From assembly GCF_013111185.1 (NCBI RefSeq), contig NZ_WVRE01000007.1, positions 1 through 64,000 on the forward strand: a stretch of 64,000 nucleotides of DNA, given 5' to 3'. The stretch is from Ruegeria sp. HKCCD7303. Its GTDB lineage: Bacteria > Pseudomonadota > Alphaproteobacteria > Rhodobacterales > Rhodobacteraceae. Shown piece by piece: positions 1-64,000 of this stretch (position 1 is its first letter; each line of letters opens with the position of its first letter). A model generated the notes under the pieces. The model searched no databases. It saw nothing but the letters and a program-made list of their open reading frames with translations, and was not told where the DNA came from. Both the position numbers and the translations under genes were made by a program.

Positions 1-25
1 AGCCCGGCACATCGGTGAGACTAAG

Positions 26-57
26 AAGGCCGTCCCACTAAGGGGCGGCCTTTTTCT
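26..57 (+). terminator. Intrinsic terminator of an upstream gene, probably tuf
   Basis: A GGCCGTCCC/GGGGCGGCC stem with a five-base loop is followed by a run of T. Nearly the same hairpin, with the same flanking ctaa-gaagg bases, recurs at 2163 directly behind a decayed tuf 3' end. I therefore infer that the gene just left of the window is an intact tuf, which usually precedes rpsJ. Confidence 0.85.
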
Positions 58-128
58 TTTTCGCAAACGTCCACCGAGATGCTAAACTCTTTCGTATTGG
101 ATTATTGCAATTCGAAAGAGGTCATAAG

Positions 129-1955
129 ATGCACGTATCGGCATGTTCGCTCTGTCTTGTTGCGGCAATTGCTTTTTCATCTAGTTCGGCGTTGTCCCAA
201 CAAATCGCGGATCGCATTTACCTAGGCGGGCCAATCGTCACGATGCATGACGATGACCCCTCTGCCGAGGCGGTCGCGGTCAAAGACGGGCGCATTCTGG
301 CTGTTGGATCGCTGTCTGACCTGTCTGTGCATCAAGGTGATGGAACGGAAACATTCGATTTGAACGGACGGGCGATGCTGCCGGGCTTCGTGGACAGCCA
401 CGGACATGTTGTCATGGGAGGATTGCAGGCGCTGTCAGCCAACCTTCTCGCGCCACCCGATGGCGAGGTCGTTGATATCGCAAGTCTGCAATCCACGCTG
501 ACTGACTGGGCCGAGGAGAATGCGCAGGCCGTTGAACAGGTCAAAATGATCATTGGCTTTGGCTACGACAATGCTCAACTGCAGGAATTGCGCCACCCTA
601 CACGGCAAGAACTGGACGTGGTGTCCGAAGACTTGCCTATCATCATCATTCATCAGTCCGGGCATCTGGGTGTCGCAAATTCCAAAGCTCTGGAGTTGGC
701 AGGCATCACCGCCGCTTCTGAGGCACCACCCGGTGGTGTAATTCAGCGTGATGAAGCAGGAGAGCCAAACGGTGTTCTGGAAGAATACGCCTTCTTTTCG
801 GTTCTCGTACCCATGTTGGGAAATCTGGGTGAGGACGGCTTGGCTGCCTTCGCCCGAGCTGGAACCGAACTTTGGGCAAAGTTTGGATATACGACCGGAC
901 AAGAAGGCCGTTCTTCTGGCGAAATTGTAGAAGTTCTTAGGAAAGTTGCGGCCGAAGACGGACTTCCAATCGACGTTGTAGCGTTTCCGGATGTTCTAGA
1001 GGCCAGGGAATTTATCGGTGCCAATACCTCAGAGGACTATGAAGACCGGGTTCGGGTCGGGGGCTGCAAGCTTACGATTGACGGCTCGCCTCAGGGTTTT
1101 ACTGCGTTGCGGGATCGACCCTATTTTGATCCGGTTGGAAATTACGCTGCTGGGTATGCGGGATATGCAGCCATTACAATGGAGCAACTCCAAGATGCCG
1201 TGAACTGGTGTTATGAAAACGGCTTTCAGATTTTGGTGCATTCTAATGGTGAAGGGGCCTCTGACATGCTGATTGCCGCATTGGAAGAAGCGCAGATGAA
1301 GTATGGTGACCCCGGCAACCGTCCGGTTCTGGTGCACGGTCAGTTCTTACGAGAAGACCAGGTTGCCAGCTTCAAGCGCCTTGGCGTGTTCCCCTCCCTT
1401 TTCCCGATGCACACATTCTATTGGGGGGACTGGCATCGGGATCACACCGTTGGGCCGGTCAATGCCGACAACATCTCACCCACCGGGTGGCTGCACGAAC
1501 GGGACATGATGTTTGGCACGCATCATGATGCCCCGGTGGCCTTTCCAGACAGCATGCGGGTCCTTGCGGCAACGGTCACGCGTCGCACACGGTCGGGCGA
1601 CATTTTGGGCCCGCATCAGAGGGTTGATGTCATGACCGCCCTGAAGGCCATGACGATTTGGCCCGCATGGCAACACTTTGAGGAAGATGAGAAGGGTTCG
1701 ATCGAAGTGGGGAAGGTCGCCGATTTTGTGATCTTGTCCGATGATCCAACATCCATCGACCCCGAGACGTTGGCCGAACTGGAGGTGCTTGTGACTGTCA
1801 AAGGGGATGAGGTTGTCTATGAAGCCCAAGAGAGTGTGAAAGAAGGCAATTTGCAGTTTTCACCTTTTTCGAATGACCCGGTGATTGCGCATGTTTTCTT
1901 GCATGCGATCTATCAGGGAATGAAGGTAGAAGAGCCGTGGCTTGTACGGAATTAG
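129..1955 (+). CDS. Exported amidohydrolase family 3 protein (YtcJ-like)
   Basis: 608-aa metal-dependent hydrolase. Residues 1-23 look like a signal peptide (cleavage near ALS-QQ), so it is probably periplasmic. The beta-strand opening (IYLGGPIVTMHDDD) and the metal motif SHGH (His91, His93) are typical of the amidohydrolase superfamily. Further His motifs are HQSGHLG, VHSNGEG and GTHHD, and the C-terminal signature GSIEVGKVADFVIL is that of amidohydrolase_3 (PF07969). The ATG at 129 has an AGAGG ribosome site seven bases upstream and is preferred to an upstream in-frame TTG at 105. The substrate cannot be read; relatives act on N-acyl or formyl amides. It stands between two tuf-type terminators and looks like an insertion upstream of the S10 operon. 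Confidence 0.85.
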   Translation: MHVSACSLCLVAAIAFSSSSALSQQIADRIYLGGPIVTMHDDDPSAEAVAVKDGRILAVGSLSDLSVHQGDGTETFDLNGRAMLPGFVDSHGHVVMGGLQALSANLLAPPDGEVVDIASLQSTLTDWAEENAQAVEQVKMIIGFGYDNAQLQELRHPTRQELDVVSEDLPIIIIHQSGHLGVANSKALELAGITAASEAPPGGVIQRDEAGEPNGVLEEYAFFSVLVPMLGNLGEDGLAAFARAGTELWAKFGYTTGQEGRSSGEIVEVLRKVAAEDGLPIDVVAFPDVLEAREFIGANTSEDYEDRVRVGGCKLTIDGSPQGFTALRDRPYFDPVGNYAAGYAGYAAITMEQLQDAVNWCYENGFQILVHSNGEGASDMLIAALEEAQMKYGDPGNRPVLVHGQFLREDQVASFKRLGVFPSLFPMHTFYWGDWHRDHTVGPVNADNISPTGWLHERDMMFGTHHDAPVAFPDSMRVLAATVTRRTRSGDILGPHQRVDVMTALKAMTIWPAWQHFEEDEKGSIEVGKVADFVILSDDPTSIDPETLAELEVLVTVKGDEVVYEAQESVKEGNLQFSPFSNDPVIAHVFLHAIYQGMKVEEPWLVRN

Positions 1956-1983
1956 GCTAAGGATTTAGGTTTCGGTTGCTTGA

Positions 1984-2130
1984 AGCCCTGAAATAGTCAT
2001 GCCTGACCAAAACGCGTCGTTCAGCGTTGAGCTGATCGCACCGATCGCAACGGAAATAGGCCTCCGCTTCGCGACCCGCGGAGGCGACCGCACCGTCGGC
2101 GCTTGCGTTGTCTCGAAAATCATCGAGTAA
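1984..2130 (+). pseudogene. tuf: Remnant of the 3' end of tuf (elongation factor Tu)
   Basis: Reading from 1984, the frame gives [20 protein letters not shown] and then [17 protein letters not shown] and a stop. This is the last ~45 residues of domain 3 of EF-Tu, whose family form is VMPGDN...ELI.PIA...GLRFAIREGGRTVGAGVV.KI. Several normally fixed residues are altered (GD to DQ, AIREGG to ATRGGD, GAG to GAC) and a stop codon lies immediately upstream at 1981, so it cannot be a working gene. The tuf-type terminator follows at 2163. This is a duplicated and decaying gene end, not an alternative EF-Tu. Confidence 0.88.
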
Positions 2131-2162
2131 GGCGCGCTTGCCGCAACTCGGTTGAACTAAAG

Positions 2163-2191
2163 AAGGCCGTCCCATATCGGGGCGGCCTTTT
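2163..2191 (+). terminator. Intrinsic terminator behind the tuf remnant
   Basis: GGCCGTCCC, a five-base loop, GGGGCGGCC and TTTT. It is a near copy of the terminator at 26-57, and homology extends into the flanking ggt-ga-actaa bases, so the duplication covers the gene end and its terminator together. Confidence 0.85.
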
Positions 2192-2223
2192 CTTGCAACA
2201 GCTTATAAATCAGGCTTTTGCGT

Positions 2224-3288
2224 TCAGTCCGTGGACACTGGGACAGCCTTGGGGAAAGTCCACGTTCCATCAAGGATTTCGGGACCAGGTTGATACAGGC
2301 GCACTGCATAGTTCCACCCATCTGTCAACGGGATGCAGTTTACGCGTCCGTCACCGCATCCGCCAAGATGAACAGTCATGCTGCCGTCATCGTTTTCCGC
2401 GCCTGAAACAGAGTTTACATTGTAGACGCCGGTTTCGTTTTCCTCAAAAAAGCCATCCGCGTTGTAGACGCTGATGGACCAAAAGGCGTCCACCGGGACC
2501 GCAGCCGGGATATCGATTTTATATTCACCAACAGGGCGATTGGGGTCAATCGACAGATAGAAGGCGGATTCTTCCGGCAATCCCCCCCAGCCAAAAGCAG
2601 CGCCCAGAAAGTGGCGGATGGGGTCCACTTCACTTTTGGGACCAAACGTGGCCCGGCTATCAGGAATAAACCGGCTGAGCGATAGCGCAGCTTGCAATAC
2701 GCCATCAAAACTTTTCTCGTCATAATGAGGCGAGATAAAGGGTTTTGCGGACTTTGCCTCTAAAGTGATTTTGTCTTGCAAAGCAGAAACTTCCGCGATG
2801 TCATCGGGATCGCTGGCATCCACTAGAAGCCTCACAATCATCACGACAAAAGGGGTGTCGAACGTGTCAAAATCCAATTCATAGGTTCCAGCGCCCAGAA
2901 ACACCTTGTTCATATAGTGATCCTGATTGACGATCTGGGCCGAGATGTAGCGGTTCCCTCCGTCCGGTAAGGTGAGGGTTGCTCCTTCGGTGATGTCAAT
3001 GACTGCCATACTGTAAAGGGTGTCCCGATTCATGCGGATCGTGGGTTGTTGGTCAATCGGGGTAGGTTCTCGAATGTGCAAAACTTTGTTGATACCGCCA
3101 GATAGTGCCACGTATTTCCCAAACTCGATATCCGTGGCGGCCCGTACAAAATTGTCGACCGTGACAGGAACATTGCGACTGTCAAAGAACTTTCTCAGGT
3201 CATTCGATGCGCCTTGTGCGGCAGAATCGTCAAAAGGCATTGTCAGTGCAGCGCCAAGGAGCACAGCAGTTGCAACATGCTTAAGCAT
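2224..3288 (-). CDS. Exported DUF1254/DUF1214 protein
   Basis: 354 aa with a signal peptide of ~25 residues (cleavage near SAA-QG). An N-terminal DUF1254 part (~45-170) includes TIRMNRDTLYSMAVIDITEG and ISAQIVNQDHYMNKV. A C-terminal DUF1214 part (~230-345) includes PVDAFWSISVYNADG and NYAVRLYQPGPEILDGTW. Both are typical of this family of periplasmic proteins of unknown biochemistry. The ATG has a strong AAAGGAG site. The gene faces away from rpsJ, on the opposite strand, between the tuf remnant and the S10 promoter, and looks like an insertion between tuf and rpsJ. Confidence 0.85.
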   Translation of the reverse strand: MLKHVATAVLLGAALTMPFDDSAAQGASNDLRKFFDSRNVPVTVDNFVRAATDIEFGKYVALSGGINKVLHIREPTPIDQQPTIRMNRDTLYSMAVIDITEGATLTLPDGGNRYISAQIVNQDHYMNKVFLGAGTYELDFDTFDTPFVVMIVRLLVDASDPDDIAEVSALQDKITLEAKSAKPFISPHYDEKSFDGVLQAALSLSRFIPDSRATFGPKSEVDPIRHFLGAAFGWGGLPEESAFYLSIDPNRPVGEYKIDIPAAVPVDAFWSISVYNADGFFEENETGVYNVNSVSGAENDDGSMTVHLGGCGDGRVNCIPLTDGWNYAVRLYQPGPEILDGTWTFPKAVPVSTD

Positions 3289-3486
3289 CGTGATTCTCCT
3301 TTGGTAAAAATGGGTCGACCACTATCCCACGGGGGTGCCAGTTCAATTTGGTCTATGACTATCCGAGACAGAGTTTAATGATTGCGGCTTTCGTATGCAT
3401 TGAGGTAAATCAAAGGCTGACCCGCGATGACGAGCAAGCGCCTCACTATCGGGTAGCTGCCTCGAGCAGTGTTGAAATTTCCCCCC

Positions 3487-3515
3487 TTGCCAAACCCCAC
3501 CAATCCCACTAATAC
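3487..3515 (+). promoter_or_regulatory. Probable promoter of the rpsJ operon
   Basis: TTGCCA (3487-3492), a 17-base spacer and TAATAC (3510-3515) lie ~120 bases before rpsJ. The same -35 box and spacer recur before rpmC (11418-11446) and rplO (18453-18481). The rest of the 346-base gap 3289-3634 shows only this promoter and the leader hairpin at 3541. Confidence 0.6.
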
Positions 3516-3540
3516 GCGCGAGTTCTCAATAAGAACATCA

Positions 3541-3563
3541 AGGCGGGATGATTCCCGCCTTTT
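3541..3563 (+). terminator. Terminator-like hairpin in the rpsJ leader (possible attenuator)
   Basis: AGGCGGGA, loop TGAT, TCCCGCCT, then TTT. It lies between the predicted promoter and the rpsJ start, so it could work as a transcription attenuator. A weaker pairing follows (gagggttg with caacctc, ~3572-3610). Attenuation of the S10 operon by L4 is known in gammaproteobacteria; whether it applies here is inference. Confidence 0.55.
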
Positions 3564-3634
3564 GGGTTCGAAGAGGGTTGGCGATGCGCGTCTGTCCTCC
3601 TCTCAACCTCAACGCCTGATAAAAGGCTGTTAAT

Positions 3635-3949
3635 ATGCAAAGCCAAAACATCCGTATTCGGCTGAAGGCATTTGACTATCGCGTTCTGGATGCCAGCACG
3701 CAAGAGATCGTCAACACTGCCAAGCGGACCGGCGCGAACGTGCGCGGCCCGATCCCGCTGCCGAACAAGATTGAGAAGTTCACGGTTCTCCGTGGCCCTC
3801 ACGTTGACAAGAAATCCCGCGACCAGTTCGAGATCCGCACGCACAAGCGTCTGCTCGACATCGTTGATCCGACCCCCCAGACCGTAGACGCGCTGATGAA
3901 GCTCGACCTCGCTGCTGGTGTGGACGTCGAGATCAAGCTGCAGTCGTAA
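3635..3949 (+). CDS. rpsJ: 30S ribosomal protein S10
   Basis: 104-aa uS10, full length. It binds the head of the 30S subunit and also serves as NusE in antitermination. It is recognised from [14 protein letters not shown] at the N terminus, [18 protein letters not shown] in the loop, and the C-terminal half with [19 protein letters not shown]. It is first in a four-gene plus-strand unit rpsJ-rplC-rplD-rplW, 18 bases before rplC. tuf, its usual upstream neighbour, is separated from it by inserted genes. Confidence 0.98.
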
Positions 3950-3967
3950 GATCGGAGGGTATAGATT

Positions 3968-4693
3968 ATGCGCTCTGGTATTATCGCAAAAAAAGTTGGC
4001 ATGACCCGCCTGTTCATGGAAGACGGCAAGCAGATCCCTGTGACCGTTCTTCACCTGGACAACCTGCAGGTCGTTGCACAGCGTACCGCTGACAAAGACG
4101 GCTACACCGCCGTTCAGCTGGGCGCCGGTGCTGCCAAGGCAAAACGCACCTCGAAGGCCATGCGCGGCCACTACGCCGCTGCAAAGGTCGAGCCCAAGCG
4201 TAAGCTGGCCGAGTTCCGCGTCTCTGAAGATGGCCTGATCGAAGTGGGCGCCGAGATTTCGGCAGAACACTTCCTGGAAGGTCAGAAAGTTGACGTTTCG
4301 GGTACCTCGATCGGTAAAGGCTTTGCCGGTGCAATGAAGCGCCACAACTTTGGTGGTCTGCGCGCCTCGCACGGTGTTTCGATCAGCCACCGTTCGCACG
4401 GTTCGACCGGTCAGTGTCAGGATCCGGGCAAGGTGTTCAAAGGCAAGAAGATGGCCGGTCACATGGGTGCTGCCCGTGTAACCACCCAGAACCTGGAAGT
4501 TGTCAAAACCGACGCCGACCGGAACCTGGTCTTCATCAAAGGCGCCGTTCCCGGACCGAAATCGGGCTGGGTCACCGTCAAGGACGCCGTGAAGAAGAAA
4601 GCACCGGAAGGCCTGCCTTTCCCGGCTGCTGTGAAATCGGCTGCAACCGAAGCACCTGCGGAAGAAGCTCCCGCGGAAGGTGGTGAAGCATGA
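3968..4693 (+). CDS. rplC: 50S ribosomal protein L3
   Basis: 241-aa uL3, one of the first proteins to bind 23S rRNA, reaching toward the peptidyl transferase centre. The start [16 protein letters not shown] and the central [20 protein letters not shown] loop are characteristic. The C terminus has an alanine/glutamate-rich tail ([13 protein letters not shown]) of about 20 residues beyond the usual end, of a kind often seen in Rhodobacterales. A GGAGG site precedes the ATG. Its stop overlaps the start of rplD by four bases (ATGA). Confidence 0.98.
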
Positions 4694-5307
4694 AACTTGA
4701 TGTAATCAAACTGGACGGCGGCAAAGCCGGCGACATCGAGCTGAACGCCGATCTGTTCGGTCTCGAGCCGCGTGCGGACATCCTGCACCGTGTGGTCCGT
4801 TGGCAGCGTAACAACGCGCAGGCCGGCACCCACAAGGTCAAGACCCGCTCGGAAACCAGCTACTCGACCAAGAAGATCTATCGCCAGAAGGGCACCGGTG
4901 GCGCACGCCATGGTGACCGCAACGCGCCGATCTTCCGCAAGGGTGGTATCTACAAGGGCCCGACCCCTCGTTCGCACGGCCACGACCTGCCGAAGAAGTT
5001 CCGCAAGCTTGGCCTGCGCCACGCTCTGTCGGCAAAAGCCAAAGCAGGTGAACTGGTTGTGATCGAGAACGCCGAAGCCGAAGGCAAGACCGCTGCTCTG
5101 GCCAAACAGGTTGCAAACCTGGGCTGGAAACGCGCTCTGGTCATCGACGGCGCGACCGTGAACGAAGGGTTCCTGAAAGCGTCCAAGAACATCGAAGGTC
5201 TGGATATCCTGCCGTCGATGGGCGCAAACGTCTATGACATCCTCAAGCGTGACACCCTGGTGCTCACCAAAGCGGCTGTCGAAGCACTGGAGGCTCGTCT
5301 GAAATGA
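4690..5307 (+). CDS. rplD: 50S ribosomal protein L4
   Basis: 205-aa uL4 lining the polypeptide exit tunnel. The conserved loop is visible as [20 protein letters not shown] followed by [16 protein letters not shown], along with the family motif [20 protein letters not shown]. Overlaps of four bases with both rplC and rplW indicate translational coupling. It would be the regulator if the leader hairpin at 3541 is an L4-controlled attenuator, but this is only a parallel with enteric bacteria. Confidence 0.98.
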
Positions 5308-5600
5308 GCGCGAAGGCAGAACACTACGACGTGATCCGCAAGCCGATCATCACCGAAAAGTCGACCATGGCGTCCGAAAACGGCGCGGTTGTCTTTGAAG
5401 TGGCGATCGACAGCAACAAGCCGCAGATCAAAGAGGCCGTTGAGGCTCTGTTTGGTGTGAAGGTCAAGGCGGTGAACACCACCGTGACCAAAGGCAAGGT
5501 CAAGCGGTTCCGCGGCCAACTGGGCCGTCGGAAAGACGTCAAAAAAGCATATGTGACCCTGGAAGAGGGCAACACAATCGACGTGAGCACCGGTCTTTGA
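5304..5600 (+). CDS. rplW: 50S ribosomal protein L23
   Basis: 98-aa uL23, at the tunnel exit and the docking site for trigger factor and [21 protein letters not shown] at the N terminus and [20 protein letters not shown] at the C terminus are diagnostic. This is the intact copy. A diverged copy of its last 99 bases lies inverted at 17127-17225. In the usual order rplB comes next, but here rplB is ~9 kb away on the opposite strand, so this gene marks one edge of the inversion. Confidence 0.98.
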
Positions 5601-6229
5601 TCCGACGCTTACTGCGACTATTTACGGCCTCGGCGGATCAACCCGCCGAGGCCGATTTCGTTTCAGACCCTGAGATCACGCGTACACAAGTGCTGGAGAA
5701 AATGCGCGCGTTCAGCGCCGAACCGTATTTCCAGATTGCTGACGAGCAACTGGGGCTTTTGTCTGTTTTCGATGATTTGAAGTACGACCGGGCCGACGTA
5801 GACATGATCTCTCCGGCGATGCGTCGTCATGTGGTCGGCAAGCTTGGCCCATTGGGGTTCCGTCAGACCTCTGGTACGGTGCTTGAACACGCCGAGGCGG
5901 ACATGCGCGTACACATCCCCAAATTCCACGCCCTGGGCGCGTCGCCGTTTGACATTGCGCGCTACACAGACAAGCGCCCGCAAGATTACTGCCTGCTGAC
6001 CCCCACACAAGTTGCTTGCCAGTTCGTGGACCACTACGAGCTGGACGGTGCCGTGCAGCGGATCGAGTTGCTTGTTAAGAAACACCCGATCAACTTGCTG
6101 AAACTGGCTGACTATCTGGAAGGGAAACCCAAGCACCGCGCGTTTCGCGAAGTATTAGGATACATCAAGCGTCAGCAGCGGCTGGCTGTGGAATCCGAAC
6201 CTCTCTGCCGCAGGCGATCTTTAGGGTAG
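5597..6229 (+). CDS. Conserved-looking hypothetical protein behind rplW
   Basis: Up to 210 aa; family not recognised. A TTG at 5597 overlaps the rplW stop codon and would allow coupled translation. The first ATG is at 5701, with a close GGAG, and would give 176 aa. There is no signal peptide or membrane segment. The body is a mixed helical protein (for example [19 protein letters not shown] and [20 protein letters not shown]) with a basic end. Codon use looks like that of a real chromosomal gene. It is the last gene before the convergent DUF1127 gene and lies at the left edge of the inverted block, so its 3' end could have been altered by the rearrangement. Confidence 0.6.
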
Positions 6230-6448
6230 GGCCATGAGGTCGCTGAAGTTGGGGAGACACATTCCAGGCAGCTTATGAGGTGCCTGATGGCATTTGTCCT
6301 GCTTATGACAGTGCACCGGCTGCTCCTGTTGGGTGACAAACGACGCAGAGCCCGAATTTAGCGCCTTACAGCCGCTTTTCGACCTTCTCGAGAGATATGG
6401 GTCATCCGGCGCTGTCTGATCGCACTGTGGGCTTCTGGTTGAAACAGA

Positions 6449-6474
6449 AAAGGCGCCCTGTGGCGCCTTTGTGT
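6449..6474. terminator. Bidirectional terminator between convergent genes
   Basis: AAAGGCGCC, loop CTGT, GGCGCCTTT, followed by T-rich sequence on the plus strand and by TTTTC on the minus strand. It can end both the rpsJ operon read-through and the minus-strand DUF1127 gene. The rest of 6230-6495 holds no gene I can support. Confidence 0.7.
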
Positions 6475-6495
6475 TTTTGCTTCGGGTATCCGCGA

Positions 6496-6708
6496 TTATG
6501 AGCAATAAACGTGCTTGTGCGCGATGTCCGCGATATCACAGCGACGGACGCCGATGTCATCCAGCTCGCGGTTGGTCAGGTTTTGCAGTTCGCGGTAAGT
6601 GCGCTGATACTCAGCCGCACGGGCGCGCGCGGTTTTCATCCGTTCGATCATGTTTGCAATCCGGGCGCTGAAGCCGAAGCCGGAGTGTGTCAGTGTAGCA
6701 GTTGTCAT
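6496..6708 (-). CDS. DUF1127 small protein (YjiS-like)
   Basis: 70 aa. The C-terminal half, YRELQNLTNRELDDIGVRR with DIADIAHK, is the DUF1127 motif of small arginine-rich proteins. Some alphaproteobacterial members bind RNA and affect phosphate or carbon metabolism, but the role here is unknown. A GAAAGGA site lies six bases before the ATG. It follows the rpmD terminator on the same strand and is therefore probably its own transcript, ending at 6449. Confidence 0.85.
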   Translation of the reverse strand: MTTATLTHSGFGFSARIANMIERMKTARARAAEYQRTYRELQNLTNRELDDIGVRRCDIADIAHKHVYCS

Positions 6709-6728
6709 CTTCTTATTCCTTTCTCAAA

Positions 6729-6746
6729 TCAGGGCGTATTCCCTGA
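6729..6746 (-). promoter_or_regulatory. Hairpin in the 5' leader of the DUF1127 gene
   Basis: Perfect inverted repeat TCAGGG-CGTATT-CCCTGA lying ~20 bases before the start codon of the minus-strand DUF1127 gene. It could be an operator or a leader hairpin. The remaining part of 6747-6950 shows no gene I can support. Confidence 0.4.
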
Positions 6747-6951
6747 CGTTTCCTTTTTCGTGTTCCTTCATTGGACAAGCGTGAAATAGGGTTGAGAGGT
6801 ATCGCTAACAACCGAGTTTTCGGTCTACCGGCTATGCGTTTTCGGTATGTCCAACGTCAATCCTTGCGCCGAACGGATAGGAATAGTTTCATCGTTTCTC
6901 ATCCTTTTAACACAATGGATCAAAGCGACACGTCGGTTGCTGTTAAAGGCA

Positions 6952-6986
6952 AGAAAAAACGCCCCCGACCGAAGTCAGAGGCGTTC
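6952..6986 (-). terminator. Strong terminator of the rpmC-rpmD unit
   Basis: On the minus strand a 12-pair stem, AACGCCTCTGAC paired with GTCGGGGGCGTT, is capped by a TTCG tetraloop and followed by a run of T. It lies ~25 bases behind the rpmD stop. It shows that the spc-type transcript now ends after rpmD and does not run into rplO. Confidence 0.9.
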
Positions 6987-7011
6987 TTGGAAATTCTCGA
7001 AGGCTTCGCGC

Positions 7012-7200
7012 TTAGCCGCGTTCTTCGACGATCTCTACCAGATGCGGGATCTTGCGGATCATACCACGAACCGAAGGAGTATCTTCCAGCTCACGGGTTT
7101 TGTGCATCTTGTTGAGGCCCAGGCCGATCAGGGTTGCGCGCTGTTCGGCGGGGCGGCGGATCGGTGAACCGATCTGCTTGACGACGATGGTTTTTGCCAT
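7012..7200 (-). CDS. rpmD: 50S ribosomal protein L30
   Basis: 62-aa uL30. [20 protein letters not shown] followed by LIGLGLNKM is the family signature. It is the last ribosomal gene of the inverted block, 12 bases behind rpsE and followed by a strong terminator. In most bacteria rplO comes directly after rpmD; here rplO is at 18577 on the other strand. Confidence 0.97.
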
Positions 7201-7212
7201 GGGTCGCTCTCC

Positions 7213-7782
7213 TTATGCTTCTGCTTCAGCAGCAGCCGGTGCTTCGTCCCGCTTGGGCAGGATGTCAGCAACTTTTTTACCACGACGCGCGGCAACCGAA
7301 CGCGGACTCTGCTCTTTCTGCAGGCCGTTGATGGTGGCGCGGATCATGTTGTACGGGTTCTGCGAGCCCAGCGACTTGGACACAACGTCCTTAACGCCCA
7401 GCATTTCGAACACGGCACGCATCGGACCACCGGCGATGATACCAGTACCTTCAGGTGCGGTGCGCATAACCACTTTACCAGCGCCGTGACGGCCTTCGAT
7501 GTCGTGGTGCAGGGTCCGACCTTCGCGCAGCTGCACGCGGATCATTTGACGCTTGGCTTGTTCGGTCGCCTTACGGATGGCCTCAGGTACTTCTTTCGCT
7601 TTACCTTTGCCAAAGCCGACGCGGCCTTTCTGATCGCCGACAACCACCAGAGCGGCGAAGCCAAAGCGCTTACCACCTTTTACGGTTTTCGACACGCGGT
7701 TGATTGCGACCAGACGATCTGCAAATTCCGGTGCTTCTTCACGGTCGCGGCCACGGCCCCGACGGTTTTCACGTTCTGCCAT
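7213..7782 (-). CDS. rpsE: 30S ribosomal protein S5
   Basis: 189-aa uS5, needed for decoding accuracy at the 30S neck. [18 protein letters not shown] opens the N-terminal RNA-binding domain, and [15 protein letters not shown] begins the domain junction. The middle has [20 protein letters not shown]. An arginine-rich start ([16 protein letters not shown]) and an alanine/glutamate tail extend both ends, as in other alphaproteobacteria. The gap of 116 bases to rplR upstream is unusually wide for this operon. Confidence 0.97.
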
Positions 7783-7867
7783 TTGGCATCCCTTTTCTCA
7801 TGTGGCGCTTGTGACGCCGTTTGCTTCAATCCAAGTGAGCCCCGACTGTTGCCGAGGCCCCCGGATC

Positions 7868-7890
7868 ATCGGGGCAGCCACAAAGCTGCC
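7868..7890 (-). other. GC-rich hairpin in the rplR-rpsE spacer
   Basis: CCCCG paired with CGGGG around a short loop, without a T run, so it is not a standard terminator. It may stabilise or process the transcript between rplR and rpsE. Nothing else is visible in the 116-base spacer 7783-7898. Confidence 0.35.
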
Positions 7891-7898
7891 CGCAAGTC

Positions 7899-8258
7899 TT
7901 AGATCTTCAGACCACCTTCACGCGCAGCGTCGGCAACTGCCTTCACTTTGCCGTGGAACAGGAAGCCACCACGATCGAAATAGGCCTCTTCGACGCCTGC
8001 CTTCTTGGCACGCTCGGCGATGGCTGCGCCCACTTTGGTGGCCGCTTCGACGTTGTTCTTGCCAACAACACCCAGATCTTTTTCCAGGGTCGAGGCCGAC
8101 GCCAGGGTCACGCCACGAACGTCGTCGATCAGCTGAACGCTGATGTTTTTGTTCGAACGGTGAACCGACAGGCGTACACGGCCGGCGTTGACTTTGCGAA
8201 GTTTGTTCCGAACGCGCAGGCGGCGCTTCAGAAACAGGGTTCTTTTGCTGTTTGCCAT
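7899..8258 (-). CDS. rplR: 50S ribosomal protein L18
   Basis: 119-aa uL18, which carries 5S rRNA into the large subunit. The basic start ([18 protein letters not shown]), [18 protein letters not shown], and the end [20 protein letters not shown] followed by AREGGLKI are all family features. It lies 11 bases behind rplF. Confidence 0.97.
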
Positions 8259-8269
8259 TGTTTGCGTCC

Positions 8270-8803
8270 TTACTTCTTCTTGCCTTCCTTGCGGAAGATG
8301 AACTCGCCCTTATAGCGGATGCCCTTGCCTTTGTACGGCTCGGGACGGCGCCACTCGCGGATTTTGGCCGCGGTTTCGCCCACCAACTGCTGGTCGATAC
8401 CTTCCACAACGATTTCGGTCTGCTTCGGCGCGGTGATGGTGACACCTTCCGGAGCAGTGAAATCAACATCGTGGCTGTAGCCCAGGTTCAGTTTCAGGGT
8501 GTTGCCCTGCATCTGAGCCCGGTAACCGACACCCTGGATCTCCAGCTCTTTTTTGAAGCCTGTGGTCACACCGGTTACCAGGTTGGCAACCATGGTGCGG
8601 CTCATGCCCCACTGCTGGCGGGCACGCTTGGACATGCCACGGGGGTCGATCTTGACCACGTTGTCTTCAACCGACAGCGTTACGTCGTCGGTGGCGGTGA
8701 AGCTGCGGGTGCCTTTCGGACCTTTCACTTCGATGGTCTGGCCGGACACAGAGGCGGTAACGCCGCTGGGCAGCTCGACCGGTTTTTTACCAATACGAGA
8801 CAT
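8270..8803 (-). CDS. rplF: 50S ribosomal protein L6
   Basis: 177-aa uL6 with two similar domains. [14 protein letters not shown] starts the protein. The C-terminal block [20 protein letters not shown] is the classical L6 signature near the sarcin-ricin loop contact. It sits 11 bases behind rpsH, in regular spc order within the inverted block. Confidence 0.98.
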
Positions 8804-8814
8804 TGCAGACCTCC

Positions 8815-9207
8815 TTAGAAGACGGTGCAGAGCACTTCGCCGCCAACATTGTTGGAGCGAGCGTTTGCGTCCGACATCACACCTTTCGGAGTGCTGACAA
8901 TCGACACGCCCAGACCCTGACGGACCTGCGGGATGTCATTGACGCCCATGTAAACACGACGACCGGGCTTTGAGACCCGCTTCAGTTCGCGAATAACAGG
9001 GGTGCCTTCGTAGTACTTCAGGCTGATTTCGATGGCCGGATGACCGTTTTCGCCGGTCGTCTTTTCATAGCCACGGATGTAGCCTTCGTCCGCCAGCACA
9101 TCCAGAACCCAACCGCGCAGCTTGGAAGCCGGGGTGGAAACGGTGGATTTGCCGCGCAGTTGCGCGTTGCGGATACGGGTGAGCATATCGCCGATAGGAT
9201 CATTCAT
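8815..9207 (-). CDS. rpsH: 30S ribosomal protein S8
   Basis: 130-aa uS8. [20 protein letters not shown] at the start and the C-terminal [20 protein letters not shown] and GGEVLCTVF are diagnostic. S8 binds the central domain of 16S rRNA and, in Escherichia coli, represses its own spc mRNA; no leader target was examined here. It is 13 bases behind rpsN. Confidence 0.98.
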
Positions 9208-9220
9208 ATCTATGTCTCCC

Positions 9221-9526
9221 TTACCAGCTCGATTTCACCATGCCGGGGATCTGACCAGCAGAACCCAGCTCGCGCAGCGCGATACGGCTGACCTTCAGCT
9301 TACGGTAGTAAGCGTGGGGACGACCGGTCAGCTGACAACGGTTGTGCAGACGGGTAGCCGAGCTGTTGCGCGGCAGTTTCGCCAGTTTCAGACGCGCCTT
9401 GAAGCGCTCTTCCATCGGGCGGCTCTCGTCATTCGCGATTTCTTTCAGCTCGGCACGCTTTGCGGCATATTTGGCCACCAGGCGTTCGCGCTTCTTCTCG
9501 CGTTCGATCATTGCTTTTTTAGCCAT
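9221..9526 (-). CDS. rpsN: 30S ribosomal protein S14 (zinc-free form)
   Basis: 101-aa uS14. The long form without the two CxxC zinc pairs is seen; only one Cys (RCQLTGRP) remains. The conserved end is [20 protein letters not shown] followed by PGMVKSSW. It therefore does not depend on zinc supply. It is 19 bases behind rplE. Confidence 0.98.
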
Positions 9527-9545
9527 GTCTCAATCCTCCCGGCGC

Positions 9546-10106
9546 TTACGCGTTGAATGGCATGTTGAATGCTTTCAACAGGCTCTTCGCTTCAGCGTCG
9601 GTTTTCGCTGTGGTGGCAATTACGATATCCAAGCCCCAGACCTCGTCGACCTTGTCGAAGTCGATTTCCGGGAACACGATGTGCTCTTTCATGCCCATGG
9701 CAAAGTTGCCACGACCATCGAAAGACGGCTTAACACCGCGGAAGTCACGAACGCGCGGCAGCGCGATGGTGATCAGACGATCCAGGAATTCGTACATCCG
9801 GTCGCCGCGCAGGGTCACTTTTGCACCCAGCGGCATGTCTTCACGGACGCGGAAACCCGCGATCGACTTCTTCGCCTTTGTTGCAACGGCCTTTTGACCA
9901 GCAATCGCAGTCAGATCCTCGACAGCAGCTTTCGCTTTCTTCGAGTCTTTGACCGCCTCAGCACCACAACCGATGTTCAGAACGATTTTTTCCAGCTTGG
10001 GCAGCTGCATGTCGTTCTTATAGCCGAACTCTTCTTTCAGAGCGGCACGGATGGTTTCAACGTACTGAGCTTTCAGACGCGGGGTGTAGGTTGCGTTATC
10101 AAGCAT
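9546..10106 (-). CDS. rplE: 50S ribosomal protein L5
   Basis: 186-aa uL5, contacting 5S rRNA and the P-site tRNA. Characteristic stretches are [32 protein letters not shown] and [10 protein letters not shown]. The start codon lies inside the end of rplX with an eight-base overlap, implying coupled translation. Confidence 0.98.
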
Positions 10107-10410
10107 CGATCACGTCCCCTGTGGTCTTGGCGAAGCGGACCTTCTTGTCACCTTCCATGCGGAAGCCAACGCGGGTTGCTTTGCCGTTCTTGTCCAGCAG
10201 CGCCAGGTTCGACAGCTCGATCGGGTTTGCCTGAGGCAGGCGACCACCTTGCGAGGTTTGCGACTGACGGGTGTGGCGGATGGCGATGTTGATGCCATCG
10301 ACAACAGCTTTACCGGCTTTCGGGTCAACCGAGGAAATGGTTCCCTCTTTGCCCTTATCCTTGCCGGCCAGCACGACGACCTTGTCGCCTTTGCGGAGTT
10401 TAGCAGCCAT
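10099..10410 (-). CDS. rplX: 50S ribosomal protein L24
   Basis: 103-aa uL24, an assembly initiator. The N-terminal KOW motif is visible in [20 protein letters not shown], followed by the RNA-binding [11 protein letters not shown]. It is separated from rplN by two bases and overlaps rplE by eight. Confidence 0.98.
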
Positions 10411-10412
10411 GA

Positions 10413-10781
10413 TTACAGCACCTCCGGAGCCAGCGAGATGATTTTCATGAAGTTCTTGCCACGCAGTTCGCGAACAACGGGGCCAAAGATACGGGTACCT
10501 ACGGGCTCGTTGTTGTTGTTCAGGATGACGGCGGCGTTGCGATCAAAACGGATCGCGGTGCCGTCTTCGCGACGGACTTCTTTGGCGGTGCGTACGACGA
10601 CGGCCTTGCGGACGTCACCTTTCTTCACGCGGCCGCGCGGGATGGCTTCCTTCACCGAGACGACAATGATGTCGCCAACGGAGGCGTATTTACGCTTGGA
10701 ACCACCCAGGACCTTGATGCACTGAACTCGGCGTGCGCCGGAGTTGTCAGCAACATCCAGATTGGTCTGCATCTGGATCAT
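10413..10781 (-). CDS. rplN: 50S ribosomal protein L14
   Basis: 122-aa uL14, at the subunit interface and the docking place of the silencing factor Rsf[21 protein letters not shown] and the end of the chain ([20 protein letters not shown]) are characteristic. It lies 75 bases after rpsQ, a gap with no visible terminator. Confidence 0.98.
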
Positions 10782-10856
10782 GTGGTTTCTCCCGACCTGT
10801 GGGGGCTGGTCTTGTTAAATCCCCCAGGGTTTCGACAAATGAAAAATCCCGGAAGC

Positions 10857-11087
10857 TTATGCTTCCAGAACTTCCCAACGTTTCGTCTTCGATTTCGGCG
10901 CGCATTCGATGATGCGTACGGTGTCGCCGACCTTGAAGGCGTTCTTTTCGTCGTGAGCCCGGTATTTCTTGGACTTACGAACGGTTTTTTGCAGCAGCGG
11001 GTGCTTGAAGCGGCGTTCGACAGATACGGTTACGGTCTGTTCGTTGGCGTCGCTGGTCACGGTGCCTTGCAGGATACGCTTGGGCAT
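10857..11087 (-). CDS. rpsQ: 30S ribosomal protein S17
   Basis: 76-aa uS17, an early 16S rRNA binder. [20 protein letters not shown] opens an OB fold, and [20 protein letters not shown] is the family block. It sits four bases behind rpmC. Confidence 0.98.
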
Positions 11088-11091
11088 CTGA

Positions 11092-11298
11092 TTACTCCTC
11101 GGATGCCGCAGCAGCGGCCTTTTCGTTCAGAATGGTTTTGACGCGGGCAGCATTGCGGCGGGCCGCTTTGATACCAGCTGTATTTTCCAGCTGACCGGTT
11201 GCCTGTTGAAAGCGCAGGTTAAAGCTTTCTTTCTTCAGGTTGGCCAGTTCCTCGCGGAGCTGGTCCGGGGTCTTGTCACGCAGTTCTTGGGCGTTCAT
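11092..11298 (-). CDS. rpmC: 50S ribosomal protein L29
   Basis: 68-aa uL29, a two-helix protein near the tunnel exit. [20 protein letters not shown] and [18 protein letters not shown] are typical. An AAGGAAAAAG site precedes the ATG. It is first in the second unit of the inverted block, with its own promoter at 11418, because non-ribosomal genes and a terminator separate it from rplP. Confidence 0.97.
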
Positions 11299-11417
11299 CG
11301 CCTTTTTCCTTTGCTCAAAACACCAGAAGGCCCCCTTGCAGGGTCACCTTGGACCTGGTGGATGAATGATAGACATGCGAATCCCCCGACTCGGCCGGGG
11401 GACTTGCAGGATGCCGC

Positions 11418-11446
11418 CGTATAAGGGTTTAGGGGGTGGGTGGCAA
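11418..11446 (-). promoter_or_regulatory. Probable promoter of the rpmC-rpmD unit
   Basis: On the minus strand TTGCCA, exactly 17 bases, then TATACG, ~120 bases before rpmC. The two boxes are identical to those before rplO (18453-18481), and the -35 box equals that before rpsJ. A stem TCCCCCG/CGGGGGA at 11383-11403 lies in the leader. Confidence 0.65.
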
Positions 11447-11493
11447 GAGGAAGTTTCTAAAGGAAGAACATCCGCAAAAAATACACACGATCC

Positions 11494-11916
11494 TTACATT
11501 AAACCGAGGTTTCGAACGATTGTGGCACTGTCATAATAGTCGCGCCCTTCGACAACCATACCGTTCTTTACGCGCATTACAGAACAGTAGCGTACTTCGT
11601 ATCGCTTACCCGTAGGTTCAAATTCTCCCAAACTGGAATGCAGGATACCAGTATGCGTACCGGTATTGTGAAACTCTACAATGGCCCACTCGCCACAATC
11701 GCTCACGATGACATTGTCAACGATACACTCCCCATCTGGAAATGCTTTTCGCCAACGCGCATAGTCTTCTTTATACGCGAGCTTTCCTATTTGCCTTTCA
11801 CCACGGGCTACATCCTCAAACTTACAGTCATCAGAAATAACCTGCGCGCCACGTTCAGGGTCGCGCATGCCCCAGCTTTCGTGAAATTGGCGTACAACAC
11901 GCTCTGCTTCTCTCAT
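11494..11916 (-). CDS. SnoaL/NTF2-like protein
   Basis: 140 aa. The pattern VRQFHESWGMRDPERGAQVI, then ARWRKAFPDGECIVDNVIV, AIVEFHNTGTHTG and RYCSVMRVKNGMVVEGRDYY is that of the SnoaL-like ester cyclase branch of the NTF2 fold. Such proteins bind small molecules; the ligand is unknown. The ATG at 11916 is chosen for its GAGGAG site. That site lies in one arm of a 12-pair inverted repeat (11919-11950). The gene interrupts the ribosomal order between rplP and rpmC, and its more AT-rich sequence suggests later arrival. Confidence 0.8.
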   Translation of the reverse strand: MREAERVVRQFHESWGMRDPERGAQVISDDCKFEDVARGERQIGKLAYKEDYARWRKAFPDGECIVDNVIVSDCGEWAIVEFHNTGTHTGILHSSLGEFEPTGKRYEVRYCSVMRVKNGMVVEGRDYYDSATIVRNLGLM

Positions 11917-11918
11917 TA

Positions 11919-11950
11919 CCGTTACTCCTCTATTAATGAGAGAGTAACGG
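11919..11950 (-). promoter_or_regulatory. Hairpin that can hide the ribosome site of the SnoaL-like gene
   Basis: In the minus-strand mRNA CCGUUACUCUCU pairs with AGAGGAGUAACGG (one bulged G) around a CAUUAAU loop, two bases before the AUG. The ribosome-binding GAGGAG lies within the 3' arm. The geometry suits an RNA thermometer, a protein-bound translational operator, or a DNA operator palindrome. There is no T run, so it is not a terminator. Confidence 0.6.
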
Positions 11951-12024
11951 CTGTAATTGAGATTGGCTTGTCCTAGTTTACCAGACCCCACAGAGTTCTA
12001 AGAGAACCCCTAACAGAGTGCACG

Positions 12025-12645
12025 CTACTCCCACTTGTAGTTGAAGCTGACGCTAATCCGTTCGTCCTCGGCCATGTTCATCGGCACCTCGTGGCGCAGC
12101 CAGCTTTCCCACAGTAGGACATCCCCTACCTGTGGCTTCATATAAATGAACGGCTGCAATTCCCGCCGACCACCTTTGAGACGCGTCGGCGCTGCCATCA
12201 TGCGGCCTGAGCGCGGATCTTCCAGTTTCAACGCGCTCGCCCCTTCGGGCATCGCCACATAGGTCGTGCCAGAAATTACGCTGTGCGGGTGCAGGTGGCT
12301 GGAGTGCATACCACCTTCGGGCAGGATGTTGATCCACAGATCCTCCAGCTTCAGCTCTCCTTCACCAAGATCAAACTCCAGATCCTTGGCAAAGGCCGCC
12401 ACGTGTTGATCCAGCACTTTCACCAGATCGGCAAAGATCGGGAACCGCCAGGGCAGATCCGTCAGCGAGGCATAGCTGGTATAGCCGGGATAGCCATTCT
12501 CTTCACACCAATCCTGTCCGGCCTCGTCATCTTCCGCGATAACAAGGCAAGAGTTTTCAAGCTCCTCCGAGTCTATTTTGGGATCAAACTCGGACAAAGC
12601 TGCGCGATAGAGACGGGTAACGAAAAGTGATTCAATCTGTGCCAT
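12025..12645 (-). CDS. Putative 2OG-Fe(II) oxygenase (TIGR02466 type) beside rplP
   Basis: 206 aa. The iron-site motif is visible as HSSHLHPHSVISGTTYV (His117/His119/His121 region). A distal His185 lies in WLRHEVPMN, and Arg196 lies in ERISVSFNYKW, where it is expected to hold 2-oxoglutarate. This fits the PF13759/TIGR02466 group of putative 2-oxoglutarate and iron dependent oxygenases. The substrate is unknown. Its place directly downstream of the L16 gene suggests, as inference only, a ribosomal protein as substrate; Escherichia coli L16 is hydroxylated on an arginine by the unrelated oxygenase YcfD (RoxA). Confidence 0.8.
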   Translation of the reverse strand: MAQIESLFVTRLYRAALSEFDPKIDSEELENSCLVIAEDDEAGQDWCEENGYPGYTSYASLTDLPWRFPIFADLVKVLDQHVAAFAKDLEFDLGEGELKLEDLWINILPEGGMHSSHLHPHSVISGTTYVAMPEGASALKLEDPRSGRMMAAPTRLKGGRRELQPFIYMKPQVGDVLLWESWLRHEVPMNMAEDERISVSFNYKWE

Positions 12646-12691
12646 GCGTCCTGTCTTAGACCAGTGATGCGGGGAAGGCGATGGCGGAAAT

Positions 12692-12764
12692 GCGAGGCTC
12701 TGCCTCGCGCTCCGAGGTATTTTTGGCCAGATGAAAAATGGATTCCTGCTTCATCTGGCTAAAA
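12692..12764. repeat. Intergenic palindromic unit of Rhodobacterales type
   Basis: Two nested palindromes: GCGAGGC-TCT-GCCTCGC (12692-12708) and GCCAGATGAA paired with TTCATCTGGC (12726-12759), flanked by TTTT on the left and AAAA on the right. I recall the sequence around TATTTTTGGCCAGATGAA as a frequent intergenic motif in Rhodobacteraceae. It can act as a bidirectional terminator. Confidence 0.55.
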
Positions 12765-12812
12765 CTACCCCGGGGGAGGCGTGGCTTGCCGCGGCGGGGG
12801 CAGCGCCCCCAA

Positions 12813-12846
12813 CATAAAACCCCCGCCGGTGTCCCGACGGGGGTCA
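12813..12846 (-). terminator. Terminator behind rplP
   Basis: On the minus strand GACCCCCGTCGG, loop ACA, CCGGCGGGGGTTTT, ~35 bases after the rplP stop. It shows that the rplB-rplP transcript ends here and explains the separate promoter before rpmC. Confidence 0.8.
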
Positions 12847-12880
12847 ATCTTTTTGCGAACTGGGCCTTAGCCCCAATCGC

Positions 12881-13294
12881 TTACCAGTCTTCGCGAACCA
12901 CGACGCGGGTCTTGATCGGCAGCTTCATCGCGGCCAGGCGCAGGGCCTCGCGGGCGATGTCGTCATTGACACCGTCGATCTCGAACATCACGCGACCAGG
13001 CTTGACCTTGCAAACCCAGCGGTCCACCGAACCCTTACCTTTACCCATACGAACTTCGATCGGCTTTGCAGTGACCGGAGTGTCGGGGAAGATACGGATC
13101 CAGACACGACCCTGACGTTTCATGTGACGGGTCATGGCACGACGTGCAGCTTCGATCTGACGCGCGGTGACGCGTTCAGGCTGCAGAGCTTTCAGACCGT
13201 AAGTGCCAAAGTTCAGATCAGAGCCGCCTTTGGCTTCACCCTTGATCCGGCCTTTGTGCATCTTGCGGAATTTTGTACGCTTTGGTTGAAGCAT
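12881..13294 (-). CDS. rplP: 50S ribosomal protein L16
   Basis: 137-aa uL16, near the A-site tRNA elbow. [40 protein letters not shown] and [20 protein letters not shown] are diagnostic. The Arg-containing loop hydroxylated in E. coli L16 is in the conserved RMGKGKG region. It lies 12 bases after rpsC, and an intrinsic terminator follows. Confidence 0.98.
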
Positions 13295-13306
13295 CTCAAT
13301 TCCCCC

Positions 13307-14014
13307 TTAGCGACGGCCGCCTGCACCGCGAGGTGCCGGACCATCCTGGAGTTCCTGTGCTTTACGGTCACGTGCCTGCGGATCGTGCTCCATGATCTCA
13401 CCTTTGAAGATCCAGACCTTGATCCCGATGATCCCGTAAGGGGTCATCGCTTCGGCATGTGCGTAATCGATGTCGGCACGCAGGGTGTGCAGAGGCACGC
13501 GGCCTTCGCGGTACCACTCGGTCCGTGCGATTTCGGCACCACCCAGACGACCAGCGACGTTCACCCGGATACCCAGGGCGCCCATGCGCATGGCGTTCTG
13601 AACGGCACGTTTCATCGCGCGGCGGAACGAGACACGGCGTTCCAGCTGCTGAGCGATCGACTCGGCAACCAGTTGACCGTCGAGTTCCGGCTTGCGCACT
13701 TCGACGATGTTCAGGTGCAGTTCGCTGTCGGTCATCTTGGCCAGCTTCTTGCGCAAAACTTCGATGTCTGCACCCTTCTTGCCGATGATGACACCCGGAC
13801 GTGCGGTGTGGATCGTGACGCGGCACTTCTTGTGCGGACGTTCGATGATCACACGTGCAACACCGGCCTGCTTGCACTCTTTGTTGATGAACTCACGGAT
13901 CTTGATGTCTTCCAGCAGAAGATCACCGTAGTCCTTGGTATCAGCGTACCAACGGCTGTCCCAGGTGCGGTTGACCTGAAGGCGCATGCCGATCGGATTG
14001 ACTTTATGTCCCAT
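13307..14014 (-). CDS. rpsC: 30S ribosomal protein S3
   Basis: 235-aa uS3 at the mRNA entry. The KH domain core is [19 protein letters not shown]. The C-terminal domain shows [20 protein letters not shown] and [15 protein letters not shown] short basic/glycine tail ends the protein. Its first base is also the last base of the rplV stop. Confidence 0.98.
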
Positions 14015-14394
14015 TAGGCTTGCTCCTCAACTTGACGCACCTTGATGGTGATCTCCGAGAACGGCTTCATGATCTTGCCGAAACGGCCACGGGCGCGCGG
14101 ACGACCGCGCTTCATGACCAGGTTCTTGCCAACCCATGCTTCGGCGACGATCAGCTCGTCAACGTCCAGGTTGTGGTTGTTTTCGGCATTCGCGATTGCG
14201 GACTGCAGGCACTTCTTGACGTCCTGCGCGACACGCTTGTTCGAGAAAGTCAGGTCGGTCAGAGCCTTCTCAACTTTCTTGCCGCGGATCATTTGCGCAA
14301 CCAGGTTCAGTTTCTGCGGGCTGGTGCGAAGCATGCGCGTTTTCGCCATTGCTTCGTTTTCAGCCACGCGGCGGGGGTTCTTTTCCTTGCCCAT
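14014..14394 (-). CDS. rplV: 50S ribosomal protein L22
   Basis: 126-aa uL22, whose long loop lines the exit tunnel and is a macrolide contact. Seen in [20 protein letters not shown] near the N terminus and [20 protein letters not shown] in the tunnel loop. It is three bases behind rpsS. Confidence 0.98.
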
Positions 14395-14397
14395 GAC

Positions 14398-14676
14398 TTA
14401 CTTCCGCTTCGCTTTTTTGTCTGCGGCATGGCCATAATAGGTACGGGTCGGCGAGTATTCACCGAACTTCTGACCAATCATGTCTTCCGAGACGTTGACG
14501 GGAATGTGCTTCTGGCCGTTGTACACACCAAAGGTCAGACCCACGAACTGGGGCAGAATGGTGGAACGACGCGACCAGATTTTGATGACTTCGTTGCGGC
14601 CCGACTCGCGCGCTGCTTCGGCTTTTTTCAGCACGTAAGCATCGACGAAAGGACCCTTCCAAACAGAGCGAGACAT
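14398..14676 (-). CDS. rpsS: 30S ribosomal protein S19
   Basis: 92-aa uS19 of the 30S head. [39 protein letters not shown] and [20 protein letters not shown]-like sequence (here [20 protein letters not shown]) identify it. Three bases separate it from rplB and from rplV. Confidence 0.98.
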
Positions 14677-14679
14677 AGA

Positions 14680-15522
14680 TTAACGTCCCTTCTTCTTGGC
14701 GTGCCGCGAGCGGATGATCAGCTTCTGGGACGCTTTGTTCTTGTTGCGGGTACGCTTACCCTTGGTGTCCTTACCCCACGGCGTAACCGGTGTACGGCCA
14801 CCCGAGGTACGACCTTCACCACCACCGTGCGGGTGATCGATCGGGTTCATTGCAACACCACGAACCGACGGACGCACGCCTTTGTGGCGCATACGACCGG
14901 CTTTACCGAGGTTTTGGTTCGAGTTGTCGGGGTTGGACACGGCACCGACGGTGGCCATGCATTCCTGACGGACCATGCGCAGCTCGCCCGAGCTCAGACG
15001 GATCTGAGCGTAGCCGCCATCGCGACCAACGAACTGAGCGTAAGTACCGGCCGCACGTGCGATCTGACCGCCTTTGCCAGGCTTCATCTCGATGTTGTGG
15101 ACGATGGTACCAATGGGCATGCCCGAGAACGGCATTGCGTTGCCCGGCTTGATGTCGGCCTTGGCGGATGCCACGACTTTGTCACCAACAGCCAGACGTT
15201 GCGGAGCCAGGATATATGCCTGCTCGCCGTCTTCGTATTTTACCAGTGCGATGAATGCGGTCCGGTTCGGGTCATATTCGATCCGCTCGACGGTTGCCGC
15301 GACATCAAATTTGTTCCGTTTGAAGTCAACGATCCGGTAGAGACGCTTTGCGCCACCGCCGCGGCGGCGTGAAGTGATCCGTCCGGTGTTGTTCCGGCCG
15401 CCCGATTTGGTCAAACCCTCAGTGAGAGACTTGACCGGACGTCCTTTCCAAAGCTCCGAACGGTCGATCAGCACCAGCCCGCGCTGGCCCGGCGTCGTCG
15501 GCTTGTACGACTTGAGTGCCAT
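14680..15522 (-). CDS. rplB: 50S ribosomal protein L2
   Basis: 280-aa uL2, needed for subunit joining and peptidyl transfer. [15 protein letters not shown] is the standard start, chosen at 15522 with a GGAAG site although the frame is open further upstream. The C-terminal [14 protein letters not shown] contains the conserved functional histidine. It heads the inverted block. Normally it is read from the rplW transcript, so here it must rely on another promoter. Confidence 0.97.
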
Positions 15523-15692
15523 GCTTTCTGTCTTCCGTTTAGCAAGTGCAGGGGTTTTCCCTGCTATGTGATAGGCCCCCGTAGGTGCCAAGGGTATAGG
15601 GCCCCGAAGGTCCCCGGTTACAAATATCAGAGGCCCCGGAACGAATCCGAGGCCGCAAGATTGGGTGCGTTTAGCAGTGTTGGCGGTGGGTG

Positions 15693-15720
15693 TCTATAGG
15701 GAATTACTTGCGTTCTGCAA
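15693..15720 (-). promoter_or_regulatory. Candidate promoter for the rplB unit
   Basis: On the minus strand TTGCAG, 16 bases, TATAGA, ~170 bases before rplB. The match is weaker than for the other ribosomal promoters here. The gap 15523-15997 otherwise holds the rplB leader (with GC-rich pairings near 15590-15650) and the control region of the toxin-antitoxin pair; no gene is seen. Confidence 0.35.
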
Positions 15721-15886
15721 TGCTGAGAAAGGTAGTTTACGAACGGCCAGCCAACTTGCACGCATAAGTTTTTCGATGCTACGCGCAAATCCCAATGGCT
15801 AGGCCAAATCGCTATCTGTAAAGAACTTTTGAATGCATCGCACCACAATTTAAACACATTTTTTACTTGATACTGTCAGAAAGTTG

Positions 15887-15929
15887 TTGCGAATATTGCG
15901 AATAGATCCATATAAATACACAACGGTGT
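15887..15929 (+). promoter_or_regulatory. Candidate promoter and operator of the toxin-antitoxin pair
   Basis: TTGCGA, 17 bases, ATATAA, preceded by tandem copies of TTGCGAATA. An inverted repeat ACAC-AACG-GTGT lies at 15918-15929, where an autoregulating antitoxin could bind. Confidence 0.45.
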
Positions 15930-15997
15930 GTGGAAAACTACCGAGCCCAGACAAGTAACTCTATCGAACCAACATATACAATAAGAGAGAACACGCT

Positions 15998-16465
15998 ATG
16001 AATGCCGCGTTAAATGCGCCGGCCTTTGACGAACGCTTGCCAACTGAGTTGGAAAGCACAAACGCCGAGACGCTTAGACAAATCGTCGCCTCGCAAATCA
16101 AGGAGGACGGCGAAACAGTAATAAACATATCTAATGTCGAGGGTGAGACGCAGCCAATCACGCTCTCGCCCGCACTTGCGCACTCTTTTTTAGAGTTGTT
16201 GCGGCTAGTTAGCAGTGGTCGAGGCTTCCAACTGATTCCACTGGATAGTCAACTGACCACGCAACAAGCAGCTGATATACTGAACGTTTCACGCCCTCAT
16301 CTAATCAAATTGCTTGAAAGAGATGAAATCCCCTTTGATCGCGTTGGGAGACATAGGCGCATCAAAGCAAGCGACTTGATGGCATACAAAGACAAACGTG
16401 ACACTGAGCGTGCTGACGCTCTTGCAGACCTTGCGGAATTTGACGGAGAGCACGGCCTACTTTGA
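15998..16465 (+). CDS. Antitoxin with excisionase-type helix-turn-helix
   Basis: 155 aa. The C-terminal half contains TTQQAADILNVSRPHLIKLL followed by IPFDRVGRHRRIKASDLMAY, the winged helix of the excisionase/HTH_17 family. The N-terminal half is likely the dimerising or toxin-binding part. Proteins of this form are known partners of PIN_3 toxins. The start has ATG at 15998 with an AGAGAGAA-type site. The stop overlaps the TTG start of the toxin. The pair is more AT-rich than its ribosomal neighbours, fitting acquisition. Confidence 0.8.
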   Translation: MNAALNAPAFDERLPTELESTNAETLRQIVASQIKEDGETVINISNVEGETQPITLSPALAHSFLELLRLVSSGRGFQLIPLDSQLTTQQAADILNVSRPHLIKLLERDEIPFDRVGRHRRIKASDLMAYKDKRDTERADALADLAEFDGEHGLL

Positions 16466-17178
16466 ACTATCAAGCTGACCGCTTCACGGCGCTGGCTGAC
16501 GCTTGCGTGTTATCCAGCGCCCTTAAGCGAAATATTTTACTTTCCTTTGCCCAAGCTGAATTTTATCGCGTTCGATGGTCTAACAAGATCATGGATGAGA
16601 CTGAACGAACTATAGTGAAGCTGCTTCAACGCAAAGAAATCGCCGAACCCGATAAGGGTGCGAAACGCCAGCGCAGTAATATGTGCCGAGCGTTTGAGGA
16701 AGCTATGGTCGAGGATTTCGAGGTTCTTGAACCTTCACTAGATGGCATTAACGAGAAAGATCGGCACGTTCTTGCAGCGGCAATTAAGACCTGCGCATCG
16801 GTTATCGTGACCGACAATCTGAAAGATTTCCCGCCGGAATATTGCGCGCCATTTGATATAGAGCCACTGTCGGCAGATAGCTTTTTTGCCGACTGCATTT
16901 CATTGTCACCATCAGAAACCATGGCGACACTCAGAAGAATGCGCGAACGTCTCAAAAACCCTGAAATCACACCGGAAAAACTTGTTACACTCTGCGAGGG
17001 TGAAGCGATGCTAAAGACTGCTTCACTAATCCACGAATACAAGGCTGCCTTGCAAAACTGTTCAGACGACCGGTACAAAAAAACCGCTTTCGCGGGGTCT
17101 TTAACTCTCTCCAAGGACGGGTCCGATCAGCGACCGGAGGACACGGCGATGGAGCTGCCCTTTTCCAGGGTCACATAG
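16462..17178 (+). CDS. PIN-domain toxin (VapC-like ribonuclease)
   Basis: 238 aa as read. Acidic PIN residues are seen in ADACVLSSAL (Asp), KIMDETERT (Glu) and VIVTDNLKDFP (Asp pair), with NEKDRHVLAAAI between. A C-terminal helical part follows (PSETMATLRRMRERLKNPEI). No ATG is available; a TTG overlapping the antitoxin stop gives MNYQADRF. The last ~35 codons are antisense to an intrinsic terminator (17076-17097) and to the rplW remnant, so the natural C terminus was probably lost and this tail is read-through. Function may persist, since the PIN core is complete. Confidence 0.75.
   Translation: MNYQADRFTALADACVLSSALKRNILLSFAQAEFYRVRWSNKIMDETERTIVKLLQRKEIAEPDKGAKRQRSNMCRAFEEAMVEDFEVLEPSLDGINEKDRHVLAAAIKTCASVIVTDNLKDFPPEYCAPFDIEPLSADSFFADCISLSPSETMATLRRMRERLKNPEITPEKLVTLCEGEAMLKTASLIHEYKAALQNCSDDRYKKTAFAGSLTLSKDGSDQRPEDTAMELPFSRVT
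17076..17098 (-). terminator. Terminator behind the rplW remnant
   Basis: On the minus strand CCGC, GAAA loop, GCGG, then seven T. It ends the desaturase/rplW-remnant transcript, and its DNA is inside the 3' part of the opposing toxin frame. Confidence 0.75.
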
Positions 17179-17225
17179 GATTTCTTGGCGTCTTTCCGAC
17201 GAACCAGCTGGCCACGGAACCCCTC
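17127..17225 (-). pseudogene. rplW: Remnant of the rplW 3' end (ribosomal protein L23)
   Basis: The minus strand reads FRGQLVRRKDAKKSYVTLEK, then GSSIAVSSGR and a stop, which aligns without gaps to the last 32 residues of the intact L23 at 5502-5600. By hand about 79 of 99 bases agree, with runs such as tatgtgaccctggaa identical. Many changes are silent or conservative, as between orthologs of related species. The first two thirds of the gene are absent. The desaturase gene abuts and overlaps its left end by a few bases. A short in-frame ATG (17231) could start a 34-aa peptide, but a working L23 is impossible. Confidence 0.92.
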
Positions 17226-18258
17226 ACCCATAAAGCGCCCTCGCCTCGGCGAAGGACAGCAGGCGGCGGCTTTGCTCATCCCACAGATGCAGCCGTGCGT
17301 TGGCGAGGCTTTCGCGGATGGTCATCCGGTTGCTGTTGGCCAGCTCATCATGATCGCGCAGCACTTCGGGCAGGCGATAAAAGGGAATACGGCTGTAGAG
17401 GTGATGCACGTGGTGGATGCCGATATTGGCGGTGAACCACTGCAAGACCGACGGCAATATATAATGAGAGCTTCCGTGCAGCGCCGCTTCGTGCAGCTGC
17501 CAGTTCTCATCCGACTCCCAATGTGTGTCCTCGAACTGGTGCTGCACGTAGAACAGCCATACTCCGGCGGCTGCGGCAATCAGGGTTGAGGGCAGGAAGA
17601 TCAGCAGCATCGGCATCAGGCCGCCAAAATAATAGACCGTCAGTAATATGGCCAGAATGGCGACATTGGTGGCCATGGCGCTGACCCAGAACCTGACGCT
17701 GTCGGTCAGGCCCAAGGGTAGGCGGTTCTGAAACAGAAACAGATAGCCGGGGCCAAACACGAACAGGGTGATCGGATTCCGATAGACGCGATACCAGAAC
17801 CGGTTCATTGGCGTTTTGGCTTGATACTCGGCCACAGTCAGGGTGTGGATATCGCCCATCCCGCGCTTGCCCAGATTGCCCGAGCTGTTGTGATGCGTGG
17901 AATGCGTGCGACGCCAGACATCATAAGGTGTCAGGGTCAGAACGCCGATTCCGCGCCCGATCCAGTCACTGACCGTCCGGTTCTTGAAGAACGCGCCGTG
18001 TCCGCAATCATGCTGGATGGCAAAAAGGCGCAGCAGAAAGGCCGCATTGAGCACGGAAATCGCAAAGGCCAGCCAATAGCTGACAGACAGCGACATCCAG
18101 GACAACGCCCAAAGCGCGAAGAAGGGAACAATGCTGACGCCCAACTCGAACGTGCTTCGCAGTTGGTCCGGTTCGCGATATTTGGCAAGCGTTGTTACCC
18201 AGTCACGTGCGGCGGTTGTCTCCGGCTTGTCCCGAAGCGAGTGAGAAGGGTGAGTCAT
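17224..18258 (-). CDS. Membrane fatty acid desaturase
   Basis: 344-aa acyl-lipid desaturase (PF00487). All three histidine boxes are present: HDCGHG, HSTHH and HHVHHL, which hold the di-iron centre. Hydrophobic pairs of membrane helices lie around residues 45-95 and 180-225. It probably introduces a double bond into membrane lipid acyl chains, using an electron donor not encoded here. The start MTHPSHSLRDKPE at 18258 is chosen over an upstream in-frame ATG at 18330. Its stop codon lies inside the junction with the rplW remnant. Co-transcription with the remnant to the terminator at 17076 is likely. Confidence 0.9.
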   Translation of the reverse strand: MTHPSHSLRDKPETTAARDWVTTLAKYREPDQLRSTFELGVSIVPFFALWALSWMSLSVSYWLAFAISVLNAAFLLRLFAIQHDCGHGAFFKNRTVSDWIGRGIGVLTLTPYDVWRRTHSTHHNSSGNLGKRGMGDIHTLTVAEYQAKTPMNRFWYRVYRNPITLFVFGPGYLFLFQNRLPLGLTDSVRFWVSAMATNVAILAILLTVYYFGGLMPMLLIFLPSTLIAAAAGVWLFYVQHQFEDTHWESDENWQLHEAALHGSSHYILPSVLQWFTANIGIHHVHHLYSRIPFYRLPEVLRDHDELANSNRMTIRESLANARLHLWDEQSRRLLSFAEARALYG

Positions 18259-18452
18259 GCGCCTGCCAGTCTGGTGTTTACAGGCATCCCGATAGACTAC
18301 CACTTCGGTATGGCAAGGGGTTTCTGCCAAAGTTGGTGGAATTCGTGCTCAAATAACGGTTAGAAACCGGCGAGGTCGCCCTTTTGGGAGCAGTTTACAG
18401 TCTGGTTCGGGTACCTTTGACTGCGCCGCAGAGCGGACGGCAATCTACAGAC

Positions 18453-18481
18453 TTGCCAAGCTTGGCCATCGGGCCTATACG
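18453..18481 (+). promoter_or_regulatory. Probable promoter of rplO-secY-adk
   Basis: TTGCCA, 17 bases, TATACG, ~95 bases before rplO. Both boxes match the rpmC promoter exactly. This promoter would let the right part of the locus work independently of the inverted block. Confidence 0.6.
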
Positions 18482-18576
18482 CCTGCGGTGGCTTTCCGCC
18501 ATGAGAATCAAAACCAAGAAATGCCGTGTTTGGCCCATCACGCTTCGGGGGTCATATCCGGCTTAGGAGAAGCGAA

Positions 18577-19050
18577 ATGAAACTGAACGAATTGCGCGAC
18601 AATCCAGGCGCCGCACCTAAACGCACTCGCGTTGGCCGTGGTCCGGGTTCTGGCAAAGGTAAAATGGGTGGTCGTGGTATCAAAGGCCAGAAATCCCGCT
18701 CGGGTGTGGCCATCAATGGCTACGAAGGCGGTCAGATGCCATTGTACCAGCGTCTGCCCAAGCGTGGCTTCAGCAAGCCGAACCGCAAGGCATTCGCCGT
18801 TGTTAACCTGGGCCTGATCCAGAAGTTTGTCGAAGCCGGCAAGCTGGACGCTTCGGCTGCGATCACCGAAGACGCTTTGGTTGCGTCCGGTCTGGTCCGC
18901 CGCAAGCTGGACGGTATCCGCGTTCTGGCCAAAGGCGAAATCAGCGCCAAAGTGAACCTGGAAGTAACCGGTGCTTCGAAGTCTGCCGTTGAGGCAGTTG
19001 AAAAAGCGGGCGGTTCACTGAAGGTCACAAAAGCTGCTGCGGCAGAGTAA
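18577..19050 (+). CDS. rplO: 50S ribosomal protein L15
   Basis: 157-aa uL15. [33 protein letters not shown] and [15 protein letters not shown] are diagnostic. The ATG at 18577 has a GGAGAAG site, and an upstream open frame is ignored. It stands at the right edge of the rearrangement, cut off from rpmD. The next gene is secY after 109 bases. Confidence 0.98.
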
Positions 19051-19102
19051 TCGCTTGTGAGCGGGCCAAGACCCGCTTACATAGACCTCAGAGTTTTCCA
19101 AG

Positions 19103-19140
19103 ACGCCGTCCGAGCCGGAAAACGGTTCCGGGCGGCGTTT
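19103..19140 (+). other. Long hairpin in the rplO-secY spacer
   Basis: ACGCCGTCCG pairs with the distal half CGGGCGGCGT, and an inner AGCCG/CGGTT stem is closed by a GAAAA loop. Only three T follow, so it is a weak terminator or an attenuating or processing site lowering secY relative to rplO. Confidence 0.5.
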
Positions 19141-19159
19141 GCATAAGAGAGACCGATTT

Positions 19160-20520
<1,361 letters not shown>

Positions 20521-20524
<4 letters not shown>

Positions 20525-21165
20525 ACATCATTCTTCTTGGCCCTCCGGGCGCTGGTAAAGGGACGCAGGCGCGTCACCTGGTTGAAACACGCGGCATGGT
20601 GCAGCTGAGCACCGGCGACATGTTGCGCGAAGCCAAAACCTCGGGCACCGAGATGGGCCAGAAGGTTGCGGCGATCATGGATGCGGGCAAGCTGGTCACA
20701 GACGAAATCGTGATCGGCCTGATCGAAGAGAAGCTGACAACTGAAACCGGTGCTGGTTTCATTTTTGACGGCTTCCCGCGCACGCTGGCTCAGGCCGATG
20801 CCCTGTCGGCATTGCTGACCAAGCTGGGCCAGTCCTTGCACACAGTGATCGAGATGCGTGTGGATGACGAAGCCTTGGTGCAGCGGATCACTGCGCGTTC
20901 GACCTGTGGTGGTTGTGGTGAGGTTTACAACGATATCACCAAGCCGATCCCGGCCGACGGCAAATGTACCAATTGTGGCAAGGAAAACGATTTCCAGCGC
21001 CGCGCAGACGACAACGAAGACAGCCTGCGCACGCGCCTGATGGAATACTACAAAAAGACCTCGCCGCTGATCGGGTATTACTATGCCAAAGGCGATCTGC
21101 GCCCGGTCAATGGCCTGGCCGAGATCAAAGAAGTGACCGCCTCTATTGAGGCTATTCTCGGCTGA
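20521..21165 (+). CDS. adk: Adenylate kinase with zinc-type lid
   Basis: 214 aa; interconverts ATP plus AMP and two ADP in the cytoplasm. The P-loop is [12 protein letters not shown] and the AMP site includes GFPRTLAQA. The lid carries CGGC and CTNC, a four-Cys set that holds zinc, unlike the Cys-free E. coli lid. ATGA overlap with secY shows the usual secY-adk coupling. Confidence 0.98.
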
Positions 21166-21366
21166 CTTCAGGTTGGGGCTTGACGGCCCCACCAAAAGCC
21201 CATATCGACCCCCATCCCTAAAGGGAATCAAGTCTGTGTGAGGGATTCGTCCCAAACGCCCCGACCACCTCGAATAATGCTGGACCCTCTGGCGACACTG
21301 CCACGGTCAAGCGTTGTGAAAAAAGGTTCTGGAGTTACGGAACCGCAACGAAAAGGAAAGTGACAC

Positions 21367-21735
21367 GTGGCACGTATTGCCGGCGTAAACATCCCGACTG
21401 CAAAGCGGGTACCAATCGCCCTCACATATATCACCGGTATCGGCAACACTTCGGCCAAAGCAATCTGCGAAGCCGTGGGCATTGAAGCGACTCGTCGCGT
21501 CAATGAACTGTCCGACGCCGAAGTTCTGGCCATCCGCGAACACATCGACGCCAACTACACCGTCGAAGGTGATTTGCGTCGTGAAGTTCAGATGAACGTC
21601 AAGCGCCTGATGGACCTGGGCTGCTATCGCGGTCTGCGTCACCGCCGCAACCTGCCGGTTCGCGGTCAGCGCACCCACACCAACGCTCGTACCCGCAAAG
21701 GCCCCGCAAAGGCCATCGCTGGTAAGAAGAAATAA
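21367..21735 (+). CDS. rpsM: 30S ribosomal protein S13
   Basis: 122-aa uS13 at the subunit bridge of the 30S head. [20 protein letters not shown], then [15 protein letters not shown] and [20 protein letters not shown] are diagnostic. The start codon is GTG with an AAAGGAAAG site. A 201-base leader (21166-21366) precedes it, with a GGGGC/GCCCC-type hairpin at ~21171-21195, so a separate promoter for the alpha unit is possible. Confidence 0.98.
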
Positions 21736-21750
21736 GGGAGGGTCTGACTG

Positions 21751-22140
21751 ATGGCACGTGATAAGACTCGCGTTAAACGCAAAGAGCGTAAGAACATCGC
21801 ATCGGGCGTTGCCCATGTGAACTCGACCTTCAACAACACCAAGATCCTGATCTCGGACGTACAGGGCAACGCCATTTCGTGGTCGTCTGCCGGTACCATG
21901 GGTTTCAAAGGATCGCGGAAATCGACCCCCTACGCCGCTCAGATGGCTGCAGAAGATGCAGGCAAAAAGGCGCAGGAACATGGCGTCAAGACGCTGGAAG
22001 TCGAAGTTCAGGGCCCCGGTTCGGGTCGTGAATCGGCTCTGCGCGCGCTGGCTGCGGTGGGCTTCAACATCACGTCGATCCGCGACGTGACCCCGATTGC
22101 TCACAACGGCTGCCGTCCGCCGAAGCGTCGTCGCGTCTAA
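21751..22140 (+). CDS. rpsK: 30S ribosomal protein S11
   Basis: 129-aa uS11 of the 30S platform. [40 protein letters not shown] and the end [19 protein letters not shown] are typical. It is 15 bases behind rpsM. The usual E. coli neighbour rpsD is absent here, as is normal in alphaproteobacteria. Confidence 0.98.
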
Positions 22141-22155
22141 GCGATTTTGAATTGA

Positions 22156-22185
22156 GCTGGGGCTGTGTTTTTGCACGGCCCCAGC
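22156..22185 (+). other. Hairpin in the rpsK-rpoA spacer
   Basis: GCTGGGGC-t-GTG pairs with CAC-g-GCCCCAGC around a T-rich loop. No T run follows directly. It may be a partial terminator or a processing point that sets RNA polymerase alpha output apart from S13/S11. Confidence 0.5.
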
Positions 22186-22254
22186 ACGTCATTTTGAACC
22201 TCGGGCGTCTGCACCTTGTTGGTCATGGGGCGCGGACAGGAATGGAGGGATTAC

Positions 22255-23271
22255 ATGATCCACAAGAATTGGGCAGAATTGATCAAGCCGACTCAGCTGG
22301 AAGCCAAGCCGGGCAACGATCCCGCACGCCAGGCGACCCTGGTTGCCGAACCGCTGGAGCGTGGCTTTGGTCTGACCCTGGGCAACGCCCTGCGCCGCGT
22401 TCTGATGAGCTCGCTGCAAGGTGCGGCAATCACCAGCGTTCAGATCGACAACGTCCTGCACGAGTTTTCCTCGGTCGCAGGTGTTCGTGAAGACGTTACC
22501 GATATCATTCTGAACCTCAAGCAGGTTGCTCTTCGCATGGAAGTCGAAGGCCCTAAGCGCCTGTCGATCAATGCCAAAGGCCCGGCAATTGTCACTGCGG
22601 GTGACATCAGCGAAAGCGCTGGCATCGAGGTTCTGAACCGCGATCACGTCATCTGTCACCTGGATGATGGCGCCGATCTGTTCATGGAACTGACCGTCAA
22701 CACCGGCAAAGGCTATGTTTCGGCTGAGAAGAACAAGCCCGAAGACGCACCTATCGGTCTGATCCCGATCGACGCGATCTATTCGCCGGTCAAAAAGGTC
22801 GCCTATGACGTTCAGCCGACCCGTGAAGGTCAGGTTCTGGACTATGACAAGCTGACCCTGAAGATCGAAACCGATGGTTCGATCACACCTGAAGACGCGT
22901 TGGCCTTTGCCGCTCGCATCCTGCAGGATCAGCTGTCGATCTTCGTCAACTTCGACGAGCCGGAATCGGCGAGCCGTCAGGACGAGGACGATGGTCTGGA
23001 GTTCAACCCGCTGCTGCTGAAGAAAGTGGACGAGCTGGAACTGTCGGTCCGTTCGGCAAACTGCCTGAAGAACGACAACATCGTTTACATCGGCGATCTG
23101 ATCCAGAAAACCGAAGCCGAGATGCTGCGCACCCCGAACTTCGGCCGCAAGTCGCTGAACGAGATCAAAGAAGTGCTGTCCGGCATGGGTCTGCACCTCG
23201 GCATGGATGTCGAGGATTGGCCGCCCGACAACATCGAAGATTTGGCTAAGAAATTCGAAGACGCGTTCTAA
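22255..23271 (+). CDS. rpoA: RNA polymerase alpha subunit
   Basis: 338 aa. The N-terminal dimerising domain shows [15 protein letters not shown] and [20 protein letters not shown]. The C-terminal UP-element domain shows [20 protein letters not shown] and [17 protein letters not shown]. The start at 22255 has a GGAGGG site. It stands between rpsK and rplQ as expected. Confidence 0.98.
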
Positions 23272-23388
23272 GCGCGTCTTCCCAATGCCCGGCTTTCCGG
23301 GGACTGTCTGGGCGATGATGCCCCAAGGAGAGCCGGTGACACGCATCGCTGGCCAGACAAAGCAAAACGCGAAAGAAGGAACTAGAAA

Positions 23389-23811
23389 ATGCGTCACGCA
23401 CGTGGTTATCGCCGCCTGAACCGTACTCATGAGCACCGCAAGGCGCTGTTTGCGAACATGGCCGGCTCGCTCATCGAGCATGAGCAAATCAAGACAACTC
23501 TGCCCAAGGCAAAAGAACTGCGCCCGATCATCGAAAAGCTGGTCACTCTGGGCAAGCGCGGCGACCTGCACGCCCGCCGTCAGGCCGCATCTCAGCTGAA
23601 AGAAGACAAAGACGTCGCGAAGCTGTTCGAAGTTCTGGGCCCCCGCTATGCCGAGCGTCAGGGCGGTTATGTCCGCATCCTGAAAGCTGGCTTCCGCTAT
23701 GGCGACATGGCCCCGATGGCGATCATCGAGTTTGTTGATCGTGACATCGACGCCAAAGGCGCAGCCGACAAAGCCCGCGTCGCCGCCGAAGAGGCTGCAG
23801 ACGAAGAATAA
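23389..23811 (+). CDS. rplQ: 50S ribosomal protein L17
   Basis: 140-aa bL17. [20 protein letters not shown] opens the protein, and [20 protein letters not shown] is the second conserved block. The acidic/alanine tail (EEAADEE) is usual for the group. It ends the ribosomal region, followed by an intrinsic terminator. Confidence 0.98.
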
Positions 23812-23834
23812 GAAAGCCCTGCTTTCGAATAATT

Positions 23835-23866
23835 GGCCCCTGCGTCCCGGACGCGGGGGCTTTTTG
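23835..23866 (+). terminator. Terminator behind rplQ
   Basis: GGCCCCTGCGTCC pairs with GGACGCGGGGGC around a two-base loop and is followed by TTTTT. It ends the alpha operon. Confidence 0.9.
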
Positions 23867-23950
23867 GTTTTTGGCTTTGGGCCAAATTCCGAGATTTGTT
23901 GCCAGAATCATGAACTTGGGCGATCCTCAAAGAAATTGAAGGATCACTAT

Positions 23951-25273
23951 ATGTTTAGATATCTGATTTTTGCGCCCCTGTTTTGCGCAAGCACTGCGCT
24001 TTTCGCGCAGGAAACCACAGATGAAACGACCGAGGCGGCGTCGCAAGAAACAACGGACCTTCTGACCGACGCAGAGCTGCAAACTCTGGTCGCGCCGGTT
24101 GCATTGTACCCGGATACTCTGCTCATCCAGATACTTGTCGCCTCGACCCAGCCGCTGGAGATTGTGAAGGCCGAGCGTTTTCTGATCGACAATGCAGACC
24201 GAGATCCGGCTGAGCTTGAGCCTGAAATCGAAGCGATGGGCTGGGACCCGTCCGTCAGCGTGCTTGCAACAGCGTTCCCCGAGATCGTTGGGCAAATGGC
24301 GACACATGTCGACTGGACCGAAACGATGGGAACAGCGATGTTGGCCCAATCTGACGATGTGATGGATGCCGTCCAGGTGATGCGGGATCAGGCAATCGAT
24401 AGCGGTGCACTGGTGTCCGGCCCGGAACAAACCGTTGAGGTCGAAGAGGATGAAACCGTCGTCATCACACCGACCAACACGGAAACCGTTTACGTTCCGC
24501 AATATGATCCTGCCACGGTGTATACCGGGCCATCAACGGGTGACGTCGTTGGGGCCGCTCTGCTGACCTTTGGCACCGTGGCGTTGATTGACGAGATTTT
24601 CGACGATGACGATGATTGGTACGATTATTGGGGGTGCCGAAACTGCGGTGGATGGGGCGGTGGCCCGATCTACAGAAACCCGAATATCGACATAGACGTC
24701 GATGGTAACGTCAATATCGGTAACAACATTAATCGCAAAGATGTTGAATGGAAGCCTGATACGAACCGTCAGCAACAAGCGCGGAACAAAATCGCCGATC
24801 ATAAACGCACTGGTGGCGGTGCCGGAACATTGCCCGTTGACCGGCCAAACGGCCGCACAGATGAGTTGCGCTCAAAGCTCAGCCGAGAATCCGGGGCTGC
24901 CGACATAAGTCGGGACGGCTCGGGCGCTGCGGCGTTGGCGGCCGGGGCGGGCGCCGGGGCGATTGCGGGTGGTGCACTGGCCAACCGCGGCAATGACAAG
25001 CAATTGCCCAAGGTCAATCGGGGGAATGTCGACACTGACAGAGCCGCCGCGAAACAGAAGGCTGTGGACAGAACCAAGCAACCCTCTGGTGCCGCCAAGA
25101 AGCCGGTTAAAAGCAACGCCAAGACCGCCAAGAAACCTCAGGCCCAAAGGGCTGCAGTTCAGCAGAAAAAACCTGCGGCCAAAGGGAAAGCCATGCAAAA
25201 AAAAGCGTCCGGCAAGAGAACCCACAGCGCGTCAAAACGCGGGCACGCAGCCAAGGGAAAGCGGAGGAGATAA
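23951..25273 (+). CDS. Exported DUF3300 protein
   Basis: 440 aa. A signal peptide (to about residue 19, LFA-QE) is followed by the DUF3300 domain (~35-230), with LVAPVALYPDTLLIQILVAS and ETVYVPQYDPATVYTG. After a glycine/asparagine segment (IDIDVDGNVNIGNNIN) the C-terminal 100 residues are rich in Lys and Ala, a histone-like basic tail. Function unknown. ATG at 23951 chosen because the signal peptide begins there. The DUF2950 gene begins two bases after its stop, a recurrent pairing in proteobacteria. Confidence 0.85.
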   Translation: MFRYLIFAPLFCASTALFAQETTDETTEAASQETTDLLTDAELQTLVAPVALYPDTLLIQILVASTQPLEIVKAERFLIDNADRDPAELEPEIEAMGWDPSVSVLATAFPEIVGQMATHVDWTETMGTAMLAQSDDVMDAVQVMRDQAIDSGALVSGPEQTVEVEEDETVVITPTNTETVYVPQYDPATVYTGPSTGDVVGAALLTFGTVALIDEIFDDDDDWYDYWGCRNCGGWGGGPIYRNPNIDIDVDGNVNIGNNINRKDVEWKPDTNRQQQARNKIADHKRTGGGAGTLPVDRPNGRTDELRSKLSRESGAADISRDGSGAAALAAGAGAGAIAGGALANRGNDKQLPKVNRGNVDTDRAAAKQKAVDRTKQPSGAAKKPVKSNAKTAKKPQAQRAAVQQKKPAAKGKAMQKKASGKRTHSASKRGHAAKGKRRR

Positions 25274-25274
25274 G

Positions 25275-26165
25275 ATGCGGAAACTCATAATTTCTTCTGC
25301 CATTCTTTTGATCACGGCGAGCACAGCGGCATCCGAGGGTGCCCGATACAATAGCCCGCAAGCGGCGTTGGATGCGTTTGTCGGTGCTCTGAAGTCGGAT
25401 GATCGGGACCAGTTGCTGGACGTGTTTGGGGCTGAGGCCGAAGACTTGCTTGCAACCGGCGACCCCGAAGAAGACCGCGCCAGACGAGAGGAAGTGCTTG
25501 GTATGTATGCCGAGGGCTATCGTTTCCAGCCGGACGAGAACGGTGTTGTCGTCTTGCTGGGAGAAGGCAGCTGGCCCTTCCCGATCCCGATTTCTCGGGC
25601 CGGTGAGGAATGGCACTTTGACCTCGAAGCGGGCATCGAAGAGGTTTCGGCCCGCGAGATTGGCTTGAATGAGCTGGAAGTGATGGAATTGCTTGATGCT
25701 TATGTCGATCTTCAGGCCGCGTTCCGTTTGGCCGACCATAATGGCGACGGCGTGATGGAATTCGCGCGCAACATCATTTCCGATCCGGGTGTGAAAGATG
25801 GTCTGTTCTGGCCCGAGGAAGACAGCTTTGTCGGCGCAGCCCTTGCGCGGGCGGTGGCCTCGGGGTGGAGCGACGGTGAAGAGGATTACGAACCTGAACC
25901 CTTCTTGGGTTATTACTACACGATCCTTCAGGGGCAGGGGCCCAATGCTCTGGGTGGTGCGTATTCGTACTTTGTCGGAGATCATTTTGTAGCAGGTCAT
26001 GCGTTGTTGGCCGTTCCTTCCGAGTATGGCGAGACCGGAATTCACTCGTTTCTTGTGGGTGAGAACGGGATCATTTTCGAGGCGGACTTCGGTCCTGACA
26101 CGCTCGAACGCGCTGCGGATATCCAAGAGTATGACCCGGGCCCTGATTGGTCGCCAGCAGAGTAA
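25275..26165 (+). CDS. Exported DUF2950 protein
   Basis: 296 aa with a signal peptide (cleavage near TAA-SEG). The DUF2950 core has YNSPQAALDAFVGALKSDDR, GEGSWPFPIPISRAGEEWHF and GYYYTILQGQGPNALGGAYS. A GGAGGAG ribosome site inside the end of the DUF3300 gene couples the two. Both are exported, so they probably act together in the periplasm or on the cell surface; the process is unknown. Confidence 0.87.
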   Translation: MRKLIISSAILLITASTAASEGARYNSPQAALDAFVGALKSDDRDQLLDVFGAEAEDLLATGDPEEDRARREEVLGMYAEGYRFQPDENGVVVLLGEGSWPFPIPISRAGEEWHFDLEAGIEEVSAREIGLNELEVMELLDAYVDLQAAFRLADHNGDGVMEFARNIISDPGVKDGLFWPEEDSFVGAALARAVASGWSDGEEDYEPEPFLGYYYTILQGQGPNALGGAYSYFVGDHFVAGHALLAVPSEYGETGIHSFLVGENGIIFEADFGPDTLERAADIQEYDPGPDWSPAE

Positions 26166-26288
26166 AACCAAAAGCGTTTGCGAACGCGGACCAGATGGGT
26201 GTCGTATTTTAACAAGTTTCGGTGACTTCAGATGATGAACTGTGCTTTCTCACGCGTGAATATGGAAACAGCGTGATTGGAGGCAGCG

Positions 26289-27344
26289 ATGACCGTGTTT
26301 TCTGAATTACCAGCACAAATCACCGGTCCATCTGTTTGGAACGGACGGGAAATGGCAGCGCGGCAGAATGAATGGCTGTTGCATCTGAGCCCTGGGGATG
26401 TCGCTGACCTTGAGCAAGCCGCGCGCCATTATCTAAGCCTGGGGCGAGATATCGGCGAAATCACCAAAACAGATTTTCCGTTGCGCCGGTTCAACGGCCA
26501 TCTTGAGACTCTAAAAGACACGCTGATCAACGGTATTGGGTTCGAAGTGATCCGGGGCCTGCCGGTCGAGACCTATTCTCAGGAGATGGCCGCCGCGATC
26601 TTCTGCGGGGTGGGTGCCCATTTGGGATCGGCGCGATCCCAGAATGCACAGGGGCATATTCTGGGTCATGTCCGGGATATCGGTGCGGACGCAAATGACC
26701 CGAACACGCGGATCTATCAGACTCACGAGCGCCAGACATTTCACACAGACAGCGCCGATATCGTAGGACTATTGTGCCTTCGGGACGCCAAGGAGGGCGG
26801 GGATTCACTGCTGGTCAGCGCTGAAGCCATCTATAACCGGATGCGCAACGAATGCCCGGACCTGCTGGAGCGATTGTTCGACCCGATAGTGACTGACCGG
26901 CGCGGCGAAGTGCCGGAAGGGATGCAGCCCTTTATGACCATTCCGCCCTTCAACTGGCATGATGGCAAGCTGACCGTGTTCTATCAGCGGCAGTATATCG
27001 ACAGTGCGCAGCGGTTTCCCGAAGCCATGCGCCTGACCCCAGAGCATGTCGCTGCTTTGGACAAGTTCGACTCCTTGTCGAACGACCCAGATCTATATCT
27101 GACCATGCGGTTGCAGCCCGGCGATATGCAATTTGTCTACAACCATTCTCAGTTGCATGACCGGACGGGTTTCGTGGACTGGCCTGATCCGGCCAAGCGT
27201 CGGCATCTTTTTCGCCTATGGCTCTCACCCGACGGAGACCGGGAGTTGCCTGACGTTTTCAAACAGCGCTACGGGTCGATCGAAGTGGGTAATCGGGGCG
27301 GGATCATTACAAAAGGGACCCGCCTGCACGCGCCGCTGGATTGA
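26289..27344 (+). CDS. TauD/TfdA-family dioxygenase
   Basis: 351-aa 2-oxoglutarate and Fe(II) dependent oxygenase. The metal pair is in FHTDSAD (His, Asp); the distal His is in YNHSQLHDRTGF; the cosubstrate arginine is in RRHLFRLWLSP. GGDSLLVSAEAIYNRM is typical of the family's central part. ATG at 26289 has GGAGG five bases upstream and is preferred over an upstream TTG. No transport or sulfur genes are adjacent, so taurine need not be the substrate. Confidence 0.85.
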   Translation: MTVFSELPAQITGPSVWNGREMAARQNEWLLHLSPGDVADLEQAARHYLSLGRDIGEITKTDFPLRRFNGHLETLKDTLINGIGFEVIRGLPVETYSQEMAAAIFCGVGAHLGSARSQNAQGHILGHVRDIGADANDPNTRIYQTHERQTFHTDSADIVGLLCLRDAKEGGDSLLVSAEAIYNRMRNECPDLLERLFDPIVTDRRGEVPEGMQPFMTIPPFNWHDGKLTVFYQRQYIDSAQRFPEAMRLTPEHVAALDKFDSLSNDPDLYLTMRLQPGDMQFVYNHSQLHDRTGFVDWPDPAKRRHLFRLWLSPDGDRELPDVFKQRYGSIEVGNRGGIITKGTRLHAPLD

Positions 27345-27418
27345 GCACGCCGGACAGGTGCTTGCATTAGCGCGCGCGTAGTCGCATATCCTACGCAGCT
27401 TTTGAGGTAGAGGTATCC

Positions 27419-28804
27419 ATGCTTCGCGCGACACTTATCGCTTTGACCTGTGCAGTTTCCACATTTGCGACGGCTGAAACACGCGTGCCGCAGTCGCAGG
27501 CCGAGATTTCGCTGGGCTTTGCTCCTGTGGTGAAAAAAGCCTCTCCTGCGGTCGTGAATATCTATGCCAAGATCGTGCGGCAGGGGCGGGCCAGTCCGTT
27601 CTTTTCGGACCCGTTTTTTCAAGACTTCTTTGGCCGGGGCTTTGGCACGCCACAGCCGCGCGTTCAAAACTCGTTGGGTTCTGGTGTGATCCTGTCCGAT
27701 GACGGCTATGTCGTGTCTAACTATCACGTGGTTGGATCCGCGACAGAGATCCGGGTCGTCACCACGGACCGACGCGAGTTTTCGGCCACAGTTGTACTGG
27801 GCCATGAAGAAAGCGACATCGCGATTCTGCGTTTGGAAGAGGCCGAAAACCTGCCTTTCCTGAGCCTGCGGGATTCCGATCAGGTTGAAGTTGGCGAACT
27901 GGCCCTGGCCATTGGGAACCCCTTTGGTGTTGGGCAAACCGTGTCTTCGGGCATCATCTCGGGTCTGGCGCGCACGGGAACGGCAACTGGCAACGGTCGC
28001 GGGTATTTCATTCAGACGGATGCGGCGATCAACCCGGGTAATTCCGGCGGCGCATTGATCGACGTGAATGGCGATCTGATCGGGATCAACACGTCGATCC
28101 TGACGCGGTCCGGTGGTTCCAACGGTATCGGCTTTGCCATCCCGGCAAATTTGGTGGCCGAGTTCCTGAAACAGGCGCAGCAAGGCAATGACAGCTTTGT
28201 CAGCCCTTGGGCGGGAATGTCGGGTCAGCACATGAGCGCGGATATCGCGGAATCTTTGGGGCTAGTTATCCCGCTGGGCGTTGTGATCTCGGACCTGCAT
28301 GACCTCAGCCCGCTGCGCGAGGCGGGGCTGAAGGTGGGCGACGTCGTCACCCATGTGGACGGGGACGAGGTGAACTCCCCCGCTGAAATGAAGTTCCGCA
28401 TGTCTATTGCAGGTGTGGGGGGAAGCTCGGTTCTGACGCGGCTGCGCGGCGACCAAAGCGATGAGGTCGAGGTGGCCTTGATCAAAGCACCTGAAACACC
28501 CGCTGCCGAAGAAACCGCGCTGGACGATACGACCGTTCTGCCGGGTTTGATCGTGTCCCGGATCAATCCGGCGGTGATCACCAAGCTGGGCCTGCCCCTG
28601 TCTCTGACCGGCGTTGTTGTGGTTGATCCGGGCCCTTATGGCGCGCGGGCCGGGTTACGACCTGGCGATGTAATCGAGACCATCAATGCGGTCGATATTC
28701 AGCGCCCCGGTGATGTCGAACGCGCAATGACAAACCCGGGACGCCGTGTGCAGATGGGGCTTCAACGCGAAGGCCGGTCCGTGTCCCTGCGATTCCGGCT
28801 GTAA
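27419..28804 (+). CDS. HtrA/DegP-type periplasmic serine protease
   Basis: 461 aa. Signal peptide to about residue 20 (TFATA-ET). The trypsin-like domain carries the triad: His in VVSNYHVVG, Asp in EESDIAILRL, Ser in INPGNSGGAL. Two PDZ domains follow (~265-355, ~375-455), including PYGARAGLRPGDVIETINAV. It degrades or refolds damaged envelope proteins. rarA begins three bases after its stop, so the two are co-transcribed. Confidence 0.95.
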   Translation: MLRATLIALTCAVSTFATAETRVPQSQAEISLGFAPVVKKASPAVVNIYAKIVRQGRASPFFSDPFFQDFFGRGFGTPQPRVQNSLGSGVILSDDGYVVSNYHVVGSATEIRVVTTDRREFSATVVLGHEESDIAILRLEEAENLPFLSLRDSDQVEVGELALAIGNPFGVGQTVSSGIISGLARTGTATGNGRGYFIQTDAAINPGNSGGALIDVNGDLIGINTSILTRSGGSNGIGFAIPANLVAEFLKQAQQGNDSFVSPWAGMSGQHMSADIAESLGLVIPLGVVISDLHDLSPLREAGLKVGDVVTHVDGDEVNSPAEMKFRMSIAGVGGSSVLTRLRGDQSDEVEVALIKAPETPAAEETALDDTTVLPGLIVSRINPAVITKLGLPLSLTGVVVVDPGPYGARAGLRPGDVIETINAVDIQRPGDVERAMTNPGRRVQMGLQREGRSVSLRFRL

Positions 28805-28807
28805 CGT

Positions 28808-30118
28808 ATGAGCGATCTGTTCGATACCGGGCCAACCGAACCCGTCGATGCCCCGCGCCGCCCTTTGGCAGATCGATTGCGGCCCCAATCGCTGGGTGAC
28901 GTCATCGGTCAGGAGCAGGTGCTGGGGCCTGAAGCCCCGCTGGGTGTGATGCTGGCGGCGGGCAGCCTGTCCAGCCTGATCTTTTGGGGTCCGCCCGGAG
29001 TAGGAAAGACGACCATAGCGCGGCTTTTGGCGCAGGAAACCGATCTGCATTTTGTCCAGATCAGTGCGATCTTCACGGGTGTGCCTGACCTGAAGAAGGT
29101 CTTCGAGGCCGCCAAGATTCGCCGACAGAACGGGCAGGGGACGCTGTTGTTCGTGGACGAGATCCACCGTTTCAACAAGGCGCAGCAAGACGGGTTTCTG
29201 CCCCATATGGAAGACGGCACCATCTTGTTGGTCGGTGCCACAACCGAAAACCCGTCATTTGAACTGAATGCCGCTGTGCTAAGCCGGTCGCAGGTTCTGG
29301 TACTGGAACGCCTCAGCCTTGCCGACCTTGAACGCCTGACGCAGCGCGCCGAGAAAGAGTTGGACCGCGCTTTGCCTTTGACCCCGGCTGCGCGCGATGC
29401 GTTGCAGGAAATGGCAGACGGCGATGGGCGGGCGTTGCTGAACCTGATCGAACAGGTCTCGGCCTGGAAAGTGGACGCGCCGCTGGATCCCGATGCATTG
29501 TCGACGCGGCTGATGCGGCGGGCTGCGAAATACGACAAGTCGGGTGATGAGCATTACAACTTGATCTCGGCCCTTCATAAATCGGTACGTGGGTCTGACC
29601 CGGATGCTGCGCTGTACTGGTTCGCACGAATGCTAACCGGCGGCGAAGACCCGCGCTATCTGGCGCGCCGGATTACGCGGATGGCGGTTGAGGATATCGG
29701 TCTGGCGGATCCTCAGGCGCAGGCCATTTGCCTGCAATCGTGGGAAACGTATGAACGGCTGGGGTCTCCCGAAGGAGAATTGGCGCTGGCGCAAGCCTTG
29801 GTTTATTTGGCGCTGGCCCCAAAATCCAACGGGGCTTATGTCGGCTACAAAGCGGCCATGCGGCTGGCCAAACAATCCGGCAGCGAACCACCGCCCAAGC
29901 ATATCCTGAATGCGCCCACTTCGTTGATGAAGGATCAGGGATATGGTGCGGGTTACTCTTATGACCATGACGCCGAGGATGGGTTTTCGGGTCAGAACTA
30001 CTTCCCGGAATCCATGAAACGCCCGGTCCTGTATCAGCCGGTGGAACGCGGGTTCGAGCGAGAGCTGAAAAAGCGCCTCGATTACTTTGCCAAGCTTCGG
30101 ACACAGCGCAACAGTTAG
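28808..30118 (+). CDS. rarA: Replication-associated recombination protein A (RarA/MgsA ATPase)
   Basis: 436-aa AAA+ ATPase acting at stalled forks. Walker A is GPPGVGKTT, Walker B LLFVDEIHRFNK, sensor 1 VGATTENPSF. The C-terminal tetramerising part has HKSVRGSDPDAALYWFARML and PKSNGAYVGYKAAM, which set it apart from RuvB and clamp loaders. Length is normal. Confidence 0.96.
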   Translation: MSDLFDTGPTEPVDAPRRPLADRLRPQSLGDVIGQEQVLGPEAPLGVMLAAGSLSSLIFWGPPGVGKTTIARLLAQETDLHFVQISAIFTGVPDLKKVFEAAKIRRQNGQGTLLFVDEIHRFNKAQQDGFLPHMEDGTILLVGATTENPSFELNAAVLSRSQVLVLERLSLADLERLTQRAEKELDRALPLTPAARDALQEMADGDGRALLNLIEQVSAWKVDAPLDPDALSTRLMRRAAKYDKSGDEHYNLISALHKSVRGSDPDAALYWFARMLTGGEDPRYLARRITRMAVEDIGLADPQAQAICLQSWETYERLGSPEGELALAQALVYLALAPKSNGAYVGYKAAMRLAKQSGSEPPPKHILNAPTSLMKDQGYGAGYSYDHDAEDGFSGQNYFPESMKRPVLYQPVERGFERELKKRLDYFAKLRTQRNS

Positions 30119-30216
30119 TTACGCAGGGTCAGTATTGGACATGCCGCCGCGTCACAGGCGACAGGTTCGCAATAGATCGTTTCCCTTGGGTCAATACCAG
30201 CAAGGGAGGACGGGAA

Positions 30217-31023
30217 ATGCCGGTTTCAATTGAAAAGACCCAAGACGTCTGGACCATCATCCATGACAGGCCGGATGCACGAAATGCCGTTGATACGGAA
30301 CACGCTGTAGCTCTGGTTGACGCATTCCTGAGTTTTGAAGTCAGTTCTGCCAAAGCCGCTGTGTTCTGGGGCAAAGGTGGCAATTTCTGCGCGGGCTGGG
30401 ATCTGAAACTCGCCGCCTCGCTGGCCGACCCTGAACTGCGTGAGGCGTATTTCGACAAACATACCTTTCCAATAGGTTCAGCCACTTCGACACTTGGGCC
30501 GATGGGACCGTCCCGGCTGGAGCTTTCGAAACCGGTCATCGGCGCGATTGAGGGTGCCGCCGTGGCCGGAGGCATGGAGCTTGCTCTTTGGTGCGATATC
30601 CGCGTGATGGCGGAAACGGCATATCTGGGTGTTTACTGCCGCCGCTGGGGGATTACGCTGATGGATGGCGGCTCGGTCCGGTTGCCGCGTTTGGTGGGGC
30701 AAGGCAAAGCGCTGGAGATCGCCTTGACAGGTCGGAAAGTCGAGGCCGAAGAATGTTATCGGATCGGGCTGGCAGAAAAGGTCGTCCCGCATGGTGAAGC
30801 GCGTTCTGCAGCTGAAGAAACGGCCCATGAAATTGCACGTTTTCCGCAAGAGGCTGTGCGGGCTGACCGCCGTTCGATCATCGAAACGCGGGGTATGCCG
30901 GTGCGCGAAGCGCTCAAGGTGGAATGGGCCAACGGGTTGGAGGCGATCCGCCGTGAAGGAACCTCGGGCGCGGGGCGTTTCCGGGACGGGGCGGGGCGAC
31001 ACGGGGATTTCTCGAACATCTGA
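30217..31023 (+). CDS. Enoyl-CoA hydratase/isomerase family protein
   Basis: 268-aa crotonase fold. The first oxyanion loop is seen in KGGNFCAGWDLK, the second in IEGAAVAGGMELALWCDIRV. The glutamate usual at the first catalytic position of true hydratases is not obvious (the loop reads RRWGITLMDGG), so it may be an isomerase or another crotonase activity. The site GGGAGGA-type sequence precedes the ATG. No beta-oxidation partner is next to it. Confidence 0.85.
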   Translation: MPVSIEKTQDVWTIIHDRPDARNAVDTEHAVALVDAFLSFEVSSAKAAVFWGKGGNFCAGWDLKLAASLADPELREAYFDKHTFPIGSATSTLGPMGPSRLELSKPVIGAIEGAAVAGGMELALWCDIRVMAETAYLGVYCRRWGITLMDGGSVRLPRLVGQGKALEIALTGRKVEAEECYRIGLAEKVVPHGEARSAAEETAHEIARFPQEAVRADRRSIIETRGMPVREALKVEWANGLEAIRREGTSGAGRFRDGAGRHGDFSNI

Positions 31024-31143
31024 TCGCAACAGCCAGATACCTTGACTCTTGGCGCATTGCGCGCGACAGACGCCCATGATTTCTGGGACACGGACAAAGG
31101 TGCAATCCGGGCGGCTCACCCGCGCGGTGCAAGGGTTAATGGC

Positions 31144-32187
31144 ATGAGTGGCGTACAGATGATTACAGTCGCTGAAGGGGATGGCGACCAGCGCGTTGAC
31201 CGCTGGCTGCGCCGTCTTTTTCCGCATGTCAGTCAGGGCCGCATTGAAAAGATGTGCCGCAAGGGTGAGCTGCGTGTCGATGGCAGCCGCGCCAAAGCCT
31301 CGACCCGGCTGGAGGTCGGGCAAGTGGTGCGTGTGCCGCCTTTGCCTGACGCAGATCACAAACCGGCTGAGGTCAAACATCGTATCTCGGATGCCGATGC
31401 CAAGATGATCCAGTCCTGCGTGATCTACCGCGACGATCACATTCTGGCGCTCAACAAGCCGCAGGGCCTGCCGGTTCAGGGCGGCAGCGGGCAGACCCGG
31501 CATGTCGACAGCCTGTCCGAGGCGTTGCGGTTCGGCTATGACGAGAACCCGCGTCTGGTCCACCGCTTGGACAAAGATACGTCAGGTGTTCTGCTGATGG
31601 CCCGCACGCGTGAGGCCGCCAAGGGCCTGACGGCCGCTTTCCGTCACCGCGACACGCGCAAGATTTATTGGGCACTGGTGGCCGGTGTTCCGACTCCCTA
31701 CCTGGGTGAGATCAAGACGGGCCTTGTCAAAGCACCGGGTCATGGCAAGCACGGCGAAGGCGAAAAGATGATCCCCGTGCATATGAACGAAATCGACAGC
31801 ACACCAGGCGCCAAACGCGCGCACACGCATTACGCGACCCTCTACCGGGTGGCCGGCCGTGCCGCATGGGTTGCAATGGAGCCGATCACCGGGCGGACGC
31901 ACCAGCTGCGGGCCCACATGGCGGCCATCGGGCATCCGATTATTGGCGATGGAAAATATGGCGGCTCGGGCCAGGAAAACCTTGGCGACGGCTGGGGCGC
32001 GCAACTGGGTGGGATCATTAGTAAAAAGCTTCACCTGCATGCCCGGCGACTGTCGTTTCAACACCCAATGACCCGTAAGCCTGTGACAGTCACGGCACCT
32101 TTGCCGGATCATATGAAGCACAGCTGGGATACGTTCGGGTGGACCGAGGATCTGGCTGCTGACGATCCGTTTGAGGATCTGCAATGA
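31144..32187 (+). CDS. rluC: Large-subunit pseudouridine synthase, RluC type
   Basis: 347 aa. An N-terminal S4 RNA-binding domain (VDRWLRRLFPHVSQGRIEKM) is followed by the RluA catalytic domain with RLVHRLDKDTSGVLLMAR, whose aspartate is the catalytic residue. It isomerises uridines in 23S rRNA. The start at 31144 (MSGVQMITVAEG) or 31159 (MITVAEG) is chosen because the S4 domain begins there. Overlaps the HAD gene by four bases. Confidence 0.9.
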   Translation: MSGVQMITVAEGDGDQRVDRWLRRLFPHVSQGRIEKMCRKGELRVDGSRAKASTRLEVGQVVRVPPLPDADHKPAEVKHRISDADAKMIQSCVIYRDDHILALNKPQGLPVQGGSGQTRHVDSLSEALRFGYDENPRLVHRLDKDTSGVLLMARTREAAKGLTAAFRHRDTRKIYWALVAGVPTPYLGEIKTGLVKAPGHGKHGEGEKMIPVHMNEIDSTPGAKRAHTHYATLYRVAGRAAWVAMEPITGRTHQLRAHMAAIGHPIIGDGKYGGSGQENLGDGWGAQLGGIISKKLHLHARRLSFQHPMTRKPVTVTAPLPDHMKHSWDTFGWTEDLAADDPFEDLQ

Positions 32188-32855
32188 GCGCACCCTTACG
32201 GCTGGTTCTGTTTGATGTCGACGGCACGCTGGTCGACAGTCAGGGCAGTATCGTTCACTCCATGACAACCAGCTTTCAGGCTGCTTCGGTGCCTGTCCCG
32301 TCGCGCGACGCGATCCTTTCGATTGTGGGTCTGTCCTTGCCACACGCCATTGCGCGACTGGCACCGGATCAACCATCCTTGGTCCAGGGTGATCTGGTTG
32401 AAGGGTACAAAGAGGCTTACCACGCACATCGGCTGGACCTGGGTGCGGCCAGTTCGCCGCTTTATCCCGGCGCGCGTGAGGCGATTGAAGCGTTACACGC
32501 TGTGCCCGAAGTACTTTTAGGAGTAGCCACCGGCAAGTCACAGCGCGGTCTTGATGCGTTGATCGAGGCGCACGGGCTGGAGGCTTATTTTGTGACGCGT
32601 CAGGTTGCAGATCATCACCCGTCCAAGCCACACCCGTCCATGGTGCAGACCGCCTTGTCTGAAACCGGTGTTGATCCGGATTGCGCAGTGATGATTGGTG
32701 ACACGAGCTTTGACATGGACATGGCTGCGGCGGCGGGTGTGCGCGGAATTGGGGTGACCTGGGGATACCATGATCGCTCGGCTTTGGCTTCGGCGACTTG
32801 CGTGATCGAGACATTTGACCAGTTGCCCACGGCGCTGGCTGGAATATGGAACTAG
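32184..32855 (+). CDS. HAD-family hydrolase (phosphoglycolate phosphatase-like)
   Basis: 223 aa. Motif I is LFDVDGTLVDS (nucleophile Asp), motif II GVATGKS, motif III/IV KPHPSMV and MIGDTSFDMDMAAAAGVRGI. It is of the subfamily I (Gph-like) group; the substrate is not readable. ATGA overlap with rluC and a four-base gap to the ATP12 gene indicate one operon. Confidence 0.9.
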   Translation: MSAPLRLVLFDVDGTLVDSQGSIVHSMTTSFQAASVPVPSRDAILSIVGLSLPHAIARLAPDQPSLVQGDLVEGYKEAYHAHRLDLGAASSPLYPGAREAIEALHAVPEVLLGVATGKSQRGLDALIEAHGLEAYFVTRQVADHHPSKPHPSMVQTALSETGVDPDCAVMIGDTSFDMDMAAAAGVRGIGVTWGYHDRSALASATCVIETFDQLPTALAGIWN

Positions 32856-32858
32856 GAA

Positions 32859-33566
32859 ATGAGCGACTGGAAACCAAAACGCTTCTGGAAAGACAGTGCC
32901 GTTGTCGAGGCCGACGGCGGGTTTGCGGTTGAATTGGACGGTCGACGTGTCAAAACGCCCGCCAAGAAAGGTTTGATCTTACCGACCCGCAGCATGGCCG
33001 AAGCGGTCGCGGTAGAATGGGATGCGCAGGAAAAAGAAGTTGATCCTGCGACAATGCCGTTCACACGTTCTGCCAATGCCGCAATCGACAAAGTGCGCGT
33101 TCAGCATGCAGAAGTGGCCGACATGCTGGCCGATTACGGCGATTCTGATCTGCTGTGTTACCGTGCCACGCACCCGCAAGAGCTGCAGAACCGCCAAAGG
33201 GACGAATGGGACCCGGCCTTGGATTGGGCCGAATCTACGTTGTCCGTTCGTCTGGTACCGGTCGCAGGGGTGCTGCACCAACCACAAGCGCGTCCGGCCT
33301 TGGAGACGCTGCGCGCACGGGTCCATGCGCTGAATGCGTTTCAACTGGCGGCCTTCCACGATCTTGTCAGCCTGTCAGGGTCGTTGATTCTTGGGTTCGC
33401 GGCAGCCTTGGATTGGCGCAATCCGGACGAGATATGGCGCATTTCGCGACTGGACGAAATCTGGCAGATCGAGCAATGGGGCCATGATGACGAGGCGCAT
33501 GAGGTTGCTGAGGTCAAAAGGGCGGCGTTTCTACATGCAAAACGCTTCTTTGATATGTCGGTTTGA
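32859..33566 (+). CDS. ATP12-family F1 ATPase assembly chaperone
   Basis: 235 aa. KRFWKDSAVVEADGGFAVEL with DGRRVKTPAKKGLILPT is the ATP12 signature, and SDLLCYRATHPQELQNRQRD the conserved core. In mitochondria ATP12 holds the F1 alpha subunit before assembly; the bacterial form occurs in alphaproteobacteria, which supports the taxonomic call. Last gene of rluC-HAD-ATP12. Confidence 0.93.
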   Translation: MSDWKPKRFWKDSAVVEADGGFAVELDGRRVKTPAKKGLILPTRSMAEAVAVEWDAQEKEVDPATMPFTRSANAAIDKVRVQHAEVADMLADYGDSDLLCYRATHPQELQNRQRDEWDPALDWAESTLSVRLVPVAGVLHQPQARPALETLRARVHALNAFQLAAFHDLVSLSGSLILGFAAALDWRNPDEIWRISRLDEIWQIEQWGHDDEAHEVAEVKRAAFLHAKRFFDMSV

Positions 33567-33771
33567 GCCATAATTCCTGATATTTGGGCAATTGTGCAAA
33601 GGGCTTGGGGGGTGAACCATCGATTTCGATGATCCGACCCTTGACGTTTGTTTATGAATACGCCCAAACTCAGTCCCACTAAAGGGGAGACACCTTTGGG
33701 GTAACCTATCCGGCATCCACTTGCCGGGCAGAGCCGTTTCTTATGAGACGGAAAATCAGGAAGAGGTAAAA

Positions 33772-34788
33772 ATGAAAAAATCCGTAATCTTGGGCGCGGC
33801 GACGATTGCCGGTCTGGCTGCTGGTGCAGCTGCGGCGGGCACCATTGACGACGTCAAGGCGCGCGGCAAGTTGAATTGCGGCGTGACCACCGGTCTGGTT
33901 GGTTTTGCTGCACCCGACGCAAATGGTGAATGGCAAGGCTTTGACGTTTCGCTGTGCCGCGCTGTTGCTGCTGCCGTTCTGGGCGACGCAAACGCCGTTG
34001 AGTTTGTTCCGACCACCGGTAAAACACGCTTTACTGCGCTGGCATCCGGCGAAATCGACATGCTGGCCCGTAACACCACATGGACCTTCAGCCGCGACGT
34101 CGACCTGAAGTTCGAATTCACTGGTGTGAACTACTATGACGGTCAGGGCTTCATGGTTCCCAAGGCGCTGGGCGTCAGCTCGGCCAAGGAACTGGACGGC
34201 GCAACCGTTTGTATCCAGACCGGCACCACAACCGAGCTGAACCTGGCGGACTTCTTCCGCTCGAACAACATCAGCTATGAGCCGGTTCCGATCGAAACCA
34301 ACGCCGAAGCGCAGCAACAATATCTGGCTGGTTCGTGTGACGTTTACACCACTGACGCATCGGGTCTGGCAGCGACGCGCGCCACGTTTGAAGCACCGGA
34401 CGAGCACGTTCTGCTGCCCGAAATCATCTCGAAAGAGCCTCTGGGACCGCTGGTTCGCCACGGTGACCACGAGTGGGGCGACGTTGTCCGCTGGACTCTG
34501 AACGCGCTGGTCTCGGCAGAGGAACTGGGTGTGACCTCGGCCAATATCGATGAGCTGAGCGGTGGCACCGACAACCCGGAAATCAACCGCCTGCTGGGTA
34601 CCGAAGGTACTCTGGGTGAGATGCTGGGCCTGGACGCTGACTGGGCTGCCAAAGCCATCAAAGCAGGTGGCAACTATGGTGAAGTATTCGCCAAGAACAT
34701 CGGTGAAGAAACTCCGATTGGTCTGGCGCGCGGCTTGAACGCTCAGTGGACCGAAGGCGGCCTGCTGTATTCGCCGCCGTTCCGCTAA
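33772..34788 (+). CDS. bztA: Amino acid ABC transporter, periplasmic binding protein
   Basis: 338 aa. Signal peptide to about residue 23 (AAAA-GT). GKLNCGVTTGLVGFAAPDAN and SLCRAVAAAVLGD open the binding fold; TGKTRFTALASGEIDMLARN is the usual ligand region. The gene order with two unequal permeases and an ATPase matches the Rhodobacter bztABCD system for glutamate, glutamine, aspartate and asparagine, close to rhizobial aapJQMP. AAGAGG ribosome site. High codon bias suggests strong expression. Confidence 0.93.
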   Translation: MKKSVILGAATIAGLAAGAAAAGTIDDVKARGKLNCGVTTGLVGFAAPDANGEWQGFDVSLCRAVAAAVLGDANAVEFVPTTGKTRFTALASGEIDMLARNTTWTFSRDVDLKFEFTGVNYYDGQGFMVPKALGVSSAKELDGATVCIQTGTTTELNLADFFRSNNISYEPVPIETNAEAQQQYLAGSCDVYTTDASGLAATRATFEAPDEHVLLPEIISKEPLGPLVRHGDHEWGDVVRWTLNALVSAEELGVTSANIDELSGGTDNPEINRLLGTEGTLGEMLGLDADWAAKAIKAGGNYGEVFAKNIGEETPIGLARGLNAQWTEGGLLYSPPFR

Positions 34789-34800
34789 AATCTACGGAGA

Positions 34801-34827
34801 TGGGCGCAGGGTATAACCTGCGCCCTC
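34801..34827 (+). other. Hairpin between bztA and bztB
   Basis: GGGCGCAGG, loop GTATAA, CCTGCGCCC, then TCTTC. Such stem-loops behind a binding-protein gene commonly protect its mRNA or end most transcripts, giving an excess of the binding protein over the permeases. Confidence 0.65.
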
Positions 34828-34911
34828 TTCACATCAAAGAGCTGCGGAAGCATTCAGAGCGGGAAAAACTCGCCAAGACAAAAAAACCGCACGCTACGGG
34901 GATTTCAAAAT

Positions 34912-36144
34912 ATGTCGACTATGACTGATCCACCGAAAGCTGACTTTCGGTTGTCCATGCTCATTAACGACACTCGCTATCGCTCCCTGACGTTTCAGGT
35001 GATCGCGGCGATCGTTATTGCGCTTTCCATCTGGTATCTCGGAAACAACCTGATCCAGAACCTTCGGGCCGCAGGGCTCAACATCTCTTACTCGTTTTTG
35101 GGCGACTCCTCCGGGTATGACATCAACCAGAGACTGATAGAATATGACAGCCAGTCCAGTCACGGGCGTGCGGCTGTTGTTGGTATTCTCAACACGCTGT
35201 TGGTTGCCTTTCTGGCATGTATTACGGCCACGGTGTTCGGCGTGATCGCGGGGGTTCTGCGGCTTTCGAACAACTGGCTCGTGTCGAAACTGATGGCGGT
35301 CTATGTCGAGATCTTCCGGAATATTCCGGTTCTGATCTGGATCATCATAATCTTCACCATAATGACGGCTGTACTGCCCGCGCCACGCGCGTTCCGGGGC
35401 GATGCCGCCACATCCAGTATGTTGTTCGACGCCTTTGCCTTTACCAACCGGGGTGTCTATATCCCGCGGCCCGAGTTCGCAAACGGGCTGTTTGGCGCAA
35501 CCATTCTGAACTGGTTGCTGGTGATTGTCGTTTTGATCGGTTCGTGGTTCGCCTCGCACGAGATCGAAAAGCGGGCCACATTGAAACAGGAAGAGACCGG
35601 CGAACGTCCGAAGACATTCTTGGTCAAATTGGCTGTTTGGCTGGTGCCCTTTGCCTTGCTGATGCTCATCATGGGTTTGACCTGGGATATTCCCGCTCTG
35701 AAAGGCTTTAATTTCAGCGGTGGTATCAAGGTTGGCGGCCCGCTGATTGCATTGTGGTTCGCCCTGTCGATCTACACCGGTGCCTTCATTGCGGAAAACG
35801 TACGTGCGGGTATTCAGGCGATCAACAAAGGTCAGACCGAGGCCGCCGCCGCGCTGGGTTTGCGTCCCGGACGGATCATGAACCTTGTCGTTCTGCCCCA
35901 GGCACTGCGTGTCATCATACCGCCGCTTATTTCGCAATACCTGAACATCACCAAGAACTCGTCGCTGGCGATCGCTGTTGGTTATGCAGACATCACAGCC
36001 ACGCTGGGCGGCATCACGCTGAACCAGACCGGTCGTGCGATCGAATGTGTGCTGCTGCTGATGCTCTTCTATCTGACAGCCTCGTTGCTGATTTCGATGG
36101 CGATGAACATCTACAACGCCTCCGTTAAGTTGAAGGAGCGCTGA
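34912..36144 (+). CDS. bztB: Amino acid ABC transporter permease
   Basis: 410-aa inner membrane permease, longer than the 220-aa HisM type because of an inserted membrane segment, as in BztB/AapQ. The EAA loop is ERAGIQAINKGQTEAAAALG-like (here NVRAGIQAINKGQTEAAAAL), followed by GLRPGRIMNLVVLPQALRVI. GRAIECVLLLMLFYLTASLL forms the last helix. Three bases separate it from bztC. Confidence 0.93.
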   Translation: MSTMTDPPKADFRLSMLINDTRYRSLTFQVIAAIVIALSIWYLGNNLIQNLRAAGLNISYSFLGDSSGYDINQRLIEYDSQSSHGRAAVVGILNTLLVAFLACITATVFGVIAGVLRLSNNWLVSKLMAVYVEIFRNIPVLIWIIIIFTIMTAVLPAPRAFRGDAATSSMLFDAFAFTNRGVYIPRPEFANGLFGATILNWLLVIVVLIGSWFASHEIEKRATLKQEETGERPKTFLVKLAVWLVPFALLMLIMGLTWDIPALKGFNFSGGIKVGGPLIALWFALSIYTGAFIAENVRAGIQAINKGQTEAAAALGLRPGRIMNLVVLPQALRVIIPPLISQYLNITKNSSLAIAVGYADITATLGGITLNQTGRAIECVLLLMLFYLTASLLISMAMNIYNASVKLKER

Positions 36145-36147
36145 GCC

Positions 36148-37446
36148 ATGAGTGATCAAACAACAAACCCGATCGCCTTTGTGGCCGAAGGCACTATCCC
36201 GCCTTCACCGCCACCTGCAAATGAAGTCGGAGTGGTCAAGTGGCTACGCGAGAACCTCTTCTCGGGCGTGACAAACACCATCCTGACGGTGCTGTCGCTG
36301 GTGCTGATCTACATTCTGTTGAAAAACACGTTGCCGTGGATTTTGAACGGGGTGTGGAATGCCAACTCTCTGGCGGAATGTCGCGAGATCCTGGACGGCA
36401 AGACCGGCGCCTGTTTTGCGGTTCTGACGGAACGCTGGCCTCAGCTGATCTATGGCTTCAAGTACCCGGCCGACGCTTATTGGAGACCAAACCTGGCCTT
36501 TGTGCTGATGCTGGTTGCCCTTGCCCCGGTGTTGTTCTTTGACCTGCCACGCAAGATGCTGCTGTTCACTGCGGTTTACCCGTTTGTGGCCTTTTGGCTG
36601 ATCTGGGGCGGCACGATCCTGGTTCCTCTGGTGGCGCTGGTTGGTTTCATTGCAGCAGGTGCCGTATTCCAGAAACTGGGCAACAACAGCTTTGCTGCCG
36701 GGTTCTTTGGGGCTATTGTGACTGCGTTGGTGATCTGGAATGTCGGCGGAGCTCTGATCCCGGAAAGTGCATCAGAGAATGCTTGGCTCACAGCTGTTCC
36801 CAGCCGTGATCTGGGTGGCTTCATGCTGAACATGATGCTGGGTGTGACCTGTGTGTCTCTGTCGGTGCCGCTGGGCATCGCGCTGGCCTTGGGTCGTCAG
36901 TCGAACATGCCGCTGATCAAGTGGGTTTGCGTTATCTTTATCGAATTCATCCGTGGCGTGCCTCTGATCACGCTGCTGTTCGTGGCTTCGGTGATGCTGG
37001 CGTATTTCTTCCCGCCTGACAGCACAGTCGACCTGTTCCTGCGTGTTGTGATCATGATCACCATGTTCTCAGCCGCCTATATCGCCGAGGTGATCCGTGG
37101 CGGTCTGGCGGCACTTCCGCGTGGACAGTACGAAGCAGCAGACAGTCTGGGTCTGGATTACCCGCAAGCGATGCGGCTGATCATCCTGCCGCAGGCTCTG
37201 AAGATTTCGATTCCCGGGATCGTGAACGTGGCCGTGGGCCTGTTCAAGGATACCACACTGGTTTCGGTCATCTCGATGTTCGATCTGGTGGGCATGATCC
37301 GGGGTCCCATTCTGGCGTCGACCGAATGGAACGGCGTCTATTGGGAGCTTCTGGGCTTTGCCGCGCTTCTGTTCTTCGTCGTCTGTTACGGCATTTCTCA
37401 ATATTCTCAGTGGCTCGAGCGTCGCCTTGCCACAGATCATCGTTAA
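36148..37446 (+). CDS. bztC: Amino acid ABC transporter permease
   Basis: 432 aa, the second, larger permease of the system. The EAA loop is seen in EVIRGGLAALPRGQYEAADS followed by LGLDYPQAMRLIILPQALKI. Membrane helices before residue 230 belong to the extra N-terminal region of this family. It pairs with BztB to form the channel. Confidence 0.93.
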   Translation: MSDQTTNPIAFVAEGTIPPSPPPANEVGVVKWLRENLFSGVTNTILTVLSLVLIYILLKNTLPWILNGVWNANSLAECREILDGKTGACFAVLTERWPQLIYGFKYPADAYWRPNLAFVLMLVALAPVLFFDLPRKMLLFTAVYPFVAFWLIWGGTILVPLVALVGFIAAGAVFQKLGNNSFAAGFFGAIVTALVIWNVGGALIPESASENAWLTAVPSRDLGGFMLNMMLGVTCVSLSVPLGIALALGRQSNMPLIKWVCVIFIEFIRGVPLITLLFVASVMLAYFFPPDSTVDLFLRVVIMITMFSAAYIAEVIRGGLAALPRGQYEAADSLGLDYPQAMRLIILPQALKISIPGIVNVAVGLFKDTTLVSVISMFDLVGMIRGPILASTEWNGVYWELLGFAALLFFVVCYGISQYSQWLERRLATDHR

Positions 37447-37458
37447 GGAGTTCAACAC

Positions 37459-38250
37459 ATGTCTGAACTTGCAGTAGAACGCGAAATCGACCGCTCGAAG
37501 ATGCAGGTGAGCGATGAGGTCGCCATCGAAATCAACGGCATGAACAAGTGGTACGGATCATTCCACGTGCTGCGCGACATCAATCTGACCGTCAATCAAG
37601 GCGAGCGGATCGTTATCGCGGGCCCGTCGGGTTCGGGTAAGTCCACCCTGATCCGCTGCCTGAACGCGCTGGAAGAACACCAGCAGGGCAAGATTGTCGT
37701 GGACGGGATCGAGCTGTCGAATGATCTGAAGAACATCGACAAGATCCGGTCTGAGGTTGGCATGGTGTTCCAGCACTTCAACCTGTTCCCACACCTGACC
37801 ATTCTGGAAAATTGCACGCTGGCCCCGATCTGGGTACGCAAGACGCCCAAGAAAGAAGCCGAAGAACGCGCGATGCACTTCCTCGAGAAGGTGAAGATCC
37901 CCGATCAGGCCTTGAAGTACCCCGGTCAGCTGTCCGGTGGTCAGCAGCAGCGTGTGGCGATTGCGCGTTCGCTGTGCATGATGCCGCGGATCATGTTGTT
38001 CGATGAACCAACATCGGCGCTGGACCCCGAGATGATCAAAGAGGTGCTCGACACCATGATCGAACTGGCCGAGGAAGGTATGACCATGCTCTGTGTGACC
38101 CACGAGATGGGCTTTGCCCGTCAAGTCGCCAACCGCGTGATCTTTATGGACGCGGGCCAGATCGTGGAACAGAACGAGCCGGAAGAGTTCTTCAACAATC
38201 CGCAGAGCGAACGGACCAAACTGTTCCTCAGCCAGATTTTGGGGCACTAA
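37459..38250 (+). CDS. bztD: Amino acid ABC transporter ATP-binding protein
   Basis: 263 aa. Walker [10 protein letters not shown], signature [15 protein letters not shown], Walker [15 protein letters not shown], and the H-loop in [10 protein letters not shown] are all intact. It energises import through BztB/BztC. A TAAGGAG site precedes the ATG. The operon ends in the terminator at 38271. Confidence 0.95.
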
Positions 38251-38270
38251 ACGGCCTGAAATTGAAGAAA

Positions 38271-38297
38271 GGGCGGGGTTTTGCCCCGCCTTTTTTA
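38271..38297. terminator. Terminator behind bztD, also facing the phosphatase gene
   Basis: GGGCGGGG, TTTT loop, CCCCGCC, then TTTTTT. The stem works from both sides; on the minus strand its A-rich base lies at the stop codon of the SixA-like gene. Confidence 0.9.
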
Positions 38298-38792
38298 TTC
38301 CAGCAACTCGCGCGGAATGGCGAATCCAAGGATTTTTCCGCTGTGCCATTGCACCTCGGTCCAACTGGTGATGTCAAATTCCATGACGGTCGTTGCGCAG
38401 GTCGGATAGTCCAGAAATCGCGGATGTGTCGGAGCTTCCCGCACCAGCTGGTGGGCAAGCTGCGCTATCCCAGGATTGTGCCCCAACATCAAAACGGTTT
38501 GCCCCTTTGCTTCGAATAACTGGCGTATCATCTGGTCAGGCCCCGCCAGGTAGAGCGCGTCGCGAAACTTCGCGCGCCGGGCCGTCATGGACATCCTATC
38601 CCAGGTTTCGCGGGTTCGGGTCGAGGTCGAGCTGAGAACCTCATCCGGCACCCAACCATGTGTACGCAGCCATTTGGCAATTGCGGAGGCTGACTTGCGT
38701 CCACGTTTGTTCAACGGGCGCGCATGATCATCCAAAATCGGGTTATCCCAGCTGGATTTGGCGTGGCGTGTCAGGATCAGCGTGCGGGTCAT
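38295..38792 (-). CDS. SixA-like histidine phosphatase
   Basis: 165 aa. LILTRHAKSSWDNP is the RHG-type phosphohistidine motif (here RHA), and LMLGHNPGIAQLAHQLV carries the second histidine. SixA proteins remove phosphate from phosphohistidine domains. The start MTRTLILT at 38792 overlaps the stop of the ferredoxin-like gene by four bases. Confidence 0.85.
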   Translation of the reverse strand: MTRTLILTRHAKSSWDNPILDDHARPLNKRGRKSASAIAKWLRTHGWVPDEVLSSTSTRTRETWDRMSMTARRAKFRDALYLAGPDQMIRQLFEAKGQTVLMLGHNPGIAQLAHQLVREAPTHPRFLDYPTCATTVMEFDITSWTEVQWHSGKILGFAIPRELLE

Positions 38793-39475
38793 GACGTGTG
38801 GAACGACCTCATGTGATGGGCCGACTGTTCTGATGTGCGCTCCGCTCCTGCACTGAGAGGGCATGCAAGGCGGGCAAGACATCCGCCGGTCATGCAGGTC
38901 TGTCCTTGGGTTGTGTCAAGGTGGCTGTGGCAGGCTGAGATGTTGTAGAATTCCTGAGCGTTCAGGGCACCGACCGGGCAGGCCTGCGTACATGGCGCGA
39001 CGCAGGTAATGCAGGGAGATTGTCCGGGTGTGTCCGGGATACTGAATTCTTCGGCAAAGTGCAGTGCACCTCGATATGAGATCATCATGCCCACCGTGTC
39101 ATGCACCAAAGCGCCCACCGGGCTGCTGAAGGTCCGTCCTGATTTCAGGGCCCAATCGATGAAAGGGGCATAAGGTGGCCCGCCAAAAGGAAAATAGGCC
39201 TCGGCATTAAATGTCTGGGCTATTTCGCCAATGATCCTAGCGGACCAGCGGTCAACCGGGTCCGGTGCCCCCCATTCTGGTGCGGCCTTCAAAACAGGCC
39301 AAAAGTCCCCTCCGGCGCCTAAAAGGACCAACGTACCGGATTCAAGCTGTTTGGCTTCCACCTTACGGGGACGCAGTGCTCCCATGACAATCAGTCCCTC
39401 ACGATGAGCGACCTCAACGATGTGGTCATAGGATATCGCATTTGGGTCAGAGGAAGGCTGCGCAAGATTGGCCAT
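38789..39475 (-). CDS. Ferredoxin-like iron-sulfur protein
   Basis: 228 aa. The Cys pattern in SPCITCVAPCTQACPVGAL is of the 4Fe-4S type; a second group follows in TCMTGGCLARLACPLS. The N-terminal ~130 residues resemble the region before the clusters in QueG-like epoxyqueuosine reductases, but the B12-binding parts are not evident and the protein is short. I call it an iron-sulfur protein of unknown role. Downstream of argB by 22 bases. Confidence 0.75.
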   Translation of the reverse strand: MANLAQPSSDPNAISYDHIVEVAHREGLIVMGALRPRKVEAKQLESGTLVLLGAGGDFWPVLKAAPEWGAPDPVDRWSARIIGEIAQTFNAEAYFPFGGPPYAPFIDWALKSGRTFSSPVGALVHDTVGMMISYRGALHFAEEFSIPDTPGQSPCITCVAPCTQACPVGALNAQEFYNISACHSHLDTTQGQTCMTGGCLARLACPLSAGAERTSEQSAHHMRSFHTS

Positions 39476-39497
39476 GTTTCATCCTTCCTTGAACGGG

Positions 39498-40361
39498 TCA
39501 GTCCGGCCTTATAAGCGACCCGGCCCCGTGTTCTGTAAACAATTCTAGCAACACGGCATTCGGTGCGCGCCCGTCCAGGATCACCACGGCCCGGACGCCG
39601 CTGTGCAGCGCGTCCAGGGCCGTTTCAGTTTTGGGGATCATGCCGCCCGCGATCGTGCCTTCGCGGGTCATTTCGCGAATTTGTCCTGCCTTCAGTTCGG
39701 TCACAACATCTCCGGCGGCATTCTTGACGCCTGAGACATCGGTCAGCAGCAGCAGACGGTCGGCTTTCAGGGCCGAGGCAATTGCGCCCGCCGCCGTATC
39801 GCCATTGACGTTGAAGGTTTCACCATCGCGGCCGGCACCCAACGGGGCAATCACCGGGATCACATCATGAGAGAACAAGTCATACAGAATCTTCGGGTTC
39901 ATGTCAGAGGGGGTGCCCACATATCCCAGAGATGCGTCCGTCTGGTCGCAGACCATCAGGTTTGCATCCTTGCCAGACAGCCCCACGGCAGAACCCCCTT
40001 GATCGTTGATCGCCTGGACAATGCGCTTGTTCACAAGACCGGACAAAACCATCTCGACCACTTCGACGGTTGCTGTGTCTGTCACACGCTTGCCGTTCAC
40101 GAATTCAGACTGGATATCCAGCTTGTCCAGCATCGCGTTGATCATCGGACCGCCACCATGAACCACAACTGGATTAACCCCAACCTGACGCATCAGAACC
40201 ACGTCACGGGCGAAGCTTTCCATCGCCTCATCGCTGCCCATTGCGTGACCGCCCAGCTTGATGACGACAATGGCCCCGTCATAGCGCTGCAGATAGGGCA
40301 GAGCGCTGTTGAGTGTGGCTGCGGTGGCGATCCAGTCCCGGTTCATATCTCTTGTCTTCAT
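39498..40361 (-). CDS. argB: Acetylglutamate kinase
   Basis: 287 aa; phosphorylates N-acetylglutamate in arginine synthesis. [12 protein letters not shown] is the phosphate-binding start, [19 protein letters not shown] the substrate loop, and [20 protein letters not shown]-like sequence ([20 protein letters not shown]) the C-terminal nucleotide site. The early alpha helix ([20 protein letters not shown]) is the extension found in arginine-inhibited hexameric forms. Confidence 0.97.
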
Positions 40362-40421
40362 GGCTAAAGTCCCTTTGGAGACCTGTGTTAGGGCCTTTGT
40401 CCGGCCCTGCCAAGTGTGAAG

Positions 40422-41075
40422 CTATTCCAGATGCGCAATGATGGACCGCAGGGTCGCGATACCGTCGCCTTTTTCGGAAGAGGTCAGCACGATTTCCGGG
40501 AACGCTGCGGGGTGCTTGGATAGGGCCGCACGTGTTTGGTCCAGCACCTTTTCGCGGTCCTTGGCCTTGACCTTGTCCGACTTGGTCAGAACGCATTGAA
40601 AGGTCACGGCGCTGGTGTCCAGCAGCTTCATGATCTCGGCATCGACTGGCTTCACGCCGTGGCGCGCATCGATCAGTACAAAGGCACGTCGCAGGGTCTG
40701 GCGACCACTGAGATACTGTTTCAGCAGCTTCTGCCATTTCTCCACCACTTTCAGCGGGGCGTTGGCGTATCCATAGCCGGGCAAGTCCACCAGATAGAGT
40801 TCGGGGCCTTGGGTGAAAAAATTGATCTCTTGCGTGCGCCCGGGCGTGTTCGAGGCGCGCGCCAAACCCTTGGTTCCGGTCAGCGCGTTGATCAGACTGG
40901 ATTTGCCGACGTTCGACCGGCCTGCAAAACAGACCTCCAACCGATCAGGGGCGGGCAGGCCGTTCATGGCGACCACGCCTTTGACAAATTCAGAAGGGCC
41001 AGCAAACAGCTTGCGCCCGTGTTCTTTGGTAAGGTCATCCGGCTCTTCAGCCAGTGGAAATGGAAGCGATGTCAT
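40422..41075 (-). CDS. engB: Ribosome-assembly GTPase EngB (YihA/YsxC)
   Basis: 217 aa. G1 is FAGRSNVGKSSLINAL, G3 LVDLPGYGYANAP, G4 TKSDK. It helps late 50S assembly. Overlaps the MOSC gene by four bases and lies 60 bases before argB, in a yidC-MOSC-engB-argB run typical for the group. Confidence 0.96.
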   Translation of the reverse strand: MTSLPFPLAEEPDDLTKEHGRKLFAGPSEFVKGVVAMNGLPAPDRLEVCFAGRSNVGKSSLINALTGTKGLARASNTPGRTQEINFFTQGPELYLVDLPGYGYANAPLKVVEKWQKLLKQYLSGRQTLRRAFVLIDARHGVKPVDAEIMKLLDTSAVTFQCVLTKSDKVKAKDREKVLDQTRAALSKHPAAFPEIVLTSSEKGDGIATLRSIIAHLE

Positions 41076-41809
41076 AGCACGCGCACCTCATCATGCAGGC
41101 GGACTTCACCACCCTGAATGACTTCGGCGTAAACACCGAAATCCTGATGGCCCCAATTGCTCAGCGCACCCAGAGTGTCTGCGTCACGTGCGCCAGTCTC
41201 TGGGTTCGCGGTGGTGGCCATGCAACGGGTAATGCGTTCGCGGATACGGAACACGGCCTGCCCAATGCGGATGTCACGCCCCAACCAGTCAAACTCTTCC
41301 CACAAGGGCAGGCCGTCAAACCAGATGTTCCCGCGCCAGCGGACGGTTGACAGCGACTGGCCAAGCTTTTGCTCGACCGCGCGGTGAGACGCCATGTTGC
41401 ACAAGCTGATGGATGGGAAATCACTGTCGGTCATCCCGCGTCCCGGAACCCGGACTATTCTGGCAGGTGCCGCGCGGTCGGCGGGCATCAGAGGTTTTAC
41501 CCAATCCAGGAAAATCTCCTGTTCGGTATCCGGGGCAAATAATAAATCAGGCCGGTCAGGATGGCGTAAAGTTACACGCTCGTCTTGGAGTTCGGCTGAG
41601 ATCGCTGCCAGCTCGGGTGCTTTAGCGACCCGGGTGAAATTCGAACAAGGGGCCCAATCCGATCCATCCGTCTTGGCAGCTTCATGAGCAACAGCCCAAA
41701 CGCGATCCCCGGGCATGGTCTGCCCGGGGATGACTGTGATCTGGCTCAGCGCCTCGCGCCCGTGACTTTTGATCGGGTGACGCCAGAGGTCTGAGACTGT
41801 CCCGCTCAT
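41072..41809 (-). CDS. MOSC-domain protein
   Basis: 245 aa. N-terminal MOSC_N-like part (LWRHPIKSHGREALSQITVI) and C-terminal MOSC domain with RITRCMATTANPETGARD, where the cysteine is the expected molybdenum-cofactor ligand. Relatives reduce N-hydroxylated compounds. The start MSGTVSDLWRHP at 41809 overlaps the yidC stop (ATGA). Confidence 0.88.
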   Translation of the reverse strand: MSGTVSDLWRHPIKSHGREALSQITVIPGQTMPGDRVWAVAHEAAKTDGSDWAPCSNFTRVAKAPELAAISAELQDERVTLRHPDRPDLLFAPDTEQEIFLDWVKPLMPADRAAPARIVRVPGRGMTDSDFPSISLCNMASHRAVEQKLGQSLSTVRWRGNIWFDGLPLWEEFDWLGRDIRIGQAVFRIRERITRCMATTANPETGARDADTLGALSNWGHQDFGVYAEVIQGGEVRLHDEVRVL

Positions 41810-43635
41810 TTGTTGTCCGTTTTCGGCGTTTTCTTGAAGCCGGATTTTATATTTCCGAACACGTCCGGGGTGTAGCCCTGGCTGCGCATGATCAGATATT
41901 GCTGCGTGAATGTGATCGTGTTGTTCGCTATCCAGTAGACAACCAGACCGCTGGCAAAACCACCCAGCATGAACATGAAGACCCAAGGCATCCATGCAAA
42001 GATCATCGCCTGAGTGGCGTCTGTTGGTGCCGGGTTCAGCTTCTGTTGCAACCACATCGAGATACCCAGCAACAGCGGCAGAATACCGATGAAGATCAGC
42101 GCCATGAAGCTTTCAGGCGCGGGTGCCGCCCATGGCAGCCAGCCAAAGAAGTTGAAGATCGATGTCGGGTCAGGTGCGCTCAGGTCCTGGAACGGTCCGA
42201 ACCAGGGTGCCTGGCGCAATTCGATTGTGACGAAAATCACCTTATACAGCGAGAAGAAGATCGGAATCTGCAACAGGATCGGCAAACAGCCCGCAGCCGG
42301 GTTCACCTTTTCCTTCTTGTACAGTTCCATCATGCCTTGCTGCATCTTCTGCCGGTCGTCGCCGGCGGCCTCTTTCAGGGCCTCCATCTGCGGCTGCAGT
42401 TCTTTCATCTTCGCCATCGAGACGTAGGATTTGAACGCCAGCGGGAACAGAATCGCCTTGATGATCAGCGTCAGGCCGATAATCGACCAACCCATGTTGC
42501 CAATCAGCACGTTGATGTTGTGCAGAAGCCAGAAGATCGGTTTGGTCAGGAAGAAGAACCAGCCCCAATCAATGCTGTCGATGAACTTCTGAACGCCTTC
42601 TGACTGGTATTCCCGAATGGCCTCCCATTCTTTTGCACCGGCAAAAAGGCGGGTGGTGACCTGCTCGGTCGCGCCCGGCGCAACTGTCAGCGTCGGCAGA
42701 ACCGTTTCTGTCTGATAGATTTTGCGGCGCGAGTCATACTTGGCGGCAGCTTTGAATGCGGAACCAGGCTCAGGGATCAGAGTGGTCATCCAATAATGAT
42801 CGGTGAAACCGATCCAGCCATTTTCCTTTACCTGATATACCTCGGCCTGCGCACGCTCATTCGGGTCGATGTCGAAATCACGGACGTCGCCATAGTCCAC
42901 CTCCGTCAGTGTCCCGTCGGCCATGCCGATGACGCCTTCATGGAGAATGAAGAAATTCTTCAAGCCAGGCAGATCACCGTCTTCGCCGATACCGTGGCGT
43001 GCCAGGATGCCGTAGGGGGCCATGCCGACCTCGGCCTCGGTGGCGTTTTCAACCGACTGTGTGATGCTGAACATATAGTTCTCATCAACCGAGATAGCGC
43101 GGCGGAAGGTCAAACCATTGCCGTTGTCCCAAACAAGCGTCACCGGGCTGTCAACGCCAAGGGTCTCGCCCTGCTCAACGGACCAGATTGTGTTGGGTCC
43201 GGGAACGTCGGCACCGCTCAAGCCAGCGCCAGGGGCCCAACCGTATAGGGCATAATACGCGGACTCGGACCCCACCGGTGACATCAGTTCGACAATCGGA
43301 GAATCGTCGGCCAGCGAAACCTTATAGTCTTTCAGCGACAGCTCATCGATGCGACCACCGGCCAGCGACAGGCTGCCGGTCAGGCGCGGGGTGTCGATAT
43401 CGATCCGTGGCGCTTGGGCCTCGGGCTCAGCTTCTGTCGCAGCCGCAGTTGCTTCCCCCACAGCGCCTGTACCTGCAGCGCTGGGCGTCTGAACCTCATT
43501 GCCTTCAACATTGGAAATTTCAGCCTGTTCAGGAGCAGGTGTCGGTTCCGGCGGAGGGAACAGTACAAACCAGACCAGGATCACGAGAAAGCTGAGCGCA
43601 GTTGCGAGGATGAGATTCTTGTTCTGATCGTCCAT
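41806..43635 (-). CDS. yidC: Membrane protein insertase YidC
   Basis: 609 aa. One N-terminal membrane helix (NKNLILATALSFLVILVWFV) is followed by an acidic linker, the large periplasmic beta domain (~90-370), and the five-helix insertase core with KMKELQPQMEALKEAAGDD and MMELYKKEKVNPAAGCLPIL. Start MDDQNKNLI at 43635. It inserts membrane proteins with or without SecYEG. In this genome the EAL and ttcA genes lie between it and yidD. Confidence 0.97.
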   Translation of the reverse strand: MDDQNKNLILATALSFLVILVWFVLFPPPEPTPAPEQAEISNVEGNEVQTPSAAGTGAVGEATAAATEAEPEAQAPRIDIDTPRLTGSLSLAGGRIDELSLKDYKVSLADDSPIVELMSPVGSESAYYALYGWAPGAGLSGADVPGPNTIWSVEQGETLGVDSPVTLVWDNGNGLTFRRAISVDENYMFSITQSVENATEAEVGMAPYGILARHGIGEDGDLPGLKNFFILHEGVIGMADGTLTEVDYGDVRDFDIDPNERAQAEVYQVKENGWIGFTDHYWMTTLIPEPGSAFKAAAKYDSRRKIYQTETVLPTLTVAPGATEQVTTRLFAGAKEWEAIREYQSEGVQKFIDSIDWGWFFFLTKPIFWLLHNINVLIGNMGWSIIGLTLIIKAILFPLAFKSYVSMAKMKELQPQMEALKEAAGDDRQKMQQGMMELYKKEKVNPAAGCLPILLQIPIFFSLYKVIFVTIELRQAPWFGPFQDLSAPDPTSIFNFFGWLPWAAPAPESFMALIFIGILPLLLGISMWLQQKLNPAPTDATQAMIFAWMPWVFMFMLGGFASGLVVYWIANNTITFTQQYLIMRSQGYTPDVFGNIKSGFKKTPKTDNK

Positions 43636-43761
43636 AGGGGACAGCCACCTTGAGCAGTGAAAGACACCCGCAGGGTTCAACAGAGTGCGGGCCCAAAGGT
43701 CAAGCGGAATCGCCCTTCAATTCGTCACGTACCGGTCTTCTTTGGCTTGATTTGGGGTTCT

Positions 43762-45327
43762 TTAACCTGTTTCCCGCCCAATTTTGGGTACTCGGTTCAA
43801 TTTGCTGCGATAGGACATGATCCAGTCCCTGGTTTTTTCGACTGGCATCGGCTTGCTGATACCAAAACCCTGAACATGGTCACATCCCAACTGGGCCATC
43901 AATGCATGCTCGCCTGGCGTTTCGACGCCTTCGGCCAGTGTTTCCAGATTCAAACGTTCAGCCATGGTCAGAATGGCGCTTGCCAGTTGCTGCTGGCTGG
44001 GGTCTTGATCGGCTTTTGCGACAAAAGACCGATCGATCTTTATGCGCGACACGTTGAATCGTTTTATGGATGCGATCGAGGCATGGCCGGTTCCAAAATC
44101 GTCCAAATCAATGCAACAGCCCATCGTAGCCAACCCGGTGACGTTGCGGGTTATGACGTCATCAGGTCGACGGGAAAAAACGGTCTCCAACACTTCGACT
44201 GCCAACCTGTCGGGTGTCAGGTCGAATTGATCCAACTCCCATTTTAGGCGGTCGATCAGGCCCGGATCGCGCAGCTCGTCCGAGGAAAAGTTGATGCCGA
44301 TACGCGGCACATAAAGCTCTGCCTGATCCCAGTCGCGCATGGCAGAAAATGCGTAGTGCCGCATGGTCTGCCCCAGCCGACCCATAAGATCGGCATGTTC
44401 TGCAAACGGCAGAAAGACGTTGGGGCCCAGAACCCCCTTTTTAGGGTGCTCCCATCTGGCCAGTGCCTCAAAGCCAGTGACGCGCCCGGTGTCGGTGGAT
44501 ATCTGAGGTTGAAACCAAGGACGAATCTCACCGCTGTCCAGGGCAGTTTCAAACTCCTTGCGCAGATTGGAGCGGACCTGAGCCCGGCGGCGGGTTTCGG
44601 ACGAAAAGGCGCGAATCGTGGATGGGCCATTCTGTTGCGCTTCAAGCAGGGCGTTATTCGCAGCATCGCGCCAGTCCATAGCCGACCCGTCCGGAAAGCT
44701 GCCGCTTAGGCAGAAACCGATCGAGCTCGACATGTAGACGCCGGTTCCATTTAACATGATCGGCTCTTCCACCGCCGATTGCATACGCCCCGACATTTGA
44801 ATGCAGGCCTCTAGATCCAGTTGGCCAGCGGGGCGCAAGACCACCATCATCTTATTCCCGCCAACGCGCGTCGCGCAGTCGTTCGTGCGGATCATGGACA
44901 TGACACGCGCGCAAAACTGCTGTGCAACGTGGTTTGCGGCTGCCTGACCATGAAGATCAAGCAACTGAGTGTAATCATCCAGAACCACGGCAAAACATGC
45001 AGAGTCTTCGCCTTTGCGACAGGTTTCAGCAAACACTTCGTTTAATGCGGATGCAAAGTGGTCGTTTGACAATAGGCCAACCGACCGCCCCAAGCGCGGA
45101 CGGGTTTGTTTGGACGAAAACGCACCAAGGCCTGTGATTGCCAAGGGGAGGCCCAATGCCATTGAAACCAAAGCGCGTTCGCCCCCGATCCAGAACGCAC
45201 CCAAACTGAGCGCGGGAATAAACGCCAGCGCTGATGGACTGTTAAAAACGGTGTTCAAAGAACGGATAAAACGGTCGATAGAAGAATGGTTCCGCATCGT
45301 GCTTTTGGCCTTGGGCATGAATGACAC
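43762..45327 (-). CDS. Cyclic di-GMP phosphodiesterase, EAL with degenerate GGDEF
   Basis: 521 aa. Two N-terminal membrane segments (~30-70) anchor it. The GGDEF site reads RVGGNKMMVVL, so it cannot make c-di-GMP. The EAL domain keeps its key residues: FEALARW, NFSSDEL, EVLETVF, DDFGTGHAS, KIDRSFV and LAEGVET. It should hydrolyse c-di-GMP, perhaps controlled by the dead GGDEF domain. An inner start at residue 11 is possible. It is a single gene between yidC and ttcA. Confidence 0.9.
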   Translation of the reverse strand: MSFMPKAKSTMRNHSSIDRFIRSLNTVFNSPSALAFIPALSLGAFWIGGERALVSMALGLPLAITGLGAFSSKQTRPRLGRSVGLLSNDHFASALNEVFAETCRKGEDSACFAVVLDDYTQLLDLHGQAAANHVAQQFCARVMSMIRTNDCATRVGGNKMMVVLRPAGQLDLEACIQMSGRMQSAVEEPIMLNGTGVYMSSSIGFCLSGSFPDGSAMDWRDAANNALLEAQQNGPSTIRAFSSETRRRAQVRSNLRKEFETALDSGEIRPWFQPQISTDTGRVTGFEALARWEHPKKGVLGPNVFLPFAEHADLMGRLGQTMRHYAFSAMRDWDQAELYVPRIGINFSSDELRDPGLIDRLKWELDQFDLTPDRLAVEVLETVFSRRPDDVITRNVTGLATMGCCIDLDDFGTGHASIASIKRFNVSRIKIDRSFVAKADQDPSQQQLASAILTMAERLNLETLAEGVETPGEHALMAQLGCDHVQGFGISKPMPVEKTRDWIMSYRSKLNRVPKIGRETG

Positions 45328-45362
45328 GCCGTTGAGCCTAGGAAACCAGTCTGAGTCAGTCG

Positions 45363-46256
45363 TTAACGCAGCTGCGGAATTCCGTCCAAGTTTTCGGTTA
45401 TTTTGTCAGAATTTATTGAAAGGTTAAGGAAATCAAACAGTTTCGCGTCCAGCAGATGCGAAGGGCGTGCATTTGTTAAGGCGCGGAACATAACTTGACG
45501 CCGACCCGGGCTGTTCTTTTCCCATTGATCGAGAATCTGTTTCACCTGCTGGCGTTGCAACCCGTCCTGACTGCCGCAAAGATCGCAGGGTATGATCGGG
45601 TATTGCATTGCATTGGCAAATTTCCCGCAATCGGCTTCGGCAACATGGGCCAGCGGTCGGAAGACAAAAAGATCGCCCTCTTCATTCACCAGCTTCGGCG
45701 GCATGGTGGCCAGACGACCGCCGTGGAAGAGATTCATGAAAAATGTCTCAAGAATGTCGTCGCGGTGATGGCCCAGAACAACCGCCGAGCACCCCTCTTC
45801 ACGCGCGACGCGATACAGGTTGCCACGGCGCAGGCGAGAACACAGGGCGCAGTAGGTTCGGCCCTGCGGAACCTTGTCCATCACAACGGAATAGGTGTCC
45901 TGGTACTCGATCCGGTGCGGTACATCCATGCGTTCAAGAAATTCGGGCAGGACTGTCGCGGGAAATCCGGGCTGACCTTGATCCAGATTGCAGGCCAGCA
46001 GATCCACAGGCAGCAGGCCACGCCATTTCAATTCGTAGAGAACGGCCAGCAGCGTATAACTGTCCTTGCCGCCTGACAGGCAGACCAGCCAGCGTGGCGG
46101 TTTGCCGTCCTTGTCGTGGGCAGACGGGTCTACCATCCCGTATTGCTCGATCGCTTCGCGGGTTTGCCGTACGATACGCTTGCGCAGCTTCTTGAACTCG
46201 GTGGTCGAGGGCGCGCCAGCAAAAAGCGGGTGGATATCGTCTGCATCATCAAACAT
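45363..46256 (-). CDS. ttcA: tRNA 2-thiocytidine synthetase TtcA
   Basis: 297 aa. PP-loop [12 protein letters not shown] binds [23 protein letters not shown] and CDLCGSQ supply the cysteines that hold the iron-sulfur cluster. It thiolates C32 of some tRNAs, possibly including the tRNA-Arg type found at 51056. It is a monocistronic gene between yidD and the EAL gene. Confidence 0.95.
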
Positions 46257-46318
46257 GCGCTGCCCCTACAGCAGATGGCGCAACCGGGCAAGATGTTGAC
46301 TGAATGCCGGCTCTGGTC

Positions 46319-46558
46319 CTAGTCAGTCGAGGTATCGGAGTCGGGGACCGGATCATAGCCGTCGCCACCCCACGGATGACAGCGCCCGATCCGACGCGCG
46401 GCCAACCATGCGCCCTTTATCGCACCGTGCTTTTCCAATGCCTCCAGCGCATAAGCTGAACACGTTGGCTGATATCGACAGTTAAAGCCAACCCACGGAC
46501 TGAAAATCAACCGATAGGCCCGAACGGGCAGGGCGACGATATGGGCCAGAAATGTCAT
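46319..46558 (-). CDS. yidD: Membrane protein insertion efficiency factor YidD
   Basis: 79 aa. [20 protein letters not shown] and [13 protein letters not shown] carry the three family cysteines. It overlaps the rnpA stop by four bases. Confidence 0.95.
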
Positions 46559-46986
46559 TTGCCCTGTGCGTGAACCTTGCGCAGCGCATAGCGCAGGTCA
46601 CTCAACAGTGCGTCGTAGGAGCGGTTGGCCGTGACTTCGGCCCGGCCGATCAGAACGTAATCCCACCCATCGCGACCAGATTCGGGCAGTATGGCCCGCG
46701 CGGCTTCGCGTAAGCGACGTTTGGCGCGGTTGCGGGCCACGGCGTTGCCGACCTTCTTCGAGCAGGTAAAACCTACGCGAATCCCGGATGCCTCTTCTGG
46801 AGTGCGTCTGCGCGCCTGGACCATCATCGACGACGTTCCTTGCCTGCGCGCGCGTGCGGCTTTCAGAAAGTCGGACCGTTTTTTAAGAACGACAAGAGGT
46901 TCAGGTGCACAAACGGACGCCGCCGGGGGCGTATTCCCGGGCTGGTGCATACCATCCTCAGGGGCCTCCGGCGGCGTCATGTTCAT
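46555..46986 (-). CDS. rnpA: Ribonuclease P protein component
   Basis: Up to 143 aa; assists RNase P RNA in tRNA 5' processing. The core is [20 protein letters not shown], then [20 protein letters not shown] and [11 protein letters not shown], the RNR motif being intact. The first ~30 residues (proline-rich) lie before the conserved domain, so a later start is possible, for example at the Met at residue 13. Confidence 0.93.
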
Positions 46987-47005
46987 AACCTGATCGGTGA
47001 GCGGT

Positions 47006-47140
47006 TTACGCGCTCAGCGACTTGCGGCCGCGTGCGCGGCGTGCGTTCAGGATCTTGCGGCCGGCCTTGGTGGCCATGCGCGCGCGGAAACCGTGGCGGC
47101 GTTTGCGAACCAGGTTCGAAGGCTGATAGGTGCGTTTCAT
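47006..47140 (-). CDS. rpmH: 50S ribosomal protein L34
   Basis: 44-aa bL34. The minus strand from the ATG at 47140 reads [20 protein letters not shown] and continues [20 protein letters not shown] to SLSA, which is full length and canonical. It stands 19 bases before rnpA, giving the universal rpmH-rnpA-yidD order. Confidence 0.98.
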
Positions 47141-47209
47141 CGCTCCGTCTCCAATCTATAGCGGTGGGGTGCGGCGCGGATTCGCCTGGCCCTAGTGTTC
47201 GAAGCCCGT

Positions 47210-47238
47210 CCTCTACTGCTAAGCGGGTGGTAAGTCAA
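47210..47238 (-). promoter_or_regulatory. Candidate promoter of rpmH-rnpA
   Basis: On the minus strand TTGACT, 17 bases, TAGAGG, ~70 bases before rpmH. The -35 box is good and the -10 weak. Confidence 0.45.
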
Positions 47239-47436
47239 ACCCCAACAGTGGGGTTTTCGCGCCTTTTGCAACAATTCTGTACCCGCAGAGCTGAAAAGGT
47301 TTCAAAACACCCAATTATCGATGAAATCTCTCACATTCAGCGCCACAAAGATCAAGGCCCCGTGATCCCTCTGTTGCTTGACCGATTGGAAGCGCATCTT
47401 GGGCACAGAATGAAACAGAAAGAACCGGAAAACCTG

Positions 47437-48168
47437 ATGTCTGAAACAAGCCAGGCACCGCGCAGCGGGTTTGCGCGCCATATTCCGTTGCTGGTGATCC
47501 TTGGTGTTGCCGTTGCGGGCTTTTTCACGCTGGGGGATTACCTGAGCTTTGAAACCTTGCGGGACAACCGCGAGGCGCTTTTGGCTTGGCGGGATGGTCA
47601 TTATTGGGTCATGGCCGCAGCGTTTGTGGCCATTTATATCGTCATTGTAGCGTTCTCGCTGCCGGGGGCGGCGGTCGCGTCGATGACAGGCGGGTTCTTG
47701 TTTGGATTGTTTGCGGGCACGGTTCTCAATGTTGTGGCTGCAACCATCGGAGCTTCGGCTATTTTCCTGGCGGCACGCTGGGGATTGGGTGAGTCGCTGA
47801 CCGCCCGTTTGGAATCGTCGGAAGGGACGGTCAAGAAGCTGAAGGATGGTCTGCGCGAGAATGAGATTTCGGTCCTGTTCCTGTTGCGGCTGGTCCCGGT
47901 TGTTCCGTTCTTTGTTGCAAATCTGGTGCCTGCTCTGGTCGGCGTGAAGTTTCGCAACTTCCTGATCACCACTGCCCTGGGCATTATTCCCGGGGGGATT
48001 GTCTACACGTGGATTGGTGTCGGGCTTGGTGGTGTATTCGATCGCGGCGGAACACCGGATGTGTCTCTGTTGTGGGAGCCGTTCGTGATCGGACCGATTA
48101 TCGGCTTGTGCGTTCTGGCCGCTTTGCCCATCGTCATCAAAGCCTTGCGCGCAAATAAGGACAGCTGA
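47437..48168 (+). CDS. TVP38/TMEM64 (VTT-domain) membrane protein
   Basis: 243 aa with about five membrane segments. GFLFGLFAGTVLNVVAATIG with SAIFLAARW, and LLRLVPVVPFFVANLVPALV, are the VTT/DedA-like core. These proteins are linked to lipid scrambling or transport. ATG at 47437 (MSETSQAP) is preferred; 47410 is also possible. The oxidoreductase gene starts three bases later, a frequent pairing. Confidence 0.88.
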   Translation: MSETSQAPRSGFARHIPLLVILGVAVAGFFTLGDYLSFETLRDNREALLAWRDGHYWVMAAAFVAIYIVIVAFSLPGAAVASMTGGFLFGLFAGTVLNVVAATIGASAIFLAARWGLGESLTARLESSEGTVKKLKDGLRENEISVLFLLRLVPVVPFFVANLVPALVGVKFRNFLITTALGIIPGGIVYTWIGVGLGGVFDRGGTPDVSLLWEPFVIGPIIGLCVLAALPIVIKALRANKDS

Positions 48169-48171
48169 GCC

Positions 48172-49590
48172 ATGACCGAACTGAAAACAGACCTCCTGGT
48201 CATTGGGGCCGGGTCCGGCGGCCTGTCAGTTGCAGCTGGGGCCAGCCAGATGGGTGCAGATGTCGTTTTGCTGGAAGGCCACAAGATGGGCGGCGATTGC
48301 CTGAATTTCGGCTGCGTCCCGTCCAAGGCGCTGATCGCAAGCGGGAAGGCCGCTTATGGTCAGACGCATTCCGCGGCGTTTGGGGTAGCGGATGTGACTC
48401 CTCAGATCGACTATGGGGCGGCCAAGGACCATGTGCATAACGTCATCGCCCAGATCGAACCGATGGACAGCCAAGAGCGCTTTGAAGGACTTGGCGTCAA
48501 GGTGATCCGAGAATACGGTGCCTTTATCTCTTCCAACCAAGTGCAGGCAGGAGATCACTTCGTCACTGCGCGCCGGATCGTGATTGCAACAGGGTCATCG
48601 CCCCTGGTGCCGCCGATTCCCGGGCTGGATGCGGTTCCTTACTTTACGAATGAAACTATTTTCGACCTGCGCGAGCGGCCGGATCATTTGCTTATCATTG
48701 GCGGTGGCCCGATCGGTATGGAAATGGCGCAGGCCCATCGACGCCTCGGCAGTAAGGTCACGGTCATAGAGGGTCAAAGGGCGCTGGGCAAAGACGACCC
48801 CGAAGCCGCGGCGGTGGTGCTGGAAGCGCTACGTAGCGAAGGTATCGATATCCGCGAAAGCGCCATGGTGGCACAGATCCGAGGCAGCGAAGGCGCGGTA
48901 GAAGTGGTGACCGAAAACAGTGAGATTCTCAAGGGATCTCATCTTTTGATCGCGGCCGGGCGCAAGGCAAACATTGACCGGTTGAATCTGCAAGCGGCGG
49001 GTATTGACCGCACCCGGACCGGCATTAAGACAGATGAAGCCCTCAGGACGACAAATCGCCGGATCTATGCCATTGGTGATGTTGCAGGTGGGATGCAGTT
49101 CACTCATGTGGCGGGCTACCATGCGGGTATCATAATTCGCTCGGCGTTGTTTGGTCTGCCGTCCAAAGCCAAGACCGCTCATATCCCCTGGGCGACCTAC
49201 ACAGATCCTGAACTGGCGCAAGTTGGTCTGACCGAAGCTCAAGCGCACGACCAGCATGGCGACAGGCTCGAAATTGCCCGCTTTGACTATCATCACAACG
49301 ACCGGGCCATTTCCGAGCGTAGGACAAACGGCTTCATCAAGGTCATGGTTGTCAAAGGCCGTCCTGTTGGGGCCACAATCGTGGGTCATCAGGCAGGCGA
49401 GTTGATCAACTTGTGGTCGCTTGCATTGGCCAATAACCTGAAGATGGGGCAGATTGCTGCAATGGTTTCGCCCTATCCGACGATCGGAGAGCTTAACAAA
49501 CGCGTGGCGGGTGCTTATTTCACGCCAAGGCTGTTTGAGAATCAGACAGTTAAACGTGTGGTCAGGTTCGTCCAGCGTTGGATTCCCTGA
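48172..49590 (+). CDS. FAD-dependent pyridine nucleotide-disulfide oxidoreductase
   Basis: 472 aa. FAD site VIGAGSGGLSVAAGASQMGA, redox pair in GGDCLNFGCVPSKAL (CxxxxC), NAD site IIGGGPIGMEMAQAHRRLGS, second FAD motif IYAIGDVAGG. It resembles mercuric reductase and dihydrolipoamide dehydrogenase but lacks the N-terminal heavy-metal domain and C-terminal CC pair of MerA. The C-terminal dimer region is kept (SPYPTIGELNKRVAG). Substrate unknown. Confidence 0.9.
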   Translation: MTELKTDLLVIGAGSGGLSVAAGASQMGADVVLLEGHKMGGDCLNFGCVPSKALIASGKAAYGQTHSAAFGVADVTPQIDYGAAKDHVHNVIAQIEPMDSQERFEGLGVKVIREYGAFISSNQVQAGDHFVTARRIVIATGSSPLVPPIPGLDAVPYFTNETIFDLRERPDHLLIIGGGPIGMEMAQAHRRLGSKVTVIEGQRALGKDDPEAAAVVLEALRSEGIDIRESAMVAQIRGSEGAVEVVTENSEILKGSHLLIAAGRKANIDRLNLQAAGIDRTRTGIKTDEALRTTNRRIYAIGDVAGGMQFTHVAGYHAGIIIRSALFGLPSKAKTAHIPWATYTDPELAQVGLTEAQAHDQHGDRLEIARFDYHHNDRAISERRTNGFIKVMVVKGRPVGATIVGHQAGELINLWSLALANNLKMGQIAAMVSPYPTIGELNKRVAGAYFTPRLFENQTVKRVVRFVQRWIP

Positions 49591-49608
49591 CCTGAGGAGG
49601 GGCGCATT

Positions 49609-50991
49609 TTGAACTCGCTGTCGGGCCGATTTCTGATCCTGACGACGGTCTTCGTTATGTTGGCCGAAATCCTGATTTTTGTCCCGTCTATCGCTCGGTT
49701 CCGTGAGGATTTCCTGCTGAACCGTCTGGAGCGCGCCCAGATTGCTTCGCTGGCGTTGCTGGCAGACGATATGCTGGCTGATGACCTCGAGGCCGAACTG
49801 TTGGCGAATGCGGGTGTTTATAACGTGGTTTTGCGTCGGGACGAAGTTCGGCAGCTTATGTTGTCTTCACCGATTCCGGATTCAATTGCCAAGACATACG
49901 ATCTGCGCGATGCGGGGCCCTGGGTTCTGATCCGGGACGCCATGAGCCGGATTGTCACGCCCGAAAATGAAATCATTCGAGTTATTGGCGAGCCGGTCAA
50001 AGGTGCGGGCTTGCTGATTGAAGTCACCACAGACAGCGCGCCATTGCGAATGGCGATGGTGGACTACGGCCTGCGTATTCTTGGCTTGTCTTTTGTCATT
50101 TCGATTATCACCGCTTCGCTGCTTTTCCTAGCTGTACGGGTTGTGCTTGTACGGCCAATCAAAAGCGTAGTGGGGTATATGCAGCGCTATGCCAGCGCGC
50201 CCGAAGACGCGCGGGGGATCATCTCGCCGAACTCGAAAGTGACAGAGCTGCGCGAAGCTGAAGAGGCGCTGCAAATGCTGCAGACTGACCTCACACAGGC
50301 GCTGCGACAGCGCGAGAGGTTGGCGCAGCTGGGTGGTGCCGTCGCCAAAGTCAGTCACGATTTGCGCAATATTTTGACATCGGCACAGCTGTTCACGGAC
50401 AGGATCGAATCCAGCGATGATCCACTGGTTCGTCGGATGGCCCCTAAATTGGTGAATTCCATCACCCGTGCCGTATCTTTGTGTGAAAGCACGCTGGCCT
50501 TTGGGCGCGCGGAAGAACCGGCCCCGACGCTGACGATGGTTCCAGTGCGGTCGCTGGCCGCGGATGTGGCAGCCAGTGAACAACTTGCCGTCGCCGATGC
50601 CTGCGTCGAAATTGTGAATGAAGTTCCCGAAGATCTGATTGTCCGCGCAGACCCCGAGCAGCTTTTTCGGGTTATCATGAACCTCGTGCGCAACGCGCGT
50701 CAGGCCCTGGTTGCGGCGGGCAAGCCTGGGCGCGTTACAATTGCCGGCTGCGAATATGGAGACACCTGGTGCATTGAAATCAGCGATACAGGCCCGGGTC
50801 TTCCACCAAAAGCGCGCGAAAACCTGTTTACACCATTCCAGGGCGGAGTTCGAAAGGGCGGTTCGGGTTTGGGGCTGGCGATTTCGCAGGAACTTGTGCG
50901 CGGACATGGTGGAGACCTGAGTTTGAAACAGACTGGACCCGAAGGAACCGTGTTCGAAATAAGCCTTCCGCGCGGCGACATGACTTTTTGA
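49609..50991 (+). CDS. Orphan sensor histidine kinase
   Basis: 460 aa. Two membrane helices (~7-25 and ~150-175) enclose a small periplasmic sensor. A HAMP-like linker follows. The H box is AKVSHDLRNILTSAQLF, N box IMNLVRNARQALVAAG, G1 ISDTGPGLPPKARENL, G2 GGSGLGLAIS. The start is a TTG seven to ten bases behind GAGGAGG, with no ATG nearby. No response regulator is adjacent; the next gene is tRNA-Arg. Confidence 0.88.
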   Translation: MNSLSGRFLILTTVFVMLAEILIFVPSIARFREDFLLNRLERAQIASLALLADDMLADDLEAELLANAGVYNVVLRRDEVRQLMLSSPIPDSIAKTYDLRDAGPWVLIRDAMSRIVTPENEIIRVIGEPVKGAGLLIEVTTDSAPLRMAMVDYGLRILGLSFVISIITASLLFLAVRVVLVRPIKSVVGYMQRYASAPEDARGIISPNSKVTELREAEEALQMLQTDLTQALRQRERLAQLGGAVAKVSHDLRNILTSAQLFTDRIESSDDPLVRRMAPKLVNSITRAVSLCESTLAFGRAEEPAPTLTMVPVRSLAADVAASEQLAVADACVEIVNEVPEDLIVRADPEQLFRVIMNLVRNARQALVAAGKPGRVTIAGCEYGDTWCIEISDTGPGLPPKARENLFTPFQGGVRKGGSGLGLAISQELVRGHGGDLSLKQTGPEGTVFEISLPRGDMTF

Positions 50992-51011
50992 AATATTTTT
51001 GAAGAATCGAC

Positions 51012-51040
51012 TTGCACGTCCTGGGCGGCAGGTCTAAACA
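51012..51040 (+). promoter_or_regulatory. Promoter of tRNA-Arg
   Basis: TTGCAC, 17 bases, TAAACA, 15 bases before the mature tRNA. Position and spacing suit a tRNA promoter. Confidence 0.55.
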
Positions 51041-51055
51041 CCGCCTCACCAACGC

Positions 51056-51132
51056 GGACCGATAGCTCAGCTGGATAGAGTACTTGACTACGAATCAAGG
51101 GGTCGGGGGTTCGAATCCTCCTCGGTCCGCCA
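51056..51132 (+). tRNA. tRNA-Arg(ACG)
   Basis: 77 bases. The acceptor stem is GGACCGA with TCGGTCC, the discriminator base is G, and CCA is encoded. The anticodon stem CTTGA/TCAAG closes the loop CTACGAA, so the anticodon is ACG. The T loop is GGTTCGAATCC. Its 3' end is the likely attachment site for the element that starts with the integrase 149 bases downstream. Confidence 0.95.
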
Positions 51133-51280
51133 CTTGGTGATTTTCCCAAATTTTGATGAAACACACTAGGTTGCTTAAACCTTTGTGTTTTATGGCTGAG
51201 GCCGCGCTAGAGGGTTTCGTTGGATTTTATCTGATTATCCCAGTATGCTTTCATTGAGTGGTATATTTTGTGGTATTTTC

Positions 51281-52450
51281 ATGGCTGCGCTCAGCGGAAA
51301 GCTGACAAAGAAGCTGGTGGAGAATCTCGGTCCGGGTCGGCATGGCGACGGTTCTGGCTTGTACCTTGTTGTCGATCCCTCGGGCGCGCGGCGTTGGATC
51401 GTACGCGTAACGGTCAAAGGACAGAAGAACCGAAAGGGCGCACCGCTGCGAACGGACTTCGGTTTGGGCGGCGCTGATGTCGTGACTTTGAACCAGGCCC
51501 GAGAAAGAGCGCTCGAATATCGTCGGATGGCGAAAGCCGGGTTGAACCCGCGTTTCAATGCAAAGCGCGAGATCCCGACCTTCGAAGAGCTCAGCAGACA
51601 GGTCCACATCGACCGCCTGCCGACATGGAAGAATGCCAAACACGGGCAGCAGTGGCTCAACACTTTGCGCGACTACGCGTTCCCAAAGATCGGCCGTATG
51701 CCCGTGGACAGCATCGATCAGCCCGAAGTGCTGATGTGCCTGTCGCCAATCTGGACCGAGAAACACGAAACCGCAAAGCGATTGTCGCAACGGATCAAGA
51801 CAGTGCTCGACGTGGCAAAGTCCAAGGGCTTCCGCTCGGGTGAGAACCCGGTGACTGCGATCCGCGAAGGCAAGGTGCTGCCCACCGTCAAAGCCAAGGT
51901 CCAGCACCATGATGCGATGCCGTGGCAAGAGGTGCCCGCGTTCTTTGCCGAGTTGCAGACCCGCTCAGCCATGGCCGCCAAGGCGCTGCAGTTCACCATT
52001 CTGACCGCCTGCCGGACTTCAGAGGTGCTGGAGATGAAATGGCCCGAGGTCGATATCGATACGCGCCTTTGGACCATACCAGCGGAGCGCATGAAGGGCG
52101 GGCAGGTCCACCGCGTCCCTCTCACCGACGAAATGCTGACCATTCTGGAGCCGTTGCGCGCGCTGGCCTCTGACTATGTGTTCGAGGGCCAAAAGCGGCA
52201 CCAGCCCTTGTCAAACATGTCCATGTTGATGCTGCTGCGCCGGATGCGGCAGGATGGCGTTACTGTGCATGGCTTTCGCAGTTCGTTTCGGGATTGGGCT
52301 GCGGAGGCTGCAAATGCACCACGCGAACTGGCAGAGGCGTCCTTGGCCCATCAGGTTGGTTCAGATGTGGAGCGCGCCTATGCACGGTCGGATTTGTTGG
52401 AAAGGCGGCGAGAATTGATGGAAGAGTGGTGCAGGTCTGTTTCAGTTTAG
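51281..52450 (+). CDS. Tyrosine site-specific integrase (P4-type)
   Basis: 389 aa. An N-terminal DUF4102-like part has HGDGSGLYLVVDPSGARRWI. The catalytic residues are Arg in LTACRTSEVLEMKW, His-x-x-Arg in HGFRSSFRDWAAE, His in HQVGSDVERAY and Tyr at the end of it. Position just behind tRNA-Arg in the same direction is the standard layout of a tRNA-integrated element. An ATG at 51245 would add 12 residues; MAALSGKLTKK is the usual family start. Confidence 0.95.
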   Translation: MAALSGKLTKKLVENLGPGRHGDGSGLYLVVDPSGARRWIVRVTVKGQKNRKGAPLRTDFGLGGADVVTLNQARERALEYRRMAKAGLNPRFNAKREIPTFEELSRQVHIDRLPTWKNAKHGQQWLNTLRDYAFPKIGRMPVDSIDQPEVLMCLSPIWTEKHETAKRLSQRIKTVLDVAKSKGFRSGENPVTAIREGKVLPTVKAKVQHHDAMPWQEVPAFFAELQTRSAMAAKALQFTILTACRTSEVLEMKWPEVDIDTRLWTIPAERMKGGQVHRVPLTDEMLTILEPLRALASDYVFEGQKRHQPLSNMSMLMLLRRMRQDGVTVHGFRSSFRDWAAEAANAPRELAEASLAHQVGSDVERAYARSDLLERRRELMEEWCRSVSV

Positions 52451-52472
52451 CATTTTAGATAGATATGAGTTG

Positions 52473-53453
52473 ATGACGGATAAAAAATGGACAAAGCCTA
52501 ATCGGCTTACAGAGGTTATTCATCACGAAGCATCCCCCGTCATTGTGGGGGCGTTCCCAGGCCCGTCTGTAGCCTCTCTGAAAAACTCATTTAGTGATGA
52601 TTTCAGCGAAACAAGGGACGGAGATACAGTATGGGAAGTTTGGGTAAGGACTAGGACAGGACTAGACAAAGAGGTCGTGGGATTAAGCTATTTCGCGACA
52701 GAAGAAGCGGCTTTAGCGGCTTTAGAGTCTATGCCAGTTGGGATGACATACGGAGACCACTATGGTTTTCCCAAGAGATTGAAAGAAATAGTTGAAAAGG
52801 GTGGCCTGGACCCCTCCGGAATGCTGTCATTTATGTTTGGATCTGGCGATCACGATGCGGTTCATTTTGTCTATTACGAAGCGCTTGCCGAGGCGGGTGT
52901 CATATCAAAAAAGGACTACAGTATTCTGCCAAGTGTTCTCGATTGGTTGGGCGACGAACATGTTGCTTGGATGAGAAACACCTTTGGTGAAAATTGGTCA
53001 GCAGTTGCAAAATTTGAGTTTTGCTTGAACCATTTCCCTGACTCGTCTCTGGCTAGTCTCTCAGCGAAACTATTCTTGTCTCAGTTCGTAACAAACGACG
53101 ACTTTACTGCGGGCTACATAACTAAGGAAATTGAGGCTATCTCAGGTGGCACTGAAGCTGCAGCAATTCTGGCGGCAAACACCCGAAAGAAGGCTGGCGA
53201 AGCCGGGGCACGTGCATCCCGGGATCGTAGACTTCAGAACCTGGAACTGCTGATGCAAGAAATCGAGCAACTATCTGGCGCGGTTGGTTTGATCAGCGAA
53301 GAAAGAATAATCGAGCAAGCCTTGGAAAAGTCAGTTGATAAACAACTGGACTTCCCAAAATCGCGAAAAACTCATGCGGACTATGGAACGGCGTTGCGTT
53401 CAGAAGAGCCTTTCAAATCAAGGTACGAAGCGGTGTTCAGGAAAAACGCTTAA
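52473..53453 (+). CDS. Unrecognised cargo protein of the tRNA-Arg element
   Basis: 326 aa, family not recognised. It is soluble and mostly helical. The N-terminal ~100 residues include VWEVWVRTRTGLDKEVVGLS with AALAALESMPVGMTYGDHYG, the middle has GDHDAVHFVYYEALAEAGVI, and the last third is a charged helical region (AANTRKKAGEAGARASRDRR) that may form a coiled coil. Base composition is more AT-rich than its neighbours. It lies between integrase and excisionase, where such elements often carry accessory or defence genes; that role is only inference. Confidence 0.7.
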   Translation: MTDKKWTKPNRLTEVIHHEASPVIVGAFPGPSVASLKNSFSDDFSETRDGDTVWEVWVRTRTGLDKEVVGLSYFATEEAALAALESMPVGMTYGDHYGFPKRLKEIVEKGGLDPSGMLSFMFGSGDHDAVHFVYYEALAEAGVISKKDYSILPSVLDWLGDEHVAWMRNTFGENWSAVAKFEFCLNHFPDSSLASLSAKLFLSQFVTNDDFTAGYITKEIEAISGGTEAAAILAANTRKKAGEAGARASRDRRLQNLELLMQEIEQLSGAVGLISEERIIEQALEKSVDKQLDFPKSRKTHADYGTALRSEEPFKSRYEAVFRKNA

Positions 53454-53564
53454 GCATATTCTTACTTCGGGAAGACGCTTAAGCGCTGGAAAATGTCTGG
53501 TGACACTTCGACAAAGCTGCCCATAATTGGGAGCCATCGCAACTGATCCAAGAGGATTTCAACG

Positions 53565-53774
53565 ATGGCAAATGTCTTCAATGACGACCGGGTCTATTTC
53601 CCAGAAGACCCTGAAATGCAATTGCTGGGAAACCGCGAAAAGCTGGCTCAATGGCGCCACCGCATGTGTGGTCCGGCCTTTATCCGCATCGGTCGGCGGA
53701 TCGCCTATCACGGCGCTGATCTGAATGCCTGGCTTTCGACCCGACGCACCGATCCCAACAACAAGGCTGCATAA
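53565..53774 (+). CDS. AlpA/excisionase-like DNA-binding protein
   Basis: 69 aa. LGNREKLAQWRHRMCGPAFI followed by RIGRRIAYHGADLNAWLSTR is the winged helix-turn-helix of AlpA/HTH_17 proteins, which direct excision or switch on element genes. AAGAGGA site before the ATG. A terminator follows at once (53782). Confidence 0.85.
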   Translation: MANVFNDDRVYFPEDPEMQLLGNREKLAQWRHRMCGPAFIRIGRRIAYHGADLNAWLSTRRTDPNNKAA

Positions 53775-53781
53775 TGAAAAA

Positions 53782-53813
53782 CCCCACCTCCAAGCGCGGA
53801 GATGGGGCTTTTC
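53782..53813 (+). terminator. Terminator behind the excisionase-like gene
   Basis: CCCCACCTCC pairs with GGAGATGGGG around AAGCGC and is followed by CTTTTCC. Confidence 0.7.
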
Positions 53814-53957
53814 CAGTGACATCAACTGCCACCCTAGTAAGTCCAGTTGATGCCACAGGATGCCCCGCGCAGACAAGACAAAACGAGCGCCGGTACTACT
53901 GGTCGCCCCGAAGCCATTCAGTCGAACGGGTGATCATACGGAAAGGACGGATCAAAC

Positions 53958-54299
53958 ATGGCTGATATGTCCTTTCCAAAGTCGAACAGTACCAGTCATC
54001 ACGGGGAACCAGACACTGGCTCTCTTTCACGAACTGATCATTGGGAAACCGCTGAGACCTACAGCGGTGAGCTCTTTCGCCATGGTATCTACCGCGTCTC
54101 TGTCTGCCGGGATGGTATCCAATGGCTGTTTCAGCGCCAGAGACCCCAATTTCCGGCCGGGGGAGCGGCCTGGGATACGCTCGGGTATTGTGTGTCCAAA
54201 TCCGGCCTAACCCGGCTCGTCCGGGCGCATATCAGTTTTGATATCCCTGAACTGAATGGTTTGCCCGAGCATTTCCCACGGAGTTGTCGCCATGAGTAG
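53958..54299 (+). CDS. Hypothetical protein of the element
   Basis: 113 aa, not recognised. The middle (GELFRHGIYRVSVCRDGIQW and LFQRQRPQFPAGGAAWDTLG) looks like a small beta-rich domain with conserved aromatics; YCVSKSGLTRLVRAHIS follows. Its end overlaps the start of the next gene by eight bases, so the two are coupled. Similar small proteins recur next to AlpA-like genes in alphaproteobacterial elements, by my recollection. Confidence 0.65.
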   Translation: MADMSFPKSNSTSHHGEPDTGSLSRTDHWETAETYSGELFRHGIYRVSVCRDGIQWLFQRQRPQFPAGGAAWDTLGYCVSKSGLTRLVRAHISFDIPELNGLPEHFPRSCRHE

Positions 54300-54819
54300 G
54301 CGGCGACCTCCCGAGGGTAAACGGTCGAATGAGGGTCAATATGTTCCTCTGCCTTATGCAATGATCAAATCTCCGGCATGGCGAGCGTTGTCCGGACCTG
54401 CAGTGAAGCTCTGGTTGGAGCTTCACACCCGCTACCACGGTGGCAACAACGGCAAGGTTTTTCTGTCGATGAACGAGGCGGCGGAAACTCTCGGATTGGG
54501 CAAGGCCACTATTCAGCGCGCCTTCGAGGATCTGCAAGGCAAAGGCTTCCTTGTGTTGGAGCAGGAAGGCAACTGGTATCATCGGCGAGCGCATGAATGG
54601 CGGTTGACGACCAAGGCGACGCAGGCCCGATCTGGAAAGAAGGCCGCCACCAATGACTGGCGATTCTGGCAGCCCGAAAAAACAAAACGCGGTTCTGAGA
54701 CGGACCCGTCAGCATCCTCAGTGGTTCCGTTTGAGAACCCAAAGACCTCTCATGGTTCCAAACCAGAACCCGTCAGGCCGATTTCTCGACGGTCCGTCGG
54801 TTCTGAAACGGAACACTAA
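54292..54819 (+). CDS. Helix-turn-helix protein, replication-initiator-like
   Basis: 175 aa. PLPYAMIKSPAWRALSGPAV and MNEAAETLGLGKATIQRAFE, DLQGKGFLVLEQEGNWYHRR form a winged helix-turn-helix like those of small replication or control proteins in phage-like elements. The C-terminal ~70 residues are basic and low in order. Start ATG at 54292 inside the end of the previous gene. The function may be replication or regulation of the element. Confidence 0.7.
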   Translation: MSRRRPPEGKRSNEGQYVPLPYAMIKSPAWRALSGPAVKLWLELHTRYHGGNNGKVFLSMNEAAETLGLGKATIQRAFEDLQGKGFLVLEQEGNWYHRRAHEWRLTTKATQARSGKKAATNDWRFWQPEKTKRGSETDPSASSVVPFENPKTSHGSKPEPVRPISRRSVGSETEH

Positions 54820-54850
54820 TACTAACCACTCCTTGTTACGCGAGGCGGAC

Positions 54851-55750
54851 ATGAGCAAGACTCAGAAAGACAATGGCAGCGATCTTCAGACAAAGGATTC
54901 CGAGCTCACCGAAGCGGAGACCAACGCGGTTGCGGATTTGAAGGAACGGAAGAGATCAAGCGTTCGGGCCCCGGACATCAAATTGGACTTCGATGAAGAT
55001 ACACGCAGGCTCAAGGTCGGGCACATGGGGAAAGACCCAAAGGTGGCCTGTGCATTGGCTATGCATGAGCTGGGTACGATTGATTATCGGTTCTTCGAAG
55101 GCGTGATGGACCAAGTCGCAATTCTCGGACAACACGACAGCTCGGTTTCTGAAACCGCATCGAACTTCGTAATGTCCGTTGTTGCCGGGGTCCGACCGCA
55201 GGACGAGATTGAAGCCATGCTTGCAATCCAGATGGGCGCGATCCATCAAGCCGCAATGATGATGGCACGGCGCCTGAACCACGTAAAAACTCTCCCACAG
55301 CAAGATTCAGCAGAACGAGCGCTCAACAAGCTTTCGCGGACCTTCACGAGCCAGGTTGAAACCCTGAAAAGGTATCGCTCCAAGGCAGATCAAACCGTCC
55401 GTGTTGAACGCGTCGAGGTCAGAGAAGGTGGGCAGGCAATCGTTGGTAATGTTCAAAACGGGGGCGGTCGGATGACAAAAAGTGACGACAACCTCACGAA
55501 CCCTACTAAACGGCTCAATGATGCGCCCAGATGCACAGCAACGGCGAAGTCCACTGGCAAGCGATGCCGGGCACCCGCCGTTCAAGGCTGGAGTGTTTGT
55601 CGCGTGCATGGGGCTAGAGGTGGGCACGCTGCTGGGCCAAGCCATCCTTCGTGGAAGCACGGAGAGAGATCGCGAAAGGCCGAAGAAATGCGCAAGATCA
55701 TCAATGACCTGATCCGCGCCGACAAGGAACTAGAGAAACTAATCAAGTGA
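54851..55750 (+). CDS. Element protein with C-terminal Cys/His motif
   Basis: 299 aa. The N-terminal two thirds are a helical domain (CALAMHELGTIDYRFFEGVM and ETASNFVMSVVAGVRPQDEI). The last ~75 residues contain RCTATAKSTGKRCRAPAVQG followed by WSVCRVHGARGGHAAGPSHP, a Cys/His motif common in phage and element proteins and likely to bind zinc. The start at 54851 is chosen over a longer frame because the upstream part overlaps the previous gene in another frame. It is the last gene that clearly belongs to the element. Confidence 0.7.
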   Translation: MSKTQKDNGSDLQTKDSELTEAETNAVADLKERKRSSVRAPDIKLDFDEDTRRLKVGHMGKDPKVACALAMHELGTIDYRFFEGVMDQVAILGQHDSSVSETASNFVMSVVAGVRPQDEIEAMLAIQMGAIHQAAMMMARRLNHVKTLPQQDSAERALNKLSRTFTSQVETLKRYRSKADQTVRVERVEVREGGQAIVGNVQNGGGRMTKSDDNLTNPTKRLNDAPRCTATAKSTGKRCRAPAVQGWSVCRVHGARGGHAAGPSHPSWKHGERSRKAEEMRKIINDLIRADKELEKLIK

Positions 55751-55782
55751 CTCGGCAAGGCCTCGCAAGCAAGGCAAAGCAG

Positions 55783-55830
55783 TCGTTCGAGCGAAGTGCT
55801 CGGATGACTGCTCCGAGCCCGTAGCAGACA
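55783..55830 (+). repeat. Imperfect direct repeat, left copy
   Basis: The stretch with GTTCGAGC, AGTG, CTGCTCCGAGCCC and AGCAG aligns to 58240-58286 downstream of the cyclase gene in the same direction (about three quarters of bases agree by hand). The copies bracket the cyclase gene. Confidence 0.45.
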
Positions 55831-55954
55831 GTCGTTGCCGCAAGCGCTAGAACAGGTTGCGCCCTTCTTTCTCATTCCCTGATCGCGTCAATAAACCAAC
55901 CAATCGGCAACCTGCATCTGGACTTCCATTCACTAATCAAGGCTAGAATATGAG

Positions 55955-58078
55955 ATGAAAGTTCGTCTACACATCGGCGTCGCGACGGTATTCACGCTAC
56001 TCACATTGTTCGTTACGGCAATGCTTGTGGCCATTCTGTATTTTGGCAACAAGCAACTCGCTATTGAAACCGCAAAAGAACAAATGGCGGCAGCCAGAGC
56101 TCAGTCAGTGGAAGATATGCTGACTGTTATTCGCGGCGCCGGAAATGTCGTGTCTTCAGCGTCCGTTTTTCTGTCGAATTTCCCCGAACAGGCAAGCTCA
56201 CTTGTTGGTCTGGACGTTCTCTATTCTCAGATCCAAGGCAATGAGCACTATTACGGATTGTATTTTGCGGCAGAGCAATCCGGCGACTTCTATCAGAACA
56301 TCAACATTCCGAGCAACTGGCAGACTTTCGGCCCTGATCAAAGACCGGTGCCCGAGGGCATCGACCGCGTGCAACGCATTATCTCGGAACGCGCGGATAT
56401 GCGTGTCGAGACATATTACTGGACAAATGACAGCGCCCCTCCAAGACCATTTCTCAGCAGAGCCACTGAATATGATCCACGTTCGCGTCCATGGTACATT
56501 GGAGCAATAGAGCAATCTGAAATATTCATCACACCTCTTTATCTGTTCGAGAGTACGGGAAGTTTAGGAGTCACCTTCTCTAAGAGCGTGTTTGACAATT
56601 CCGGAAAGCTGGTCGGTGTGGTTGCGCTCGACATGACAATGACTGCTTTGTCACAAATTCTGAATGATATTAGGATTGGGGATCATGGCCTCGCCTTCAT
56701 GATGGATCGTCAGGGTCGGCTACTTGCCTATACAAGCACACGTTCAGATGGTGGGGCTTCGCGGTATGTGAGTTCCAACCCAGACGAACTGACTGAAATG
56801 ACAAACGACATTATTGCCAGCGCGGTGGACCAATGGCAGGTCAAACGGCAAGAGTTCTTCAACTTTGTTCCACCCGCCACTGCGCAAAACCACTTGGCAT
56901 ATATAGCGCCAATTCCGGAGATTTTCGGCGCTCAACCGACGCTTGGACTGACCGTACCCGAAGAGGAGTTCGTCGGAGGCATAGAGCGCACGACGGCGCG
57001 TGCTTTGCAATTTGGCGGGTTGGCAATGGTTGTGGCGGTGGCTTTCACTTTTTTTGTCGCCCGTCTTCTAAGCAAAAGCCTGGGTCGGGTTACAACTGAA
57101 GCTCGAAAGGTCAGCAATTTCGAACTCGGCGATGAACTAAACTTAAAGTCGAATATTCAGGAAGTTGCTGAGCTGGAAAGCGCGATTGCGAGCATGAAGG
57201 CAGGTCTGTCGAGTTTTGGTGCTTACGTTCCGAAAGAGTTGGTTCGTTCCATCGTTTCAAAAGCAGAGCGAATTAGAGTTGGCGGCAACTCGCGGGAAGT
57301 GACGCTTATGTTCGCTGATCTTCAAGGTTTCTCCTCTCGATCGGAGGGGCTTGAGCCAGAAGTTCTTATGCCCGCGCTATCCGAATATTTCGAGGTTATG
57401 GAGACCGAAATTTCTTCGAACTTGGGCACCGTGGATAAGTACATCGGAGACGCCATTATGGCGCTTTGGAATGCCCCTCTTGACGACCCTGAACATCCAA
57501 ATAATGCATGCCGGGCGGCGCTGGCATGTTTGCGCGCGGAAGAACACCTCAACTCTGGACAAGGCACCTCGCCTTTGCGTCCGCTGCATACTCGTTTCGG
57601 GCTGCACACTGGTCCCGTGGTCGTTGGAAACGTTGGATCACATTCAAGGCTTCAATACACAGCGCTTGGCGCCGCCGTGAACTTTGCTTCGAGGCTGGAA
57701 GGCTTGAACAAAGTTTACGGGACCAGAATACTTGTCTCAGAAGCTGTCGCATTCCATGCTAAATCCGAGTTCTTGTTGCGCGAGATTGACGTTGTCGTAC
57801 CGTTTGGAACAAGCAAACCCAGCCGCATCTATGAACTCGTATGTGAAAACGGATCCGCTGAGAGTGACGCAAAGAAACGCGTCATTGAAAGTTGGGAAGC
57901 GTGCTACTCGCTGTACAGGTCGGCAGCATGGCAAGATGCACTGAGTGCATTTGAGAAGCAAAGAAAGCTGGAAAGGAACGAAGTTCTCGTCGACACATTT
58001 ATTGATCGATGTAATGCCTTTATCATGCAGCCACCGGACCCAGATTGGGACGGTGTCTACAGATTTGAGAGAAAATGA
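55955..58078 (+). CDS. Membrane adenylate cyclase with dCache sensor
   Basis: 707 aa. Membrane helix 1 at ~8-30, a large periplasmic dCache-type sensor (~35-345; YDPRSRPWYIGAIEQSEIFI is its signature), helix 2 at ~350-370, HAMP, then a class III cyclase domain (~440-620). The metal-binding Asp residues are in LMFADLQGFSS and KYIGDAIMALW, and the base-binding Lys in VDKYIGD; YTALGAAVNFASRLEG carries the transition-state Asn and Arg. It should make cAMP on sensing a small ligand. A ~85-residue tail follows. No CRP-type regulator is adjacent. Confidence 0.9.
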   Translation: MKVRLHIGVATVFTLLTLFVTAMLVAILYFGNKQLAIETAKEQMAAARAQSVEDMLTVIRGAGNVVSSASVFLSNFPEQASSLVGLDVLYSQIQGNEHYYGLYFAAEQSGDFYQNINIPSNWQTFGPDQRPVPEGIDRVQRIISERADMRVETYYWTNDSAPPRPFLSRATEYDPRSRPWYIGAIEQSEIFITPLYLFESTGSLGVTFSKSVFDNSGKLVGVVALDMTMTALSQILNDIRIGDHGLAFMMDRQGRLLAYTSTRSDGGASRYVSSNPDELTEMTNDIIASAVDQWQVKRQEFFNFVPPATAQNHLAYIAPIPEIFGAQPTLGLTVPEEEFVGGIERTTARALQFGGLAMVVAVAFTFFVARLLSKSLGRVTTEARKVSNFELGDELNLKSNIQEVAELESAIASMKAGLSSFGAYVPKELVRSIVSKAERIRVGGNSREVTLMFADLQGFSSRSEGLEPEVLMPALSEYFEVMETEISSNLGTVDKYIGDAIMALWNAPLDDPEHPNNACRAALACLRAEEHLNSGQGTSPLRPLHTRFGLHTGPVVVGNVGSHSRLQYTALGAAVNFASRLEGLNKVYGTRILVSEAVAFHAKSEFLLREIDVVVPFGTSKPSRIYELVCENGSAESDAKKRVIESWEACYSLYRSAAWQDALSAFEKQRKLERNEVLVDTFIDRCNAFIMQPPDPDWDGVYRFERK

Positions 58079-58239
58079 GCGGCTGTTAGAAATTGTTTGG
58101 TCATTTTGGATGTGTTGCTTTTGTTGACCGGTAGCTTTGGGAAAAGCACTCCTAAGTGCTGAAGTAAGTTAAGCAACTAGACCGCCCTGAGCAGTCAAAT
58201 TTCGCAAAACCAACGCCTGACGGCTTTGTCCGCACAGCG

Positions 58240-58292
58240 GTTGTTCGAGCAGTGTGTCGTGAACGGCTGCTTCGAGCCCAAAGCAGCCTTTC
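58240..58292 (+). repeat. Imperfect direct repeat, right copy, ending in a hairpin
   Basis: Matches the copy at 55783. It ends in GGCTGCTT, loop CGAGCCCA, AAGCAGCC, TTTCTG (58265-58292), which could be the terminator of the cyclase gene. The whole gap 58079-58421 shows no gene; the rest is unassigned. Confidence 0.45.
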
Positions 58293-58421
58293 TGTAATAA
58301 CGGATCAATTGCCTCCTATCTTGGATACTCATCGTTGATCCTAATCAAGGCCCATTGAAGGCGGGCTGCTAAATTCTGCCTAGGATGCTGCGCCAACTCT
58401 TTTGCTACACTTCAGGGAGAA

Positions 58422-59237
58422 ATGAGAATGGACTTTAGCCAGTTTGGGGAGATTGGGCCTTTTGTAGGGTTGGCCTTGAACGTAGCCTACGGGTTGATGA
58501 TCTTTGCTGTTGCTATGTTCGCCAGCGGCTTAGTGGCTCGACGGATCCGCCAATTCGGCGACAAGCGAACTAAACTCGACCCAACGCTAACGCGGTTCCT
58601 TGCGAGTTTCGTGCGCTATGCCATTCTTGTGTTTGCTGGGATGGCGGTGCTTTCGCGTCTTGGCATCCAGACGACTTCGCTGGCCGCGCTGATAGGTGCC
58701 GCAGGTCTAGCGATAGGTTTGGCATTGCAGGGAACGCTCAGCCATCTTGCTTCTGGTGTGATGCTAATATTCTTTCGCCCTTTCAAGGTAGGCGATTTTG
58801 TACGCATCGCAGGGGAGGCTGGTACGGTTGATGAGATTTCACTTATCAGCACAAGGCTCATTACCACCGACAACATGGTGGTCATCGTGCCAAACGGAGA
58901 TGTTTATTCAGGAGTGATCACCAATCTATCGACGATGCCAACACGGCGCTGCGATATTGTTTTTCCCGTTTCATACAGTACCGATCTCAAGCATGCGGAA
59001 GAAGTGATCTGGAAGGTTGTCGGCTCAGACGAACGTGTTTTGAAAGATCCAGAACCCTTTGTGAGAGTAACAAACCTCGGCGACTACTCAGTCGATTTCA
59101 CCGTAAGGCTTTGGTGCGCTACTGCGGATTTGTGGAACCTACGTTTCGCCACTATTCGAGCGGTCAAGGAAGCCTTCGATGCCGAAGGCGTGGCAATACC
59201 TTTCCCCACTGCGATAAGAATTGAGAAAGGTTCCTGA
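58422..59237 (+). CDS. MscS-type small-conductance mechanosensitive channel
   Basis: 271 aa with three membrane helices. The pore helix region is LAIGLALQGTLSHLASGVML and the following beta domain begins with FFRPFKVGDFVRIAGEAGTV; IVPNGDVYSGVITNLS is the conserved Asn-containing turn. It releases solutes on sudden hypo-osmotic shock. AGGGAGAA site before the ATG. Single gene. Confidence 0.93.
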   Translation: MRMDFSQFGEIGPFVGLALNVAYGLMIFAVAMFASGLVARRIRQFGDKRTKLDPTLTRFLASFVRYAILVFAGMAVLSRLGIQTTSLAALIGAAGLAIGLALQGTLSHLASGVMLIFFRPFKVGDFVRIAGEAGTVDEISLISTRLITTDNMVVIVPNGDVYSGVITNLSTMPTRRCDIVFPVSYSTDLKHAEEVIWKVVGSDERVLKDPEPFVRVTNLGDYSVDFTVRLWCATADLWNLRFATIRAVKEAFDAEGVAIPFPTAIRIEKGS

Positions 59238-59312
59238 ATCGCATGTCTGGCAAATTGGAAGCTGATACTCTTGAAGGGAATGCAAGCCGCAGCAACCCAA
59301 CTACGAAGCACC

Positions 59313-59630
59313 CTAGTCATTGAGCAGATACTCGACCGCCCAGTCGTTCACTTTTCCGATCGCAATCTTCGCCTCTGCTGTCTCCGGATGCGTTTCCATG
59401 AAGAAGTGGGGCATACCTTCGTAAATGTCGAGCTTTACGGTTTGTCCCGCTTGGTCAATTGCCTGATACAATCGTACGAAGCCGCTCAGCAGCAGTTCTT
59501 TGGTCCCGCCTTGGATCAGGATTGGCGGAAATCCCTTGGTAAAGTCTCCATAGACCGGCGACACATAGGAGTGGCCGTGATCTTCAGGGTCGGCATAAGC
59601 CAATCCTGTCAATGTTGGGTTGCGTTGGCG
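59313..59630 (-). pseudogene. C-terminal fragment of an alpha/beta hydrolase (esterase)
   Basis: About 105 aa remain. SPVYGDFTKGFPPILIQGGT and LDIYEGMPHFFMETHPE are the end of a GDXG-type esterase, with the catalytic His in MPHFF. The HGG and GDSAG parts with the nucleophile are missing. No proper start exists; only a TTG opens the frame, and the sequence to its right is unrelated. Truncated and not functional. Confidence 0.75.
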
Positions 59631-59723
59631 CAACCATCGGTCAGATCCGCAACGGCAGCTAAGTCCGCTTAGCGGTCACTCGCTGCAACTTGCTTGGACG
59701 TCTGCAATGCGGACAAAACCGTC

Positions 59724-60128
59724 TCAGGCAGGCGCTGCAGACTTCGCATTTCCACCGACAACCCACAAACACAACACCGCAAGCAAAACCTCTATCGCAA
59801 ATGCGGCAAGAATGTTTTCGGATGGCAAGCCATCGAGGACGAAACTAATTGTCCTACCGAGGGCAAAAGCAGAAAATACCGTGACTCCAAGCCAGGCTGA
59901 GGTCTGTACCAACTTTTGGTAACATACACCGAACAAGATGATCAGGCCAAGTACCGCGAGATTGGCAGCAGGTGCGCGCAACTCGCTCATCAGGTTTGGC
60001 TGCGGCGAGAGTACGATGCCGTAGTTGGCGTAGAAAGACTGTGGATCCAGTGTGATGGCCAGACCTATGGCTAACGCGGTTAATCCGGACATGCCCAAGA
60101 CAAGTCTGCGTTTAAGTTCAAGTTTCAT
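59724..60128 (-). CDS. DUF4345 membrane protein
   Basis: 134 aa with four predicted membrane helices (LGMSGLTALAIGLAITLDPQ, NLAVLGLIILFGVCY, LGVTVFSAFALGRTISFVLD, FAIEVLLAVLCLWVV). The layout and ELRAP motif fit DUF4345. Function unknown. Start MKLELKRR at 60128. It follows the NmrA gene by 27 bases and is probably in its operon. Confidence 0.8.
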   Translation of the reverse strand: MKLELKRRLVLGMSGLTALAIGLAITLDPQSFYANYGIVLSPQPNLMSELRAPAANLAVLGLIILFGVCYQKLVQTSAWLGVTVFSAFALGRTISFVLDGLPSENILAAFAIEVLLAVLCLWVVGGNAKSAAPA

Positions 60129-60155
60129 GATTGCTCCCATATCCTTTGGCCCGGC

Positions 60156-60983
60156 TCAAGCGGCTCTGGTCCACGCGCCAGACATTGCAGCTTTGTTTGC
60201 GAAGTCGGCGAAGTCGCGTGGCGTGCGTCCAAGCGCACGCTGCACCCCGTCCGCGAGGTTCGCATTGCGCCCGTCCAACGTTTCACGCGCGATGTCCGTA
60301 ATCACATCAGCAATCATCTCGCCATTCGCATGCGCGATTTCCGCGTGGAAATCTTCGAATGAAATTGGCAGGTATTGCACAGTCCTGCCCATGGCGCGCG
60401 AAAGCTCTGCGGCCATGTCGGCAAACGTCATGAGACGTGGTCCCGTGACCTCGTAAAGTTCGCCATCGTGTCCTTCTTCTGTCAAAGCAGCTAGGGCAAC
60501 ATCGGCGATGTCGTCCACATCGATGATTGGTTCGCGTACATCGCCGGCGGGCATCGGCAAGACACTTGCCATGACCGGACCAAGCAATGCCCCTTCAGAA
60601 AAGTTTTGTGCAAACCATGCTGCACGAACGATTGTGAACGGAACTCCGGAATTGCGTACGACTGCTTCCGCCCGTTCCGCATGAAACTCGCCACGCCCGG
60701 TTAGCAGCACAAAACGCCGTAGTCCCTTTTCACGAGCCAATGCTGTGAAGGCTTCGACTTGCTCAACCGCGCCTGGAAAAGCGATGTCAGGAAAGTAAGA
60801 AATATAGGCAGACGAGACGCCTTCCAGGATTGGGGGCCAGGTCTGCGGTTGATCCCAGTCAAATGGCGTTTCACTGTTCCGCGATGCGCGCCGGACTGCC
60901 TGCCCTTTTTCTTCCAGACGTCTCGCGATCCGCGATCCGGTTTTGCCTGTTGCACCAAGTACAAGTATGGGTTGCTGTGTCAT
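60156..60983 (-). CDS. NmrA-like NAD(P)-binding protein
   Basis: 275 aa. The Rossmann start ILVLGATGKTGSRIARRLEE and the region AYISYFPDIAFPGAVEQVEA with FVLLTGRGEFHAERAEAVV place it in the NmrA/atypical short-chain reductase family. Members sense or use NADPH; some are quinone reductases. It is divergent from the AraC gene, which probably controls it. Confidence 0.88.
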   Translation of the reverse strand: MTQQPILVLGATGKTGSRIARRLEEKGQAVRRASRNSETPFDWDQPQTWPPILEGVSSAYISYFPDIAFPGAVEQVEAFTALAREKGLRRFVLLTGRGEFHAERAEAVVRNSGVPFTIVRAAWFAQNFSEGALLGPVMASVLPMPAGDVREPIIDVDDIADVALAALTEEGHDGELYEVTGPRLMTFADMAAELSRAMGRTVQYLPISFEDFHAEIAHANGEMIADVITDIARETLDGRNANLADGVQRALGRTPRDFADFANKAAMSGAWTRAA

Positions 60984-61120
60984 TGGTTATCTCCATGAGT
61001 TCACTTGATGGCCCGATATTAGGCAATCAATAGAGATGTTCTATTCTTCAGAATCCTATTTTCTTATTCAATCGTCCAAATTAGATAGACGAAGAGCTAA
61101 ATTTCAGCCAAGGTCCCCAC
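60984..61120. promoter_or_regulatory. Divergent control region of NmrA and AraC genes
   Basis: 137 AT-rich bases between two divergently read genes, therefore holding both promoters and the likely AraC-type binding sites. No individual box is certain. Confidence 0.5.
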
Positions 61121-62128
61121 ATGAACAAGGTTGAACCGCATATCCCTGACCCAGATGCACTGGCACAGCCGATCGGCGATCCGCTGGGGGAAATCCTCCA
61201 TTTGCTGAAATTGACAGGTACATTCTATTGCCAGTCTCGCATGACTGCACCATGGGGCGTATCGATACCGGGATTTGCCGGCGTACTGAGCTTTGCGGTC
61301 ATCACACACGGGCGGTGCTTGATGAAGGTCGGTGACAATGACCCGTTCGAGGTCGAAAAAGGCGATCTGGTCTTGATGACCAACGGAGCACCGGCCGGAT
61401 TCTTTAGCTCAGAAGACACTCCGCTTTTGACGCTGGAGGAGTTGCCTATTCGCAAGGTAACCGAGCTTTATGAAACACTGGAATACGGCGGCGGCGGCGC
61501 GGAGACGGGCATCATGTACGGCTTGGTCCGAATAGATCACGCCGCCAGTGATATGTTGATGCGCTTGCTTCCGGATGTACTCAAAATCGACCCGTGGGAG
61601 GAGGACGCCGGAAGCTGGCTACAGGCAACTTTGCAATTCATCGCAAAAGAGGCGCGGGAATTGAGACCTGGCGGCGAAACCGTGATCACGCGACTGGCCG
61701 ATGTGGTTGTCATCGAGGCTATTCGTCGTTGGCTGAACAGCGCACCCGATGCAGATCGAGGCTGGCTGAAAGCAGCGCGAGACCCGCAGATCGGGCGCAC
61801 GATAGTCGCAATTCACCGTATGCCTGCTGCGGCTTGGACAGTCGAGTCTCTCGCGGAGGTTGCTGGTATGTCCAGATCCGCTTTCGCGGCGCGGTTTACT
61901 GAGTTGGTAGGCGTTCCAGCAATCCAGTATCTTGCAACGTGGCGTATGCACCTGGCCAGCGAAAGGTTGGTGTCCACCGATCAACCTATCTCGCAGATTG
62001 CCGCTGACATCGGATACTTTTCAGAGCCTGCGTTCAACAAAGCTTTCAAACGGGTGTTTGGCGCACCACCGGGAAAAATCAGGAAGAACGGAGTTCACTC
62101 CGTATACAGGCGAAACTTGAGAAACTGA
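61121..62128 (+). CDS. AraC-family regulator with cupin domain
   Basis: 335 aa. The N-terminal cupin part (LSFAVITHGRCLMKVGDNDP, FEVEKGDLVLMTNGAPAGFF) senses a small molecule; the C-terminal two helix-turn-helix units are TVESLAEVAGMSRSAFAARF and PISQIAADIGYFSEPAFNKA with FKRVFGAPPGKIRKN. Length and order are those of AraC_binding-like cupin_6 regulators. Its 3' end overlaps the convergent GNAT gene by 34 bases. Confidence 0.92.
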   Translation: MNKVEPHIPDPDALAQPIGDPLGEILHLLKLTGTFYCQSRMTAPWGVSIPGFAGVLSFAVITHGRCLMKVGDNDPFEVEKGDLVLMTNGAPAGFFSSEDTPLLTLEELPIRKVTELYETLEYGGGGAETGIMYGLVRIDHAASDMLMRLLPDVLKIDPWEEDAGSWLQATLQFIAKEARELRPGGETVITRLADVVVIEAIRRWLNSAPDADRGWLKAARDPQIGRTIVAIHRMPAAAWTVESLAEVAGMSRSAFAARFTELVGVPAIQYLATWRMHLASERLVSTDQPISQIAADIGYFSEPAFNKAFKRVFGAPPGKIRKNGVHSVYRRNLRN

Positions 62129-62580
62129 GCATCTTCGTATTCGATCTCGCCTATGTGTTTGGCGCCGAGTTTCCGGAGCGCACCCAGATTTTTTCGACTT
62201 GGTGGCAACAGAAACGTGACAAAGGGGATACGTTTGTCAGCGATCGCAAAGTCGATTGCCATTTTGGAAATCCGTTTCCCAAGGCCAAAGGCGTCGGGCC
62301 GCAAAACCAACCCAAAATCCCACTCGTCATCTTCTTTTTGAAAGCCCCCCCAACCAACATACTGACCGCCTGACAAAAACGCCCAATGTCCAAGACCGTC
62401 CCGCGCCCAGTAGCCTTCCTTCTTAGTGATAAACTCTCTTGCGACCTCGATACTCCAATTGAACGTCAAAAGCGGCATATGCTCTGCTACCCGGGGGTCG
62501 GACATATGAACCGCAATGTCATTCGGATCGATTTCCGAAAGGCGTGCAAATGAAATCCCATCTTTCATCATTATACTCAT
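62095..62580 (-). CDS. GNAT-family acetyltransferase
   Basis: 161 aa. VGWGGFQKEDDEWDFGLVLR and the acyl-CoA loop DAFGLGKRISKMAIDFAIA are the core of the GNAT fold. Start taken at the ATG at 62580; nearby in-frame ATGs make this uncertain by a few residues. Substrate unknown. Confidence 0.75.
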   Translation of the reverse strand: MSIMMKDGISFARLSEIDPNDIAVHMSDPRVAEHMPLLTFNWSIEVAREFITKKEGYWARDGLGHWAFLSGGQYVGWGGFQKEDDEWDFGLVLRPDAFGLGKRISKMAIDFAIADKRIPFVTFLLPPSRKNLGALRKLGAKHIGEIEYEDAQFLKFRLYTE

Positions 62581-62634
62581 TTGATGGCCCGAGCTGTCCC
62601 TTGCATGCACATAATTATGGCGCGAATGCTTTTT

Positions 62635-63282
62635 TTACAGCTTTCTCGCGACAATGTACCGGCTCAGCAATAACCCGGCTTGATCCGCTGTCTCGACGAT
62701 ATCGAAGCCCGCAAGTTCAATGGCTTGCTGGAGTTCAGCTACGGACACAAAATTTACGAACGGAGCTTTCCCGAGCAACTGCATAATCGGGATCGCTATT
62801 CGGCTGATCATGCCATATTTCAACCCTCCACTCTCCGGAGCGCAGACGGTTTTGGAAATGAATACCCCACCGGGTTTTGTAAGGGTCGCAATGTGTTCGA
62901 GTGCTTTGCCCAGATCGGGAACAAGGTGCAGCAGATTATGTGCGAGGACAGCGTCGTAAGAACCGTCGTTAGGATCGTGCTGCAGAACCTCGGCCACTTT
63001 GAACGTTACATTCTCCAGCTCTTCTTCAGCGAGTTTTTCGTTAGCGATTTCGATCATCCCCGGTGCGAGATCGGAGGCAGTTATTTGAGCCACATCCGGT
63101 GCCAGCAACAACGCGGTCGACCCCGTTCCACAGCCGATTTCCAGCACGCTGTCTTCGGCTTTCAGGTGGGACTTTGTACGTTCGAGCGTGTTCAGATACC
63201 CTTCCATATTTCGGATAGGATCAGCCGCATATTTGCGCGAAATCTTGCTCCAAAATGCGGCATCTTTGGACAATGTAGCCAT
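62635..63282 (-). CDS. SAM-dependent methyltransferase
   Basis: 215 aa. Motif I is VLEIGCGTGSTALLLAP, followed by ITASDLAPGMIEIANEK and YDAVLAHNLLHLVPDLGKAL, the class I fold. Start MATLSKDAAFWSKIS at 63282 with an AAAGAGA site. It is divergent from the LysR gene, which may control it. Confidence 0.9.
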   Translation of the reverse strand: MATLSKDAAFWSKISRKYAADPIRNMEGYLNTLERTKSHLKAEDSVLEIGCGTGSTALLLAPDVAQITASDLAPGMIEIANEKLAEEELENVTFKVAEVLQHDPNDGSYDAVLAHNLLHLVPDLGKALEHIATLTKPGGVFISKTVCAPESGGLKYGMISRIAIPIMQLLGKAPFVNFVSVAELQQAIELAGFDIVETADQAGLLLSRYIVARKL

Positions 63283-63366
63283 ATCGTTTCTCTTTTCCTT
63301 TGGCGTCACCGCAGCCAATATCTTAAAACGCCAATTTATTAAATTGCCAGATATTGCAGAACTGTT

Positions 63367-63380
63367 ATGCATTAATGCAT
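63367..63380. promoter_or_regulatory. Perfect 14-base palindrome at the LysR start
   Basis: ATGCATTAATGCAT overlaps the first two bases of the LysR start codon and lies in the 96-base divergent spacer. It may be an operator for autoregulation. Confidence 0.4.
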
Positions 63381-64000
63381 GAATTGGAAGGCAATCAATT
63401 TCGATTGGAACCAGGCTCGGTCTTTTCTTGCAACGGCAGAAGAAGGCTCGTTTTCCGCCGCGGCGCGCGTGCTTGAACAGACCCAGCCAACCGTGGGTCG
63501 TCAGGTCGCCGCGCTGGAACAGGCGCTAGGCGTCACCTTGTTTGAAAGGGTTGGCAAGTCGCTTAATCTGACAACAGCCGGTGCTGAGCTTTTGGTGCAT
63601 GTCAGTGAAATGGCAAATGTCGCGAACAGAATTTCTCTGACCGCAACAAGCCAGTCACAAGCAGTTGAAGGGCAAGTCAGGATCACTGCTTCCGACGTGA
63701 TGTCAGCCTATCAGCTACCGCCTATTTTCAAACAGATCAGGATCGCGGCACCGCGGCTTGAAATCGACGTTGTCGCAGCAAATGACATACGAGACATACA
63801 GCGGCGCGAGGCAGATATCGCAATTCGGCATGTGCGCCCGACACAGCCGGACCTGATTGCAAAGCTCGTGTCAGAAGCGACGGCACATTTTTACGCTGCC
63901 CCTTCATACCTCGAACAGGTTGGGCGACCACGAAATGAAGACGAACTTGCTAAGTTGGATTTCGTCAGCTTTGGCGATGTTGACACGATGATTGGATTTC
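63379..64000 (+). CDS. LysR-family regulator, partial (runs off the window)
   Basis: 207 codons are visible without a stop. MNWKAINFDWNQARSFLATA and EEGSFSAAARVLEQTQPTVG are the helix-turn-helix of LysR proteins, and TLFERVGKSLNLTTAGAELL the following helix. VRITASDVMSAYQLPPIFKQ opens the ligand-binding domain. The C terminus lies to the right of the window. Confidence 0.92.
   Translation, partial: MNWKAINFDWNQARSFLATAEEGSFSAAARVLEQTQPTVGRQVAALEQALGVTLFERVGKSLNLTTAGAELLVHVSEMANVANRISLTATSQSQAVEGQVRITASDVMSAYQLPPIFKQIRIAAPRLEIDVVAANDIRDIQRREADIAIRHVRPTQPDLIAKLVSEATAHFYAAPSYLEQVGRPRNEDELAKLDFVSFGDVDTMIGF

What the first reader, a model, noticed from the sequence alone, without database searches (positions are those of the whole stretch)
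5502..17225. Ribosomal block rplB-rpmD is inverted between two opposed rplW ends
Seen directly: rpsJ-rplC-rplD-rplW on plus, rplB to rpmD on minus, rplO-secY-adk on plus. The bacterial norm is one direction throughout. The last 99 bases of rplW (5502-5600) recur as a diverged inverted copy (17127-17225, ~79/99 bases alike by hand). Flipping the DNA between them restores rplW followed by rplB, and rpmD on the side of rplO. The inverted gene ends thus look like the footprints of the rearrangement. An assembly error is possible but unlikely, since both junctions carry extra genes and diverged copies.
Basis: partly seen in the sequence, partly recalled or inferred. Interest (0 to 1): 0.85.

Follow-up and report, generated by a model that had tools for sequence, protein, structure and literature searches.

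The report
Flipped ribosomal gene block in Ruegeria
In this marine bacterium and seven related species a block of sixteen ribosomal-protein genes runs backwards inside the normally one-directional ribosomal gene cluster, and where it could be checked it runs against the direction of DNA copying; the flip is real and probably old, but the repeated gene end noticed beside it looks like a relic of an earlier insertion and not the hinge of the flip.

Summary
In detail: rpsJ-rplC-rplD-rplW on +, rpmD to rplB on -, rplO-secY on +, and a 79% inverted copy of the rplW end at 17114-17224. The genus is Ruegeria. The flip is no assembly error and not private to one genome: 8 of 54 species have it.

The flipped piece is larger: DUF1127, rpmD-rplB, a toxin-antitoxin-like pair, rplW' and a desaturase gene. 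Breakpoints lie at about 6230-6495 and 18331-18576. The diverged rplW end is a relic of an older insertion: 31 of 54 genomes carry 1-4 such tails, 46 of 48 comparable ones on the rplB strand, and 10 non-inverted genomes have the same desaturase-rplW' pair.

Most likely this is one old inversion inherited in a sub-clade, tolerable because the cluster is split into modules, with a known L2 leader before rplB and a possible promoter before rplO. In five of the eight genomes GC skew or dnaA position shows the block head-on to replication; three were not tested. Gene trees conflict (alaS for one clade; rpoB, valS and rplC-rplW against), so spread between species stays possible. New variant of a known kind.

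The parts
3635..5600 (+). module A: rpsJ-rplC-rplD-rplW
   Evidence: ORFs; same order in the genus
5597..6229 (+). cargo gene ORF210, no Pfam match
   Evidence: lies behind rplW in several non-inverted relatives too
6230..6495 (.). left breakpoint interval, with a two-way terminator-like hairpin at 6449-6470
6496..6708 (-). DUF1127 gene; in non-inverted relatives on the rplO side, same strand as rplO (37 of 37 tested)
   Evidence: Pfam PF06568, maps
7012..11298 (-). module C, inverted, 11 genes: rpmD-rpsE-rplR-rplF-rpsH-rpsN-rplE-rplX-rplN-rpsQ-rpmC
11494..12645 (-). cargo of zone 2: SnoaL-like protein and 2OG-Fe(II) oxygenase
   Evidence: a cluster of 2OG reading frames spans 47 genomes
12881..15519 (-). 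module B, inverted, 5 genes: rplP-rpsC-rplV-rpsS-rplB
15525..15590 (-). L2-Alphaproteobacteria ribosomal leader RF03142 in front of rplB
   Evidence: 65.9 bits, gathering 37.8, E 5e-14
15998..17178 (+). HTH_17 gene and PIN-domain gene, a likely toxin-antitoxin pair; matched over more than half their length in this genome only of 54
   Evidence: PIN_3 is just below its Pfam cut-off (26.5 against 27 bits). Only the cluster regions were searched, not whole genomes
17114..17224 (-). rplW': displaced 3' end of a rplW gene, directly behind the desaturase stop
17224..18330 (-). fatty-acid desaturase gene; downstream of rplW in non-inverted relatives that have it
   Evidence: Pfam PF00487, maps. A start at about 18258 is also possible (read)
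18331..18576 (.). right breakpoint interval with a possible rplO promoter (TTGCCA, 17 nt, TATACG at 18453-18481, read by eye)
   Evidence: the consensus scan did not list it
18577..20524 (+). module D: rplO-secY (adk follows)

Best explanation
The S10-spc cluster of Ruegeria is split into modules: A (rpsJ-rplW), B (rplB-rplP), C (rpmC-rpmD) and D (rplO-secY...). They are separated by three zones of variable cargo genes. An inversion with one breakpoint in zone 1 (between ORF210 and the desaturase) and one in zone 3 (between DUF1127 and rplO) turned the desaturase, B, C and DUF1127 around as one piece. It was tolerable because rplB starts with its own L2 leader and rplO probably with its own promoter. 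The arrangement was most likely inherited from the common ancestor of eight species; in three of these the D module later moved away. The rplW' tail is a relic of an earlier capture of DNA at the rplW end and was carried along passively. Shown: gene order, right junction, leader, head-on direction in five of eight genomes, relics in other genomes. Inferred: single origin, vertical descent, tolerance through separate promoters. Not known: what cut and joined the ends.
For: Maps of 54 congeners: block opposite to rplW in 8 (G000, G001, G026, G028, G029, G070, G071, G073). Desaturase and DUF1127 are exchanged between the two ends as a flip at the named breakpoints demands: desaturase beside rplO, opposite strand, in 7 of 7 inverted genomes that have it; DUF1127 next to rplW, opposite strand, in 8 of 8; desaturase downstream of rplW in 22 of 22 non-inverted ones. 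Right junction alike, spacing 240-292 nt, in the 7; likeness of the left junction was judged by eye. alaS, an unlinked gene, puts all 8 in one clade, 100/100 (20 of 54 genomes); in it the three genomes with a displaced rplO module (G070, G028, G071) are a clade, 100/100. rplB-rplP tree with 12 outgroups: seven of eight in one clade, 100/99. Fourfold skew of rplB-rplP is the same in inverted and other genomes (-0.154, -0.155). RF03142 leader. Head-on: GC skew of G001, G070 and the window flanks; dnaA positions for G028 and G071.
Against: One clade of the inverted genomes is rejected by rpoB (54 genomes: p 0.0009 for eight, 0.012 for seven; in the same 20 genomes as alaS p 2e-56 for seven), by valS (30 of 54, seven inverted: p 0.0005) and by module A (49 genomes: p 3e-50 for eight, 1e-5 for seven). 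polA does not decide (30 of 54, six inverted, p 0.38). Module C groups them only in part, module D as two groups. rplB-rplP without outgroups leaves them unresolved. G073 lacks the desaturase and lies outside the seven in the rooted tree. Between the junctions no repeat clearly above shuffled background was found, so the joining mechanism is unknown. The 12 normal genomes for alaS were chosen by me; the 30 for polA and valS are those most like G001.
Confidence: 0.7

Rival explanations
1. The inverted block arose once and then spread between species by recombination of incoming DNA with modules A and D.
For: rpoB, valS and module A reject a single clade while rplB-rplP unites seven of eight, nested among normal genomes. 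G028 keeps the rplB leader and first codons beside rplW (182 of 200 identical to its functional leader; of 52 leaders compared its own ranks only 34th), followed by a rplW tail with the start of ORF210 that is not its own type (80 of 110 to G001, score 84 against a shuffled maximum of 36; own tail no better than shuffled).
Against: alaS puts all eight in one clade, the displaced rplO module follows that clade, and polA does not reject it. The foreign-type tail in G028 is found in non-inverted genomes as well (81 of 115 to G004), so it does not point to an inverted donor; the joint can equally be a normal-type rplW region captured beside a resident inverted block.
Confidence: 0.2
2. The two rplW ends are the arms of the inversion: recombination between them flipped the DNA in between.
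For: They are in inverted orientation, 111 nt, 79% alike.
Against: The desaturase outside those arms has flipped as well. The same desaturase-rplW' pair is in direct orientation in 10 non-inverted genomes. G001, G071 and G073 are inverted and have no detectable rplW'.
Confidence: 0.04
3. Assembly error or chimera.
For: Draft genome of 23 contigs.
Against: Same order in other assemblies, among them contigs of 3.2-3.7 Mb (G001, G028, G070, G071), and a homologous right junction.
Confidence: 0.01
4. Several independent inversions at the same weak points.
For: Other breaks use the same zones: module B alone is flipped in G068, the B-C block lies about 150 kb away in G036, module C is flipped in L199. 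G073 has a different right junction.
Against: Seven genomes share the right junction by sequence.
Confidence: 0.05

Closest known systems
[quoted passage not shown] passages and section 19 seen)
   Same: Genes first invade the gap between operons, later breaks separate the operons; duplication with loss, transposons or transfer from relatives are proposed as causes.
   Different: Here the gaps lie inside the S10 and spc operons (rplW/rplB, rplP/rpmC, rpmD/rplO), a central block is turned head-on, and the state is shared by eight species. The word Alphaproteobacteria does not occur in that main text.
L2 ribosomal leader of Alphaproteobacteria, RF03142 (PMC7247131, table passage seen)
   Same: The leader is listed for rplB, rpsS, rplV, rpsC and makes rplB the start of a regulated unit.
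   Different: The passages seen say nothing about movable modules; the table marks the motif with a question mark.
Gene inversions to head-on direction (PMC6220195, start of abstract in a listing only)
   Same: Genes turned against replication, recognised by GC skew.
   Different: Here a block of highly conserved ribosomal genes is turned; fourfold skew of the genes themselves shows no trace.
Unusual S10-spc-alpha organisation in Leptospira (PMC2481283, start of abstract in a listing only)
   Same: An altered S10-spc-alpha locus shared across a genus.
   Different: Not compared in detail; the abstract's start stresses conservation across Leptospira, whereas here the order varies within the genus.
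Integrase attachment at gene 3' ends (recalled, no source read)
   Same: Repeated gene 3' ends mark insertions behind a housekeeping gene.
   Different: No integrase appeared among the families displayed for 131 cargo proteins, and the left ends of the tails vary between cargo types.

Membership tests
Inversion by recombination between inverted repeats | Repeat arms lie exactly at both junctions | tested here: not met
   rplW' lies inside the flipped piece; similarity between the two junctions was at most near the 95% mark of shuffles, in different genomes and directions
Inversion by recombination between inverted repeats | Arms present in all inverted genomes | tested here: not met
   G001, G071 and G073 have no detectable rplW tail
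Phase-variable invertible element | Both orientations in one strain, recombinase next to it | not testable with these tools
   No reads; no recombinase among the nine window proteins scanned
Integrative element / cassette array at an attachment site | Integrase encoded in the inserts | tested here: inconclusive
   None among the 25 of 92 Pfam and 25 of 81 PHROG families displayed for 131 of 138 listed cargo frames; the integrases displayed for the genus lie outside the cluster, but that list was cut
Integrative element / cassette array at an attachment site | One fixed crossover point | tested here: not met
   40 of 46 tails begin at positions 45-75 of the last 150 nt, clustered but not fixed
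L2-Alphaproteobacteria leader | Covariance model above gathering score, directly before rplB | tested here: met
   65.9 against 37.8 bits, 15525-15590 (-)
Highly expressed genes co-directional with replication | Ribosomal block on the leading strand | tested here: not met
   Window flanks have GC skew +0.045 and +0.037, block on -; G001 and G070 likewise by skew, G028 and G071 by dnaA position. G026, G029, G073 not tested

The most novel reading that the evidence does not exclude
The rplW 3' end of Ruegeria is a capture site. Incoming DNA from relatives joins by homology on the side of rplC-rplW and end-to-end on the other side, near rplW codon 65-75. Each event lays down a new cargo gene and strands the old rplW tail with its terminator behind it. 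The cluster thereby grows cargo arrays, breaks into movable modules, and can turn ribosomal genes head-on and move them.
Probability: 0.35. Interest if true: 0.75.

Novelty: new variant of a known kind. Interest (0 to 1): 0.6.

Why it matters
The S10-spc cluster is a textbook case of fixed gene order and of co-direction with replication. Here is a genus in which its joints are open, one block runs against replication in several species, and sister species offer the normal order as a natural control. That makes the cost of head-on ribosomal genes, and the steps by which operon clusters fall apart, directly testable in culturable bacteria.

Tried and rejected
Horizontal spread as main explanation: I held this after the rpoB and rplB-rplP trees and demoted it when alaS put all eight inverted species together. 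polA did not decide; valS spoke against one clade.

Convergent base composition of head-on genes as cause of the grouping in rplB-rplP: fourfold GC skew -0.154 (8 inverted) against -0.155 (45 others), module C -0.169 against -0.179; rejected.

Inverted repeats at the true junctions: none clearly above shuffled background (single values near or just above the 95% mark, in different genomes and both directions).

A fixed attachment site or integrase for the rplW tails: not supported, not excluded.

A conserved promoter before rplO: my pattern, written after seeing the sequences, fits 21 of 54 upstream regions against 0.05 expected in shuffles; 33 miss, three inverted genomes among them. The consensus scanner did not list it. 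Suggestive only.

rplB-rplP trees without outgroups left the inverted genomes in an unresolved spot (holding them together raised the likelihood by 13.5 for eight and 14.8 for seven, p 0.64 and 0.61). In the 20-genome subset the seven were not one side of a branch, though not rejected (p 0.36). The rooted tree united seven.

Distances between genomes did not separate the models clearly and are not used.

Plasmid search with 5300-6300 gave 8 records with 60-80% identity over at most 28% of the query.
Full report
WHAT IS THERE. The window is the start of contig 21 of a 4.62-Mb draft genome. The rplW end at 5503-5613 has an inverted, 79% complementary copy at 17114-17224.

THE NORM OF THE GENUS. 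I took the cluster from all 54 genomes that the genus search returned and mapped it with the window's proteins. The usual order is rpsJ-rplC-rplD-rplW, zone 1, rplB-rpsS-rplV-rpsC-rplP, zone 2, rpmC...rpmD, zone 3, rplO-secY. The zones hold variable cargo: medians 2694 nt (39 loci), 2478 nt (50) and 2335 nt (42) where the flanking genes share a strand. The desaturase and ORF210 are cargo of zone 1, the 2OG oxygenase of zone 2, DUF1127 of zone 3. In some drafts a zone is cut by a contig end (G014, G027, G031, G034, G065).

THE INVERSION. In 8 of 54 genomes (G000, G001, G026, G028, G029, G070, G071, G073) the block from rplB to rpmD, sixteen ribosomal genes, is opposite to rplW. In 7 of 7 of these that have it, the desaturase lies beside rplO on the opposite strand; in 22 of 22 non-inverted genomes that have it, it lies downstream of rplW on the same strand. 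DUF1127 is next to rplW, opposite strand, in 8 of 8 inverted genomes and on the rplO strand near rplO in 37 of 37 non-inverted ones tested. The breakpoints are therefore between ORF210 and DUF1127 (6230-6495) and between desaturase and rplO (18331-18576). The right junction is alike in the seven genomes with the desaturase, spacing 240-292 nt. Three of the eight (G028, G070, G071) have the rplO module far away, still with the desaturase beside it.

THE rplW TAIL IS NOT THE HINGE. A profile of intact rplW tails finds 50 extra tails in 31 of 54 genomes (46 at E up to 1e-6, in 29 genomes), 1 to 4 per genome; 46 of the 48 that can be compared lie on the strand of rplB, the two others in G028 and G068. 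Many keep stop codon and terminator (by eye). The desaturase is followed by such a tail within 200 nt in 12 of 29 loci, 10 of them non-inverted. In the window the tail stands directly at the desaturase stop. So the pair existed in direct orientation without any flip, and in the window it was most likely carried along. Three inverted genomes have no tail. Tails begin at positions 45-75 of the last 150 nt in 40 of 46 cases. Partial copies of other cluster genes are fewer: 2OG pieces in five loci, single pieces of rplP, rplR and ORF210, and remnants of leaders.

HOW TAILS MAY ARISE. G028 keeps, beside rplW, the rplB leader and first codons (182 of 200 identical to its functional leader; of 52 leaders compared its own ranks only 34th). 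Directly behind follow 110 nt that match the rplW tail plus ORF210 start of G001 (80 of 110, score 84, shuffled maximum 36) and, nearly as well, of non-inverted genomes such as G004 (81 of 115); they match G028's own rplW tail no better than shuffled sequence. Two different rplW regions thus met there. I read this as capture of incoming DNA with one free end; which side was resident is not settled. G025 has a weaker leader remnant (144 of 181).

HISTORY. rpoB rejects one clade of the inverted genomes (p 0.0009 for eight, 0.012 for seven; 54 genomes); module A does too (p 3e-50 for eight, 1e-5 for seven; 49 genomes), and valS (p 0.0005; 30 of 54 genomes, 7 inverted). polA does not (p 0.38; 30 of 54, 6 inverted). 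The rplB-rplP tree with 12 outgroups unites seven of eight at 100/99, nested among normal genomes, G073 outside. alaS, far from the cluster, unites all eight at 100/100 (20 of 54 genomes, normals chosen by me), and in it the three genomes with displaced rplO are a clade; in the same 20 genomes rpoB rejects the seven at p 2e-56. rplO-secY shows two all-inverted groups of the same make-up as in alaS, G073 apart. Fourfold skew speaks against a composition artefact. I conclude: most likely one old inversion in a sub-clade, with much exchange of core genes between species; spread of the block itself remains possible.

WHY IT IS TOLERATED. Infernal finds the L2-Alphaproteobacteria leader directly before rplB (65.9 bits, gathering 37.8), a leader listed for rplB, rpsS, rplV, rpsC (PMC7247131, table passage). 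It moved with the block. Before rplO a stretch looks like a promoter (TTGCCA-17-TATACG, by eye); the tests of it are weak. ORF210 and DUF1127 converge on a two-way terminator-like hairpin. That separate promoters make the flip harmless is inference.

DIRECTION AGAINST REPLICATION. In G001, GC skew is positive in the nine samples from 0 to 1.48 Mb and negative in the eleven from 1.64 to 3.48 Mb (some within error), with dnaA at the start of the contig. The cluster at 2.96 Mb has rplW and rplO on the leading strand and the block against it. G070 gives the same result by skew, with noise near its origin. dnaA positions give it for G028 and G071, and for module B alone in G068. In the window the flanks at 24-44 and 44-64 kb have skew +0.045 and +0.037, so the inverted block is head-on. 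G026, G029 and G073 were not tested.

BEYOND THE GENUS. 295 family genomes were searched; both gene lists were cut, and 101 genomes appear in both (matched by eye). 90 keep one strand within 20 kb, 7 have the genes on different contigs (drafts), 4 are rearranged on one contig, two of these being Ruegeria and the other two 0.14-0.2 Mb apart. Among 80 named loci the split layout is common in Roseobacter relatives and nearly closed in small pelagic genomes. L199 has module C flipped; L133, L138, L142, L149 and L161 show no rplW within 10 kb upstream of rplB. rplW tails also occur in Marimonas (L172) and Ascidiaceihabitans (L192).

LITERATURE. Judged by titles and starts of abstracts, the papers listed include none on an inverted S10-spc block in Roseobacter; two searches returned nothing. 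Most subscription papers are not in the library. Brandis 2021 (PMC8046335; passages and section 19) describes insertions between operons followed by separation, in other lineages.

Noticed in passing
window 15998-17178: HTH_17 plus PIN-domain pair found in the cluster of this genome only of 54; the last part of the PIN reading frame runs antisense through the rplW tail.
   Followed up: partly
L114 (G068): Module rplB-rplP alone is flipped between rplW and rpmC, head-on by dnaA position; the rplR match is also split in two overlapping pieces.
   Followed up: partly
L103, L104 (G036): rplB-rpmD block lies about 150 kb from rplW-rplO, which are joined with desaturase and DUF1127 between them.
   Followed up: no
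L087 (G025): rplB stands divergent in front of rpsJ; the contig ends in what looks like an EF-Tu gene (by eye), so a tuf-tuf exchange may be involved.
   Followed up: no
L199, L133, L138, L142, L149, L161: Other Rhodobacteraceae with module C flipped (L199) or no rplW within 10 kb upstream of rplB.
   Followed up: no
L082 8572-8828 and L083 9410-9539: Remnants of rplP and of the rpmC leader inside zone 2.
   Followed up: partly
window 21322-21399: Alpha-operon leader RF00140 below its gathering score (29.5 against 38 bits), upstream of and overlapping the start of rpsM.
   Followed up: no
window 51245-52450: Reading frame that looks like a phage-type integrase (by eye, not scanned).
   Followed up: no
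genus trees: rpoB, valS, alaS and cluster genes give conflicting trees with strong support: core genes seem to recombine widely among Ruegeria species.
   Followed up: partly
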